From Sacculina carcini (lineage: Eukaryota; Arthropoda; Thecostraca; Sacculinidae): 64,000 nucleotides of DNA. The notes beneath the pieces were generated by a model that had not been told where the DNA came from, did not search any database, and saw only the letters and a list, made by a program, of their open reading frames with translations. Shown here piece by piece: positions 1-64,000 of the stretch; positions within the stretch are counted from its first letter, which is position 1; each line of letters opens with the position of its first letter. Location: positions 2,192,542-2,256,541 of the forward strand of contig OU696597.1 in assembly GCA_916048095.2 (NCBI GenBank). Direction: 5' to 3'. A program made the position numbers and the translations under genes.

Positions 1-393
1 ATGCCTTGTGGTCCAAGATGTTTCAGATGGATGTTACTTTTTCCATCTGGACCACAGGCTGATGATTGTTTGATGTTGTGTATGATGTGTCGTGTCTGCG
101 CATGTGTGAATGGTGTGTATAGTGGATCTGTGCTGAATGTGTGTTAACGTCTGATGATTTTTCTGTCTTTTTGTGAAGGAGTGATGTGGCTGATGTGTGA
201 GTAGTGGTTAATGAGTGTGTTAGCTTGTTGTTTATTTGATGGTACAGATGATGTGTCGGTCGTGATGGCTGCGTGTGTGCGTGTTATATTGCTGTTTGAG
301 AGTGTGATGCTTTTCAGTGTGTTGTATAATTTTGAGGTGTTTGATCTGTGATCTAGTGTTTTTATTTAGTTGTGCCAGTTGTGTGATTGTTGT

Positions 394-1440
394 TCATGTA
401 TCTTGCTGTTGATTGTGGTTTTGAGTGTGTGTATTTGTTCTGATGTATTGTGTGAGTGTGGTGTCGGAGAGTGTTTCAGTGTGTCGCGTTGTTTGATGAG
501 TGTGTGTATTTCTTGTAAAGTTTGGGTTGTAATCTGTAAAGTTTGTAAATCTTGTAAAGTTTGGGTTGTAGTCTGTAAAGTTTGGGTTGTGGTGTTTTCT
601 GTGTCCATTTAGGATATGTTGTTTGTCTGCCTTGTGTATGATGCTGTTAAATGTTTGGACTGTTTTGTTTATGTCTTTGATGTATGTTGTGTTGAGTTGT
701 GTAAATGCTAGTTCCGTGTCGTGTGTGAATTGTGTCCAATTGGCTTTTGTGTAATTTGTGTAAGTGCGTCTGGGTGTGTTTGGTGCAGTTCTGATTTTGG
801 TGGTGATGACGATTGGAAGGTGGTCTGAGCCAAGCTCTTTGACCACCTTCCAAGTGGTTGTGTGGATGAGATTCGGTGTGCAGAATGTGATGTCGGGTGA
901 TGTTGGATGATAGTGTGCCTGATGTGTGGTGTGAGTGTGTTGGTGAGTGTTGTTGAGTATGTAGAGGTGTTCTGCTTGTTGAAGTATATCTGTGCCTCTG
1001 TTGGTGAATGGATTGTGTCTGTACCAGGCAGGATCTTTGGCGTTGAAGTCTCCGCACAGTATTATGTTAGGTATGTTTGTGAGGTAGCGTAGATCTGATG
1101 TGTAGTTGCGAGGTACTGTTGGTGAAGTTTGTGGTGGAATGTATACGTTGATGATTGAAATGTGTGAATGTGTGCCTGTGTATATTTGAATCGACTGTAA
1201 TTATGTTGTGGTGTCGTTTGGTGGTAGTAGTGCTTGTGTCTGTGTGCTGGTGTTTGTGTAGTTGATTGTTCTGTGTATAAGTGTGATGAGGCCACCGCCT
1301 CGACCGCTAGTGCGGTCTTGACGGATGGTGGTGTAATTGTGAAAGGTGGGTGTTCTGTGGTGCTGTTGTAACTTTGTTTCTTGTATGAGTGCTATGTGAA
1401 TGGAGTGTCGTGTGAGGAAGTGTGTTAGTTCGTGTTTTTT
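394..1440 (-). pseudogene. AP-type endonuclease of the same LINE, frameshifted
   Basis: Several minus-strand frames must be read in turn to follow the domain. A frame ending near 1201 contains IALIQETKL and YTTIRQDRTSGRGGGLITLIH. A second carries IILCGDFNAKDPAWY around 1024-1074. The frame 394-846 opens with the catalytic-region motif GSDHLPIVI and continues into the Thr/Asn-rich linker before the RT. These are the conserved blocks of exonuclease/endonuclease/phosphatase-fold LINE nucleases that nick target DNA. At least two frameshifts break it. Codon use is strongly His/Thr-rich because the minus strand is CA-rich, which also produces open shadow frames on the other strand. Confidence 0.7.
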
Positions 1441-2408
1441 GTGTTGATGCCATCGATGTTGAGCTGGAGAATGTTGATGTTGTGTGTGCGGTGTATGCTG
1501 GAGTTTGTGCGAGTGAGTGTGTTGTTGAGGTGTTGAGTTGTTGATGGAGGTGGTGGTGGTGGTGAATGTGTTGATGAGTGTGGTGATGGGAGAACTGATG
1601 GTGATGATAGTGAGGAAGGAGTTGATGGTGAAGGTGATGCTTGTGAGGAGGACGAAGTTGTTGGTGAGTGTGAGGATGAACGAGTTGTATGTGAAGATGG
1701 GAATGATGGTGATGTCGGTGGTGCTGATGACCGCGATGATGATGTTGATGGTGATGAAACAGAGGTGACTGATGTTGATGGTGAATGTGCCAGTGTCGGT
1801 GTACGTGCAGGTGTTGATGAGATTGGTGCGCATAATGAGCAGATGAATGAGCGCGTGTATTGTGTGATGTTGTGAAGTGATGTGCATGTGGTGTGGCACC
1901 AGTTCATGCAGGAGTTGCACTGAACTGAGCCTTTTGTGTGTCGGCGTGTAGTGAGTGGCTGTGTACATATGTGACAGGTGTATGTGTGTCTCGGGCCTGG
2001 ATTTGGTTCTACGTCTCCTGCGAGTATGAGCATACGAGAAATGATCGCGAGCTGGTCATATCTCGACACCCCCACAGGAGACGGTGACATGCGTGGAAAT
2101 GAAAGTGTGAGGCGAGCGGTGTTGGTACAGTGTCTGTTGTTTGTGTATGTGTAGCGTGGCGTCACGATTTGTGCCAGTTGCACTGAGCTGAAAAAAGAAG
2201 AAAAAAAAGACCTGTGGAACCCGGGTGACCGAAGCCGATCCCAGGAGCTCGACAGCCCCGCCGTTCTGACGAGGCTGGGAGGGTTGTTGCTGCGGTTTGG
2301 CCTCCAGATTGGAGGGTGGTCCCACGACGTAGACGTCGCAGCTCCAGGACCCCACAGCTCCAGGACCGGACACCGAGTTGAAGGCGTTGCTGATATCCAG
2401 CTTTGCAT
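1425..2408 (-). pseudogene. LINE N-terminal region: 2A-like motif plus PHD finger, start of endonuclease
   Basis: A 327-codon frame. Residues 131-139 read GDVEPNPGP, the 2A ribosome-skipping signature (nucleotides 1992-2018). Residues 145-193 hold a C4HC3 PHD-type finger with CHIC, CNSC, WCHTTC and FICSLC pairs (1830-1976). A long Ser/Thr/Pro-rich linker follows, then the frame ends in the first endonuclease strand (NINILQLNIDGINTK). The true start is uncertain: a Met just before the 2A motif (residue 126, about 2033) is as likely as the upstream one, and sequence above it may be 5' UTR. The 2A would separate a short leader from the zinc-finger/endonuclease protein. The frame is lost downstream, so no full product is expected from this copy. 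Confidence 0.75.
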
Positions 2409-2480
2409 CGATTATCAGATTTTATCCATCCATACGTGATTTCAGTAGGTATTTTAACCATTGTTGGGACTTTCACTGTT

Positions 2481-3505
2481 GTATAACAATATAAAAACTA
2501 GTCAAACGTAAAAATACAGTCAGGTCAACGCAGGTCAAGGCACACATTCTAATAAAAATGTGCGACATACAATTATTAATCAAGAGTTGAATAAATTTAC
2601 GGTATTATTGAAAATATAAAAATGAATTAAATAATCATAGCTATAAGATCCAACTGAGCTTAATGTTTAATTCAAGATCAAATGCGATTTACAGTTTTTG
2701 CATAATTGTCATTATCGATACATTGATACTGTGCTCAATCACAATAGTCGAGCCACCCGCACCCGTCTGAAAAGGCGAGTGGCAGTTGAAAAGAGACTCT
2801 AGGTAATTTTGGGGCCTAATGCACAACCGCCCCCGCACCTCACGGTCGGGGAGGGGGCGAATGTTGCAGCACGCATGATATTAAAATTTATCACAAATTT
2901 GCCCACACAACTACTGCATAAATCCCCAGGAGACCGAGAAGCTGCTCGTAACTGCGTTTTCTCAGTCGTATTTCTATGATAATAGTGCATTATTTTTAAT
3001 GGGGGCCCAATTATTGCCTTTGGGGGCATAAAATCTTGTAACGGCTCTGGCATCATGTAGACCTCAATCCGACCCTGATGAGGCGAAGCGGATCACACGC
3101 ACGAGTCTCGCACCACGCCCTTGTTTCTACCCGTCAGCCGTACCAAAATTACCCTGAGCCGACGCACGAAGAGATAAAAGCAAACCAACAAACGATAAAG
3201 TATATTCCTATGCATTGAAGACTAGCAACGGCACTTTTGAATCACTCAACGTAACAAGGGTAAACACAAACTTGAATGACAAACTTGAATGACGAACTTG
3301 AAACACGAACACGCCGTGAAAGCCATGCAATCCCAGAACGAAAATCTTGCATTCATTTACAAACACATTCATTTACATTTACATTACATTTTATATATAT
3401 TCATTTACAAACACAGGAACATGGAAAGAACACGGTGAGTATAGAAGCGGACAAAAATACTCTGCAACAAATCCAGCCGCTTGCACGAAACTGCCTCCAT
3501 GTCTG
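2481..3505. other. Gene-free stretch with a possible hAT-like terminal fragment
   Basis: AT-rich sequence with no supportable gene. At about 3000-3052 the plus strand runs through GGGGGCCCAATTATTG and ends CTTGTAACGGCTCTG. Its reverse complement starts CAGAGCCGTTACAAG and leads into CCCCC-rich sequence, resembling hAT terminal inverted repeats. No matching left end or target duplication was found, so this is only a suggestion. A small imperfect tandem (AACTTGAATGACAAACTTGAATGACGAACTTG) lies at about 3269-3301. Confidence 0.3.
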
Positions 3506-3509
3506 CAAC

Positions 3510-3563
3510 TCAGCAAAACAATGATAATTTATCGAGCAAACTGTTGGAGTTGTCCGCTATGTT
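3510..3563 (-). CDS. Small terminal exon-like module (18 codons), member of the dispersed AAC-exon family
   Basis: On the minus strand a (TG)n tract ending GTGTGTGCTTTCAG is followed by an open stretch beginning AAC ATA GCG GAC AAC, encoding NIADNSNSLLDKLSLFC and a TGA stop. The intron just upstream carries the motif CTCAACGTACATGT, found also at about 5.24, 36.55, 41.26 and 43.79 kb. The phase-0 AAC start matches the modules at 5166, 4493, 37098 and 39021. The product is unknown. It could be a real alternative last exon, a pseudo-exon, or chance in a duplicated intron. Support comes from the shared flank, not from the peptide. Confidence 0.35.
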   Translation of the reverse strand, partial: NIADNSNSLLDKLSLFC

Positions 3564-3956
3564 CTGAAAGCACACACACGCACATACATGTACGTTGAGT
3601 TTTATTATTATTGATGTGTTGTGAGTAGAAATGCGACCTATAAAACCGACGGTTAAAAAAAACGATTTTTGCCAAAAAACTCGACAAAAAACACGTTGTT
3701 TTTGAAGAGTCATGCAAAAAATTTCAAATTATGGAAATTATATATTTGGGATGTTTAATGAATTATTCTTTATCAACACATGAGTTATTCATGCTATTAG
3801 TGACCCTATCAAACTGAATTATCATTAAATATGCACAATATAATTGTAATAATGTGTCTGAAAGCCCTAATATCATTGTTGCACGGTACTCTGCGGCACT
3901 TCTATGTACAGTACAGTTTTGCATTCAATTATTGAGTTAATCATTGTGTAAGAAAG

Positions 3957-4183
3957 CAGGGTTTGAGAACCTTTTTATGCTAAAATCGGAAACTGTTTTA
4001 CAAAAAACAACAGGTGGCATATTTATTTTTTACAATTCAATATTGTTGAAACGATTACAATTGCTTAAATTAAATTGGGTTTTATTTGTAAAATACAAAG
4101 TTGTGTTTGTGTGGGGGGGGGGTCGCCAGGAATTTACCGGCGAGCCAAGGAGGCGCCAGCCTGCAAAAGTTTGGAAACCACTG
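3957..4183. mobile_element. hAT-type MITE remnant
   Basis: The left end reads CAGGGTTTGAGAACCTTTTT and the right end TTTGGAAACCACTG, whose reverse complement CAGTGGTTTCCAAAC is a diverged match. This is the CAGNGGTT class of hAT terminal repeat. A GGGGG tract followed by GTCGCCAGGAATTTACC near 4110-4135 is typical subterminal sequence of such elements. Flanking 8-mers (TAAGAAAG and ATATACAC) do not match, so the target duplication is lost or the ends are slightly misplaced. There is no transposase. Confidence 0.5.
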
Positions 4184-4189
4184 ATATAC

Positions 4190-4315
4190 ACTCTTATTGG
4201 CACTCAAGTTGAGCATTGCTAATTTGGAAGCGTGCGTTGAAGGAAGGACGGTTTGAGCAATAAAAGTTTCGTTCGTTGTGATTGAAGTTAACAAGTTACC
4301 AGTGCCAAGTTAGTT
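4190..4315. repeat. Dispersed repeat, copy 1 (second copy near 14.98-15.11 kb)
   Basis: This segment (GCATTGCTAATTTGGA, a GCGTGCGTTGA block, then GTTCGTTGTGATTGAAGTT) recurs with changes at about 14985-15110. The shared tail includes GAGCAATAAAAG here versus GAGCAATACAAG there. Identity of the parent element is unknown. It could be an LTR or a duplicated untranslated region. Confidence 0.5.
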
Positions 4316-4328
4316 TTCATTATTAACC

Positions 4329-4493
4329 CGTTTTTTGAGACCGGTTTTAAGGATGATTATTTCTTTGATGTAGTTATTTGTGTTCAAATACCTCTCATCG
4401 GGAGAAGCATCTAACGGCCACTAAATATATCATCGACGTGACGACGATGCCGCAGACGAAGCTGATCCACATTGTGTTATTGTCCACTTCGTT
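4329..4493 (-). CDS. Transmembrane last exon, copy 1, with conserved downstream sequence
   Basis: Minus strand: a (TG)n tract ending TGTGTGTTTCCGCAG (splice-acceptor-like) is followed at 4493 by AAC GAA GTG GAC, encoding NEVDNNTMWISF, then one hydrophobic helix (CGIVVTSMIYLVAV) and the basic end RCFSR with TGA at 4395-4397. An N-glycosylation sequon (NNT) precedes the helix. In the same frame after the TGA come EVFEHK and TAA (4374-4376), which is the actual C-terminus of copy 3 at 52.29 kb, so the TGA looks like a later truncation. The next 70 or so bases match copy 3 almost perfectly although the coding parts differ. Predicted role: C-terminal membrane anchor of a small protein; the family is unrecognised. 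Confidence 0.5.
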
Positions 4494-4499
4494 CTGCGG

Positions 4500-4590
4500 A
4501 AACACACACATACACACATGATACATATATACACACACATACACACACACATATAAACACACATATATACATGCATATACACACACATTA
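4500..4590. repeat. (CA)n/(TA)n microsatellite forming the intron next to the transmembrane exon
   Basis: Alternating ACAC and ATAT tracts. The stretch nearest the exon (ACACACATACACACATGATACAT) is shared with copies 2 (39.03 kb) and 3 (52.1 kb, opposite strand), so part of this simple repeat has been inherited along with the exon. Confidence 0.8.
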
Positions 4591-5022
4591 GCCCGGGAAT
4601 AGATAGTGTTAAGGTGAATGCGAAGATAAATTCTTTATGGTTTCCTTACCTAACCTAACCCAACCTAACGATTTGTTTAAGCGTTCAAAAGTTTGAAAGA
4701 CTCTGAAATACATACAGCTGAGGAAAGATTGGCCAAGATGGTCACTCGTTTAACTTTCAGTCACTAGATACTCCACTATCAGATGCACTCACAACATGTA
4801 CCATTTTAGCCAATGTCGATATTCATCGCATCGTATTGCGATCGTCGAGTATTGGCCAAATTGGTTCGTTGGCCAAAACGGTAGTAACCCCGCCTGAGGT
4901 GGCAATCTGGCAGGAAAGTTTCTAGCAATCGCTCAACTGAATGACAAAAGTGTATAGAATAAAGGTGAAAAACAAACACCAATAGAAAAATATATGTTAA
5001 TTACAATAACAATATTGGTGAG

Positions 5023-5166
5023 CTACACATATATGCCAAAAAAGGCTTCTGGAACACGCACATGCACGACAATGTACTTAATTAAACACTCTATTTTGCT
5101 ACGCACTCTGTACGCCACTTTGCATTTGCAAAGGCTCGCACACACACCAATATATACACCAATGTT
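5023..5166 (-). CDS. Alternative terminal exon-like module (48 codons including stop)
   Basis: Minus strand: the acceptor-like TGACTGTGTCCAG precedes AAC ATT GGT GTA at 5166. The frame is open to TAG at 5023-5025 and encodes NIGVYIGVCASLCKCK, a Cys/Lys-rich middle and KYIVVHVRVPEAFFGIYV. A diverged copy lies at about 41142-41240 (minus) with CLIKYIVVYVRVPETFF, again between a start exon and a transmembrane exon. If the start exon at 5289 joins here instead of at 4493, the product would be a short form without the anchor. That is inference; it may simply be conserved intron sequence. Confidence 0.35.
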   Translation of the reverse strand, partial: NIGVYIGVCASLCKCKVAYRVRSKIECLIKYIVVHVRVPEAFFGIYV

Positions 5167-5169
5167 CTG

Positions 5170-5235
5170 GACACAGTCACACACACACATACACACACAC
5201 ACACACATACACACACACACACAAACACACACACA
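5170..5235. repeat. (CA)n microsatellite
   Basis: Near-perfect CA dinucleotide run with a few AT and AA interruptions, inside the intron between two small exon modules. Confidence 0.9.
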
Positions 5236-5288
5236 TGCACGTTGAGCTATATTATTTTAGATAGATATGTGTGTGTGTATTTTCTCAC

Positions 5289-5365
5289 AAAATAGTACAC
5301 GCAGGTTGTGGTGTTGTTCGGCCACACTCCTCCTGCTGCGTCGACGACAATAGCGAAATCCATTC
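5289..5365 (-). CDS. Start exon with ATG, locus 1 of the small-exon family
   Basis: Minus strand: the acceptor-like GCTATTAAACGCAG ends at 5366. ATG lies at 5363-5361 and the frame runs 25 codons, MDFAIVVDAAGG then VWPNNTTTCVYYF, to a donor GTGAGAAA at 5288. Both flanks match the paralogous start exon at 41320-41393: the upstream AACATTATTGCTATTAAACG and the downstream GTGAGAAAATACAC. The encoded peptides differ almost completely. The exon ends in phase 0, compatible with the AAC-starting exons at 5166 and 4493. NNTT is a potential N-glycosylation site. As a signal peptide it is weaker than its paralogue and may be degenerate. Confidence 0.45.
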
Positions 5366-5394
5366 CTGCGTTTAATAGCAATAATGTTTGTATA

Positions 5395-5632
5395 GTTGTA
5401 ATAGTGTCTGTATATGTGTGTGTGTATGTGTGTATATATGTATGTATATATAAACACGTATATATATACGTGTATGTGAGTGTATGTGTGTATATGTGTG
5501 TATGTGTGTATATGTGTGTGTATGTGTGTATATGTATGTGTATGTGTATTTATATGTGTGTATGTGTATTTATATGTGTGTATGCGTGCGTGCGTATGTA
5601 TGTGTCGATATATGTGTATGTGTATGAGCCAA
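5395..5632. repeat. TGTA/TATG-rich simple repeat
   Basis: Long degenerate run of TGTGTATG and TATATGTG units. Open frames across it on both strands are low-complexity artefacts. Confidence 0.85.
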
Positions 5633-5789
5633 AGTCTGTATGTGTAAGTTTACAATCAGCATCATCGCTTGTTAATTTGTCGTGACATATATCAACACCG
5701 AAACTTTACAAAAACAAAAACATACATACAAACATACATACATACACGCAAAAAGAAAGAAACATGCAGAAAAAATTATTCAGACCAGG

Positions 5790-5824
5790 TTGCGGTCAAT
5801 TATAATATTTTTAATTGACCGCAA
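5790..5824. repeat. Perfect 13-bp inverted repeat with 9-nt loop
   Basis: Left arm TTGCGGTCAATTA (5790-5802), right arm TAATTGACCGCAA (5812-5824), AT-rich 9-nt loop. It could be the core of a small palindromic element or an RNA hairpin. A second hairpin, AAGCACCT/AGGTGCTT with a CGA loop, lies at 6064-6082. No function assigned. Confidence 0.7.
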
Positions 5825-5829
5825 GAATT

Positions 5830-6590
5830 GACTACCAAAACAACTATCAACTATCTTCTTTCTTTCAAACAACTGGTAACTCGTAAAACATCTTGCAAAT
5901 ATATCTTCAAGTTATGCTTCAATATATTAATCGAACAGAAAACTAAAAAAACTATTTCATACCTTAACTCAAATGCGCAGATAGAATATACAAATGATAG
6001 AATATACAAATACGTTGACAATATGGCGTACAATACAATAAAATAGCATCGGAATTCTCGTGCAAGCACCTCGAAGGTGCTTCGTTCTGAAATTGTAAAA
6101 GTATGTCTTATGAAGAGTCGTGGCTTTTGCAATTATTAATTTTTACTTAGTGTGGTTTTTAAAATTTCATATGTCTGTGTGTGTATGTGGTAATATTTTT
6201 TCGCTAAAGCTAATATTCCTGATTATCAAGTCGAAAAGAAACAGAGCCTCATTTCAACCTATCTGTTACGTGATTGGCAGCTTTTTGAAGTTGATGTGTG
6301 AAGCGCGCCGCTTTGGGAGTCAACGTGAGATGTAGCTGAATAATGGGGTGCTCGCACTTTATGGTTGTCTGTTGTCTCCTTGATCAAGTATAGAATACGT
6401 AACGTGGTGGCAGTGGTGATTGTAATTTTTGTGGATTGATATTTCTAATGAAATTGAGTTTTTTCATCAGTTGAGTCAGTTTTGTACGCGTTGAATTCAT
6501 CTCATGTTCGTAGCGTGGTGAACGTATTTCAACCTTGATACAGTTGAATTTTGGGATTTTATTTTGTGCATTTCTGATAGAATTTTGATA
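5830..6590. other. AT-rich stretch without a supportable gene; possible retroelement leader at its end
   Basis: No recognisable coding sequence. Around 6404-6420 the sequence TGGTGGCAGTGGTGATTG resembles the region just after a 5' LTR in some Gypsy elements and lies 200 bases before a gag fragment. No LTR pair is visible, so this is weak. Confidence 0.3.
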
Positions 6591-6598
6591 TTGGAGTT

Positions 6599-7024
6599 GT
6601 GATCTGTCATAGAAACAGTATGTACAGTGCATCAAACAACAATTTGAGTCAAAGTGAGGCGGTGTTGAGGCACGCCGCGATTTCGTGTGTGAGACCGCCA
6701 GAGAGATTCACACCAGGAGACAACTCTGCTGAGAGCTGGAAGATTTTCCATCAGCGATGGTCCTCGTACTATGTACTTTCAGGTATGAGTACGCAACCAA
6801 TGCAGGTGCAGGTGGCGATGTTTTTGAATTGTCTGTCTGACGACGCCCTGAGCATGTACAATGGATTTGGATTTGATACAGACCAGACTGAGCGCACGAT
6901 GAGTGAAATCATTGCTAAATTTCACAGTTTCTCAGTTGGAGAAGAAGTCAGTGTCACTTTCGAGCGATATATTTTTCACGGTAGAGAGCAGAAAGAAGAT
7001 GAAACTTTTGACAGTTTCCGGTGA
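6599..7024 (+). pseudogene. Gypsy-type gag fragment
   Basis: The frame encodes a gag-like N-terminus with RPPERFTPGDNSAESWKIF, then QVAMFLNCLSDDALSMYNGF, and VSVTFERYIFHGREQKEDETF. These blocks match the layout of Gypsy (Metaviridae) gag proteins in which a capsid-like domain precedes zinc knuckles. The first plausible Met is at 6620 (MYSASNNN). The frame stops at 7022 inside a (TG)n stretch, so the zinc knuckles, protease and RT are missing. CAA/CAG-rich sequence at 7125-7235 could be residual coding sequence or an unrelated repeat. It is a truncated remnant. Confidence 0.7.
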
Positions 7025-7119
7025 CGGTGTGTGTATGTGTGTGTGTTTGTGTAACTCAGACGGAGGCGGGTTTGTTGTGTGCGTGTCAGCGAGGCTGTCG
7101 CTTGCTCAACATTCAGTTG

Positions 7120-7275
7120 AGTCTGCAACGAAACAACAACAACCATGACAACAACAAAGTGCGAGGTTGCTCGGCCAGACAACCTGAGCAACGACAACAA
7201 CAACAGCAACAACAAAGTGCAACAATGCAACACCAGTGAGTCACTGAAATATTAGTGAGTCACTGAGATATTAGC
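7120..7275. repeat. (CAA)n-rich stretch followed by a two-copy 19-bp tandem repeat containing TGAGTCA
   Basis: CAACAACAA and CAGCAACAA tracts run to about 7235. They are followed by two copies of a 19-bp unit, GTGAGTCACTGARATATTA (7236-7254 and 7255-7273). Each holds TGAGTCA, the AP-1/bZIP consensus (7237-7243, 7256-7262). Whether these bind anything is unknown. Confidence 0.6.
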
Positions 7276-7359
7276 GGGTCAATATTCATTCTTATTTTTA
7301 TTTGTATTTCAAACGGAAGACCAATTATTAAAAATAACATTTCTCCAGAAAGCATGCAC

Positions 7360-7815
7360 GAATGACGGGAAGGTAGATATGGATTCCAATGACTGATGGA
7401 TGGATTCTAATGCAAAAAACCAGCATGTCCTGGTTATAGGCCTCAAGTGACAGCTGCTACACGGGAAGAAGTCGAAGCTTATGAACACACACAGGTGTGT
7501 CCCGTGCAGCTCGCTGTCACCGCAGAACCGACCCTCTCCACGCTATGACACCACAAGAACGGAAGACGTATTAGAGAGGGCCACCTCTCCAGAATGCATG
7601 ACACAACACATGACTGATATCTGGTACCATCATTTACTGCTGGGTGGACAGGGACTGTTGGATTATAGAATTAATAAATATAAATTCTCCTTCGCCGGGC
7701 TTGGAACCACGGACCTCCCAAAAACTCCCTGTTACCACTACATCACGGAGTACAAACGGTCCGGGAATTGAACCCGGCATGTTCGGGTTATGAGTGTCAG
7801 GCGCTACACGCCATA
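7360..7815 (-). mobile_element. tRNA-derived SINE-like composite
   Basis: Minus strand, 7810 to 7690: two tRNA-like units in tandem. The first has GTAGCGCCTGACA, then CTCATAA (Met-like anticodon loop), then GGGTTCAATTCCCGG as a T-arm/B box. The second has TAGTGGTAACAGG, then TTTTGGGAGG and GGTTCCAAGCCCGG. The 5' arms do not fold into complete cloverleaves, so neither is a functional tRNA. A non-tRNA body follows, with CCCAGCAGTAAATGATGGTACC and TTCTGGAGAGG. A further tRNA-like head (GTGTAGCAGCTGTCACTTGAGG) lies near 7450. This is the architecture of a SINE, possibly stacked copies; the family is unknown. Confidence 0.5.
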
Positions 7816-8054
7816 CACTTAGCTGTTATCACTGGCCTACTAATATTTGGCGTCATATTTGATGTATTGATACTTATACACGCACCTTACAGTCTGCATG
7901 CAAATTGGTTGATGTGTGAACACATACATTCCATGTTGGTGTTTGTGTATTTGTGTGTTTGTGTGTGTAGATTGTGGCGTTGCGTACACCAAGTCGGAAG
8001 AACTTCAAGCCTGTTAACATGACTGCGACTCTCAACTCGAACTGGCCACCAAGG

Positions 8055-9353
8055 CGAGTTTGTGTGTGTGTTTGTGTGTCAGTGATGTTTGTGTGTGTTT
8101 GTCAGTGATGTTTGTGTGTGTTTGTGTCAGTGATGTTTGTGTGTGTTTGTGTCAGTGATGTTTGTGTGTTTTTGTGTCAGTGATGTTTGTGTGTGTTTGT
8201 GTCAGTGGTGTGTGTGTGTGTGTGTCAGTGATGTGTGTTTGTGTGTCAGTGGTGTTTGTGTGTTTGTGTCAGTGGTGTGTGTGTTTGTGTGTGTCAGTGA
8301 TGTTTGTGTGTGTTTGTGTCAGTGATGTTTGTGTGTGTTTGTGTCAGTGGTGTGTGTGTGTGTGTGTCAGTGATGTGTGTTTGTGTGTCAGTGGTGTTTG
8401 TGTGTTTGTGTCAGTGGTGTGTGTGTTTGTGTGTGTCAGTGATGTTTGTGTGTGTTTGTGTCAGTGATGTTTGTGTGTGTTTGTGTCAGTGATGTTTGTG
8501 TGTTTTTGTGTCAGTGATGTTTGTGTTTTTGTGTGTCAGTGATGTTTGTGTGTGTTTGTGTCAGTGATGTTTGTGTGTGTTTGTGTGTGTGTCAGTGGTG
8601 TTTGTGTGTTTGTGTCAGTGATGTTTGTGTTTGTGTGTGTCAGTGGGGTTTGTGTGTTTGTGTCAGTGATGTTTGTGTGTGTTTGTGTCAGTGATGTTTG
8701 TGTGTGTTTGTGTGTCAGTGATGTTTGTGTTTGTGTGTGTCAGTGATGTTTGTGTGTGTGTGTGTGTCAGTGATGTTTGTGTGTGTTTGTGTGTGTGTCA
8801 GTGGTGTTTGTGTGTTTGTGTCAGTGATGTTTGTGTTTGTGTGTGTCAGTGGGGTTTGTGTGTTTGTGTCAGTGATGTTTGTGTGTGTTTGTGTCAGTGA
8901 TGTTTGTGTGTGTTTGTGTGTCAGTGATGTTTGTGTTTGTGTGTGTCATTGATGTTTGTGTGTGTGTGTGTCAGTGATGTTTGTGTGTGTGTGTGTGTGT
9001 GTCAGTGATGTTTGTGTGTTTGTGTGTCAGTGATGTTTGTGTGTGTTTGTGTCATTGATGTTTGTGTTTGTGTCAGTGATGTTTGTGTTTGTGTGTGTCA
9101 GTGATGTTTGTGTGTGTGTGTTTGTGTCATTGATGTGTGTGTGTTTGTGTCATTGATGTTTGTGTGTGTGTCATTGATGTTTGTGTGTGTGTGTGTGTCA
9201 GTGATGTTTGTGTGTGTTTGTGTCATTGATGTTTGTGTGTGTGTGTCAGTGATGTTTGTGTGTGTGTGTGTGTCAGTGATGTTTGTGTGTGTGTGTGTGT
9301 GTGTCAGTGATGTTTGTGTGTGTGTGTGTGTGTGTCAGTGATGTGTGTGTGTG
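8055..9353. repeat. TG-rich minisatellite, left block
   Basis: Imperfect tandem array of units of about 22-30 bp built as (TG)n TTTG TGTCAGTGATGTT, with GG and CATT variants. Several higher-order segments recur: about 8135-8330 is repeated with small changes at 8300-8495. The continuation after the inserted LINE is at 10916-11480. Open frames rich in Val-Cys are artefacts. Confidence 0.95.
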
Positions 9354-10915
9354 TGTTTTTTTTATGTTTTTTTTAAATTTTTTTTGACACAAACAAATAT
9401 ATTTACAAACGCGTACACATATTCACAATACTACTATAAAACAATGGAGGCGGCGTTGCCACGAATGACGGCCAGGCTTATTCGCTGTCGAAGCCAGGCC
9501 GTCTCTCGCGGCTCCCCTGAACGCTCACTTATTCTGCCGCCCAGGAGCTTCACGAAGTCGTCCAGGGATGCCCCCATCACGCCGGTGGTCTCGATGGCCA
9601 GCGGCACGAAATCGTACCGCTGGCACAGTTCTGAGTAGCGCCGCCGCTTTCGGACTTCCGCCGCCTGCGCTGCTGCCCCGGGAGTGACCGCGCCGTCCAG
9701 CAGATGTGTGTCACAGAACGTGTTGACGCAGGTCACATCCCAGAGCAGCGACTTGCCGTGCCGCACCGGGAACACGGTGATTCCGTCCGGTCGGCGGCCG
9801 TCGCCGCGGTCAAGGCCTTGAGGCTCCAGCACCGCGGCGATTCCTGCCGACGCCAAACTGCGGCGAATGATGTTGTTCAGCGCCGTGTGGCGTGGCAGGC
9901 GGCCGGCATTGCGACTGCAGGAGAGGCTATGGTGGCCCCACCTGTCAGTTGTGGCACCGCAGCGACACCTGTGCGGCTCTTGTACTGCGGCACCAAGTCG
10001 CAACGCCACGCCGACTCGGACGGCTTCGTCTGGCAGCAGCAAGCCGAGGCTGGCGACAGGCAGCGCTGACAGCCAAGCGCCACTGTGAGGAGCGGCCGCG
10101 GCCAGGAGACGGGCTCGGCACAGCTGGTTCGCGCCTCCGAGGAGATGTTCTTGGCGGACGGAGGAAGATCGGTCGTCTAGGTGGCGCTGGTGCAGTGGCT
10201 CGCTCGCGCTGAAGTCCGGGCACATGGTGTCCACGAACTCCTCGATGGCTGCCACCAGAGAGCAGGGTCTGTCACCGCTTGTGCGGTGGTTAATGAGACA
10301 GACCAAGTCTCTGGTAGCTTCCAGCGAGGCGATGTGGGCAGGTAGTGCCACGTCGCTCAGCCGTCTGGCTCCGATACCTCCGTGGCGGACCGGAAGAGAA
10401 GCCTGCAGCCACTGTGCGTCTGACATGGCGACATTGCAGCAATCGCTGATGGCCGATCTCAGCTGCTCGTCGATGTCACCCATTTGTTCGCGGGCCTGGT
10501 ACAACGGCGCTGCTCTCAGTAGGTATATTGCCCGCGGAACCGATGCGTACCTGCTGAGAAAAAACAGCGCCGGGTGCGAGCCGATGTTGACTGAGCGCTG
10601 GATCAGCAGGGACGTTTGGCCCTCGATTCTGTTGAGCGCCTCTGCAATGCCGCCAGTCTGCACTGGTGCGCCGAGCAGATGCAGGTCGGAGAGCTGCGTG
10701 ACTGTGGCCTAGGCGAGCAGTGATGTGGCGGCCGCGTTCGAGTCTTCGGTATCTGCTGGTCGTGTGTCAGTGGCTGGATCCAGACTGACAACTTCGCATT
10801 TGCCGGTGTTTAGCTCGAGGCCGATGCTGCCGAGGGCCGGGATCAGGCGGCTGACGTCTGCAAACACCACTTCCCTGGGGCCTGCCAGTGTGGCGTCGTC
10901 CAGGTACCACAGGTC
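9354..10915 (-). mobile_element. 5'-truncated LINE with nuclease-like C-terminus, inserted in the TG minisatellite (copy 1)
   Basis: The LINE lies inside the minisatellite: the same TG/TCAGTGATG array flanks it on both sides. Its 3' end is on the left, where the minus strand reads TTTGTGTC followed by three A-runs (the tail, 9354-9390) and then (AC)n. Its 5' truncation lies at about 10915, in the RT around the WYLDDA motif. The coding part is nearly open, with one TAG at about 10709. Copy 2 at 61.7-63.4 kb ends in the same GTCAAAAAAAA followed directly by (AC)n. Confidence 0.85.
9434..10910 (-). pseudogene. LINE reverse transcriptase C-terminal half with CCHC and PD-(D/E)XK-like region
   Basis: Coding starts at the cut RT motif WYLDDATLAG (about 10885-10912) and reads through NIGSHPALFFLSRYASVPRA and GIGARRLSDVALPAHIASL. 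A Cys/His cluster follows (CRCGATTDRWGHHSLSC), then a region with GDGRRPDGITVFP and LLWDVTCVNTF. A zinc cluster followed by RPD and D-V-T is the layout of the restriction-like endonuclease at the C-terminus of R2-type LINEs. Calling it PD-(D/E)XK-like is inference. One stop (TAG near 10709) splits the frame; the main open part is 409 codons from 10663. Copy 2 is closely similar, so the protein is recognisable over its whole length. Confidence 0.75.
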
Positions 10916-11450
10916 TGTGTGTGTGTGTCAGCGATGTTCGTGTGTGTCAGTGATGTTTGTGTCTGTGTCAGTGATGTTTGTGTTTGTGTCAGTGATGTTT
11001 GTGTGTGTTTGTGTCAGTGATGTGTGTGTGTGTGTGTGTGTGTGTCAGTGATGTTTGTGTGTGTTTGTGTCAGTGATGTGTGTGTGTGTGTGTGTGTCAG
11101 CGATGTTCGTGTGTGTCAGTGATGTTTGTGTTTGTGTCAGTGATGTTTGTGTGTGTGTGTGTGTGTGTGTCAGTGAGATTTGTGTCATTGGTGTTTGTGT
11201 GTGTCAGTGATGTTTGTGTGTGTTTGTGTCAGTGGTGTTTGTGTGTCAGTGATGTTTGTGTGTGTGTGTGTGTGTGTCAGTGATGTTTGTGTTTGTGTGT
11301 CAGTGGTGTTTGTGTGTGTGTGTCAGTGGTGTTTGTGTGTTTGTGTCAGTGATGTGTGTGTCAGTGGTGTTTGTGTGTGTGTCAGTGATGTTTGTGTGTG
11401 TTTGTGTCAGTGGTGTGTGTGTGTGTCAGTTGTGTTTGTGTGTGTTTATT

Positions 11451-11480
<30 letters not shown>
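10916..11480. repeat. TG-rich minisatellite, right block
   Basis: The same TCAGTGATGTTTGTGTG units as at 8055-9353, grading into a pure (TG)n run at about 11455-11490. Confidence 0.95.
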
Positions 11481-11489
<9 letters not shown>

Positions 11490-11815
11490 TAGTGTTTCAG
11501 TGTGTTTGTGTGTTTTGGTGTTTATGTGTGTGTTTGCTTATGTGTATGTATATATGTTTGTGCTTGCATGTGTGTTTGTGTGTGTGTGCGTGATTGTGCC
11601 TGTGTGTCTGTCTGTGTATGTGTCTAAATGTCTAATTTAGCGTAGTGTGTGTGTGTATTAATGTCTCATGTATGTATGTAATGTATTAATGTGTATTAAT
11701 GTGTGTGTGTGTATTAATATCTTAATGTAGCGTAGTGTTTTTGTGTTTGTTTGTGTGTGTTTTTATGTATCAATGTCTCAATATATCATGGTGTTTGTGT
11801 GTGTGTGTTTGTTGA
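11481..11815. repeat. Degenerate TG-rich and TATTAATG-rich simple sequence
   Basis: Mixed TGTG, TATG and GTATTAATGT repeats with no gene. Confidence 0.8.
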
Positions 11816-11822
11816 GGTGTAG

Positions 11823-12008
11823 GTAGCACCAGACGATGGTCACGTGACACCGGTGCTACAGCAGCGCCGACACACTGTCATTGTTCGCCAGCATCGTGAT
11901 GGTCAGCTACTGACTCGCTCTCGTACTGTACTAGATGATGGCGCCGGACATGTCGTATCATTGACTCTCCGCCTCAACTCGTGTCTCACATACACTCTAC
12001 TCTACCAG
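11823..12008 (+). CDS. Candidate internal exon, 62 codons, phase 0 at both ends, product unknown
   Basis: An acceptor-like GTTGAGGTGTAG (to 11822) follows a T/G-rich tract, and a good donor CAG|GTAATA starts at 12009. The 186 bases between are open in one frame: VAPDDGHVTPVLQQRRH, a middle with HRDGQLLTRSRTVLDDG, and SLTLRLNSCLTYTLLYQ. Length divisible by three and matching phases make it a plausible cassette exon, and its composition is unlike the surrounding simple repeats. No domain is recognised. It could be part of a host gene whose other exons lie outside the window, or an unknown repeat. Confidence 0.4.
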
Positions 12009-12009
12009 G

Positions 12010-12435
12010 TAATATACACTCTATATGTGGTATATTTCTGAGCTATCAGTGTGTGTGTGTGTGTGTGTGTGTTTGGGCTATGATGTTTGCGTATGCAAGT
12101 GTGTATGTTAGCGCGAGTGAAAGTGTGCGCGTGTTTGTGTGGCTGTGGTCCTTGCGCGAGCGGTAGATGTTTGTTTGTGAATGTGTGCGTGTCTGTATGC
12201 GCAGCACTGGTTATACAGGCAGATGGTGTGCACGTGTGTGTATGTGTGTGCGTGTGATTGTGTGTGTGTGTGGGTGTGCGTGTGTGCTGAACTTTGTTGG
12301 TGACTGTAACTAGGGGAAATGGTGAGTCGGTCTTGAGGCGTGTCTACGAGCGTTGTGGTCTTGTAGGCGCGCGTGAGACATCGCTGTCCCCCGCGCGCCT
12401 GTCCTGAATACATATTCTGGAACCGGACAAGAATG
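12010..12435. other. Microsatellite-rich stretch, possible further exon fragment unresolved
   Basis: TG-rich with islands of complex sequence (12295-12425, including CCCCGCGCGCCTGTCC). TACACTCTACTCT occurs twice, at about 11992 and 12450, which suggests a small local duplication. No convincing exon. Confidence 0.4.
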
Positions 12436-12439
12436 TGTT

Positions 12440-12690
12440 TACACTACATACACTCTACTCTGCTGTGTTTGTGTATTTTATGCGTGTGTGTGTGTGTTGT
12501 GTATTTTTATGCGTGTGTGTGTGTTGTGTATTTTTATGTGTGTGTGTGTTTGTTGTGTATTTTTATGTGTGTGTGTGTGTGTTGTGTATTTTTATGCGTG
12601 TGTGTGTGTGTGTTGTGTATTTTTATGTGTGTGTGTGTGTGTTGTGTATTTTTATGTGTGTGTGTGTGTAGGGTTGTCTGTGTGTGTGTG

Positions 12691-12724
<34 letters not shown>

Positions 12725-12793
12725 TGTCTCTCTCTCTGTGTGTGTGTGTGTGTGTGTGTCTCTTTCTCTGTGTGTGTAGGGTTGTGTGTGTGT

Positions 12794-12829
<36 letters not shown>

Positions 12830-12836
12830 GTGTGTG

Positions 12837-12868
<32 letters not shown>

Positions 12869-13176
12869 TGTCTCTTTCTCTGTGTGTGTAGGGTTGTGTG
12901 TGTGTGTCTCTCTCTCTCTCTCTCTCTCTCTATGTGTGTGTCTCTCTCTCTCTCTGTGTGTGTGTCTCTCTCTCTCTCTCTCTATGTGTGTGTCTCTCTC
13001 TCTCTCTCTCTATGTGTGTGTCTCTCTCTCTCTGTGTGTGTGTGTGTGTGTGTCTCTTTCTGTGTGTGTAGGTTTGTGTGTGTGTCTTTCTCTCAGTATG
13101 TTTGTATGTGTTCTTTGTGTTGTGTATTTGTGTTGTATTCGTGTGTGTGTGTGTTCGTGTTATCCGTGTGTGTGTG

Positions 13177-13207
<31 letters not shown>

Positions 13208-13215
13208 TTTCAGAG
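12440..13215. repeat. Compound (TG)n, (TC)n and GTGTTGTGTATTTTTATG array
   Basis: About 12475-12665 is a tandem of TGTG-rich units each containing TTGTGTATTTTTATG. From 12690 to 13060 blocks of (TC)n alternate with (TG)n. 13060-13215 returns to TG. Very long open frames here (Cys/Val/Ser/Leu only) are artefacts. Confidence 0.95.
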
Positions 13216-13299
13216 CGATAATGCGGGAAAACTGCTGAACTGAAAATGCAGGATAACATGCGCACGTTGTACACATGCCACATTCAAACTGTGTTAAAT

Positions 13300-14282
13300 A
13301 CGGTGGTTTCTGCGATAACTTTTTTCAACTTGCGATAAAGCGATAGCGATAAAAATTTAACTTGCCATAACAACAACATATATTTAATATAGCTCACATA
13401 TTTATACGCCGGTGCGAAATGAAACACAACTGACATAAACATCACAGTGAGCAGGTAGGAGGCACAAATAGAAAAATATATACACGTTTGTAAAACTGGA
13501 GCATTATAGATGGCCGTTGGCTATCAGATAGCTCATCCGCCCTTGAAACAGGTTTTGTTTGTATTCCTGCGGGATATCTAGCCACGCTACAAATCTCGCT
13601 GGTGATTCATGCACGCTTGGACCTGAGCAGGTAATCAGCAGTGCTGAACATGCGCTCCACGGCAGCAGAGCTGGTCATGACCGTGTTATACTTGATCAAC
13701 AGCGAGATCCACATCTTCCTATACATGCCGGGAATTGCCCAGACTTCACCTCTGCTATCTTGCTTCTGCGCCAGGTGTCCACCTCCTAATTGATAAGCTC
13801 CTCAATGCTGGGCTCATCATCTTCCATGGCAGTGGGGGTCTCCATGAAGGAAAATGTGTTGCCGCTGGCTTCCTTAGTCTTTTCTGTCCCTCCTAACTCG
13901 AGAACTCTAGCGAGACTGGCGCACTGCAGTTGGGAATAATGTGATTGATCTGCTACACACACACTTGGCAGCTCTCATATGAGGTTTTTCAGCATTCACT
14001 TGCAAGCCAGTGTTGATCCCTCTAGTCTCTACCCTATATATACTCTCAGCTTGAACTGGTCTGAAAACGTCAGGCGGGCTGTTGTGAATATTGTTACCGT
14101 GCATATTTGTTATTTTTACAAAAGTCTTTTGAACTTATCGTTTATCGTTCCTCATTTTGTTGGGACTAGTTATTAGTTAATGAGCGGTAATTTTAGAAAA
14201 CTGCGATAGACGATGAACGATAAAACGTTTGGCCTCAGCTTTAATTACCGTTTTACCATTTACCGCACGCGACAACCACTGT
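13300..14282 (-). mobile_element. hAT-type DNA transposon remnant, internally deleted
   Basis: The left end near 13302 reads CGGTGGTTTCTGCGATAAC. The right end at 14264-14282 reads CCGCACGCGACAACCACTG, reverse complement CAGTGGTTGTCGCGTGCGG, a diverged hAT-like terminal pair. GCGATAA/CGATAAA motifs cluster inside both ends. A fragment of the hAT dimerisation domain lies between. No 8-bp duplication was confirmed. Confidence 0.6.
13560..13860 (-). pseudogene. hAT transposase C-terminal dimerisation fragment
   Basis: Minus strand around 13720 to 13600 reads MYRKMWISLLIKYNTVMT, then SSAAVERMFSTADYLLRSKRA, the hallmark C-terminal block of hAT transposases. Just upstream (about 13790-13740) is EVDTWRRSKIAEV and a broken run to FPACIG. 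The reading frame is interrupted and the catalytic core is missing, so it cannot act alone. Confidence 0.75.
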
Positions 14283-14469
14283 GCAACATTGTTATGATAA
14301 CAGTGGTCTATCAATATGATATTTTCAATTTCAGTTGTGTGTGATGCTTGCTGGCTAGCTGACTAATGTATTAGTTTGATGCGTGCTATGATAATATATT
14401 AGTAATGTTCGTGTAATAGAACTGACAACAGCCTCACTAAGTGAAATAATTCCATTGCCCTTCGTATAT

Positions 14470-14965
14470 GCTTTGTGAGTGTGTGTGTGTGTGTGTTTGT
14501 GTGGGCATATGCACGGATGTTTGGTATTCTGTGTGTGTACATATGTATGTGGGTGTGTGTGTATGACAACTAGTATTCTGTGTGTGTGTACATATGTGTA
14601 TGTGGACATATGCACTGTCGCTTGGCGGTTGGCCATGTGTCGGTGTTGTTGGCGACAGTGCAATTATTGACACAGCGCTGTGTGTGAATTGCTTCACCTT
14701 GATGCTCGCGTTGCTTTATTTAGATATAGCTTCGAGTAGATATATCAGCCATTGTTCCCTTGTGATGTTGTGCCCGCTCGCACTCTGCCTGCATCTCTTG
14801 CAAAATCAGCGGACGGTAAATATAGTGCACCTATTGTATGTGTTTGTGTATATGCATGTGTATGCGTGTATGTGTGCATATGCATGTGTCATATGTGTGT
14901 GTGTGTGCATGTGTATGTGTCGTATGCGTGTGTGCATGTGCATGTATGATTGTGTGTGTGTGTGT
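14470..14965. repeat. TG/CATATG-rich simple repeats
   Basis: Two TG-rich clusters (14475-14610, 14838-14970) around a short complex piece with no recognised coding content. Confidence 0.85.
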
Positions 14966-14984
14966 GTGTTGTAATGCTTGCTAT

Positions 14985-15110
14985 ACACTATTATTAGCAC
15001 TAAAGTTAAACGTTGCTAATTTGGACGTGTGCGTTGATGCACGTTATATGCACGTATATGCACGTTTTGAGCAATACAAGTTTGGTTCGTTGTGATTGAA
15101 GTTTTTGTGA
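14985..15110. repeat. Dispersed repeat, copy 2 (copy 1 at 4.19-4.31 kb)
   Basis: Shares GTTGCTAATTTGGA, GTGTGCGTTGA and GGTTCGTTGTGATTGAAGTTT with copy 1. An insertion of GCACGTATAT-type repeats separates the halves here. Confidence 0.5.
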
Positions 15111-17452
15111 CTTATCATCCTGTCGATGATAGGTGTGTTTGTTGTGCCTTCCGCCACTTCACATACAAGCCTGTGACGTTTATCCGCTGCTCTGCACTTC
15201 AGCCTCATCCCAGCACGCTTGCTCACAACAAGTGTTGTTGACACTGTTTGGAGGGATCATTTCAGTTTCATAAAGTCAGTGAGATCAGTCGGTTGTTCGG
15301 TCACATCGGTCGTCGAACGCCAATTGTCAGATATCTTCAGTGTTCTTATTCAATTCAGCTTTGTTCACTTTCGTGAAGTTATTCGGTCACTGTTCGGCTG
15401 CTTTTATTCAAGACATTGTCAATTCAAGTGTGCACTCATCTGTGGTCATCTCATTGATATTGTGAAATTATTTGGTGGATAATTCTTCATGCAAGTGGAT
15501 TCACTCGACATTCAGCACGAGACCGGTATGAGAAACAAATGTCGTTCTATCCTGCAGGCGAAACTCTTGCAATCCAAGTGAACATTGGATCAATTCAGAG
15601 TTTTTACTCAAAGCTCAATAATAGAAAATTGTTAATTAGTTCTGCTTATGTCTGTAGAATTTATTCAAAAGCTTTTAAATAAATTAAATTGTAATTCCAA
15701 AGAATGAATAATAGAAATAAATGTGTATCTCCCTAATTGTATGCTTTTAGCGCATGTCAAGGCTTATGCTTGCTATATATATTCAATTAATGTTCGTATT
15801 AAATTTCAATTGGATATATTTTCAGTCCAATAACAACAATCGCAGATTTTTTTTAATCTATTTCCTGAATAAAAGTCAACAAACATAATAAACCAAATGT
15901 CCACCACTTCAAAACTAATGCAAAATAGTACAACTCTTAGCGTGATATTATTTTAAATTAAAATGTTTCATGTGTTCGTGTCATACAAAAAAGAATCTTT
16001 AGATAAATTTGTAAATATTATGTATTTTTTATCCCATATAATTTTTGCGTTAAAAGCGAATTATCAACCATGCAATGTTGCAACTTCCTGTCCTGTTTTT
16101 GCTGGTTGCTGTTTGGTTGTGTCTGTATGAAAGGTGATTGATTATATTGAGGTTATTACTTGATTTTAGGTCATTGTTTAATTAATTTGCTTATTTGCTC
16201 CAGTTTACTCTTATTTTAGCATCTCTGTGCATATCGGAATTGGGTTAATGTGATAGTATAAGGGATTATTACTGTTTGGCTGTGTAAGGTGTTATTTGTC
16301 GTAGGATTTTTAGGAATTCGATTATTTGTGTGAATTAGTGAGTAATTTGAATTCACCAGATCAATGTAGCTACATCACGCACAAGTTCAGCGTAATCGAT
16401 TTAATAGCGTCTGTGTGTATGCGTGCGTGATTTGGGTGTGTTCTCACCGAGTGTAATTTACGGGTAATGAGCATGGCTCGAGCTGTTCTGTCTCAATTGT
16501 CACATTTTTCCAGCAACAACTCAAAGGAGCTTATGGTTGCGGCCGCCACATCATTGCTTAAATAATTCCACTTGTTACAGCAGCTAAACGAGAAGCAATG
16601 TGTCCTCAAGAAGGCGCAGTATTTCGTTTTATTTAGTTTCCTCTTGTGGCCTAGTCTTCCAATACGCATGCATAGACATTATTAGAGTAAAAACATATAG
16701 AGGGAAAGACACACAGAATTGAAAACAACCAGGAAAAAGTGCAAATAACCAACAAATAAAGTGTGTGTGTGTATTAGTGTATGTGTGTTGTATGTGCTGA
16801 TGTGTCCCCCTTCCTCCCTCCTCACCGGGGGCACCTACAGTCACGCACGTGCATCAATGCTTACACAGCCTGAGTAGCAGCTATATTTGGCATGATCTAG
16901 TGCAGGCGTTCTCAACCTTTCCATGCTTTCATAGGCCTAATTAATTGTATAGTGTTTCCGCAAAGAGGTATTGAAATAATCGCAATATACTGCATATCTT
17001 CTAAATCTACTCAAAACTGCATCTACCGCTACTTGACACTAATATTAATTAAAAAATCGACCCAGTCTAGTGGTGATGTCGACATATTTAAAGCCGATCT
17101 CCGGGATTGAAGAGTAGATTCATGATAGCCTGGTATTCTAGTCGGCCATTGTAGATCACAAATGCACGGAATGATACACAACAATGTGTTTATTTCTCAT
17201 CCATTTGCCAAGCATATAATTTGTTTATGTGATACACGTGATCTTGCACATAATATTTCATATTTCTTATTCAAAATGCAGAAATGAATTGCTTTGATTA
17301 TCATTTAAATCACTTCAATGAGTCTTAGAGATGTTTAGAAAAAGCCCAAAGAATAATATAAATAAGACAAGAACAATTTCAAGGCTACTTTGCGCCTTGA
17401 AGTTCACTCAATTCTAAGCAACGTGCAGCGAAATTGAAGTGTTGCACTAATC
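15111..17452. other. Long stretch with no recognised gene
   Basis: 15120-15530 is moderately complex, with TCGGTCACATCGGTCG-type repeats of TCGGT, and ends in GACCG|GTATGAG, which could be a donor of an untranslated exon. Nothing else supports that. 15600-17450 is AT-rich. At 16903 CAGGCGTTCTCAACCTTTCC resembles one hAT end, but no partner end was found. Confidence 0.4.
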
Positions 17453-17696
17453 CAGTGCTTCTTAACCTTTTTTCTCTGATTCTCCACTTCTTAATGAGCC
17501 ATCTCTTCATTTTCCACAGCACAGTGCTGATAAATTCAATAAATTTAGTTGTTACATTAAATAAAATATCAAGAGGTTATTAGAAACAAAAATAAACGAA
17601 TTTGAATTGATAAAAACTGTCCGACCTTTAGTTTCCCACTTGGCAACTCATTCATTCCCAACTAGTGGGGAATTTTCCACAGGTTAAGAACCACTG
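17453..17696. mobile_element. hAT-type MITE with target duplication
   Basis: The left end is CAGTGCTTCTTAACC. The right end is GGTTAAGAACCACTG, whose reverse complement CAGTGGTTCTTAACC differs at one base of 15. The flanking 8-mers are CACTAATC (17445-17452) and CACTAAAC (17697-17704), a 7/8 match that fits the 8-bp duplication of hAT elements. The 244-bp element has no coding capacity and must have been moved by a transposase from elsewhere. Confidence 0.8.
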
Positions 17697-17772
17697 CACT
17701 AAACATCTGCGATGACGGCTCACAAACTCTTTCCTGCCACACTGGACCGAGCTCCATTCCTCTTTCTCTCGC

Positions 17773-17822
17773 CTGTACTAGCTGTAAGTACTAGCTGTAC
17801 TAGCTGTACTAGCTGTAAGTAG
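17773..17822. repeat. Short tandem repeat of CTGTACTAG/CTGTAAGTA units
   Basis: About five 9-10-bp units: CTGTACTAG, CTGTAAGTACTAG, CTGTACTAG, CTGTACTAG, CTGTAAGTA. Confidence 0.7.
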
Positions 17823-17989
17823 GCGGCACGTGTTTGTTACAAGCTCGCTGATTGGTCGACGAGTTGAATTTGTACTGTGCTTGTCTTCATGGTAAAGTAT
17901 GATGCAAGGTTAATGTGAGATGTGTCAGTACGCGGGTGATCAGTGCTGTAATGTAGTTCATTGTGCTAGTGTGTGTGTGTATTGTATAT

Positions 17990-18199
17990 GATGTCACCTT
18001 TCATGCCTGAAATTCTAGGTTATTAGTAGCTCGGTCCAATAAACCCACCCTAAACTTGACCGATACTGCGGTAATATTTGTCAAATATCATGTTTGTTCT
18101 ATATATTGAACAAAACCGGCCTTGCTCATCATTTACGTGTTAATGTACCTTTTTACCAAGTTATTTCATATATTTGTATTTTATTACAATTTATATAAA
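17990..18199. repeat. Duplicated segment, left half of locus 1 (paralogue at 25.74-25.92 kb)
   Basis: Shares CTTTCATGCCTGAAAT, AGCTCGGTCCAATAAACCCA and CCTTGCTCATCATTTA blocks with 25742-25918. It ends exactly at the Helitron-like 5' end at 18200. The other half resumes at 22227. Confidence 0.85.
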
Positions 18200-21100
18200 T
18201 CTATATATATAAAAGAGATCCTCTGTGTGTCTGTGTGTGTGTCTGTCTGTGTGTCTGTTCGACCCTCCTTGGTCCATTTTCTATCAGCTATTATTCGGCC
18301 ACCACTCAGCCTACCCGCTAACAATTTATACCATCACGTTGGAAATTTTCTTGTCTACACTTTAGATTAAATTTTAAATTTCAAAAATGAAATCAAAAAA
18401 AGTTATAGCGGTGAAAAAACAAAATGAACCCTGAAAAATGCGAAAATTGTGGTCAATGCTCTGCCATCTACTCCTCATAAACCAGAAATGGTACAGCCAA
18501 ACAGATTATACCACTGTGTAGAGAATTTTCTGTTCTACAAGATAGGTTATAATTCATATCCAAAAATAGAACATAAAAGATGTAAACATGACGAAATTTC
18601 AATCTATATTCAAAATTATATTTATACTCCACGCGTCCGATTTTCTATACTTTTTTCTCTATGTATCGAAAACTAATTATCACACAACTAAATAAATAAT
18701 ACCATCATGCTGGGAATTTTGTTTGCTACAACACGGTATAATTTTTAATTTTCCAAAGTGTATTAAAAAAAAGTTATGGCGGTGTGAAGTCAAAATGACA
18801 AAGTCAAAAATGCAAAATTAGCACTGGAAACCGTGAATGTTTTGGTAAATATTCCCCTATCTATTCCTCATAAACCATCAATGGTACAGCTATAAAAATT
18901 ATACTATTGTGTAGATAATTTTGTGTTCTACAAGAAAAGTTATAATTTATACCCACAAATGATACAAAAAATGTGTAAAATTAGCAAAATTGTCAAATAC
19001 ATCCAAAATTACACTTGATCACCGGGCGCCTAAATTAATTCATTTTTCTACCTATTTCTCAGGAACTATTTGTCACACATTAAAATAAATTATATCATCG
19101 TGCTGGGAATTGTATTTTTTAAAATGCGGTATAATTCTTAATTTTCCAAAGTGTATCTGAAGGAAGTGACGGCGGTGTAAAGTCAGAAGGACATATTGCC
19201 AATTTGACAGCTATTATGCGCACTTGCGATTACACAGGAATATACTACTGTGTAGAAAATTTTGTGTTCTACAAGAAAAGGTGTAATTTATACCCACAAA
19301 TGATACAAAAAACGTGTAAAATTGGCAAAATTCTCAAATACATCCAAAATTACACTTGAACACCGGGTGACTACAATTTATTCATTTTTATACCCATTTC
19401 TCAGGAACTATTTGTCATACATTAAAATTAATTATACCATCGTGCTAGAAATTTTGTTTCCTACAGTACGGTATAATTTTTAATTTTCCAAAGTGTATCT
19501 AAAGGAAGTTACGGCGGTGTAAAGTCAAAATGTCATGTTGCCAATTTGACAGCTATTATGCGTACTTGCGATTACACATGAATATACACTGATTAAATTT
19601 CACTGAAGTCCAATCACAATTTACGCACTTGCGATTACACAGGAATATACTACTGTGTAGAGAATTTTGTGTTCTACAAGATAAGCTATAATTTATACCC
19701 ACAAATGATACAAAAAACGTGTAAAATTGGCAAAATTCTCAAATACATCCAAAATTACACTTGAACACCGGGCGACTAAAATTAATTCATTTTTCTACTA
19801 TTTCTCAGTAACTATTTGTTACACATAAAAATAAATTATACCATCGTTCTAGAAATCTTGTCTTCTACAATACGGTATAATTTGTAATTTTCCAAAGGGT
19901 ATCTGAAGGAAGTTACGGCGGTGTAAAGTCAAAAGGACATATTGCCAATTTGACAGCTATTATGCGCACTTGCGATTACACAGGAATATACACCGATTAA
20001 ATTTCACTGAAGCCCAATCACAATTAAGAATGCATCATATTATCTCCAAGCATGGATGGTGTGGTTTTATTGCGTACAGTTTAATTAATGCTACACTCTA
20101 CTGAATATAAAGGCTTTATTGTCCTCAATAACGTTCCGCACGACGGGCGGGTAAAATGCTATTGGGAACAAAGTAAACTACTGAATTTAACTGTGTAATT
20201 TAATTGGTTTAATTTCAAGTTGCATAAGCATAAGTTGCATAAGGATATGGGTTGCAATATCATGTAATGCCAACTTATGCTGTTTTAGCGGAAGCATTAA
20301 CCTGGAATTATAGAGATGACAGAAGGCTGCATTGTTTTGATAGTGTTGTGGAAAAACATGTTTTCTAAATTGAAACATAAATTTCACATTTAGACTTTTA
20401 GATTAGCTATAACTTTCCTGTGGGTTTGTTTTTCTTTTTCAATTTGCACTAATTTTTTTATGAATTGAATATTAATTATATTTTATGAACTGTTCCGCAC
20501 GACGGGCGAATTAAATGTATCTATAAAGAGTGGGTTTAAATGATAGCGAGGTATATGATATTTTGCTAGCAGTAAATATTCTAGCGATAAAAGTAGAATA
20601 GCTCTTAAGCAAATGATTTTGGAGAATGATGTGAACCTTTAAATATATTTTGCGATCTGATGATATATGTATTAGGAATAATACGTAGCAGAATATAGAT
20701 TGCATAATATAATATCGGCTGTAATATCAAGGGCTGCATTATCGATGTAATCCAAAAAATAACAACTGTATGAATATGATGCATTAGTGGAAGCATTAAC
20801 CGGGAATTATGAGATAATATGATAATGGTGTAAAATTATATCGCATTATGCAACAAATGTGAATTTAGCTACCTTACAGTTTGGTCCCGATACTATATTG
20901 GCGGGTTGAGAGAAAAGTATTGGTGGGCCGCGTGTTTGGGACCCCTGGGGTAGATAATCTCAGTCTTCTGATTACAAATTATGATCGCATCAGTATATTT
21001 TGTGATCACAAACTAATAAGTTAAATCACCTCAGACTAGGCTGAGAGCGTTCAAGATTGAATGGTTGGGTTGGGTTGGGTAGGTTTGACTCAGGTTATAT

Positions 21101-22226
21101 TGGGTTTTAATGATAGCGGAAAATATATAAATTTTAACAATAAATATTATAGCGGTAAAAGTGAAATAGTACTTAAGCAAATGATATTGGGGAATGATGT
21201 TAAGTAATAAATATAGTTTGGAAACAGTCTGATGAAAAGATTTCATCATCTTTCATTGTTTGTTTCGTGTTTGTGTTCTGAATTATACCACACGACGGGC
21301 AGATTTATATATCAGGCGGGTTGAGGGATAATATTTGTCAAAATAAGAACAAAAATATTCACATTCAGACTTTTCTATTGGTTAAGATATTTATAGGTTA
21401 CATTTTTTGCTTTTCAATTTGTATTCATTATATTTTATGGATTTGATATGAATTTTATTGTATGAATTGTTCCGCACGACGGGTGGGTTTAAAAAAGTGT
21501 TTTAGATCATTTTTTCAAATGGTTCATTTAAAAAAGGTAATTTTTTTAAAAAATAAAAATGTTCCGCGGGCAGCAAATATAGACAATAGAACGTTCAATC
21601 TCCCCTGTAGAATTAATCCATACACAAAACCAATGGATTTGACTTCAAATATGAATTTTATTGTATGAATTGTTCCGCACGACGGGCGGGCTTAAAAAAG
21701 TGTTTCCATTTTTTAGTTCATTTTTTCAAATGGTTCATATAAAAAAGGTATTTTTAACGGGCGGGTTTTAATGCTATATATATACATAAAGAAGAAATTA
21801 TTTGTCTGTCTGTGTATGTATGCTTGAATATGAGGTGACATAATTGCGCTGGTTCATGGTTCGCTGGTTCAATGATCAGGGGCTTGAAACGCAAACGAAG
21901 CTATGGCTCATTTTTATGAAATAAAAATGTCCCGCGGGCAGCAATAAAACGTTCAATTTCACCGTATAGAATGAATTCCTATACAAAACTAATGGATTTG
22001 ACTTCAAGAACCAGAACGGATGGTGTTCGAGTTCTGAATTATTCCTCACGTCGGGCGGGTTTAAATATGAGGCGGGTTGAGTGAAAATATTTTGTCAAAA
22101 TAAAATTAAAAATAATGAAATTTATACTTTTTAATTGATTAAGGTCTTCATGAGTTCGCCTTATTTATTTTTAATTTGCAATATTTTTATGAATTGCTCC
22201 GCACAACGGGCGGGTTTTAATGCTAG
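18200..22226 (+). mobile_element. Non-autonomous Helitron-like cluster, plus orientation
   Basis: The 5' end follows an A and reads TCTATATATATAAAAGAG. The 3' end reads ACAACGGGCGGGTTTTAATG, then CTAG at 22223-22226, followed by T. This fits Helitron rules: 5' TC, 3' CTRR, insertion between A and T, no target duplication. The paralogous unoccupied site at 25.92 kb fixes both ends. Inside are about five tandem copies of a 340-400-bp unit (18.33-20.03 kb) and several internal CCGCACGACGGGCGGG 3'-end-like motifs (20.13, 20.49, 21.28, 21.47, 21.67, 21.76, 22.04 and 22.20 kb), so elements are nested or arrayed. No Rep/helicase gene is present; a partner must supply it. Confidence 0.75.
18330..20030. 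repeat. Internal 340-400-bp tandem units of the Helitron-like element
   Basis: Each unit carries a TACCATCNTGCTGGGAATTTTG-type block (about 18335, 18702, 19093, 19437, 19837), a GTTACGGCGGTGTAAAGTCAAAA block, and a TGTGTAGAAAATTTTGTGTTCTACAAG block. Units are diverged from one another yet clearly alignable. The same series, reverse-complemented, makes up 54.8-56.4 and 57.3-58.9 kb. Confidence 0.85.
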
Positions 22227-22366
22227 TCATACTATAAGGAAGCTTGTTCTTTTAAATTAAATTTGGCAGACGGAATTTTTGTGCTCTGAAATAGCTGTTT
22301 CTGTTAAGACCACCATGGGAAATATGATTATTATTTTGTATTATAATATGGGCTTAATTGTCTGTA
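22227..22366. repeat. Duplicated segment, right half of locus 1 (paralogue at 25.92-26.05 kb)
   Basis: Begins TCATACTATAAGGAAGCTTG and continues through TTTGGCAGACGGAATTTT and GGCTTAATTGTC. The paralogue reads on without the 4.03-kb insert. Locus 1 then holds about 420 extra bases (22367-22786) before the homology resumes at CACGACAGCTACGG. Confidence 0.85.
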
Positions 22367-22377
22367 ATTGCATGAAC

Positions 22378-22560
22378 ATGTGTGTGCTTGTGTGGGTCGT
22401 GTGGTGTCGTATATTGTGAGTCATACACATGTGTGTATGTATGTGCTTATTTGCTGACCTGTTATGCGGAATGTTCGATTGGCATGTGTGTGTGTGTGCG
22501 CGCGTATGTATGTGTGTATATGTGTGCGCGACTACGTGTGTGTGTTTGTACAATATGCTG
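22378..22560. repeat. (TG)n-rich microsatellite
   Basis: Degenerate TG/TATG run with GTGCGCGC interruptions. Confidence 0.85.
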
Positions 22561-23033
22561 ACAATATTGTGTTTGTGGACTCCGGTGCGGCGGCACTGAA
22601 GCAGCCGGAAGCCTGGTAGAAGGGTGGCAGTGCTGATGTGAGTGTATCGCAGGGTTACAGGGTTGCTGGTGGTGTATGTTGTGGCGAGCGCAGGAGATGG
22701 AGAGTTGAACTGGTGTGATGTTGTGACATTTATTTCCCTTGTGTTTTCAACCTTACGTTGCCAATTTGTGTTTTTTTTACAACCACACGACAGCTACGGT
22801 ATCACTGAAATTGTAATTGTCGTCACAAGTCAACAAGTGAGTGTTATTTTTGGCAGTGATTGTGTGTCGTGTCGCAGTTGACAATGTGCAATATTTGACG
22901 TCAATCATCCTTATACATATATATCTTTATGCCTGTGTTTGTGTGCATATTTGTAGTTGTGCGGCGGTTTGTCCAGTTGTACGTTTTCGGAGACAACGTT
23001 TAGTACAAGCACGGTGGTGGTTAGCTGGCCTGA
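22561..23033. other. Moderately complex sequence, partly duplicated at 26.05-26.17 kb
   Basis: 22561-22786 is GC-richer and unique in the window. 22787-22907 is homologous to 26049-26168 and includes the acceptor-like GTGTCGTGTCGCAG. No gene is recognised. Confidence 0.4.
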
Positions 23034-23447
23034 CACACAGAACCATCGAACCACACCACTTCTCTGCTTAAAACACTGGCCGGTCTGTGACCACGCTTGT
23101 GTGTCAGTGTATGTGTTTTTATGTGTGTGTTATCACCGAGTTGTTTCCGTAGAAATGAGTCATAGACTCGTGGCTCCTGCCTTCCAGAGATCATATTTGT
23201 GTTTATCATTTGTTTTGTGTTTGGTTGACAATTTCATCTGACAGTTTGTTCCAATCGTCTATCGTCTTGTTTGAAAGGCTATATTTTTGCATATCCATGT
23301 TGATTTTGCATTTTGGAGATAGCAACTATTATACCTATTTTACTATAAGTACGTGTGTATATGTATATGTGTATTTGCTGTATTGATTGGTTCGTATATG
23401 TGTGTGTGCTTGAACAAACATGTTTGTGTGTGTGTGTCGCATCAGAG
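23034..23447. repeat. Duplicated segment without the hAT insert (paralogue at 28.62-30.30 kb)
   Basis: High similarity to 28622-28722 joined to 29988-30302, including CTTAAAACACTGGCCGGTCT and CTCGTGGCTCCTGCCTTCC. Here GTTATCAC (at about 23129-23136) occurs once, unoccupied. Similarity ends at CGCATCAG, after which a Gypsy pseudogene follows here and an open frame follows at 30303. Confidence 0.85.
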
Positions 23448-23887
23448 AGAAGACTGAGAGGCGCTCCGTACACCAGCTCGGCCGGCGACGTATGCAGGTC
23501 GGCCTTGTCGCTCGTGCGTACACCGAGAAGAACCGCGGGCAATGTGCTCGTCCACTTGGTTTTTTGATGCGCACGGAGACCCGCCTTGAGCTGCCGGTGA
23601 AAGCGCTCCACTAGACCGTTGCTGGCCGCATGGTAGCTGTTCATAGTCGAGTGTTTGCAGCCCAGGACGTCGAAGAGTTGTCGCCATTGAGCGCTGGTGA
23701 ACTGCGCTCCTCTGTCGGTTGTGACGATATCCGGCACTCGGAAACACGCGATCCAGCTGGAGACGAAAGCGTCGCACACTGTTTCGGCTCCAACATCGGG
23801 TATCGGCGTCGCTCCTGCCCATCTGGTATAACGATATATACATGTGAATATGTTTAGGTGACCATTCGACGGCGGCAGCGGACTCAC
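23335..23887 (-). pseudogene. Gypsy integrase core, longest open part of the broken element
   Basis: A 202-codon frame (23279-23887) with RYTRWAGATPIPDVGAETV, IVTTDRGAQFTSAQWRQL, NGLVERFHRQLKAGLRAH and TSPAELVYG. The second Asp and the Glu of the D,D-35-E triad are visible; the first Asp region lies at the frame break near 23870. The last 40 codons run into a (TG)n tract of the host segment, so the natural C-terminus is lost. Confidence 0.75.
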
Positions 23888-25530
23888 GAAGTCGGCATGT
23901 ACATGCTGGAAACACTCGCTGGGCAGTTTGAACTAGGCTGGCGGAGTGCGGATAAGCCGGTGCACCTTCGTCCTCTGCCGGGGTTTGCACGCTCGTGTCC
24001 ATCGTGCAATGTCGCGGTGCATGTCTGGCCACATACAGCCGAGCGTGATGAGATCGTGTGTCGCTGGAACGCCGGGGTGAGGGATGTTATGCCAGAGATC
24101 GAAGCATCGAGCCGTAGTGCAGTTGGTATCACTGGGCGTGACCTCCCGTCGTCTCATCGCGGAGCAGTTTTACACCGCTGGGCAGCTTAATGTGGCGGAG
24201 CTGCAGCGAGTGTGGCTGGTCAACGAAAGCCGTTAGCTCAGTGTCAGCCTGCTGCACGTCTGCCAGAACATCTCAGTCGTGCAGCGGCGGGTGCGACACC
24301 TGCAGCATGTTGACGACGCGAGACATTGTGTCGGCGACAACATTCTCGGCTCCAGGCACATGACGCACATCCGTAGTAAATTGAGCCACAAAGTCGAGGT
24401 GGCGAACTTCACGGGGCGAGTAGCGATCAGGTGGTGAGTTGACCGCTCCCACCAGTGGTCCGTGAAGACGACGAAATGCCGGTCCTCCACAGAGTAGCGG
24501 AACCAGCGGATGGTCAGGTACACCGCAAGCAGCTCGCGACCGAAGGCGCTGTAACGGAGTTCAGCAGGGCGCAGCGCTTTGGAGGAAAAGCACAGCGGCT
24601 GCCACTGCTGGTCGACGAACTGCTGCAGTACGGCGCCGACGGCTGTGTCTGAGGCATCAACCTGAAGACTGATGGGAGCCTACTTGACGGGGTAAGCCAG
24701 GCGAACAGCGTTGGTCTTCTGCAGTTTCGCTGCGGAGAATGTGTCTTCTGCTTGCGTCGTCCACTTGACCGGCAGACGAAACCGCTTTCCTGTGGAAAGG
24801 AGCAGTGCATGTAGCGGCTAGAGTTGAGATGCAGCTGCTGGCAGGAACCGGTGATAGAATGTTAGCATGCCGAGGAAGGGCGTAGCTGAGCTTGCGTCTG
24901 CGGCGTCTCGCGGATGCTAGTTTCCCGGCTGGGCCTGGGACCTGTGCAGTGCTCTGCATCACTGCCGGAGCGACGGGAGTACCAACAGATGTTCCCGGTG
25001 TCGGCGCGCGTTACTTCGACCGGTCGGTGATTCCGCGAGCGGGAGCGAGATCGCGATCGTGGCTTGACGGGAGATGGGCGCCGAAACTCAGACAGATGGA
25101 GCCCGCTGTGACCTGTGTGTCGGTCAGCGGCTCGAGACAGCTAGAGCGCCCTCACCAGACTGGCAACGGTTGCTACTAAAGTGCTTATATTTTCTCCATC
25201 GGCGGCTGCATTGGCGGCTGGCGTGTCGCGCGGTAGAGTTGACCCATCTCCGGAGGCGAGGACACTCACTGGCCATGCACTAGATGACTGCTGAGCAGAG
25301 GCGGCGACGAACTGGTCAGCCGCGAGCGCCAGGTCGTCCAGCTGGGTGTCCTCCGACAACAGCGACAGGGCCACCGGCAGGTACTGAGGCAGGCGCTACA
25401 GGAAAATAGTCCGCAGCAGGTCAGTGTCGCTCGAGTCCATACTGTCTTCGGACACTGCAATAATGGAAGATGACAGTGATGCCATGGTAACCCCTGCGCT
25501 ACACTCATTTTGTCATGACACATTAACATA
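23442..25530 (-). pseudogene. Gypsy retrotransposon pol/gag, internally deleted and frameshifted
   Basis: Minus strand order: gag C-terminal part (ALSLLSEDTQLDDLALAADQ near 25360, then NICWYSRRSG near 25000), a jump to the end of RT (LGMLTFYHRFLPAAASQL, about 24870-24820), RNase H (VDASDTAVGAVLQQF near 24660, VVFTDHW near 24460), integrase zinc region (HPGVPATHDLI with CMWPDM, 24080-24030), and integrase core with TDRGAQF (about 23720) and NGLVERFHRQLK (about 23620). Protease and most of RT are absent. Frames change at least four times. Strong coding-type GC (about 60%) contrasts with the flanks. A dead copy of a Gypsy/Metaviridae element. Confidence 0.8.
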
Positions 25531-25741
25531 ATACACTGGATACAAACTCAACGGAAGATACAACAATGTACAAGCAAAACAAGTGACGCACCATTAAAAG
25601 AGTTTGCAATAATAATTACAAGAGTAACACCGGCGCAATACATGCTATACATATTAAACAACAAAAACAATGTATATGTACGTCAACCTCACCGCCACCT
25701 ATCGGCAGAATTTTCGTCTACACTGGCTGCCGCTACAACCC
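25531..25741. other. Short AT-rich stretch, no gene seen
   Basis: It could be the leader/LTR side of the Gypsy remnant, but no LTR pair is visible. Confidence 0.3.
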
Positions 25742-26170
25742 TTCATGCCTGAAATACTAGGTTTTTAGTAGCTCGGTCCAATAAACCCACCCTAAACGTT
25801 ACTCCTTATATATTAAATACTTATATATTGAACAAAACCCGCCTTGCTCATCATTTAATATACCTTTTTACCAAGTAATTTCATATATTTGTATTTTATT
25901 AACATTTATATAAATAATACTATCAGAAAACTTGTTATTTTAAATAAAATTTGGCAGACGGAATTTTGTGCTCTGAAATAGCTGTTTCTGTTAAGGCCAC
26001 CATGGAAAATATGGAGTATTATTTTGTATTATAATATGGTCTTAATTGTCACGACAGCTACGGTATCACTGAAATTGTAATTGTTGTCACAAGTCAACAA
26101 GTGAGTGTTATTTTTGGCAGTGATTGTGTGTCGTGTCGCAGTTGACAATGTGCAATATTTGACGTCAAAC
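25742..26170. repeat. Duplicated segment, unoccupied Helitron site (locus 2)
   Basis: Collinear with 17990-18199 plus 22227-22366 plus 22787-22907. At about 25918 the sequence passes directly from TATATAAA to TAATACTATCAG, where locus 1 holds the 4.03-kb Helitron-like insert. Confidence 0.85.
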
Positions 26171-26276
26171 AGCTACACACTGATTCAACTGGTGCTGTGT
26201 AACTTGTACTCGTTCCAGCACACTGTCGCCGCGCCACACGTCTCTGTTGAGAAAACTCCTGATTACATCGACATTG
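26142..26276 (+). CDS. Candidate exon, product unknown
   Basis: The acceptor-like GTGTCGTGTCGCAG ends at 26141. The open frame reads VDNVQYLTSNSYTLIQL, LCNLYSFQHTVAAPHVSV, EKTPDYIDIG up to a strong donor G|GTATGTATG at 26277. A second acceptor-like TCGTTCCAG ends at 26218 and would shorten the exon to 58 bases. The paralogous segment near 22.9 kb keeps the first 25 bases, then diverges, so any gene is complete in only one locus. No domain is recognised. Confidence 0.3.
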
Positions 26277-27640
26277 GTATGTATGCGTGTCTGTCACTGT
26301 GTGTTTTTGTTCTTTATTGTGTCCATATCTACTATGGTTTTATTTTCCGTATATTTATACGTTTCACAAATGTATTTTCGATATTTAAGTCAATTAGTAG
26401 TTTCAAAGTGCTATTTTTATTTCAGTGGTTCTCAACTCCCTTGTTGCGACTAAATTTTGTGTTACGAAGTTATTCTATTGAGTCGCTAAGCGTTCGTGGA
26501 AAATATATATATATATTATCCCTCTGTTTAATAAACATACTGATTTTTATCACTAAATCTTATTACAGCCTTAATTATTATGTATATATTACTAGTTATC
26601 ATAAGATCTGATAGTTTCCTAATTTTGTCTGCATGTGTGTATGTGTATATATGTTTCATGTGTGTTTTCTGGTAGTGTTTGTTTGTTTCCCATTATATGA
26701 TGTCTGTGTGTTGTGTTCAGTTCTTATGTGTGTGTGTGTTGTGGTGTGTTCTTTGTCAGCTTGTTTGAATGTTTGTGCTTGTGTGTCTGCTGTGCTGTAT
26801 ATGTTGTCTTGTCTGTATGCAAGAATGTATGTGTTTCGCTTCGATCTATCGAGGCGAAATTTATTTTATTGTGGGTTGCGTATATGTATGCATATATGTA
26901 TATATGCGTATATGTATGCATATATGTATGCATATGCGTTCATATTTGTATGCATGCGCGTGTGTATGCATGTGCATGCTCTTGGAAGAGTGTTTGCACA
27001 TCGTTGTATGCGCGTATGCACTTTGTGTACACGGATACGCGTGCCCGTGTGTATGTACGTCTGCACTTGTGTGCACGGGGATGCGTGCCTGTATGTATGC
27101 GCGTATGTATGCTTCTTGTAAGATGACTCTTTGTCTCGATCGGGTGTGAATGACCTCGAGGCAAAGTGAACCAGTGGTAGCCATTGTGTATAATGTGTAG
27201 CGCTCAGTACTCGGTGTGTATGCTCAGCTCGTGCTGAACGATTCTGTTTCTCGGCTAAGCCGAAAGATTGGCGACGCTCGGAACGCGTGAGTGCATGTCA
27301 ATAATATTATATGTTTTTCTTTTGTTTCTACTTGCTGCTAGCATGTAACGTTCTGGATCGTGGATATTTATTATTGTATAAACAGAAATACGTTGTGTGT
27401 GTCTATTTTTGTATTTTGCACGCAGGTTTAAACCTTCTACCTTCTACCTCCTACGTTCTTCCTCCTCACTCTGCCCGTTGTTGGATGTCGAGGATAATTT
27501 CCTTCGTCTGATTTGCTTCGTCTGATTTCACATGCACGTGTGTGTATGTATGTGGAGCAAGTCAATAAAGGTTGAAACCCCGAGTCTCTAGCGCCAATAT
27601 GCTGGACGCTTGAAAGCGTCAGTTCTACACGCGCGGAGCG
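26277..27640. other. AT-rich and TG/ATGCATATG-rich stretch, no gene
   Basis: At 26425 CAGTGGTTCTCAACTCCC resembles a hAT end, with no partner found. 26630-27115 is a degenerate TATG/TGTG/GCATATGTAT repeat, giving long Cys/Met/Tyr frames on the plus strand and His/Thr/Tyr frames on the minus strand that are artefacts. 27140-27310 has short complex sequence. Confidence 0.5.
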
Positions 27641-27759
27641 TGACAGTATGGCTGAATGCTGCGTGTTCAATATGTATATGTGTGTTTGGTGTGCTTTTGT
27701 GATTATGTATTTGTGCGTATGTAATTGTGCATGTGTGTTTGTGCTTGTGTTAGTGTGTG

Positions 27760-28345
27760 TGAGTGAGAGAGGGTGTGTGTTCTTCACTGCCCTCATAATT
27801 ACTTTAAATATTTTTTCTATATGTTTATCCGGCCATATGTCTTCACTCACGGTGACTCCTAAATCATTTTCCTCATTCACCTTTTTCAATATATGCTCTC
27901 CTAATTTATATGTTACAGATGGTCTATTCCTACTTTTCCCTACCTCCATTACCCGACATGTTTATTCATTAAAGCTAATACCCCAGTCCACACTCCATTT
28001 AAACACTGTCTATGTCTCTTTGAATCTCTTCACCGCTTTGCTCATCTGCAATTATTTTCAACATTTTTGCATCGTCCGCAAACATGTTCATATTACACAT
28101 TCATATTCATATTCATATTACAGTATGAGTATCACCGGTCCAAGCACTGAGTCTTAGGGAAGCCCACTTGTAACCTCTCTCCATGTTGATTTGCGTTTCT
28201 TCACAATTGTCCTCATTGTGCGCCTACACAAATATCCTCTCATCCATTCAAGCAGCTTTCCATGCATCTCCTTCTTGCTGTATCTTCCATATCAGCTTAC
28301 CATGTGGGACCTTATCAAACGCTTTCCTCAAGTCAAATGCTGATT
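27760..28345 (-). pseudogene. CR1-like LINE reverse transcriptase fragment, badly broken
   Basis: Reading minus from 28345: FDLRKAFDKVPHGKLIWKIQ, then across frames WMRGYLCRRTMRTIVKK, VLGPVI and NMFADDAKM (the catalytic ADD, about 28088-28062), then VMEVGKSRNRPSVTYKLGE and KVNEENDLGVTVSEDIWPDKH to about 27800. These are consecutive RT blocks of CR1/Jockey-type LINEs. Frameshifts and stops occur throughout. The end near 27790 passes into a TG-rich tract. Confidence 0.75.
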
Positions 28346-28445
28346 CATTACCTATGTGTGTGTGTTTTCTGTACTGCGTTTGGGGTTAAGATAGTTTGGG
28401 TGGTTAAATTCGATCAATTTGATGTTACCTCTGCGAGTGGATGAA

Positions 28446-28621
28446 GTTTTGGTCCGTGACTAAAACGTCAGTCAGAACATTTGTTATTGTTTGATAAAAA
28501 TGTCAAATTTGCAATAAAAACGCCAATTTTGCTAGTGCACCAGTGTTCTCATTTTGTCATCATTCGCCAAGTCCCGCATCTTTCTCTTAGTTCTTCTCAA
28601 CAATCCAGCGGAGAAATAATC
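28446..28621. other. Short unassigned stretch
   Basis: No gene or repeat recognised before the duplicated segment begins at about 28622. Confidence 0.3.
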
Positions 28622-28722
28622 CACAGAACCATCGAGCCACACCACTTCTCTGCTTAAAACACTGGCCGGTCTGTGACCACGCTTGTGTGTCAGTGTATGT
28701 GTGTTTATGTATGTGTTATCAC

Positions 28723-29987
28723 TAGGGCTGCCAAAAGTTAATAAAGTTACTTTTTCACCTAAAGGTCACTTTTTCATAAGCTACCTAAAACTGCATGAAA
28801 AAGTTGTGTACGATAATTATTTAAAAAGTTATTAGGTTACCAAAAGTTACTTTTTCATCGTTAGGTTACTTTTTTTGCTTTTAGGTTACTTTTTTATCGT
28901 CAGGTTACCTTTTGTTACTTTTCTGGTTATTAGGTAAGTTTACCACGAAGTTTGGTGACTTTTTGCAGATAAGAGGCACAAAAACTGTATATATGAGGAT
29001 AAAATAGGAAAAGAGATGGAATATAAGGTCTGAAGATCAAGAAATGTCAAAGTTGCTGCTGTTAGGATTTAGCAATTGATATGCACCTTAATATCTGTGC
29101 TACTCGATATTTATACGTTTTTCGGTACACAGGATAGCGTCATTCCATTTTAGGAAATGTCCACGAACCGAAGGGTGTCGTGAGATGTATGGAGCGTGGT
29201 ATAGTACGATGTGTGAGCTCTCTATACCAGATACTGCACTGTAGCACTTGACAGTACGCATTTACTTGAACAGGAATTAACACGTGATTTTCAGGGCGTG
29301 ATATAGCGCCATTTTCCCACGTTTGACATTTATAAGACAGTGAGCACAGGCTGCTACATATGCTTGTAGTGTTTAGGCTCACACTAAAATGCAAGCTGTA
29401 GTACGTTCTATTTGATAACAAGTTTCATTGAAAGAATATAAAGAACATTATTGCGACCATTACTAAAAATAATTACATTAGCAAGTAGTGTATTTCGCAT
29501 TTGTATTAGCTTTCCACTTTAAATTGCATTTTGATGGTTATGCTCCTTTTTGCGATGTTAGCCGAATAATATTAAGAGAATTTTGGTGGTTTGTTGTAAA
29601 AATGGTACCAGATCGGAGAGAGGATAGAAAAATAGTACCAACTCGGAAAGAGGATAGAAAAGAAGGACTGGTGTATTTTCTTCCTTCAGAACTGCAAACA
29701 GAAGTTGACCTTTTTTGAAGGTTATTTTTACGAAGGTTAGGTTATTTTAGCTTACTTTTTATAGGTTATTAGGTTACTTTTTATGTTCACAAACAAACAA
29801 CAAACAAACCGTGTATTTGATATAGCGCACTAATCAGCAAAGGCGTGATAAACATGTGATAAAGCGATGCAAAAGTAATAATAACATTACAACTCATAGG
29901 TTATTTTAGGTTACTTTTTTAGGTTACTTTTTCTCGAAAATAAAGTTACTTTTTTCTGGTTTTTAGGTTACTTTTTTGACAGCCCTA
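28723..29987. mobile_element. Non-autonomous hAT-type transposon with perfect 8-bp target duplication
   Basis: Ends: TAGGGCTGCCAAAAGTTA on the left and TTTTTTGACAGCCCTA on the right (reverse complement TAGGGCTGTCAAAAAA). GTTATCAC flanks both sides (28715-28722 and 29988-29995). The paralogous site at about 23129-23136 has a single GTTATCAC and no insert, which proves the boundaries. Both subterminal regions hold many AGGTTACTTTTT repeats (28760-28930, 29710-29970), probably transposase-binding sites. Short internal frames show no transposase motif, so it depends on another element. Confidence 0.9.
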
Positions 29988-30302
29988 GTTATCACCGATG
30001 TGTTTCCGTAGAAATGAGCCATAGACTCGTGGCTCCTGCCTTCCAGAGATCATATTTCTGTTTATCATTTGTTTTGTGTTTGGTTGACAATTTCATCTGA
30101 CAATTTGTTCCAATCGTCTATCGCCCTGTTTGAAAGGCTATATTTTTGCATATCCATGTTGATTTTGCATTTTGGAGATAACAACTATTATACCTATTTT
30201 ACTATAAGTACGTGTGTATATGTATATGTGTATTTGCTGTATTTATTGGTTCGTATATGTGTATGTGCTTGAACAAACATGTTTATGTGTGTTTCGCATC
30301 AG
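29988..30302. repeat. Duplicated segment, right half of locus 3
   Basis: Continues the homology with 23129-23447 after the hAT insert and ends at TTTCGCATCAG. Confidence 0.85.
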
Positions 30303-30455
30303 ATAACTGCTGTTTTGAAGGCATTACTTCACACGTCGTTTTACGACGACACAATGTCCGCATATCTCAGTCAACATGTTGATTCACTGGCTCTCACCCC
30401 GGCATCATCGCCGACTACTGCGCTGAAGCTTCGTTACGTCATGAAGCCGCACTAA
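30303..30455 (+). CDS. Candidate last coding exon, 50 codons and stop, product unknown
   Basis: A TG-rich tract and TTTCGCATCAG (acceptor-like, to 30302) precede an open frame reading ITAVLKALLHTSFYDD, TMSAYLSQHVDSLALTP and LKLRYVMKPH, then TAA at 30453. Amino-acid composition is balanced and unlike the surrounding repeats. The paralogous segment at 23447 keeps the CGCATCAG but continues into a Gypsy remnant. No family is recognised; the exon could be a host gene piece or part of an unknown element. Confidence 0.4.
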   Translation: MTAVLKALLHTSFYDDTMSAYLSQHVDSLALTPASSPTTALKLRYVMKPH

Positions 30456-31060
30456 TACTCTGCATGTCTGCTCGCGTCCTCCAGTGGTTCTGTCACTGTG
30501 TGTGATGGCCGGTGCAGCAGGCTTCATCAACCTGCTGGACGCGCTCAATACGTGACAGCTGGTGGCCGAGCTGCGTGTCGCCACCGGCCTGCCTGCTGTC
30601 GCGTCGTTCAAGCACGTCAGTCAGGCGGGTGTGGTCTTAGCTGTGAGTCTCACCCACACCGAGGTCAGTGATCTCGACCTTGATGTTGACCTCGACCGGG
30701 TTTTCAACTTGGTCCGTGTCGGTGACATCAACAATGAGTTTGACCTCCACACTACAATTAACCTTTATCCTAGGTGTTTTTGACATTAACTGTGATTTTA
30801 ATATCGACAACGAATTTTACCTCAAATGTGACCTTAGTCTATACAGTGACTTTAATTTTTGCCGTGATTTCGCCAAGTGCCTCGCGAGAGCTCCAGTCTT
30901 TCGTGATAATTGCTGAATTGCGTATATTTTTATTTATGTTAAGCTTTTGCGCGTTTTATTCTATGACAAATGATGTTTTCTTATCTAGTTGTTTGCTTTT
31001 TGTTGTAAGTTGATTTATTTGTATCCACTTTTACCAATCGTCGCGTTTCACTCATTAATC
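30456..31060. other. Unassigned stretch with a TGACCT-rich degenerate repeat
   Basis: 30480-30650 is GC-rich with a short open run (MAGAAGFINLLDALNT, then a stop, then VAELRVATGLPAVASFKH) that I cannot assign. 30655-30870 has recurrent GACCTT/TGACCT/TGACTT every 6-20 bases in a triplet-like rhythm (GAC CTT GAT GTT GAC CTC), giving an Asp/Leu/Asn-rich frame. It looks like an old degenerate tandem repeat. Confidence 0.4.
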
Positions 31061-32420
31061 GGCTACACAATCTCGGTTAACAGATTGCGTGTCGATTGAT
31101 GATAGTGTCTGCTGTTAGATGCAGTTTCCATGCGTTTACGCGCTAATTTTGTGTGAGATCGTGAACGCACGATAGGACGGGTAGGAATCGTAAAAATTGA
31201 TACTCTGGTTCCGTATCCGAGCTGAGAACCGGTCGGAACCGGTTCCATTTGCATGAACAGTGTAATCTGTATTCCCTGGTGGTTGACCTCGATGTTTCGG
31301 GGGCATTCATAGAGAAGTGACCAAACCAGTGGTTTACAATCTGTGGTAAGCGAGGATGTTCTTGTGTTCGCCTTGAACAATTATTTGAGTAGAGTGATAT
31401 GTGATTTAACTGAATTCCTATGGAACCAGGTGGTTCGCGGCGATTGTGCGGGATCTTCAAGTAGTACTCGATTGCAAAAAGTTGGCAGCGACTGAGCTAA
31501 GGAAACGTGTGCTTGAGGAAACGTTATCATTTTTATGTGAAATACTAATTTTATTGTTTTAATTTTGAGAGTATTGTCGTATAGTTTTTTCCATAAACAA
31601 AACACTGTAATTTGATGGTGATCAAATAATGCAGACTGATTTGAAGCTTGGGCGAGATGGTCCGTGCACATTTTGCTAATAATCTCAAGCCTGTAACATC
31701 CGAGACCGCTTCTGAGAGCACTGGTTGGGAGGCGGGAAATTGCGGTTGGGTCCCAGCGACTACTGGGGCAGGGTCGGATGTCACATGTGCGGCAGCTGTC
31801 GGGACAAGTTGAAGCAGTCCTTGTCCGATTTGCCTCGGTCTTATCTCAGGACAGTACTCTAGGAAGGCATTTGAAAGCATGAAGCCGAGCTGGCCGGATA
31901 CGTAGAGTCGATCCTACACAGTGCCCACCAGAAGGGACCGAAGAGAGCGTTCTAATGATGCCTGAGTTATCCCTGCACATTTCTCCGGTTCAACGTTTGA
32001 GCACACTCGCTCACTGTAAGAGACAATGTTCTTTAAATGTGTCAAATTTTTATATTTTTCGGCTTCGTGAGTCTGTGAATGTGACGAAGCTTGCGAAATC
32101 ACTTGTTTCTACTGCGTTTACGCCAGCAATGACAGTGATGTCTACCTTCATGGTCTAGTCAGAGGCCGTGCGCTTCCCCATCATCGCCCATACAAATGCG
32201 CGACGTGCAACTAGTTGCAAACTGACAAAGTCTATCTCTGCCCATCCGTATAATATGCTCCTGCGGTTGGTTAGAAACGCGTTCATTAGTTGCAGTTGAA
32301 TTGATTGGTGTTTGTTATTTTTGGATTAAAACCCAGTGTAGGAACAGCCAAGAAGTGCGAAGTATCTGATTGTCGGGAGAGTTTTTTTACATTTCGAACA
32401 AATTTGTTACATTCAACATT
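31061..32420. other. Unassigned stretch with broken minus-strand coding-like sequence
   Basis: Minus frames at 31551-31880 (VPTAAAHVTSDPAPVV and ATSQPVL-like Pro/Ala/Ser segments) and 31914-32155 (MKVDITVIAGVNAVETSDF, then frame changes) have coding-like composition, but no motif is recognised. They may be gag-like or host pseudogene remnants. I cannot decide. Confidence 0.3.
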
Positions 32421-32439
32421 TTCCTTTACAACGGCGTTA

Positions 32440-33140
32440 TCAATCCTCAATATAATCTCCATCACTCTCGATCACCCTCTGCCAGCGTGTGCGCAAGGAG
32501 CGGATGCTTGGCGTGTAGAAGTCTAGGCGCTGGCCCTCGAGGAAGTTCGTCAGGTGAGCTTTCAGGTCGTCCTTGTCGGCGAACTCCTTCCCAGCCATGG
32601 AACGGTCGAGGGCGGCGAAAAGGTGGTAGTCGGTTGGCGCTAGGTCTGAGCTGTAGGGTGGGTGGGGTAAAACTTCCCATCCCAGATCGAGCAGCTTTTG
32701 GTGGGTCGACTTCGCCTTGTGCGCCGGCGCGTTGTCGTGCAGCAGGATTACCCGGCGACGTTCGGGGCGGACTTCGGCCAGCTGCTGCTGCAGGCGTTCG
32801 AGCTGCTGCTGGTAGAAGGCAGCGTCGATGCACTTGTTCTTAGGCAGCAGCTCCCATATGACTATTCCCCTTGTGCCCCAGAAGACGGAGAGCATGGCCT
32901 TCTTGGGGTGCAGATCACCCTTGGCCTCTCGCTCAGACTTCGCATCGGCATCGACCCACTGTATCGACATCTCCGTCCTTGAATCGCTTGAACCAGTTGT
33001 TTTCCGTTAGACGGGTGAGGGTCCCGACGCCGAATGCAGCGTTGATGTCGGAGGCCGATTGGCTCGCATTCTTGCCGGAGCTGAAGTCGTAGAGGAGCAA
33101 CAGGCGCTGCTGGTCTTTCGAAAGCCACCCATCCTACAAC
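32440..33140 (-). pseudogene. mariner-type transposase, internally deleted
   Basis: Minus strand: the N-terminal DNA-binding part (LLLLYDFSSGKNASQSASDI, TENNWFKRFKDGD, about 33110-32960) is joined directly to the C-terminal catalytic part (DLHPKKAMLSVFWGTRG, VILLHDNAPAHKAKSTHQKL, LPHPPYSSDLAPTDYHLFAAL). The second and third catalytic Asp (HDN and SSDLAP) are visible about 34 residues apart, as in mariner DD34D. Roughly 100-150 residues with the first catalytic Asp are missing, so the product could not transpose. Open frame 32440-32970. Ends and TA target duplication were not located. Confidence 0.85.
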
Positions 33141-33239
33141 ATTTTGGATTATAATATGGGCTCAACAGGCCGGCATATACGGTAGATTTAACTGGAGATA
33201 ATGAATAAATGAACTCACGTGCATGCTGGTTGTCTGCAC

Positions 33240-33400
33240 CTGCTCCCAGGTTGAGGGCCCACGAGAAAAACCTTTTGTTTTGACAATGTAAAAAACTTTT
33301 CCGACAATCTGATTGAGGCAAATCTTGCTGCCGTCGACCTTCAGACCCTTCTCGTACCGGGGAGAAGCGGTTTTTAAAACATTGTATGTGTTGCGCCAAT
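33240..33400 (-). pseudogene. Possible chromodomain-like fragment
   Basis: Minus frame reads SPRYEKGLKVDGSKICLNQI, then VGKVFYIVKTKGFSRGPSTWEQ. The block Y-x-V-K-x-K-G-F-S followed by S-T-W-E resembles the chromodomain core (YxVKWKGxxxxxxTWE), with K-T in place of the usual K/R-W aromatic cage position. The fragment ends at GAGCAG|GTGCAG or at CAC|GTGAGTTC, either usable as a donor. It could be a host exon or pseudogene, or chance. Only the short motif supports it. Confidence 0.3.
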
Positions 33401-33902
33401 TACATACATATAAATACTTTCCAACTCGGCGGGTAAATCGCACCACGTCGTCTTCTACATGCCGTCTCCCATGGCATCATCTGCATACTGGTTTCAATCC
33501 TCAATCACTGTCATTTGTCTCTCCCATGATACTGTCTGCATGGCTGGAATCGACATACCGGCTTGAAGGTCGTCTAGATAGATGCTTGATACATGCTTGA
33601 GGATATTTTCCTTGGTTTATTTTGATTTTGTCAGCATTGCTCTTGCGATTGCTTGATATGTTATAATATTTTGTAGTCATATTATTGACCACAACAGCTG
33701 ATGCTCTCCAAACACAAACACACACACACATATACACACACATACATACATTTCCACAACCACTTTCTTTTCTTAGACGGCGTTCAGCATGTGCTATACC
33801 AATGCCACCTAGATACAAGGCCGTTTCACGAATTGGTGACGTCACAGCGTTCGGCCTACGTCGGTGTAGTTTGTATGTGCTGCGGTGCACTGTTAGTTGA
33901 TA

Positions 33903-34210
33903 TTATGCGCACGCCGGTGCATTATTCTCACAAATACTCCCAGTTTTAGATGAAACCTTGCATTTAGAAGCTGTATCTAGGTGTGTATCTAGGTGGCGTT
34001 GGCTATACCCGGAGCGATTGCGCCCCGAGCGGCGGACGAACTCGGTCAGATCCTCTGGTGTTGGTCGTTCAGTCGCAGGAATCAAATCCAAGCGGTCTCG
34101 TGCGTGCGCTGGGCAGTGATAAATATAATATTCGCTCGTGTCGTCGTCCGCACCGCAGTGGTGATTGGATGGCCACACGCTGATGCCGACATTGTGGTCG
34201 ACCATAGCGT
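33903..34210 (-). pseudogene. LINE C-terminal zinc-cluster fragment
   Basis: The frame reads HHCGADDDTSEYYIYHCPAHA, RDRLDLIPATERPTPEDL, a Cys/His cluster and helical tail typical of the C-terminus of Jockey/I-type LINE polyproteins. It follows the RT piece at 34.96-35.10 kb in the same orientation and may be the same dead element. Confidence 0.6.
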
Positions 34211-34229
34211 CGGCGAGCGGCCGCTTTTA

Positions 34230-34955
34230 CTGATAGGCTAGTGACACACTGGGCGTTTTTGTGTCGAGTGTTTTTTTGCTGTCACCGTCATATCAGTAGT
34301 GGCGTGTATGAAGCTATTGCGCCGTACACATGGATTTGCCGATTTGTTTGTTTTTAGGCGGTGCGCTGGAGCGTGCTCTGATTTTATGAGCAGCGGGTCG
34401 TCGTCTGGTAGCCGCAGGGCACGTTGGTAATTTTGGGCTGATAGCTGACTTCCACATAGGCAGATGGAGGCAAATGCTGGTTGTAGATGGAGGCAGATGC
34501 AGGCAGGCAGATGCCGGTTGTACGTCAGTCGGGGTTGAAGCCAAATGTGTCAGGAATCAAGAACATTACATTTGGAAAATTTGTTTTAACGAATTATGTT
34601 TAGTCCTAACTTAACCTAACTAGCTAAACATAACCTAACCTAAAATCTATGAAAAATATAGAAACGTTTTTGTGCGTTTTAAGCGTTTTTAATAAATTAG
34701 GGTTTTTAATTTTCTTGAATTCTTACGCATTTAACCTAGACCCGTCAGTCGGTGATAAAAGTTGACACCCAAAAACTTGGTGGGGTGACAGTAGCGTAGA
34801 GGGCAACCGCATAAGGACACAGGTGGTTGTTCAGCACATGCGGAATCGCTGACCAGGTAGACCGTTGTCAGCTCTGATTTTTTACCGTTGTCAGCTCTGA
34901 TACTGCTGTCAGGTTTGGTTGCATGGAATGACTGGCCTGTGTTATGGTGCTGCCA
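34230..34955. other. Gene-free stretch with degenerate TAACC sequence
   Basis: 34605-34650 carries TAACCTAAC-type repeats (TTAGG-like, degenerate). No gene seen. Confidence 0.4.
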
Positions 34956-34959
34956 ATTA

Positions 34960-35105
34960 TCTATGGTACCAGGTCGTCCGCGTACATGCCGGTTGCGTCT
35001 TCGTTCGGTAGGTGGTTCGTGATGTCATTAACGTACACCAGGAAGAGCAGTTAAGACAGCACGGCGCCCTGAGGGACTCCCGTGCGGAAAAGTATGAATT
35101 GATTA
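34960..35105 (-). pseudogene. LINE reverse transcriptase core fragment
   Basis: Minus strand reads TGVPQGAVLS, a stop, then LLFLVYVNDITNHLPNED and GMYADDLVP. GVPQGA and YADD are RT motifs of Jockey/I-type LINEs. One stop interrupts this short piece. Confidence 0.7.
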
Positions 35106-35913
35106 TGATGATACGATACGGGGAACGAAAAGACACACTTGACATCCTTCATTTGCGGTCAGTCGAGTACGACTGTGACTCCTCTCATCTCCGGTTCTCT
35201 GAGGGTTGAGCGTAGGCCAATCCGGTATCCACATTGATTGGCGCAGATAGGACAGGTGTGAATTTATTGTTGGGTCTGCGTCGGTGGCAGCTGTTATGAT
35301 CGTGATTGATGTGCTATTCGAGCTCGTCAATTGCTCGCCTCGGTGTTGCGCGCTTTTTGGAGTGTGGCGACACCATCGCGGATAGACCCCCCGCCAGTCT
35401 GATCGATCAGTAACGAATTCATCGCATGAGTTCTCGGGAATGTTGTTCGAGCACAATGTGGTTCGGAGGTCATCGACAAATATTTTGTTTGATCCACTAG
35501 CTTTTCTTGTTCCATGGCGAAGCTGGGAATACAAATAGACCTTTGGTATTCTGTCGTTCGCCATGCGATAGATGAAGCGCACCCAGCGGAGTTTAGCTTG
35601 TGCTTTTGTGGCCTCTACGCTCTTGCTGCTTGCACGTTCCGCCGCTGGCTGTTGGCACAATTACCTCCTAGTTTGTCACTTTGTCGTAGCATTTTACATT
35701 CAAGATCTGACGCAGTTTACGTTGGTGGAACGCATCCAGTTGTAATCTGTGCAGTCTATGCATGGTCCAGGTATCACAGTTGTAGAGCAGAGGTGGCAAA
35801 CAACAGCTTTTTAAACAGCCATGTAAACAGCTTGGTAATCGCATGATGTCATTCCCAGATACCAGATTCTGTTGTTGAAGCCATTCATTTTTTCCACCTA
35901 ATACTGTATGCAC
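35106..35913 (-). pseudogene. CR1-like LINE C-terminal tail, two frames
   Basis: Frame 35668-35913 reads CCLPPLLYNCDTWTMHRLHRLQLDAFHQRKLRQIL. Frame 35103-35660 continues with KLRWVRFIYRMANDRIPKV, YLYSQLRHGTRKASGSNK and TDRSDWRGV. Both are consecutive blocks of the region after the RT in LINE ORF2 proteins (LLYGCETWT, then LRWLGHVxRM, then DRxxWR). A frameshift separates them. This is a different fragment from the YADD piece at 34.96 kb. Confidence 0.75.
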
Positions 35914-36650
35914 CCATTGCTATATCTCTACTGTCCCTATACGAAATTCGTGAATTTTGTGAAAATAAGATACCCAGATAAGATAACACACACACACACA
36001 CACACACATACAAGTAGGACCCCAACACTATCCCAACAATATCCCTAACACTACCATTATAAATTTCACCTAATTCGACCAATAACACCAAATTCGTCCA
36101 AATATTTTGTGTCGGAAATATTTTGCGCTGCAAATGATGCATGGTACAGTTTGTGCTCTAATACAGTATATAGTTATATACATGTTTTGAATTTGAAGAA
36201 AAAAGGTACATTTTATTTTTCCAACTACGAAGAGCTCGATGAATTCATTTATACGGAACTTGTGTGGTTCAGTACCTCCAACATGTTCTCTTGTTGGTGC
36301 GGTCGGGTTACACAAACCATCAAGCCGTTCTGCATAAAACATGTAATAACCCGCAGTGAGAGGAAACGAGGTATTTATTTAATGAATAACAATGAAAACA
36401 ACCAATGAGTAATAAAACAATCGTTCACGACACTTGCAAACACAACATAACCACCAACACACACACAATCAACATGAGCATACACAACTAGTCAAACACA
36501 CTAACGTTGACCAATTACCGCTCGAATTTGAAAGCACACACACGCACACACATGTACGTTGAGCTTTATCATCATAGATGTGTTGTGAGAAGGGTTGTGT
36601 TACAAGGGTCCTTGGTAATTAGACCGCCCGATGATGCAAGGTTTCATCTG

Positions 36651-37007
36651 TCAGCGTGTGCGGCTATATTTGCAGCAGTGTGGAGTGAGGACTGGACGTG
36701 GAACTGTGAGCTTTGCGGGGAAGTTGTGAGAGTGATTGTGTTTGCGTGTGTGAGGTGTGAGAGTAATGGTGAGTGGTGTTAATAGTGTCAATTGCGAGGG
36801 TTTATGCGTGCAAGTGCTTCTATCGTTTTCCATTTCCTTATTTGTATTTACTTCAGAATGCAAATAAGGACGACGTATCTCATTTTTCTTGTGTTGGCTG
36901 AAATCACAATAATAATAATAAGAAGACCGAGGTGAAAAACAAGATGGAGAAAGGAGGACTGATTTCAGTCGACTATACAGCGGTGACATAGCGAGGAGAA
37001 ACAGCAC
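36651..37007 (-). CDS. Open frame conserved in both segmental-duplication copies, function unknown
   Basis: A minus frame of about 113 codons from the ATG at 36989 (MSPLYSRLKSVLLSPSCF, a run of Tyr, then His/Thr-rich sequence). The copy at 43888-44244 is open over the same length with only a few changes (for example SQHKKNEIRR versus NQHKKNEKRR). The duplication is too recent for conservation to prove coding, and the low-complexity C-terminal half argues against it. Confidence 0.2.
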   Translation of the reverse strand: MLFLLAMSPLYSRLKSVLLSPSCFSPRSSYYYYCDFSQHKKNEIRRPYLHSEVNTNKEMENDRSTCTHKPSQLTLLTPLTITLTPHTRKHNHSHNFPAKLTVPRPVLTPHCCKYSRTR

Positions 37008-37062
37008 TCCACAGCGGTGAAAAAATATTATGCTCTTGTTGGTGCGGTTGGGTTACACATAC

Positions 37063-37098
37063 CATCGTATTGATATTGGTATTGATTTCCCCTCTGTT
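37063..37098 (-). CDS. Candidate 36-base micro-exon, copy A
   Basis: Minus strand: a (TG)n tract ending GTGTGTGCTTTCAG precedes AAC AGA GGG GAA ATC AAT ACC AAT ATC AAT ACG ATG, then a strong donor GTATGTGTAACC. It encodes NRGEINTNINTM in phase 0 at both ends. The acceptor tract and AAC start match the 3.56-kb and transmembrane exon modules, and the end NTM echoes NNTM in the transmembrane exons. Copy B at 44300-44335 encodes NRGDINTNINTM. Candidate only. Confidence 0.4.
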
Positions 37099-37190
37099 CT
37101 GAAAGCACACACACACGCACATACACACACACACACATACACAAGTATGACCCCAATACTATCCCAACAATATCCCTAACACTATCATTA

Positions 37191-37442
37191 TTATTTAAAC
37201 GCCTGCCGCCTGGCAGGACCACATGCGGCTGTTATCGCTACCATCCTGCGCCAGGAACACCGCTTCCAAATCTTCATCGGCGAGTCCCCACGGCCAGGCT
37301 GGATCCTGCCGACCGAGACAGTCGGCACACGTACACCTCTCAGCATTTCTATCGCGCCCGGTAGCGCGACCACACCCACCTCCATCTGACTGTCAGCCTC
37401 CTCGATGTTGTTACATTTTGCAGCCCATGGTGCCAAAGGCAT
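37191..37442 (-). pseudogene. C-terminal part of the unidentified protein, copy A
   Basis: Open frame MPLAPWAAKCNNIEEADS, QMEVGVVALPGAIEMLRGV, SVGRIQPGRGDSPMKIWKR and ending RRQAFK. It begins a few codons after the stop of the frame that ends GIAERGKG at 37452, so a frameshift probably separates two parts of one protein. The same arrangement is present in copy B, so the break predates the segmental duplication. GC-rich, coding-like; no family recognised. Confidence 0.4.
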
Positions 37443-37451
37443 GAATCCTGG

Positions 37452-38815
37452 TTATCCTTTCCCTCTCTCGGCTATGCCCCATGGTACCCCGGAAGGTTGC
37501 ACGAAGCTTTTGTCTGTTTGGGCAGTATACAGGGACGCCTTCAAGGCCCGACCCCTGTAATCTGCTTTGTAGTCTCGCACGGTGTTATGTGCAAAGATCC
37601 GCAGCTCGGGCGCGGCTGCTAGGATGAGACTAGAGTCCTTGCCAGGTCGTATATTCATATACATCGAGCTAAGCTCGACAGGAGAATCGTCTAATTTCGA
37701 AATGAATCGAGTTTTTGTCTCGCTCTCCACAGATCTGTCATGGTGGAAGAGATTATTGATATTGACTCCGAGCCAGACAGGTAGCTCGTTGACGTGACAG
37801 AAAGGAGTCTCCCGGGGCGTAATCACGCCACCCGGGTCGGGTCCCCCGTCCACGTCGATCCGCACATACGGGGTCCCCGCCAATCCGTAAAAGTCCGAGG
37901 TCACATGCTCGTTTTGCTTGCAGTTCACCCCTTTCACGGCAGCGTTGGCCTCGGTACAAGAGCCGGTCTCGCCGGGTGCATTAAAGTAATCCAGCCCCTT
38001 CCCACAAGATGGTTTCGGCCTCGTCCATATACTCGCCTTGCCGGGCCGTATCCATATACGGCACCAGCGTCCCGTTGCCATGGGTGGCGTGCTGCTCTTG
38101 GCGCAGCATTATTGTGCGCAGCTGCACAGGCTTGTAGCCACCCGTTGTCGCCGGTGCTGGCATCAAGACAGGGGCTCTCAAATCGGGTCATTTCTTCAGT
38201 GGCGTCAAGACAACTGGCAAACCCGGCCATGAAGCAACAGATGCACCCTGACCTGCCAGAAAGGATGTCGTGTACGTCGTCCTTGAGTCCCTCCGGAATG
38301 GAGGGGACGGTTTTTACGACGCGCTCGACAGCCTTAGTGAACAGATCGAGGGGTGGCACAGATGTGCTGATGACGGTGGCAGATGAGGTTGTTACCTTCT
38401 TCCCTTCGCGACACACTAGCCTCTCAGTGAGTACGGTGTCCGCTAGTGTGTGCGAGGTAGGCATGTTGCTGCTCAGGGCGATCCACCGGGGGTCGTCCTT
38501 TATGATCGGATCATCGACCTGCAGACGTTTGTCAGTTCTCAGAAGCTTCACGACGAGCGACGCGAAAGCCGGTACCGTCCTCGGTGAGTCCAGGAACGCA
38601 AAGATCCTGTCGGCTGAGTGCCGTATGGCCCCGGCCACCCGGCGCGACGGTAGCGCATGCTGCGTTGGGCTTGATTCCTCTGCCTCGCGCTTCGCTGGAG
38701 CTGTCTCTTTGGCACCGGACAACAGTATAGCCCCAATGTAATGCAATTTGCAAAAACATTGCAATGCATTGCAATGCATTGCAATGCATTTGCAATGTTT
38801 TCTGAAACATTGCAA
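37452..38815 (-). pseudogene. Unidentified protein remnant in three frames
   Basis: Three overlapping minus frames form one coding path. Frame 1 (to about 38165): RVAGAIRHSADRIFAFLDS, ADTVLTERLVCREGKKVTT, GCICCFMAGFASCLDATEEM. Frame 2 (about 38175-37985): TTGGYKPVQLRTIMLRQEQ and TARQGEYMDEAETILWEG. Frame 3 (about 37995-37452): GLDYFNAPGETGSCTEAN, CKQNEHVTSDFYGLAGTPY, PVELSSMYMNIRPGKDSS. The two frame changes look like single indels, though introns cannot be excluded. GC is near 55-58%, well above the flanks. The 5' end runs into an AATGCATTGC repeat, so the start is unknown. I recognise no domain; a structural protein of an endogenised large DNA virus or unknown transposon is possible but unproven. 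Confidence 0.5.
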
Positions 38816-38835
38816 ATGTTTTGTGCAACATTTTT
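38735..38835. repeat. ATTGCAATGC palindromic tandem repeat
   Basis: TTGCAATGCATTGCAATGC-type units repeat between 38755 and 38800, followed by TTGCAATGTTTTC/AACATTGCAAATGTTTT. The unit is self-complementary and could extrude as a hairpin. Confidence 0.75.
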
Positions 38836-38913
38836 CGAAAGCTTTTGGCAGAAATTGTGTTACACATTCATTTTTATTTCATTTTGATGTAGTTATTTGT
38901 GTTCAAATACCTC

Positions 38914-39021
38914 TCATCGGGAGAAGCACCTAACGGCCAGTGAAATTATCATCGACGTGACGACAATGCCGCCGACGAAGCCGACGAAGCTGATCCACAT
39001 TGTGTTATTGTCCACTTCGTT
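38914..39021 (-). CDS. Transmembrane last exon, copy 2
   Basis: Minus strand: the same intron end as copy 1 (TGTGTGTTTCCGCAG), then AAC GAA GTG GAC encoding NEVDNNTMWISFVGF, a hydrophobic stretch (GGIVVTSMIISLAV) and RCFSR with TGA at 38914-38916. It is 36 codons, three more than copy 1, owing to a small in-frame duplication in the start of the helix (GTCGGCTTCGTCGGC). The post-stop frame again reads EVFEHK and TAA. Downstream homology to copies 1 and 3 stops at about 38885 (ATGTAGTTATTTGTG). It lies 2.3 kb downstream of the matching signal-peptide exon at 41.39 kb, same strand, compatible phase. Confidence 0.5.
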   Translation of the reverse strand, partial: NEVDNNTMWISFVGFVGGIVVTSMIISLAVRCFSR

Positions 39022-39029
39022 CTGCGGAA

Positions 39030-39110
39030 ACACACACATACACACATGATACATACACACATACACATACACACACATACATGCATAATACACACACATA
39101 CATGTACATA
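39030..39110. repeat. (CA)n-rich intron tract next to transmembrane exon copy 2
   Basis: ACACACATACACACATGATACATACAC-type sequence; the part closest to the exon is homologous to 4500-4530. Confidence 0.8.
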
Positions 39111-39119
39111 CATGCCGTA

Positions 39120-39350
39120 GTTCTCAACGTCCTCGAGCAATCTGTGCCAATAAGCAAGCCTATTGTCTCATCGTACACCATGAGTTGTTTAGCTATCGGC
39201 TGCAGGTGTGACCATCGATTGGCTCCTGCTGTTACTGTTATTCATGCTACCCTGCCGTCCGCCCACCGCCCCCTTTCTTTCTCGCCGCCCCCCAGATCTT
39301 TCTACCGCGCCCAGGGGGGCGTTACCGCCCACTTTGGGAACCACTGAGCT
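39120..39350. mobile_element. Piece of LINE ORF1 followed by a hAT end fragment
   Basis: 39178-39216 (ATGAGTTGTTTAGCTATCGG, then TGCAGGTGTGACCAT) matches the LINE ORF1 start at about 42063-42025 on the other strand. After it, GGGGGGCGTTACCGCCCACTT and TTTGGGAACCACTG (to 39346) form a hAT-type right end (reverse complement CAGTGGTTCCCAAA). The left end is uncertain. Confidence 0.5.
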
Positions 39351-39429
39351 AGACGAACAGTTAGACCAGATGGCAGAACAGATGGAACAGGTGACGAAAG
39401 AGATGACAAATCTATCTGGCATCACATGT

Positions 39430-40880
39430 TATTCATATTACGACCATTCACAAATGATTTATCATGAAGGATATAAGCTAGAAAGACAGATATACTCAGT
39501 TCGATCAGATATCACTATATTTACATAATTGAACTATTTATTATGTTATTTTTTCATTTATTCATCCATTTCACCGTCATATGACATTATAATTTGTGAG
39601 GTGAATGTTGACGCCCGTCGGCTTCCTCTTGCGATGGCACGGTTAACCCCGTGTTTCTGTCTCGGTGTGGATGTGCGAACTTATCTGTTCTGATCGGCCA
39701 TTATTCTATTGTTTTTAGGCGTCGCTCAGGATCCTAGAGGCGAGATGAATATCGGTATCAACTATCCGTGACGTACGTGAATATTCAGAAAACTAAAGTA
39801 TTTCACTGTTACTGAGTATCAATATATATCTTACCTGTAATCGTTTGGTTATATCAACTACTTATAGTGAACTGTAGAAAAAACTATTTCAACAAATAAC
39901 AAGGAATTATATAGCACTCACACAATGCAAACTCAAAGATAATTTACGCAGAACGCTTATACAAGGGCGCAATAAACCAACCTGATTTTTTATAGATTTG
40001 GCCTATGCAAACACAAAAACGAAAACGATTCTGATCAATCGTATATCACGTCTCGAATGAAAATCTGTCAAAATGTTTGTGTAATTCGCGTTGGTCATAG
40101 TCACCATGGCAACGTCGAAAGCCCGCGAACATTTTCCATTTGAACTTCTACATGGGACCCACCGTTTTGCGCTAAACCGCTAAGTGAACGTAAGCTAAAT
40201 AGGCTCCGCCCACCGGATTAGCCCAGGCGCGCCGAGAGTGATGAGGGTCCGCTCAGTGCGCCAAGAAATTTGTGAGCCGTCATTGCAGACAATGAGTGCA
40301 ACGCTTCAATTTCTCTACGCGTTGCTTAGAAGTTAGTGAATTTCAAGGCGTAAAGTAGCCTAGATTGTTCTTGTCGTTTTGAGATGGTCGTTCGAGCCTT
40401 TTTCTAAACATGAATTATAAGGCTCTTTGGCGTGTTTTAGACAGTCTGGAAAATAGAAATATATGTTTATTTATTTAATTGAAGTGTTAATAAAACCTTA
40501 GACATTCATTGCTTCACTTCGAATTAGAAATTTGCTGGCTTAGCTCGATTTTATGTACTGGGATTCCGATGTTCGACAAAGAACAACTTTTCAAAGATGA
40601 TTAAGGCTCTTCTAGTGTGCAATTTTCAATATTTTTGAATTCGTATATTCAATATATTTATATTTAATTCGATTTTTGTCTCGCCGACAAAACAATAAGA
40701 ATTATTATACCTAAGTAACATTTATTATTGCAATATTACTTTTTGAAAGTTATATTTAGGGGTGCCGTATGGTCCCAGAGGCCGGTGCACCCCATAAACA
40801 CAAATATCGAATCGAAAGTTATATTTATCAAAGCTAATCAGCGCACTGTTCTAGTGTTATTTTTGACAAATGCCTTTTCG
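39430..40880. other. AT-rich stretch without gene
   Basis: No coding sequence seen. 40757-40793 contains GGGGTGC, a loop, and GCACCCC, a short stem-loop, within GTATGGTCCCAGAGGCC. Its function is unknown. Confidence 0.4.
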
Positions 40881-40883
40881 TTG

Positions 40884-40990
40884 CTAGGTTAGGCTAGGCT
40901 GGTTAGGTTAGGTTAGGCTGGTTAGGTTAGGTTAGGCTGGTTAGTTTAGGTTAGGTTAGGTTGGGTTGGTTAGGTTAGGTTAGTTACACT
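40884..40990. repeat. Interstitial TTAGG-type telomere-like array
   Basis: Imperfect tandem of GGTTA (TTAGG) with regular GGCT interruptions: GGTTAGGTTAGGCT recurs with a period of about 20-22 bases, then GGTTAGGTTAGGTTGGG. TTAGG is the common arthropod telomere unit. Smaller CCTAACC tracts occur near 4650 and 34605. Confidence 0.75.
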
Positions 40991-41141
40991 TCGCAGTGGA
41001 CGCAGCGCGCCTGTTAGCTCCGCCTCCACTTTGTTTAGCGCAAATAGGGTAGTGCCCTTCTACATACGTACACGCACATATGTACATGTTTCTTAACACA
41101 TAACGTTTCTAACCTAACCTAATTACAATTACAATATTGGT

Positions 41142-41240
41142 AAACTACACATATATGCCAAAAAAAGGTTTCTGGAACACGCACATACACGACAATGTAC
41201 TTAATTAAACACACTATTTTGTTACGCACTCTGCACGCCA
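41142..41240 (-). CDS. Alternative terminal exon-like module, locus 2
   Basis: Minus strand: TGTGTGTGGCGTGCAG, then AGTGCGTAACAAAATAG, reading VRNKIVCLIKYIVVYVRV, PETFFWHICV and beyond. It is homologous to the second half of the 5023-5166 module; the first part (AAC ATT GGT...) is missing here. Both lie between a start exon and a transmembrane exon. Could be conserved intron sequence rather than an exon. Confidence 0.3.
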
Positions 41241-41281
41241 CACACAAACACACACATGTACGTTGAGCTTGAATATTATAG

Positions 41282-41312
41282 ATAGATGTGTGTGTGTGTG
41301 TGTGTGTGTATT
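41282..41312. repeat. (TG)n microsatellite in the intron after the start exon
   Basis: A run of 11-12 TG units between the conserved GTGAGAAAATAC donor side and the CTCAACGTACATGT motif (minus-strand reading). Confidence 0.9.
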
Positions 41313-41319
41313 TTCTCAC

Positions 41320-41393
41320 ACTATTAGTGGTGGAGTTCTGCTGCCCTGCTACCACAGTCAGCAGCAGCAGCTGCTGTGTCCTCAGAGCCATAC
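41320..41393 (-). CDS. Signal-peptide start exon, locus 2 of the small-exon family
   Basis: Minus strand: the acceptor-like ATTATTGCTATTAAACGCAG ends at 41394. ATG lies at 41391-41389. The 24 codons read MALRTQQLLLLTVVAG, then QQNSTTNS, followed by donor GTGAGAAA at 41319. This is a classic short signal peptide: basic n-region, LLLLTVVA core, likely cleavage after AG, followed by an N-glycosylation sequon (NST). It ends in phase 0, so it can join the transmembrane exon at 39021 (AAC start). Flanks are strongly homologous to the start exon at 5289-5365, while the coding bases are almost unrelated. Confidence 0.5.
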
Positions 41394-41420
41394 CTGCGTT
41401 TAATAGCAATAATGTTAATA

Positions 41421-42835
41421 CTACTGCAATAATGTTAATGTTAGTACTTCTGCAATAATGTTGTTAATCTTCTGCAATGATGTCATTCCCAAAGAGGTGT
41501 ATCTGGGGTAATTTTGTTTTCCTCCTTGTGCTTGTTCCTTGCCATTATGAATCATAATGGGTTTGGGAACAACTCTCCTAGTCTCAACCAGTGACTCACT
41601 CCCAGAGTCCGCTGTTTCTGTCGAACTGACATGTCTTGTTCGATGGATTGTACGAGTGAATTTTCTAGAATGTCTTTTCTTTCTGGTTGTTTGTCCCTGT
41701 TGGCCACATTTAGGGTAGAACAACGTGTTCTTGAGATGTTACTTCGTTTTGCATTGCAACCTTATCATTCAAGTTTCCTATAATGGAGTCATCATTGAGG
41801 ATGTCAAACCGGTTTGCTAGTACTGCTGAAAAAGTGTGTGGCGTGGACTTGGATGGTGTCGGCAGCAATGGTCGGATAACTTCACGTTGCTTGTTTGAGT
41901 CTGCCGAAGTCTGTGTGTTCATGTTTGATAGAGGCTTGCGTTTGACTGAGTGGAAGTACTCTCTGATGTCCTTATTTATTTCGGGTAGTGGTCTACGAGC
42001 TGCAAGTCCTTCATTGTATAGCTCACAATGGTCACACCTGCAACCGATAGCTAAACAACTCATGGTGTGCGTGTTGGTTTATCTTACAACTGACAGCTAT
42101 ATGTCGGTGGGACTAACCGCATTGAAAACAGTAGCTGTTTTCTTGACACTTTTCTGGTGTTGCGTCAGCGTCATTCATTTCATGTTGTTGTATGTTCCTA
42201 TGCGTGCCGCTACAACGGGAACATCTTACTTTGTTTGAACACGAGTATTCGCTGTGTCCTAATTCCAAACAGTTTGTACACCTCAATATGGGAGGGTGAT
42301 ACGTGTGAACGGGAAGCTGATATAGTCGAAATATACTTTTGTGGGCAGTGGACCTCTTACAGATAGTTTGATGCACGCGCATTTACTGTTTTGTCCTGGT
42401 CGGTTGGGTTCCCATCCAATTTGCACAAGTACTGACCCATTATTCAGCCTGATGTCTCTCTTGACGTCCTGGATATCTGTCTCACATTTCCTCAAGGGAC
42501 CAAATCTACCGTGATTGATATCAGTTTCGTAGGCGTACGAGCGCCTTGCTGTTAAGGTCCATTTGACTATGCGTGGGGTGACCACAAATTGTTCTCCATT
42601 GATGATGGGGGCACATTTTGGATCTTATAGAGCGGTGTGTTTCACCTGTACGAGCGCGGATACTTTCCCGACTCGAAATAGGAAGACGTAGCTCTTTGTT
42701 GTACACTCCGAGTGGCGAGCCCCTGAGAGCAGATGTAGCTTGAGTAGGAAGACTCGATATGTCTCCTTCTTGAGTGTCAGTACGTGTAATGATCAGCGTG
42801 AAGTCATCTTGATCGGTGTCACCAGCAGATGACAC
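41421..42835 (-). pseudogene. LINE ORF1 (gag-like, zinc knuckles), frameshifted
   Basis: Minus frames in order: 42835-42521 (DTDQDDFTLIITRTDTQ, RLPISSRESIRARTGE), 42585-42283 (VTPRIVKWTLTARRSYAY, KCETDIQDVKRDIRLNN, SVLVQIGWEPNRPGQ), 42382-42113 with zinc knuckles CTNCLELGHSEYSC and CSRCSGTH and a final CFQCG, then 42063-41710 (ANRFDILNDDSIIGN) and a tail to 41421. This is the layout of Jockey/I-type LINE ORF1 proteins, which bind the element's RNA. ORF2 is not next to it. At least three frameshifts. Confidence 0.65.
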
Positions 42836-44299
42836 TGCCTCTCTTGGAGACAGCTGTCATATTGGATGAACCACGTTGTGAAATCACTGCCTGAAACACT
42901 AAGCACTTGTGAAACACTAAGCACTTTGAAAACCACTGAATGCTGTAACAACGGAACACAAGTTGGCGTGACCAATGTCAAACAAAGAATGGGTCAGGGT
43001 GCATGTGTATGTGTGCGTCCTGGCTGCTAGCGGGCTGGAGATTTGCGTGTGTTTGTATGTCTGTATGTGAGAAGTTAGCTGGTACCTGGCATCTGGAGAA
43101 GATCCCTCGAGCGGTTGTACTGTATGCACCCTAATACTGTATGCACCCATTGCTATATCTCTACTGTCCCTATACGAAATTCGTGAATTTTGTGAAAATA
43201 AGATACCCAGATAAGATAACACACACACACGCACACACACACACATACAAGTAGGACCCCAACACTATCCCAACAATATCCCTAACACTACCATTTTATA
43301 TTTCACCTAATTCGACCAATAACACCAAATTCGTCCAAATATTTTGTGTCGGAAATATTTTGCGCTGCAAATGATGCATGGTACAGTTTGTGCTCTAATA
43401 CAGTATATAGTTATATACATGTTTTGAATTTGAAGAAAAAAGGTACATTTTATTTTTCCAACTACGAAGAGCTCGATGAATTCATTTATACGGAACTTGT
43501 GTGTTTCAGTACCTCCAACATGTTCTCTTGTTGGTGCGGTTGGGTTACACAAACCATCAAGCCGTTCTGCATAAAACATGTAATAACCCGCAGTGAGAGG
43601 AAACGAGGTATTTATTTAATGAATAACAATGAAAACAACCAATGAGTAATAAAACAATCGTTCACGACACTTGCAAACACAACATAACCACCAACACACA
43701 CACAATCAACATGAGCATACACAACTAGTCAAACACACTAACGTTGACCAATTACCGCTCGAATTTGAAAGCACACACACGCACACACATGTACGTTGAG
43801 CTTTATTATCATAGATGTGTTGTGAGAAGGGTTGTGTTACAAGGGTCCTTGGTAATTAGACCGCCCGATGATGCAAGGTTTCATCTGTCAGCGTGTGCGG
43901 CTATATTTGCAGCAGTGTGGAGTGAGGACTGGACGTGGAACTGTGAGCTTTGCGGGGAAGTTGTGAGAGTGATTGTGTTTGCGTGTGTGAGGTGTGAGAG
44001 TAATGGTGAGTGGTGTTAATAGTGTCAATTGCGAGGGTTTATGCGTGCAAGTGCTTCTATCGTTTTCCATCTCCTTATTTGTATTTACTTCAGAATGCAA
44101 ATAAGGACGACGTTTCTCATTTTTCTTGTGTTGGTTGAAATCACAATAATAATAATAAGAAGACCGAGGTGAAAAACAAGATGGAGAAAGGAGGACTGAT
44201 TTCAGTCGACTATACAGCGGTGACATAGCGAGGAGAAACAGCACTCCACAGCGGTGAAAAAATATTATGCTCTTGTTGGTGCGGTTGGGTTACACATAC

Positions 44300-44335
44300 C
44301 ATCGTATTGATATTGGTATTGATGTCCCCTCTGTT
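44300..44335 (-). CDS. Candidate 36-base micro-exon, copy B
   Basis: Same structure as 37063-37098 with one amino-acid change (NRGDINTNINTM): acceptor GTGTGTGCTTTCAG, donor GTATGTG. Confidence 0.4.
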
Positions 44336-44431
44336 CTGAAAGCACACACACACACACGCACATACACACACACACACATACACAAGTATGACCCCAATAC
44401 TATCCCAACAATATCCCTAACACTATCATTA

Positions 44432-45164
44432 TTATTTAAACGCCTGCCGCCTGGCAGGACCACATGCGGTTGTTATCGCTACCATCCTGCGCCAGGAACA
44501 CCGCTTCCAAATCTTCATCGGCGAGTCCCCACGGCCAGGCTGGATCCTGCCGACCGAGACAGTCGGCACACGTACACCTCTCAGCATTTCTATCGCGCCC
44601 GGTAGCGCGACCACACCCACCTCCATCTGACTGTCAGCCTCCTCGATGTTGTTAAACTTTGCAGCCCATGGTGCCAAAGGCATGAATCCTGGTTATCCTT
44701 TCCCTCTCTCGGCTATGCCCCATGGTACCCCGGAAGGTTGCACGAAGCCTTTGTCTGTTTGGGCAGTATACAGGGACGCCTTCAAGGCCCGACCCCGGTA
44801 ATCTGCTTTGTAGTCTCGCACGGTGTTATGTGCAAAGATCCGCAGCTCGGGCGCGGCTGCTAGGATGAGACTAGAGTCCTTGCCAGGTCTTATATTCATA
44901 TACATCGAGCTAAGCTCGACAGGAGAATCGTCTAATTTCGAAATGAATCGAGTTGTTGTCTCGCTCTCCACAGATCTGTCATGGTGGAAGAGATGATTGA
45001 TATTGACTCCGAGCCAGACAGGTAGCTCGTTGACGTGACAGAAAGGAGTCTCCCGGGGCGTAATCACGCCACCCGGGTCGGGTCCCCCGTCCACGTCGAT
45101 CCGCACATACGGGGTCCCCGCCAATCCGTAAAAGTCCGAGGTCACATGCTCGTTTTGCTTGCAG
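44432..45164 (-). pseudogene. Unidentified protein remnant, copy B (C-terminal portion only)
   Basis: Frame 44693-45164 reads CKQNEHVTSDFYGLAGTPY to GVPWGIAERGKG, then frame 44432-44683 (MPLAPWAAKFNNIEEADS to RRQAFK). It is homologous to the copy A protein from its CKQNEH segment on. The upstream three-quarters of copy A are absent; the frame instead opens into a TA-rich microsatellite. A few residues differ (NINHLFH versus NINNLFH, TTRFIS versus KTRFIS). Confidence 0.5.
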
Positions 45165-45179
45165 TATACACCCAGAATA

Positions 45180-45206
45180 TGCATATATACACATACACAC
45201 ATACAA

Positions 45207-45257
<51 letters not shown>

Positions 45258-45260
45258 CAT
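45180..45260. repeat. (TA)n microsatellite
   Basis: ACATACATA then a TA run of about 20 units (45210-45252), at the end of segmental duplication copy B. Confidence 0.95.
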
Positions 45261-45458
45261 ATACACACATTCATACATGCATGCGTGTATATATACTGAC
45301 ACACTCACACACGCTCGCACACTCATACATGAATACATTATTTAGACTGTACGAGACATATACTTGTATACCATACTGAACATTAACATGCATAAACAAA
45401 CAACACCAACGAATTTGTATCACAATGATAACATCTACCTTGAGGAAGCAAATGGGTT

Positions 45459-46496
45459 TTATAAGTCGTCCATCAGCTTGGTAATCATTTGTTCTTTAAA
45501 TAATGCAAGTCTAGGTATTTGCTTGATCTCTTTTTTCAAGTTATTCCAGCAAGTGACTCCATCGTGAGTTATACAAAATCTTCTACATCTTGTTCTACAG
45601 GACTGTACCAAGAAATTATGAACATGACGTTTGTTCACAATGAACATATTTTGCAGTACCTTTGGCAGCATGCTGTTGTGGGCTTTATATAAAGTAGTTA
45701 CTCTATTTAAAGTAACCAATTTTTCCAGTGGTAGAACTCTATATTTTACAAATATTGGTCTTGTGCTTCCTCTTGAAGATTTAAACTCAATTAATCTAAT
45801 TATTCTCTTTTGTAATTTACATAATGTTTCCAAATTACTTTCAAATGTTGATCCCCATGTTTCATTGCAGTAAGACAATTGAGATCTCACTAGGCAATTA
45901 TATAATAATAAGAAAGTTTTACTATTTATTAGTGGCCTGACCTGTCTTAACATAAAGGCTATTTTTTCAATTTTTGCTTCCAAGTCCTTGATATGCCCTT
46001 TACAACTGATGTTTTCTTGAAAAAATACACCCAAGTATTTCATCTGTGAGACTCTGTTGATCTGTTTGTCATATATTTTCAAGTTCAAGTCTTCTAAACG
46101 CCTTTTAGCAAAAATTATATAGTAAGTTTTTTCAATATTCAGTGCCAGTGTATTAATTTCTAACCATTCATTAAATTTTGCAAGTTCAGAATTTATTTTA
46201 TGCTCTATTACGTTATACTCTTTTCCCGAGAAAAACATGTTTGTGTCATCTGCAAATAATACCAGCTTAGTGTCCGAAAAATAATAAAAAATATCATTTA
46301 TAAAAAGCAAAAATAATTTAGGTCCTAGAATCGAGCCTTGCGGTACACCACAATATATCCCCCTTGAGTCAGACAGCGATTTATTGAAAATTACATTCTG
46401 TGTTCTGAACTGTAAATAATATTTAATCCATTGAAAAGCATTTCCCCTTATCCCATAGTTGGCCAATTTCTTCAGCAGCAATGAATGATCTACCAT
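45459..46496 (-). pseudogene. LINE reverse transcriptase palm/thumb and C-terminal domain
   Basis: A 345-codon open frame: IKYYLQFRTQNVIFNKSLSD, YCGVPQGSILGPKLFLLFIN, catalytic LVLFADDTNMFF, SQMKYLGVFFQENISCKGH, LINSKTFLLLYNCLVRSQL, SYCNETWGS, KLQKRIIRLI, LPLEKLVTLNRVTTLYK. These are RT motifs A-E and the tail typical of CR1/Jockey-type LINEs. Residues for catalysis (FADD) are intact. The N-terminal RT part lies in another frame (46562-46861: KVCPIYKSGDKTQFSNYRPI, SLLPQFSKLLEKCF), so the protein as a whole is broken. Confidence 0.85.
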
Positions 46497-46561
46497 AGCA
46501 AAAGCTTTTCTGAGATCAATGAAAACACCTAGAGTTAATAGTTTCTTTTCCAGCGATTCTG

Positions 46562-46861
46562 TTATATAATTTTGAGATATATTATCGCATGATTTACATT
46601 TTTGTTTACTTGAAATCCATATTGGCTGTCGTTAATAATACTATGTTTTGTGATAAAACTGTCTAAACGTTTCATGAAGCACTTCTCTAATAATTTAGAA
46701 AACTGAGGAAGCAAGGATATCGGCCTATAATTGGAAAACTGCGTTTTGTCCCCGGATTTATATATTGGACACACCTTTGCTTTTTTCATTCCTGTTGGGA
46801 AAACACCTGTATCGAATGACTGATAAAAACATAATGCAAAGGTTCTAGAATATATGGGCAT
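46562..46861 (-). pseudogene. LINE RT N-terminal part
   Basis: The frame carries GVFPTGMKKAKVCPIYKSGD and NYRPISLLPQFSKLLEKCF, RT motifs 0-2, then DSQYGFQVNKNVNHAI. A frameshift near 46560 separates it from the 45459-46496 frame, whose first codons (VDHSLLLKKLANYGI) continue the same domain. Confidence 0.8.
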
Positions 46862-46941
46862 GACATCTTTATTAAGCTCATACTTATGTTGTAAACATCC
46901 TCAGATCGTTTACTTGCGCTAGACTTGATTGTGTTGAAAAT

Positions 46942-48375
46942 TTATGCATGACTTATGGGCTGCAAAAACATACTGTCTGAGTAATTGGCAGGAAACCGCT
47001 GAGAGTGAATGTTTGATGTTTGCTGTTGAATTGTTTGTTGCTGTGCAACATTTTGGCTGATATTAACAAAATAATTATTGAAAGCGTCTGCTATGTCGCT
47101 CGGTTCTGTTATGATTTTATCATTGTGATGGAAATAAGGAGGATAATTTTGTCTTTTATTTCTGCCGGTTATTTCATTCATAGTTTTCCATGTCGATTTG
47201 ATATCATTCTTGTAGCGAGAAAAGATATTCTCATAATAAATTTGTTTTGACCGTCTCAGGAGAGTTGTTAGCAGGTTTCTATATCTTTTGTATCGAATGT
47301 AATCCTCGTTTATCTGACTTTTAAGTTAGTTTTTGCAAATATAATTTGTTTTGACAAAATATTTTTAATCTTTTTGTCAACCATGGCTGCATAATTCTGG
47401 TTTTCTTACGTATTTTCATGACGGGGAAATGCCTGCCAACAATGGATTGGTAAATTTGTATGAACTTTTCGAAAGTGTCATTCACATTATCGGTATAAGT
47501 TTGCCTCCAATCAATAATTTGTAAATTGTACAGAAAAGCGCCTTTTCTTTTCTCATTGATAATTCTTTTGAAGAAGAATTCCTCTGTTTGTTTTTCATGA
47601 TGAGCCACATTTATACGACAGTATATCGGCAAATGATCACTCATATCATAAGTAATGGTTCCTGAACAAAATTCTATTTTGGTCATGCTGGTAAATATGT
47701 TGTCTATTGTAGTACAGCTGTTGCTAGTGATTCTGGTCGGGGATTTAATCAATGGCATGAAGCCCAGACTAAGCATAGCATCAGAAAAACGCTGAACGCT
47801 GCTATATTCTTTCCTAGTCAAATGGCAAACATTTTTTCTAATTTTTCACAAAATTCGATTATGCTTGATGATGGCGATCTGTATACCGAGCTCACATATA
47901 GAGCATTCTGCTCGTTTTTGTATAAGTTTTGTAATTTGATTGTTACACATTCAAAATTACTATCTACACATATCGTTTTACTTTCAACCAACACAGAATT
48001 GTGTTTCTTATGGACATATATAGCAACGCCACCAGACCTTTTTACCCCTTCTATTTAATGAAAATAATTCATAAGAATCCAAATTATATAATTCCAAAAG
48101 CGTTGCTTCATTAAACCAAGTTTCACTAATCGCGATTACATCATGTCGGAACAGTTTGATATAAAATGTGCAAAATCATCGAAGTTTGATTTTAAGCTCC
48201 TGACGTTAATGTGGACCACATATACACCATTTGCTTCCTTAGCATACCTAATGAACTCTTCATAACACATATTTTTGGTTACACTATGAATAACTTGAGA
48301 AAAATCTTGATCAATTGAATCATTTGAATCATTTGACGGTACATTCAAATCTCCACACTTAATCTCAACATCCAT
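46942..48375 (-). pseudogene. LINE endonuclease and linker, several frames
   Basis: Frame 48136-48375 ends with GVYVVHINVRSLKSNFDDFA, the first endonuclease strand. Frame 47321-47821 has LGFMPLIKSPTRITSNSC, TTIDNIFTS and MSDHLPIYCRI (the conserved SDH motif), then a linker ending PWLTKRLK. Frame 46942-47181 reads YFHHNDKIITEPSDIADAFN, NYFVNIS. All match AP-endonuclease LINE architecture. The catalytic block between 48136 and 47821 is frameshifted. Confidence 0.75.
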
Positions 48376-48649
48376 AATCGGTCTTGTTCTTCATATTCTC
48401 TATTTCTTGCTGCAATATTGGACAGCAGGGGTCGTTAGAACAGTGATCAACTGAATCTTTTTTATATCTCATGCAGTTGATGCACTTTTTTATTTGAGAA
48501 TTACAGTTCCTCGATTCATGGTCTCCTGCACATTTGAAACAGCAGGGACCATCGCCGTTTCTTTTTGCCGAGCAGTTCGCTGCCGAGTGGCCAAAGCGCT
48601 CAATGGCGCACTCTGACTTTCCCGAGCCCTGGACCAATGTGATGCACAA
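48365..48649 (-). pseudogene. LINE ORF1 C-terminal zinc knuckles
   Basis: Cys/His clusters CAIERFGHSAANC, CCFKCAGDHESRNC and CINCMRYKKDSVDHC in series, then a short Lys/Asn-rich tail and stop. They resemble the CCHC knuckles of LINE ORF1 proteins. The N-terminal part is missing, replaced by the Gypsy LTR 75 bases upstream. Confidence 0.7.
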
Positions 48650-48724
48650 AATTGATACTTATCTTCAAACAGCGGACAATCACAAAGTGTGGCACGGAGC
48701 GCTGGTGTGTCTCTACCAGATGAC

Positions 48725-48965
48725 TGTGGTGATATTTCTATTATTCCTTATTTAGTTTATTGTATCATTGGCATTCGTGGCATTTATTGTATTATTAGTG
48801 TTCGTACTTATAATTGTATTGTGTTTCATTATGACGCGTCTGATACGACGGCGCATCGTGTTATTTTCGTTCCTAGTGTGTTGCGATATTCTGTCGTTGA
48901 TGTTCAAGGTATCTCACGTTTTTAGATCAATAAAGCTTCTGTTTCAATGGAGTTATATTATCACA
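48725..48965 (+). repeat. Gypsy 5' LTR (241 bp)
   Basis: Starts TGTGGTGATA and ends TATTATCACA, an imperfect inverted pair with TG...CA termini. It contains AATAAA (about 48930) near its 3' end as a polyadenylation signal and sits 23 bases before the ATG of the Gypsy ORF. No second copy is visible downstream, so the 3' LTR has been lost. The primer-binding site after the LTR (TTTATTGATCTAATTTTCG) is not of a type I recognise. Confidence 0.6.
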
Positions 48966-48987
48966 ATTTATTGATCTAATTTTCGTA

Positions 48988-51900
48988 ATGGAACGCGTTC
49001 TTTGTCCGGAAAAATTATCCGTTGATCCGCATTCGAAAGACAGCGAAAAGGCTTACACTCATTGGAGAAAAACGTTCGACAATTTCATCTTGGAATGTGG
49101 GGAAAACGCTCCGGATAAATTCAGATGTTTAACCCGATTTGTTTCTGCTGATGTGTACGATTACATTCGGGATGCGTCTGATTTCAATGATGCCATTTCA
49201 AAACTAGACAATGTCTATGTGAAGACGAAGAACGCTGTTTTTAATAGATACGTGTTGGCTACGAGAAAACAACAACCGAATGAGTCTATCGATGAATTTT
49301 TACTTGCTCTCCATCGTCTCAGTCGTGATTGCAAATTCAAAACAGTTTCTCCCGAAGAATACAGACTGGAACTGGTACGCGACTCCTTCATCACTGGAAT
49401 TTATTCTAATGCTATCCGCCAACGGCTTCTAGAAAATGAGTCACTCAGTCTCGAGCAAGCATGCATTCAAGCAAAAGCGTTGGATACAGCCCAACAACAC
49501 GCAGCCTGTTACTTGCCGACAGCAGATGTCCATACCGCAGCAGCGGTATATACTCCGGGACAGTCTTCAGATGAAACCGAGATGTCTGAAGAAAAAGAAA
49601 AGTCGACAGTGGCTGCTACAACCTTTCCGAAGCGTGCATGCTGGTTTTGTGGCAGCGGAATTCATCCCCGCAACGTATGTCCGGCCAAATCATCCACGTG
49701 CTCGAATTGTCACAAGGTCGGTCACTGGGCGAAGGTTTGTAAGTCGAAACGCACCCCAAAACTGAAAACAGGTTCTGTTGCGTGCACTCACCTGTGTGCA
49801 ATCTCTGCGGCTGCCCCGGATTGTCTTAAACAGTCGTGTCTGCCAGCTTGTGTAAAGGGTCATAACATCACTGCTATCGTGGATACAGCGAGCTCTGAGA
49901 GTTTCATACATGGCAGCGTCGCACGTCGCTTGGGCTTACAAATTCATTCTCATCATCAAGGTATCAAACTGGCTCTGTCTTCAGTGGAAGCCCCTGTGAC
50001 GGGAATGTGTATTGTTGAGATGACATTGAACGACGTTCACTACTCTGACGTGATCCTGCTAGTAATGGAGAACCTCTGCGGAGATGTCCTCCTCGGCATT
50101 GACTTTCTGCGACAACATACTTCTCTGATTATGGAGTACGGCGGATCGAAACCCATATTGAAGGTCTCTCAGGATAGAAACGCGAGTTGTTGTTTCACGG
50201 CTGCAAAAATACCGTTGACCTCAATATTCGCAAATATGAAAAAAGATGTCAAGCCGGTGGCTTCGAAATCGAGAACATACTGCTCAGAAGACAAGGCCTT
50301 CATTGCTCAAGAAGTTAGACACCTATTGTCTGAGGGAATTGTTGAGCATAGCAACTCTCCATGGAGAGCCCAAATTGTCATTGTTCGAGATGATGAAAAC
50401 AAGAGGAAAAGAATGTGTATAGACTATTCCAGAACAGTCAATCTATATACAAACGCCGACGCTTATCCAGTACCAAACATCAGTGAGATGGTGAACACCT
50501 TCTCACAGTACAGAAAATTTTCTACGTTCGATCTCCGCAGCGCATACCATCAGATACCGCTTATTGACTCCGATAAACCATTAACTGCTTTTGAAGCGAA
50601 CGGTAAACTATATCAATTTACCAGAATTCCCTTTGGAGTGTCCAACGGAGTGGCGGTTTTTCAACGAGTGATGGACCGACTCTGCGAGGAAGAGAAACTC
50701 AAAGATACGTTTCCTTACCTCGACAATATTACTATCGCTGGTCGTAATCAAGCTGAACACGACGAAAACCTTAATCGCTTCATGACAGTCATAAAAGAAC
50801 GGAATTTAACCTTGAATAAAGAGAAATCTGTGGTTTCTGTTGATTCCATCGATGTTCTTGGATATACCGTCGGGCATGGCTCTATCAAGCCAGACAAGAA
50901 CAGAATGTCGCCACTACTGAATATGTCAATTCCCACAAATGCGACCAGTTTAAAACGTATGTTAGGATTATTCGCATACTACGCCAAATGGGTACCAGAT
51001 TTTGCGTCAAAAGCTCACCCTTTATACAATGTTCGCTGTTTCCCACTAGAACAAGAAGCTGTATCAGCTCTGGAACATTTGAAACATTGTCTTGCGGACG
51101 CCTCACTCAGAAGTATCGAGGACAACACTCCCTTCGTAGTTGAATGCGACGCGTCAGATGTAGCAGTGTCGGCCACCTTGAACCAACGCGGTAGTCCCGT
51201 TGCGTTCATGTCGAGAACGCTGAACAAGTCTGAACAACATTATCCTGCAGTCGAGAAAGAGGCAACGGCAATCATTGAAGCTATCCGAAAGTGGTACCAC
51301 CTACTGGCCGGAGGTCACTTCACAATCGTCACGGATCAAAGGTCAGTTGCTTTTATGTTTGATAGCAGAAAAACGACAAAGATTAAGAATAATAAAATTC
51401 AAGGGTGGCGCTTGGAGCTCTCCTCTTTAAGCTATACTATCCGATACCGCCCTGGGTCCCAGAACGTTGCACCTGATACACTTTCACGGGCTGTATGTGC
51501 TTCTGTGGGTCGCAATGGTCTTATCGATGTACATGAGGGTCTATGTCATCCCGGCGTCACTAGAATGCTACATTTTGTCCGGTCGAAAAACTTGCCATTT
51601 TCTACTGATGAAGTTAAACGGGTGTGCACCGCGTGTAGAATATGCGCGGAAGTAAAACCGCGTTTTCACAAACCTGCTGACGCAACTCTCATAAAGTCGA
51701 CTCGACCAATGGAGCGCTTGAGTATAGACTTCAAGGGGCCTCTGCAGTCAAGTTCTAAAAACATATATTTGTTCACGGCTGTAGACGAATATTCTAGATT
51801 CCCATTTGCCATTCCGTGTCCGGACATGACGGCTGGTACTGTTGTCAAGTGTCTTGACAGTATATTTTCACTTTGCGGAATGTCAGCATATGTACATTCT

Positions 51901-52005
51901 GACCGGGGAAGCAGTTTCTTATCACACGAAGTCCATCAATATCTCAACAGTCGTGGAGTCGCTACCAGCCGAGCCACCCCGTATCACCCGGAAACATCTG
52001 GTTAA
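48988..52005 (+). CDS. Gypsy-type gag-pol in one long ORF, 3' truncated
   Basis: An open frame of 1005 codons starting ATG at 48988. Order (approximate residues): capsid-like gag 1-200; zinc knuckles CWFCGSGIHPRNVC and CSNCHKVGHWAKVC 217-255; protease with IVDTASSESFI near 295; RT about 430-610 with FDLRSAYHQIPL and YLDN; RNase H from VECDASDVAVSATL near 718; integrase zinc motif HEGLCHPG...CTACRIC 848-885; integrase core with SIDFKGPL near 912 and VHSDRGSSF near 969. The ORF stops at TPYHPETSG, just before the expected catalytic Glu, so the third residue of the D,D,E triad and the C-terminus are gone. The RT box reads YLDN, not YLDD. Otherwise the youngest-looking coding element here. Confidence 0.9.
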   Translation: MERVLCPEKLSVDPHSKDSEKAYTHWRKTFDNFILECGENAPDKFRCLTRFVSADVYDYIRDASDFNDAISKLDNVYVKTKNAVFNRYVLATRKQQPNESIDEFLLALHRLSRDCKFKTVSPEEYRLELVRDSFITGIYSNAIRQRLLENESLSLEQACIQAKALDTAQQHAACYLPTADVHTAAAVYTPGQSSDETEMSEEKEKSTVAATTFPKRACWFCGSGIHPRNVCPAKSSTCSNCHKVGHWAKVCKSKRTPKLKTGSVACTHLCAISAAAPDCLKQSCLPACVKGHNITAIVDTASSESFIHGSVARRLGLQIHSHHQGIKLALSSVEAPVTGMCIVEMTLNDVHYSDVILLVMENLCGDVLLGIDFLRQHTSLIMEYGGSKPILKVSQDRNASCCFTAAKIPLTSIFANMKKDVKPVASKSRTYCSEDKAFIAQEVRHLLSEGIVEHSNSPWRAQIVIVRDDENKRKRMCIDYSRTVNLYTNADAYPVPNISEMVNTFSQYRKFSTFDLRSAYHQIPLIDSDKPLTAFEANGKLYQFTRIPFGVSNGVAVFQRVMDRLCEEEKLKDTFPYLDNITIAGRNQAEHDENLNRFMTVIKERNLTLNKEKSVVSVDSIDVLGYTVGHGSIKPDKNRMSPLLNMSIPTNATSLKRMLGLFAYYAKWVPDFASKAHPLYNVRCFPLEQEAVSALEHLKHCLADASLRSIEDNTPFVVECDASDVAVSATLNQRGSPVAFMSRTLNKSEQHYPAVEKEATAIIEAIRKWYHLLAGGHFTIVTDQRSVAFMFDSRKTTKIKNNKIQGWRLELSSLSYTIRYRPGSQNVAPDTLSRAVCASVGRNGLIDVHEGLCHPGVTRMLHFVRSKNLPFSTDEVKRVCTACRICAEVKPRFHKPADATLIKSTRPMERLSIDFKGPLQSSSKNIYLFTAVDEYSRFPFAIPCPDMTAGTVVKCLDSIFSLCGMSAYVHSDRGSSFLSHEVHQYLNSRGVATSRATPYHPETSG

Positions 52006-52036
52006 TGCCAAGACTAGTATCTAGACTATACCTAGA

Positions 52037-52377
52037 CTAGTATCTAGGTGGCGTTGACCGAGGCAACGCCACCTAGAAGTAGTCTAGGTGGCATTGGTAT
52101 AGGTATCATGTATGTATGTGTGTGTTTCCGCAGGCCGAGAATGACGCTAGCGGGTTCATTCGCTTTGGAGGGGAAATTCACCATCAAAGTTGTGATCGTG
52201 GTCGCGGTCACGGTCGCCGTCCCGGCCGGCTTACTAATATTGGTGTACAAATATTGCGCAAAGCTTTGCAAAAGAGAGGTATTTGAACACAAATAACTAC
52301 ATGAAAGAAATAATCATCCTTAAAACCGGTCTCAAAAAATGGATCTAGTATCTAGGTGGCGTTGACCGAGGCGACGC
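52037..52377 (+). other. Transmembrane-exon cassette flanked by 33-bp direct repeats
   Basis: A 33-bp sequence beginning CTAGTATCTAGGTGGCGTTG lies at 52037-52069 and again at 52345-52377 with one mismatch. Between them is the third copy of the transmembrane last exon. The left repeat also forms a hairpin with TCTAGGTGGCGTTG (52043-52056) and CAACGCCACCTAGA (52064-52077). Related CTAGGTGGCGTTG sequence occurs at about 33985. The origin could be a small mobile unit or a local duplication. Confidence 0.6.
52134..52345 (+). CDS. Transmembrane last exon, copy 3, with conserved downstream sequence
   Basis: Plus strand: the acceptor TATGTGTGTGTTTCCGCAG (as in copies 1 and 2) ends at 52133. Two readings exist. 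Phase 0 begins AENDASGFIRFGGE and soon loses the helix. Phase 1 gives KFTIKVVIVVAVTVAVPAG, LLILVYKYCAKLCKREVFEHK and TAA at 52294, a clear single membrane helix with a basic tail. A frameshift near 52180 may join them. The last codons and about 50 bases after the stop match copy 1 with two or so differences, while the exon itself is nearly unrelated. Confidence 0.5.
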
Positions 52378-52930
52378 ATTCGCCAGCTGGTGCAGATATG
52401 ACGTCACCCATCCACAGCGAACCAGCGCAGGCTTCCGGTGTGACAGATAAAACGGGGACATAGATAAAATGGGGACATCGATGCATTTGATACAAAATAT
52501 GACGCATTTGAAGGAATTCGAAGCATTTCCCTTCGTACCATGTGCACTGGATGTTATAACATGTGCTCTGATTAGTGATTCTTGCAGTGCACTTGTAGTA
52601 ACGTAGTTGGGTAGTTGCTAGTTTTTCATTGTAGACATGGGTACCCAGGTATGTATTTTGGTTAATTTCATAGGGGACAAATGCATTTTTTAGTAAATTT
52701 GTTGTTCTTAAATTCGTTGGTGCTTGGTTCGTTAGTGCTTGTGTTTGTTGCTTGTTTGGTTAGTAACCGCTCATTGTATTAGTTTTCTGGTTTGTTAATG
52801 AACGATAATTTTTATAGCCGTCTGGTTGGTTAGTGCACACATAAACAGTTCTCGTTGCTGGTGTTTTGTGTTGTAAAAGCGATGACGTGGTTTAATCTTG
52901 AATTTATGATAATGTAGGTTACGTACTACT
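52378..52930. other. AT-rich stretch before the integrase gene
   Basis: Contains a GATAAAACGGGGACATAGATAAAATGGGGACAT-type short tandem (52447-52480). No gene seen. TTGTCAAAATTTCAG at about 52937-52951 could be a splice acceptor for the integrase frame. Confidence 0.4.
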
Positions 52931-52937
52931 TGAAAAC

Positions 52938-53672
52938 TTGTCAAAATTTCAGACAGGCTCCACTCTAGAGGATATGATGTGCTATTTACAAACCGGAGTA
53001 TGTCCCTCGTCAATATCAAGGCAGAGGAAACATAAAGTCATACAGCGCGCGACACCCAGGGGAAATAGGTACATCCTGACCGCCACAGACCTTTATTCGA
53101 AGTGGGTTTCAGCGTTCCCTCTGCAGGCCAAATCAGCAGATCAGGTTTCCCACCACATCCAAACAATGTTCCACCTTTTCGGGCCCCCGAAGAAAATAAT
53201 AACAGATCAGGGTAGGGAGTTTTGTAATAAGGTGAATCAGGCTTTGTTTCAGGTGTTCCAGGTGAAACACGCTGTGACACACGCGTATCATCCGCAGACC
53301 AAAAGACAGGCTGAGAGGACCAACGGCACATTGAAAAAGATCATCATGAAGTTGTGCAATGAACGGCAGGATGACTGGGACTGTCACCTCGGTGCCGCAG
53401 CATACGCCATGAACACCTCGGTGCAGGAATCCACCAAATTTTTCCTGTTTTATATCATGTTCGTAAGGTGCCCTCGTTTAATGGCGGACATGCAAATGAA
53501 TTACACCCCAGATTTGGACTCCCGGGTCAAGGATAGCATTGAAAACCCTAATATTGAGAGTCAAGACATTCAGAGCAGAGTAGAGAGAATGGTGGGGGTA
53601 AAAGAAGTGGTTAGTGCCAATATAAAAAAATCACAAGAACGCCAGAAAAAACGTCGAGTTGAGAAAGAATAA
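52938..53672 (+). CDS. Retroviral-type integrase, Gypsy/Ginger-derived (GIN/KRBA2-like)
   Basis: A 244-codon frame; the real start is unclear because it opens on an alternative codon behind a possible acceptor at 52951. The integrase core shows TATDLYSKWVSAFPL (first Asp), KKIITDQGREFCNKV (second Asp) and THAYHPQTKRQAERTNGTL (Glu), so the catalytic triad is present. The N-terminal HHCC zinc domain is lacking; only CYLQTGVCPSS precedes it. The C-terminal part has ESTKFFLFYIMFVRCPRLMAD, as in host-domesticated integrases and Ginger transposases, and a short Lys/Arg-rich end. It could be the end of a degraded Gypsy or a domesticated gene; no LTR or TIR is evident. Confidence 0.7.
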   Translation: MSKFQTGSTLEDMMCYLQTGVCPSSISRQRKHKVIQRATPRGNRYILTATDLYSKWVSAFPLQAKSADQVSHHIQTMFHLFGPPKKIITDQGREFCNKVNQALFQVFQVKHAVTHAYHPQTKRQAERTNGTLKKIIMKLCNERQDDWDCHLGAAAYAMNTSVQESTKFFLFYIMFVRCPRLMADMQMNYTPDLDSRVKDSIENPNIESQDIQSRVERMVGVKEVVSANIKKSQERQKKRRVEKE

Positions 53673-53853
53673 GGGGACGAGGTGTTCACGTAGGCGATGA
53701 GGATGTGGCGAGTCAAACAATTCAATTAATTGAAGCAATTCAATTAATCATTCAATCATACAATTCTATCAATCAATTCAGTGTACAAATCTTCTACAGA
53801 ATCTTCTATCTATTTTTGACCTTTTATGGTGAACCTCCCTCTATATATATATA
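53673..53853. other. Short AT-rich spacer
   Basis: TCAATTAATTGAAGCAATTCAATTAAT near 53720 is locally palindromic. No gene. Confidence 0.4.
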
Positions 53854-53854
53854 C

Positions 53855-54740
53855 TAGCATTAAAACCCGCCCGTTGTGCGGAGCAATTAATAAAAAAATT
53901 GCAAATAAAAAATAAATAAGGCAAAGTCATGAAAACCTTAATCAATTAAAAGGTCTAAATTTCATTATTTTTAATTTTATTTTGACAAAATATTTTCACT
54001 CAACCCGCCTCATATTTAAACCCGCCCGACGTGAGGAAAAATTCAGAACTCGAACACCATCCGTTCTGGTTCTTGAAGTTGAATCCATTAGTTTTGTATA
54101 TTAATTCATTCTATACGGTGAAATTGAACGTTTTATTGCTGCCCGCGGGACATTTTTATTTCATAAAAATGAGCCATCGCTTCGTTTGCGTTTGAAGCCC
54201 CTGATCATTGAACCAGCGAACCATGAACCAGCGCAATTATGTCATCTAATATTCAAGCATACATACACAGACAGACAGATAATTTCTTCTTTATGTATAT
54301 ATATGGCATTAAAACCCGCCCGTTGTGCGGAGCAATTCATAAAAATATTGCAAATTAAAAATAAATAAGGCAAACTCATGAAAACATTAATCAATTAAAA
54401 GGTCTAAATTTCATTATTTTTAATTTTATTTTGACAAAATATTTTCACTCATCCCGCCTCATATTTAAACCCGCCCGACGTGAGGAATAATTCAGAACTC
54501 GAACACCATCCGTTCTGGTTCTTGAAGTCAAATCCATTAGTTTTGTATATGAATTCATTCTATACGGTGAAATTGAACGTTTTATTGCTGCCCGCGGGAC
54601 ATTTTTATTTCATAAAAATGAGCCATCGCTTCGTTTGCGTTTGAAGCCCCTGATCATTGAACCAGCGAACCATGAACCAGCGCAATTATGTCACCTCATA
54701 TTCAAGCATACATACACAGACAGACAGATAATTTCTTCTT

Positions 54741-54777
<37 letters not shown>

Positions 54778-56394
54778 CATTAAAACCCGCCCGTTGTGCG
54801 GAGCAATTCATAACACTTCAGATACAATTTGGAAAATTCAGATACACTTTGGAAAATTAAGAATAATACCGTGTTGTAGAAAACAAGATTTCTAGCACGA
54901 TGGTATAATTTATTTTTATGTTTAACAAATAGTTACTGAGAAATAGTAGAAAAATTAATTAATTTTATTCGGCCGGTGTTCAAGTGAAATTTTGGATGTA
55001 TTTGAGAATTTTGCCAATTTTACACGTTTTTTGTATCATTTGTGGGTATAAATTATAGCTTATCTTGTAGAACACAAAATTATCTACACAGTAGTATATT
55101 CCTGTGTAATCGCAAGCGCGTAAATTATGATTGGACTTCAGTGAAATTAAATCAGTGTATATTCATGTGTAATCGCAAGTGCGCATAATAGCTGTCAAAT
55201 TGGCAACATGACAATTTGACTTTACACCGCCGTAACTTCCTTCAGATACACTTTGGAAAATTAAAAATTATACCGTATTGTAGAAAACAAAATTTCTAGC
55301 ACGATGGTATAATTAATTTTAATGTATGACAAACAGTTCCTGAGAAATGGGTAGAAAAATGAATTAATTTTAGTCACCCAGTGTTCAAGTGTAATTTTGG
55401 ATGTATTTGAGAATTTTGCCAATTTTACACGTTTTTTGTATCATTTGTGGGTATAAATTATACATTTTCTTGTAGAACACAAAATTCTCTACACAGTAGT
55501 ATATTCCTGTGTAATCGCAAGTGCGCATAATAGCTGTCAAATTGGCAATATGTCCATTTGACTTTACACCGCCGTAACTTCCTTCAGATACACTTTGGAA
55601 AATTAAGAATTATACCGTATTGTAGAAAACAAACTTTCCAGCACAATGGTATAATTTATTTTTATGTGTAACAAATAGTTCTTGAGAAATAGGTAGAAAA
55701 ATGAATTAATTTTAGTCGCACGGTGTTCAAGTGTAATTTTGGATGTATTTGAGAATTTTTCCAATTTTACACGTTTTTTGTATCATTTGTGGGTATAAAT
55801 TATAGCGTTTCTTGTAGAACACAAAATTTTCTACACAATAGTATAATTTTTATAACTGTAACTCTGCTGGTTTAAGAGGAATAGATAGCGGAATATTGAC
55901 CAAAATATTCGCGTTTTTCAGTGCCTTTTTGACTTTGTCATTTTGACTTCACACCGCCGTAACTTTTTCTTAATACGCTCTGGAAAATTAAAATTTATAC
56001 CGTGCTGTAGAAAACAAAATTCCCAGCATGATGGTAATATTTATTTAGATGTGTGATGTTTAGTTGCTGAGAAATAGAGAAAAAAATACAGAAAATCGGA
56101 CGCGTCGAGCTTAAATATATTTTTGAATGTAGACTGAAATTTTGTCATTTTTACATATTTTATATTTAATTTTTGGATATTAATTATAACCTATCTTGTA
56201 GAACAGAAAATTTTCTACACAGTGGTATAATCTGTTTGGCTGTACCATTTCTGGTTTATGAGGAGTAGATGGCAGAGCATTGACCACAATTTTCGCATTT
56301 TTCAGGGTTCATTTTGTCTTTTCACCGCTATAACTTTTTTTGATTTCATTTTGGAAATTTAAAATTTAATCTAAAGTGTAGACAAGAAAATTTC
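53855..56394. repeat. Tandem duplication unit 1 (2540 bp)
   Basis: Starts TAGCATTAAAACCCGCCC and ends AGACAAGAAAATTTC. Unit 2 begins immediately with the same TAGCATTAAAACCC. Confidence 0.9.
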
Positions 56395-57280
56395 TAGCAT
56401 TAAAACCCGCCCGTTGTGCGGAGCAATTAATAAAAAAATTGCAAATAAAAAATAAATAAGGCAAAGTCATGAAAACCTTAATCAATTAAAAGGTCTAAAT
56501 TTCATTATTTTTAATTTTATTTTGACAAAATATTTTCACTCAACCCGCCTCATATTTAAACCCGCCCGACGTGAGGAAAAATTCAGAACTCGAACACCAT
56601 CCGTTCTGGTTCTTGAAGTTGAATCCATTAGTTTTGTATATTAATTCATTCTATACGGTGAAATTGAACGTTTTATTGCTGCCCGCGGGACATTTTTATT
56701 TCATAAAAATGAGCCATCGCTTCGTTTGCGTTTGAAGCCCCTGATCATTGAACCAGCGAACCATGAACCAGCGCAATTATGTCATCTAATATTCAAGCAT
56801 ACATACACAGACAGACAGATAATTTCTTCTTTATGTATATATATGGCATTAAAACCCGCCCGTTGTGCGGAGCAATTCATAAAAATATTGCAAATTAAAA
56901 ATAAATAAGGCAAACTCATGAAAACATTAATCAATTAAAAGGTCTAAATTTCATTATTTTTAATTTTATTTTGACAAAATATTTTCACTCATCCCGCCTC
57001 ATATTTAAACCCGCCCGACGTGAGGAATAATTCAGAACTCGAACACCATCCGTTCTGGTTCTTGAAGTCAAATCCATTAGTTTTGTATATGAATTCATTC
57101 TATACGGTGAAATTGAACGTTTTATTGCTGCCCGCGGGACATTTTTATTTCATAAAAATGAGCCATCGCTTCGTTTGCGTTTGAAGCCCCTGATCATTGA
57201 ACCAGCGAACCATGAACCAGCGCAATTATGTCACCTCATATTCAAGCATACATACACAGACAGACAGATAATTTCTTCTT

Positions 57281-57315
<35 letters not shown>

Positions 57316-58932
57316 CATTAAAACCCGCCCGTTGTGCGGAGCAATTCATAACACTTCAGATACAATTTGGAAAATTCAGATACACTTTGGAAAATTAAGA
57401 ATAATACCGTGTTGTAGAAAACAAGATTTCTAGCACGATGGTATAATTTATTTTTATGTTTAACAAATAGTTACTGAGAAATAGTAGAAAAATTAATTAA
57501 TTTTATTCGGCCGGTGTTCAAGTGAAATTTTGGATGTATTTGAGAATTTTGCCAATTTTACACGTTTTTTGTATCATTTGTGGGTATAAATTATAGCTTA
57601 TCTTGTAGAACACAAAATTATCTACACAGTAGTATATTCCTGTGTAATCGCAAGCGCGTAAATTATGATTGGACTTCAGTGAAATTAAATCAGTGTATAT
57701 TCATGTGTAATCGCAAGTGCGCATAATAGCTGTCAAATTGGCAACATGACAATTTGACTTTACACCGCCGTAACTTCCTTCAGATACACTTTGGAAAATT
57801 AAAAATTATACCGTATTGTAGAAAACAAAATTTCTAGCACGATGGTATAATTAATTTTAATGTATGACAAACAGTTCCTGAGAAATGGGTAGAAAAATGA
57901 ATTAATTTTAGTCACCCAGTGTTCAAGTGTAATTTTGGATGTATTTGAGAATTTTGCCAATTTTACACGTTTTTTGTATCATTTGTGGGTATAAATTATA
58001 CATTTTCTTGTAGAACACAAAATTCTCTACACAGTAGTATATTCCTGTGTAATCGCAAGTGCGCATAATAGCTGTCAAATTGGCAATATGTCCATTTGAC
58101 TTTACACCGCCGTAACTTCCTTCAGATACACTTTGGAAAATTAAGAATTATACCGTATTGTAGAAAACAAACTTTCCAGCACAATGGTATAATTTATTTT
58201 TATGTGTAACAAATAGTTCTTGAGAAATAGGTAGAAAAATGAATTAATTTTAGTCGCACGGTGTTCAAGTGTAATTTTGGATGTATTTGAGAATTTTTCC
58301 AATTTTACACGTTTTTTGTATCATTTGTGGGTATAAATTATAGCGTTTCTTGTAGAACACAAAATTTTCTACACAATAGTATAATTTTTATAACTGTAAC
58401 TCTGCTGGTTTAAGAGGAATAGATAGCGGAATATTGACCAAAATATTCGCGTTTTTCAGTGCCTTTTTGACTTTGTCATTTTGACTTCACACCGCCGTAA
58501 CTTTTTCTTAATACGCTCTGGAAAATTAAAATTTATACCGTGCTGTAGAAAACAAAATTCCCAGCATGATGGTAATATTTATTTAGATGTGTGATGTTTA
58601 GTTGCTGAGAAATAGAGAAAAAAATACAGAAAATCGGACGCGTCGAGCTTAAATATAATTTTGAATGTAGACTGAAATTTTGTCATTTTTACATATTTTA
58701 TATTTAATTTTTGGATATTAATTATAACCTATCTTGTAGAACAGAAAATTTTCTACACAGTGGTATAATCTGTTTGGCTGTACCATTTCTGGTTTATGAG
58801 GAGTAGATGGCAGAGCATTGACCACAATTTTCGCATTTTTCAGGGTTCATTTTGTCTTTTCACCGCTATAACTTTTTTTGATTTCATTTTGGAAATTTAA
58901 AATTTAATCTAAAGTGTAGACAAGAAAATTTC
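56395..58932. repeat. Tandem duplication unit 2 (2538 bp)
   Basis: Essentially identical to unit 1. By eye, differences are one (TA)n length change and one base near 58656 (TATAATTTTG versus TATATTTTTG at about 56118). After it the sequence continues to the true 5' end with CAACGTGATGG. Confidence 0.9.
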
Positions 58933-59059
58933 CAACGTGATGGTATAAATTGTTAGCGGGTAGGCTGAGTGGTGGCCGAATAATAGCTGATAGAAAATGG
59001 ACCAAGGAGGGTCGAACAGACACACAGACAGACAGACACACACACAGACACACAGAGCA

Positions 59060-59094
59060 TCTCTTTTATATATATAGATATATATATATATATA

Positions 59095-59129
<35 letters not shown>

Positions 59130-59200
59130 ATATATATATATATATATATATATAGATATATATATATATATATATATATAGATATATATATATATATAAT
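59060..59200. repeat. (TA)n microsatellite with GATA interruptions
   Basis: TATATAGATATATA-type sequence of about 140 bases just outside the Helitron-like 5' end. Confidence 0.95.
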
Positions 59201-59387
59201 TCTCATAACGCTGAGAAATTAGTCATTTTTCCAGCTTTTCTCATATGTTGAATTGTTTCATTTGTAGATTTAGTGCGGGATCGTGTAGATTCGTGCGTGA
59301 ATTCGTGGTCATTAACATATTGCGCTTTTCATCACGTTATTCTTCTGTACATCGTTGTTGAATACATTCACAAGCTATTTCGGCACA
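59201..59387. other. Leader before Gypsy gag, no LTR recognised
   Basis: AT-rich sequence; no paired LTR within the window. Confidence 0.4.
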
Positions 59388-60139
59388 ATGGCAAATATGA
59401 AGCTTCATGAGATCCTGCGACAGTTCGATGGAGGGCAGGACGTCGTTCAGTGGATAAACAAGTTCGAAAGAGTTGCAAAACTGCAGAAGATCGACGATTT
59501 GACCGACGTGCTGCCGCTTTTTCTCGACGGAAAAGCCTACGATGTGTATAATGAGATGAACGAGCAGAAGAAGGTGTACGAAGACGTCAGAACGAAGCTC
59601 CTCGATGCTTTTTCCGCCAATCGGTTCACTGCATACGAAAGATTCGCATGCAGCAAGAGGAGCGGTGAAACCGCGGACGTGTACATGTCCGCTCTGAGGA
59701 AACTTGCAAAACTGGCCGACATCGAGAACGAGGACGTTCTAAAAAGGCTTTCGTGGTGGGTATGCCGCGAGATGTGTCTCGGGAGCTGAGAACAATGCCG
59801 AACATAAAGACGATTGGATTGGATGCCGTGATAGAAAGAGCCCGGGTATTGTTGGAGGATGAGAGCGGAGACGCGGCGATGGTCTCAAAGAACGCGCAAC
59901 CTAGACCGGTCGAGGACAAGAAGCTGTACGGCGGGTGCTTTTTGTGCGGAGGGCCGCACTTGGCGAGGAACTGTGGTCGTGCCGTTCGTAGAGGACGTCG
60001 CCAGATGGAATGCTTCCGATGTGGAGGGCCGCACTTTAGGCGATACTGCCCGCAGCCTTCAGACGTCGTTGACTACTCGGGAAACGACGAGGGGAGAACT
60101 GGTGCGCCGGCAGTTCTCCCGGCTCCCAACGGGAAGTAG
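59388..60139 (+). pseudogene. Second Gypsy-type gag with zinc knuckles, one frameshift
   Basis: ATG at 59388 (MANMKLHEILRQFDGG). The capsid-like region reads DVVQWINKFERVAKL, VLPLFLDGKAYDVYNEM and LLDAFSANRFTAYERFA. The frame breaks at about 59745 and resumes as VVGMPRDVSRELRTMPN in the 59753-60139 frame, followed by two knuckles CFLCGGPHLARNC and CFRCGGPHFRRYC. The sequence across the break lines up exactly, so one or two bases were gained or lost. Gag coats the RNA genome in virus-like particles. Confidence 0.75.
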
Positions 60140-61690
60140 AGGCGTTACCGTTTGTCCCAGCCACTGTCAACGGACATCGAGTGAGTGCGGTTGTCGATAT
60201 GGGATGCACCATAACGATGGTACTGCGACAATACGTTGGTCGTGTTCATGGTTTTTGTCGTGTTACCAGTGTTGATGGTCGGAGTGTCGAGTGCGCGGGT
60301 ACCGCGACGGTGTTGTTGTCCGTCGGAGGTGAGCTTCTTCGTTTTCATGTTATTGTAGTCGATAAGTTGTTGGGTGACGTCAGAATGATTCTTGGGATGC
60401 ACGCGATCATGAGGCTTGGGGGCGCTTATATTGGAGCAGGAGGAGTGGTGTTTGGTGCGAGAGGTGTCCAGCGAGGTGTTTCGAGCGAGGGCAAATTGGT
60501 AGGCCCGGTGAAAGATGCTGTCTGCGTATTGAGCGAGAGTACACGGCGTGACTGCGAGGAAACGCCCATTGAGAATGCGACACGGTATATTTTCATTGAT
60601 GACTGAGACTTTGAGGCGAAATTTGACGGCAACGGCTGGGTGATCAAATGGAAGTGGAGAGACGGGCCTGTTTTGAGTAATACTGTCGGTTGTTACAACA
60701 GTGTTCGTGATCCAAAACTGAAGCCAAGATTTGACGAAGAGATCAAACGTTGGATCTCACTTGGTTGGCTGAAACCATGTAACTCTGCCGGAGGTGTTTT
60801 GCCTTTGATGGCAGTTGACCAATCCAACAAGAATAAGGTGAGATCTGTGCTCGACTTCAGGGAACTTAATACGCACGTACAATGCCACGCAGGCTACGAC
60901 GCACCGGTATGTGGTGAAACACTCAGAAGATGGAGGAAATGGACAGCCCCTCTGAAATTGGTTGATTTAAAATCATCTTACCTACAGATTGGAGTGGATG
61001 AAAGCCTTTGGAAGTACCAACAAGAGGATTACGGGAATTCGAGATTCTGTCTGACAAGGCTTGGATTTGAGCTCAACTGCGCACCCCGCATCATGACCAA
61101 GATTCTAGCTAAGGTTTTGAGCCAAGACGAGCGCATTCAAAGTGCCACTGACTCGTACATCGACGACATACTGGTGAACGAAAGCATCGTCAGTGCAGAT
61201 GAAGTAGTTCTCCATCTCCGGAAATACGGGCTAGTCGCAAAGAGTCCCGAAAAATTAGACAACGGGCGTGTGCTCGGTTTGCAACTAGTTACCCACGGAA
61301 GTGGTGAGTTGATGTTTCTGCGAGGCAACAAGGTGCCAAAATCCGTTGAAGCTGGGCTCACTAAACGTGGCCCATTTTCGCTGTGTGGGAAGCTGGTGGG
61401 GCACTACCCTGTAGCGGGTCGGTTAAAGGTGGCAACCAGTTTCGTGAAAAGGTCATCACAGGAGTGTGCATGGGTGGACGTTGTCAGTGAGAGCACATTG
61501 AAAATGGCGAACTCGATGCTTGGAATGGTTGAAGAATGTGACCCTGTTCGAGGAAAGTGGTATGTACCCAAATCAAAGAAAGGACAGGTGTGGTGTGATG
61601 CCAGCAGTCTGGCATTGGGTGTTTTGCTGGAAATAGACGGATCAGGAGTGGAAGATGCATCATGGTTGCATAAAACGAATGACGCCAATC
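60140..61690 (+). pseudogene. Second Gypsy-type protease and reverse transcriptase, one stop, 3' cut
   Basis: Aspartic protease region: VEALPFVPATVNGHR, then VSAVVDMGCTITMVL (D-M-G where D-S/T-G is usual) and RMILGMHAIMRLGG, in frame 60181-60606. A single TGA at 60604-60606 interrupts; the same frame continues as DFEAKFDGNGWVIKW and RT: VRSVLDFRELN, LKLVDLKSSYLQIGVDESLW, FCLTRLGFELNCAPRIM, catalytic DSYIDDILVN (61152-61181) and RVLGLQLVTHGSG, then the start of RNase H (VWCDASSLALGVLLEIDG). At about 61690-61700 it switches abruptly to LINE sequence. RNase H end, integrase and 3' LTR are missing. Confidence 0.8.
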
Positions 61691-63365
61691 TGGTCGTGCC
61701 GCGGCGTGCACCAGGGAGACCCCCTCGGTCCCGCACTGTTCGCCCTCGCGGTCGATCCGGTGGCTCAGCAGCTTGAGTCACCGCTGAACGTCTGGTACCT
61801 CGACGACGCCACAATAGGAGGACCATCAGACGTCGTGCAATCGGATATCAGGTGTCTCGTCCCAGCCCCGCACGACATTGGCCTCACACTAAATACCACC
61901 AAGTGCGAGGCCATCGGGCTCGGACCCTCCGATGACGACGCGGCCGACTCGCTGATCCAGAGGCACCTGCCGGGGGCCACCTGCACACCAGCGGCAATGG
62001 CAACACTTCTGGGCGCACCCCTCGAGTCCGGAGGCATACCGGCAGCCCTGGACAACATCCATCACCAACTGGAGCTGCTCATTAGGTGCACCACCAACAT
62101 CGGCTCGCACCCGGCGCTGTTCTTCCTGAGCAGATACGCGTCGGTGCCGCGGGCCATGTACCTGTTGAGAGCAGCCCCAGTATACAGGGCGACCTCTCAG
62201 CTCGTCACCATCGACAAGAGCCTCCGATCGGCCATCGGCAGCTGCTGCAACGTCGACCTGGACGACGATCAATGGGAGCAAGCGGCGCTACCCGTCCGTC
62301 TGGGAGGCATCGGGGCTAGGCGGCTGATCGACGTGGCGTTGCCTGCTCATATCGCCTCAATGGAGGCCGCTGGGGACCTGGTCAGTCATATATTTGACCG
62401 CCAACGCGGTGACAGACCTGGTCTCCCGGCGCCCCCCGTGGAGGACTTTGTGAGCAGAATGTGCCCGGCTTTCAGCCAGCAAAATGTGCCCGAGTCCCTC
62501 ACTCAGCGCCACCTTGACACGAACGCGTCAAAGCACCGCCTGAACAGTCTGCTCCAGAGAGCCAACCAGGCGGACCGAGCCCGCCTTCTGGCTGCGGCCG
62601 CGCCTCATATCGGCGTTTGGTTGTCCGCCCTTCCGATATCCAGCCTCGGCCTGCTGCTGCCCGACGAAGCCGTTCGCGTCGGCGTGGCGCTGCGCCTGGG
62701 AGCCGCCATCCAGCAGCCGCACAGGTGCCGTTGCGGCTCATTGACCGACCGATGGGGCCACCACAGTATGTCGTGCTGCCACAACGTCGGCCGACTGCCG
62801 CGTCATACTGCCCTGAACGACATCGTCCATCGCAGTTTGGTGTCGGCAGGAGTCGCGGCAGTGCTGGAACCTCGCGGTCTGAACCGAGGCGACGGCCGCC
62901 GGCCGGACGGGATCACCATCTTTCCCTTCCGGCGCGGCAAATCGCTCGTCTGGGACGTGACGTGCACCAACACCTTCAGCAGTGCACACCTGTTGGAGGG
63001 TGCAGTCGCTCCCGGGGCAGCGGCTCGGGCGGCCGAGGAGACGAAGAAACGACGCTACTCGGACCTGAGCCAGCGGTATGACTTCGCGCCGCTGGCCATC
63101 GAAACTACCGGCGTGCTGGGGTCCACATTGGACGACCTAATCAAGAACATCGGTCGTCGAATAACAGAGCGCTCGGGAGAGCCGCGCGAGGCGGCCTGGC
63201 TCAGAGAGCGGGTCAGTCTGGCGGTCGTGCGCGGCAACGCGGTAACCATCACAAGGTCGCCGAACTGACACGCAAATACACCGCGCGCATGTGTGCGTGC
63301 TTTATTGTACATTATTATAAAATGAATACGTGATTGTAAATACATGTGTGTCTGTCAAAAAAAAA
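61690..63365 (+). mobile_element. 5'-truncated LINE with nuclease-like C-terminus (copy 2), joined to Gypsy RT
   Basis: The LINE begins inside its RT motif (GVHQGDPLGP) directly after Gypsy RNase H codons. Its 3' end, TGTGTGTCTGTC then nine A, is followed at once by (AC)n. The 3' UTR resembles copy 1 (ATTGTAAATA, then TGTC and A-run). Confidence 0.85.
61695..63268 (+). CDS. LINE reverse transcriptase with CCHC and PD-(D/E)XK-like C-terminus, open
   Basis: About 524 codons open without interruption. RT: GVHQGDPLGPALFALAVDP, LNVWYLDDATIGG (catalytic LDD), LNTTKCEAIGL. Then TTNIGSHPALFFLSRYASVP, PVRLGGIGARRLIDVALPAH, and LGLLLPDEAVRVGVALRLGA. Zinc cluster CRCGSLTDRWGHHSMSC (62726-62775), then GDGRRPDGITIFPFRRGK (about 62888-62941) and LVWDVTCTNTF with the Asp at about 62954. 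RPD plus D-V-T is the pattern of R2-type restriction-like endonucleases; that assignment is inference. The RT N-terminus is missing and the upstream frame is fortuitous, so this is a fragment despite being open. GC is about 62%. Confidence 0.8.
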
Positions 63366-63482
63366 TACACACACACACACATTACATTACATTATGACAC
63401 AATTTATATAGCGCCCTACACCTAGAAGGTATCTAAGGCGCTGCACACACACACTCACACACACACACACACACACACATAC
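63363..63482. repeat. (AC)n microsatellite and ATAGCGCC...GGCGCT motif
   Basis: (AC)n at 63367-63382 and 63442-63480. Between them TTTATATAGCGCCCTACACC, then AAGGTATCTAAGGCGCTG, a short inverted motif (AGCGCC/GGCGCT) seen in many dispersed repeats. Confidence 0.8.
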
Positions 63483-63579
63483 ATACACAGTGTACATACA
63501 TACATACACACACACAAGACGTCACACCACAGTCAAACCTAGAGCACGACTCCCAACACGCATCCACGCTCACATCGTC

Positions 63580-63712
63580 ACACACGGGAGCACACACAGG
63601 AGCACACACGGAGCACACACGGGAGCACACACGGGAGCACACACGTACATACACACACGTACATACACACACACACACACACACACTGTGTACACACATA
63701 CATACACAGTGT
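63580..63712. repeat. CACACGGGAGCA minisatellite and (AC)n
   Basis: Five or so units of CACACACGGGAGCA with variants (63583-63645), then ACGTACATACACAC and a pure (AC)n run. Confidence 0.85.
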
Positions 63713-64000
63713 TTGGAAAACACTGGACACTGGCGCGCGCGTATTGTAGCGCCCTCTAGCGTCGCCTCAGATAACTGTCAACAAGAGACGGCAGAGAGCG
63801 AGGGGAAGTTAGAAGAGGATGTGAGATATCCCTTGCTGAAAGAGCGTACCGAGGAATTGTCCGAGCACAAATTGTTGATTGCACAATTGCAAAGTCAATT
63901 GCAAGCTGAGCAACAGCTGACTAGCGAATGCGATGAGTTGAGATGCAGTGCTGCCAAGGCGGCCGCAGAAATCAACAATCAAACCCAACAAGCTATGACG
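63713..64000 (+). CDS. Coiled-coil-like open frame running off the window, product unknown
   Basis: A frame open from the microsatellite to the window end reads ENTGHWRARIVAPSSV, then ASDNCQQETAESEGKLEED, VRYPLLKERTEELSEHKL, LIAQLQSQLQAEQQLTSEC, DELRCSAAKAAAEINNQ. From about 63780 on, Leu/Ile recur at heptad-like spacing with many Glu/Gln/Lys, typical of a coiled coil. CCTCAG at 63765-63770 could be an acceptor, which would make this an exon. Part of it faintly resembles a myosin-rod-like repeat, but the evidence is too short to name a family. It may equally be LINE or gag coiled-coil sequence. Confidence 0.45.
   Translation, partial: MENTGHWRARIVAPSSVASDNCQQETAESEGKLEEDVRYPLLKERTEELSEHKLLIAQLQSQLQAEQQLTSECDELRCSAAKAAAEINNQTQQAMT

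Follow-up and report, generated by a model that had tools for sequence, protein, structure and literature searches.

Near-identical introns and diversified, re-paired exons in a probable local family of mini membrane-protein genes

We found that a locus near the beginning of the analysed DNA (locus 1) is probably a member of a local, recently amplified gene family, in which each gene would comprise a probable non-coding 5′ exon, a start exon and a transmembrane exon, and would encode a single-pass membrane protein of 57-64 residues. The window, that is, the whole stretch of 64,000 nucleotides that was analysed, is C31:2192542-2256541 of a 264-Mb eukaryotic assembly of 43 contigs; retroelement frames and (CA)n arrays are numerous in it. 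Among the 120 listed of 7,992 hits to an Hsp70 reading frame of this genome, the best named ones of ordinary length came from Pollicipes pollicipes (90 and 89%), with some unnamed metagenome hits likewise at 89-90%; other named arthropods stood at 82-87%, and because molluscs and fish reached 84-87% as well, this points only weakly to a barnacle or a relative of barnacles. A COX1 search of the assembly gave no match. Members of the family share their flanks, carry strongly differing phase-0 exons and combine the same exons in varied pairings. Such reversed conservation, with introns kept and exons varied, is the opposite of that in ordinary genes and is a pattern already known from fast-changing secreted proteins. 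The features of the window are listed in Table 1.

Table 1. Family features in the window, with positions counted from its first base
Feature	Positions	Strand	Details
Probable non-coding 5′ exon, locus 1	5963-6083	-	5′ end not defined; AAG end before GTATGA
Inferred intron 1, locus 1	5366-5962	-	Ends in TATTAAACGCAG; its 3′ end recurs genome-wide (25 matches, of which 23 exact)
Start exon, locus 1	5289-5365	-	MDFAIVVDAAGGVWPNNTTTCVYYF; ATG at 5363; a pair of overlapping N-x-T sequons; phase 0
Inferred intron 2, locus 1	4494-5288	-	GTGAGAAAATAC to TTTCCGCAG; encloses the claimed stop exon
Claimed stop exon	5023-5166	-	More likely intronic; partly repeat-derived
Transmembrane exon, locus 1 (type A)	4395-4493	-	NEVDNNTMWISFVCGIVVTSMIYLVAVRCFSR and stop; phase 0; TGA end; TTTCCGCAG before
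3′ flank, locus 1	4300-4391, lower end approximate	-	From GGTATTTGAACAC on; piece of a 1,108-place repeat
Start exon, locus 2 (type B)	41320-41393	-	MALRTQQLLLLTVVAGQQNSTTNS; phase 0
Inferred intron 2, locus 2	39022-41319	-	2298 nt; matches the intron ahead of an exon E at 2280/2297 aligned bases
Transmembrane exon, locus 2 (type A″)	38914-39021	-	NEVDNNTMWISFVGFVGGIVVTSMIISLAVRCFSR and stop
Third copy in window	52102-52296	+	Transmembrane-exon acceptor flank 52102-52133, then type B exon

The start exon and the transmembrane exon of locus 1 had been proposed in the initial annotation of this DNA, and both were present with the borders given there and in compatible phase 0. The start exon is preceded by AAACGCAG and followed by GTGAGAAAATAC, and a phase-0 join of MDFAIVVDAAGGVWPNNTTTCVYYF and NEVDNNTMWISFVCGIVVTSMIYLVAVRCFSR gives a predicted product of 57 residues. 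Further upstream, the probable 5′ exon lies within a stretch that shares 77% identity with the sequence ahead of the start exon on contig C15, with the donor-like GTATGAAATAG at the same place. The stretch 5806-6083 had 14 matches, on C31, C15 and C25, and the two copies of the 5′ exon that were followed (one on C25, the other at C31:2285 kb) gave way to unrelated DNA over the 1.8 kb retrieved. An Rfam search of the window returned no match.

A genome-wide search by intron ends, which the initial annotation had suggested as a way of collecting paralogues, yielded 25 places with the upstream flank of the start exon and 49 with the acceptor flank of the transmembrane exon. The start-exon flank was searched at up to 3 mismatches, and its matches comprised 24 places on C31 and 1 on C15, 23 of them exact, one with 1 mismatch and one with 2; the backward control gave 7 places at up to 3 mismatches. 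With a gap of 60-90 bases the start-exon pattern occurred at 22 places, all on C31, and with a gap of 91-121 bases at one, on C15. Six start exons were recognised, each read in phase 0 between its ATG and the donor. Type A has 3 copies, B 13, C 5 and G 2, while D and F occur once each, F on C15. Across their 15 pairs, 0.46-0.71 of columns were identical, against shuffled means of 0.46-0.49; the pairs B-G (0.71), B-C (0.63) and C-G (0.61) exceeded all 300 shuffles and hence are not wholly unrelated. When the ATG was kept and the rest shuffled, the probability of a frame that was open and as hydrophobic was 0.026 for A, 0.0068 for B, 0.0030 for C, 0.0020 for D and 0.0012 for F, a test that covered these five of the six exons, start G having been found later. 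By eye, five of the six look like signal peptides, start A being a weak one.

For the transmembrane exon, the 32-base acceptor flank was found at 48 places on C31 and 1 on C15, and its control at 0. The kinds of exon behind this flank were A, B, E, F, H and I, together with one disrupted kind; type C occurs without it. Among the 47 of the 49 copies that were read, 40 carry a hydrophobic, predicted membrane segment in frame 0 ahead of the first stop; the AG is also kept in 31 of the 40, which encode 9 distinct peptides. The 31 include 3 type B copies with a replaced 3′ half and are not independent, because many are near-identical recent copies. In the remaining 16 of the 47, either the AG or the membrane segment in frame 0 is missing: the AG is lost in 9, the frame is shifted in 3, the exon is disrupted in 3 and a stop precedes the membrane segment in 1. 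Four of the 9 that lost the AG are of type H, in which another AG stands nine bases on and phase is kept. The C15 copy has a stop ahead of its membrane segment. Compared in pairs, exons A″, E, B and I were 0.47-0.54 identical (shuffled means 0.46-0.49), and the shuffle test for open and as hydrophobic frames gave 0.0002 for transmembrane A, 0.0016 for E and 0.0002 for C; the row for exon F was left out of the evidence as unfair, because F itself carries a stop. Length differences among type A exons were 3, 3 and 9 nt. Five type I exons stand in a row within 22 kb at C31:3423211-3444860, with an acceptor AG in two and AT in three. Both coding-exon borders are confined to a 2.4-Mb stretch of C31 and one place on C15.

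The window itself was expected to hold a second locus that shares the non-coding borders of locus 1 and differs in the start exon, and this locus was found as claimed. The start exons of loci 1 and 2 were identical in 43/93 columns (shuffled mean 0.48), while their flanks were identical in 47/65 columns for the 60 nt upstream and in 45/70 for the 60 nt downstream (shuffled ~0.50). When four start exons were compared, the 6 pairs showed exon identities of 0.46-0.63 and flank identities of 0.61-0.90, ranges that touch. Around locus 2, two 300-nt samples (35986-37405 and 43223-44646) recur at a spacing of ~7.24 kb with 99 and 100% identity. The type B exon of the third copy (52134-52296) is frameshifted relative to intact paralogues elsewhere on C31. 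A gypsy-type polyprotein with protease, reverse transcriptase, RNase H and integrase domains occupies an open frame of 1005 aa (48988-52005, plus strand) that stops ~100 bases before the flank of this exon; its matches were a mix of arthropods, none close.

The reversed conservation showed more cleanly in two genes that have start B and a different second exon, in which the start exons were identical at 74/74 bases, the introns at 2280/2297 and the transmembrane exons at 59/123, so that an intron of 99.3% identity lies beside exons of 48%. With another aligner and the shared tail removed, these transmembrane exons were identical in 65/121 columns, a fraction of 0.54, compared with a mean of 0.49, a 95th percentile of 0.53 and a maximum of 0.58 among shuffles. 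Just before exons A″ and E part, 292/292 aligned bases were identical, and the change came exactly at the splice site. Two genes with exon E agreed in 123/123 bases of that exon, in 200/200 of the 200 nt behind it and in 1458/1475 of the last 1500 nt of the intron, and their start exons in 45/71. Starts G and C were identical at 40/74 within the exon, at 1164/1173 in the next 1200 nt and at 205/221 in the 230 nt upstream. Among near copies, locus 1 differed from L002 and L003 by 8 and 9 substitutions in 97 columns in the block that holds most of the transmembrane exon, with one 3-nt indel in that block and another in the preceding one; the other blocks from 6765 to 3864 carried 0-5 substitutions per ~100 columns between locus 1 and L002, and L003 had two further divergent patches (13/76 and 11/95). 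The idea that conserved intron borders accompany divergent small coding exons was thus borne out by the intron and exon identities and by the six start-exon types, and the likeness to a secreted or surface protein family, which had been predicted from this combination, was supported by it.

Pairing of the exons was examined by measuring distances against 25 of the 33 minus-strand transmembrane exons on C31. Start B was followed by A″ at 2.35-2.41 kb nine times and by E at 2.395 kb twice, and we therefore take the exons to have been re-paired. Start C had E at 3.85 kb in two cases, behind a disrupted exon. Partners were missing at several places: 2 of the 13 copies of start B had none within 12 kb, start D had no exon with a known acceptor within ~11.7 kb, and one start G (L088) had only a disrupted transmembrane exon, with unrelated DNA at the expected site of E. 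For three plus-strand copies of start C, the places with the acceptor flank included no plus-strand transmembrane exon within 60 kb downstream, and another three transmembrane exons (types I, H and B) had no start exon with the known flank in the ~5 kb before them.

A third element of the initial annotation, a stop exon between the two coding exons of locus 1 whose alternative use would give soluble or anchored forms, fared less well. Its frame was open at six places, namely locus 1, the near copies L002 and L003, and the C31 places L005, L006 and L007. At the start-B places, 13 in number, as well as in the C15 and D copies and in three repeat copies of L008, the frame was changed. The segment 4895-5139, which overlaps the claimed exon, is part of a repeat present on several contigs. 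Because the frame is changed at most other copies and part of it is dispersed repeat, 5166-5023 is more likely intron than stop exon, and a switch between soluble and anchored forms is likewise judged unlikely, since the stop exon itself is weak.

The initial annotation had also named, as a result that would count against it, genome-wide copies that reveal the module as part of a transposon. This was the case for the 3′ flank, the 25-base core of which, GGTATTTGAACACAAATAACTACAT, occurred at 539 and 569 places (up to 3 mismatches), 1,108 in all; in 20 fetched copies the majority base made up 0.71-1.00 of rows per 20-base block along ~500 bases. The conserved 3′ flank was accordingly rejected as a signature of the family: all 20 fetched copies (from C1-C4, C6 and C7; 20 of the 1,108) share another upstream sequence. 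Codons for the common tail VFEHK and its stop lie in this repeat, which types E′ and F do not have. It was partly the case for the claimed stop exon, but not for the coding-exon borders: the dispersed borders expected of a transposon module were not seen, the start and acceptor flanks occurring on C31 and C15 only and the 3′ flank alone being dispersed.

The neighbourhood contains further repeated sequence. Satellite-like blocks at 18224-20025, 21756-22227 and 53842-59050, with periods of 342, 404 and 449 bp, are inverted copies ~35 kb apart, and the 53.8-58.8 kb side is itself doubled. A long TGTGTGTCAGTGA minisatellite at 8061-9354 and 10916-11513 is split by a minus-strand frame (9434-10663), which had no Pfam match but recurs in inverted orientation (75%) at 62548-63249, inside a frame resembling reverse transcriptase. 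Between 2.46 and 3.99 Mb, C31 also carries six copies of an Hsp70 fragment of ~31-34 residues, each with TAA.

We then considered how else introns could be so alike beside exons so different. Positive selection on point mutations alone, by which the exons of recent duplicates would have diverged fast while the introns had no time to change, might seem suggested by two close pairs, of type B exons and of start A, each of which showed 2 replacements and 0 synonymous changes. The comparison of exon with intron rates proposed in the initial annotation bears on this point. Between locus 1 and L002, exon pS was 0.17 (3.5 of 20.8 sites) and pN 0.06, so that synonymous divergence was raised over the flanks; selection on replacements does not cause that. 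Between locus 1 and locus 2 there was no excess (pS 0.09 and pN 0.07, against 71/75 identical bases over the final 80 nt of the intron), and because this pS is close to the nearby intron, the argument from synonymous sites for the age of the exons rests on locus 1 and L002. L002 and locus 2 gave pS 0.26 and pN 0.05, and the I pair pS 0.11 and pN 0.13. The pN/pS ratios were 0.37, 0.71 and 0.19 for the A pairs and 1.14 for the I pair, none clearly above 1, and the data thus give no clear proof of positive selection. These numbers are small; taken with exons that differ throughout next to introns that hardly differ, they favour conversion or exchange restricted to the flanks. With exons of 48% identity beside an intron of 99.3%, and synonymous divergence raised as well, selection alone is disfavoured and appears highly improbable. 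Recombination is needed for flanks to be homogenised while old exon differences persist, because rapid point mutation alone cannot give this pattern.

An alternative in which a mobile element carries the exons, or in which a dedicated recombination system exchanges them as cassettes at their borders, would fit the change exactly at the splice site, the (TG)n-rich acceptor border and the dispersed repeat at the 3′ border; the confinement of the 5′ and acceptor borders to C31 and C15 speaks against it, ordinary conversion explains the data, and we consider it improbable. A viral origin was set aside because viral contigs, scanned once with a single transmembrane exon, yielded no relative, a weak test for short proteins. 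The cluster could also be made up of relics in decay: a formerly active family would have been multiplied passively along with repeats and segmental duplications, leaving open frames as fossils from which no product is now made. Consistent with this, 16 of the 47 transmembrane copies are altered or damaged, 5′ exons are orphaned, one copy in the window is frameshifted, the C15 copy contains a stop and the region is rich in repeats. Decay would, however, affect introns and exons alike, which is the opposite of what was seen; type A length changes are multiples of three; and 31 of the 47 copies, many of them near-identical and not independent, keep the AG, frame 0 and a membrane segment in 9 distinct peptides. 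We therefore regard decay as unlikely, though a good deal less so than selection alone or the mobile-element and cassette reading. Collectively, these data are best read as a mixture of intact and damaged genes for small membrane proteins, in which diversified exons would have been re-paired between homogenised introns.

In the reading we favour, unequal exchange and gene conversion among the copies would homogenise introns and flanks and re-pair exons. Diverged exons would convert less, selection for novelty at a surface would keep them different, and the exon differences would be older than the present introns. The predicted product is a short, usually glycosylatable outer stub with one transmembrane helix and a short tail, mostly with a signal peptide; splicing, signal-peptide cleavage and a surface location of the products are inferred from the sequence. 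The most likely role would be recognition or evasion at a contact surface, whether between host and parasite, between gametes or between self and non-self. More speculatively, and with a rather low likelihood in our judgement, the C31 cluster may be a combinatorial recognition locus, in which a reservoir of start and transmembrane exons is re-paired through homogenised introns to give a changing repertoire of tiny surface glycoproteins. Its logic would resemble that of antigen or allorecognition loci, but it would be built from proteins of ~60 residues. If expressed, the family would offer a clean natural example in which introns vary less than the coding exons on either side of them and the two coding exons of a gene are exchanged independently. 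It would allow one to measure how flanks are homogenised by conversion as selection holds exons distinct, and a lineage with poorly known surface proteins, perhaps related to barnacles, would gain a family of mini membrane proteins.

Searches for relatives gave no homologous protein for one spliced protein of 59 aa, no Pfam match above the cut-off for four constructs and no solved structure for one spliced member, all weak tests for proteins of about 60 residues. Literature searches with phrases on conserved introns returned no paper, or unrelated ones. By analogy only, the predicted products recall mini glycoproteins like CD52, a very short mature peptide with an N-glycan; CD52 is anchored by lipid and is not a diversified gene cluster. 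The micro-exon genes (MEG) of schistosomes are described as having many short exons, most of 15 bp and up to 81 bp, mostly divisible by three, and as encoding variable small proteins that have a signal peptide and are secreted (PMC10526429). Short exons, length divisible by three and variable small proteins are common to both systems as described, but only two coding exons per gene were recognised here, of 74 nt or more, one of them with a predicted transmembrane segment. The closest known pattern, likened by description rather than by sequence comparison, appears to be that of the Hessian fly genes for small secreted salivary gland proteins, SSSGP-1, which are clustered and small, with a conserved promoter, UTRs and intron and a super-diversified mature coding part (Chen et al. 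2010, PMC2955719); as in that account, non-coding regions here are more alike than coding ones between paralogues. Its authors propose positive selection together with concerted homogenisation (PMC2955719). According to the text of that paper, in which the word transmembrane is absent, the signal-peptide region of SSSGP is conserved and the products are secreted (PMC2955719). Compared with that description, the signal-peptide exon of the present family has itself diverged (six starts, 0.46-0.71 of columns), the second exon is a predicted transmembrane segment (40 of the 47 copies read) and exons have been re-paired between genes.
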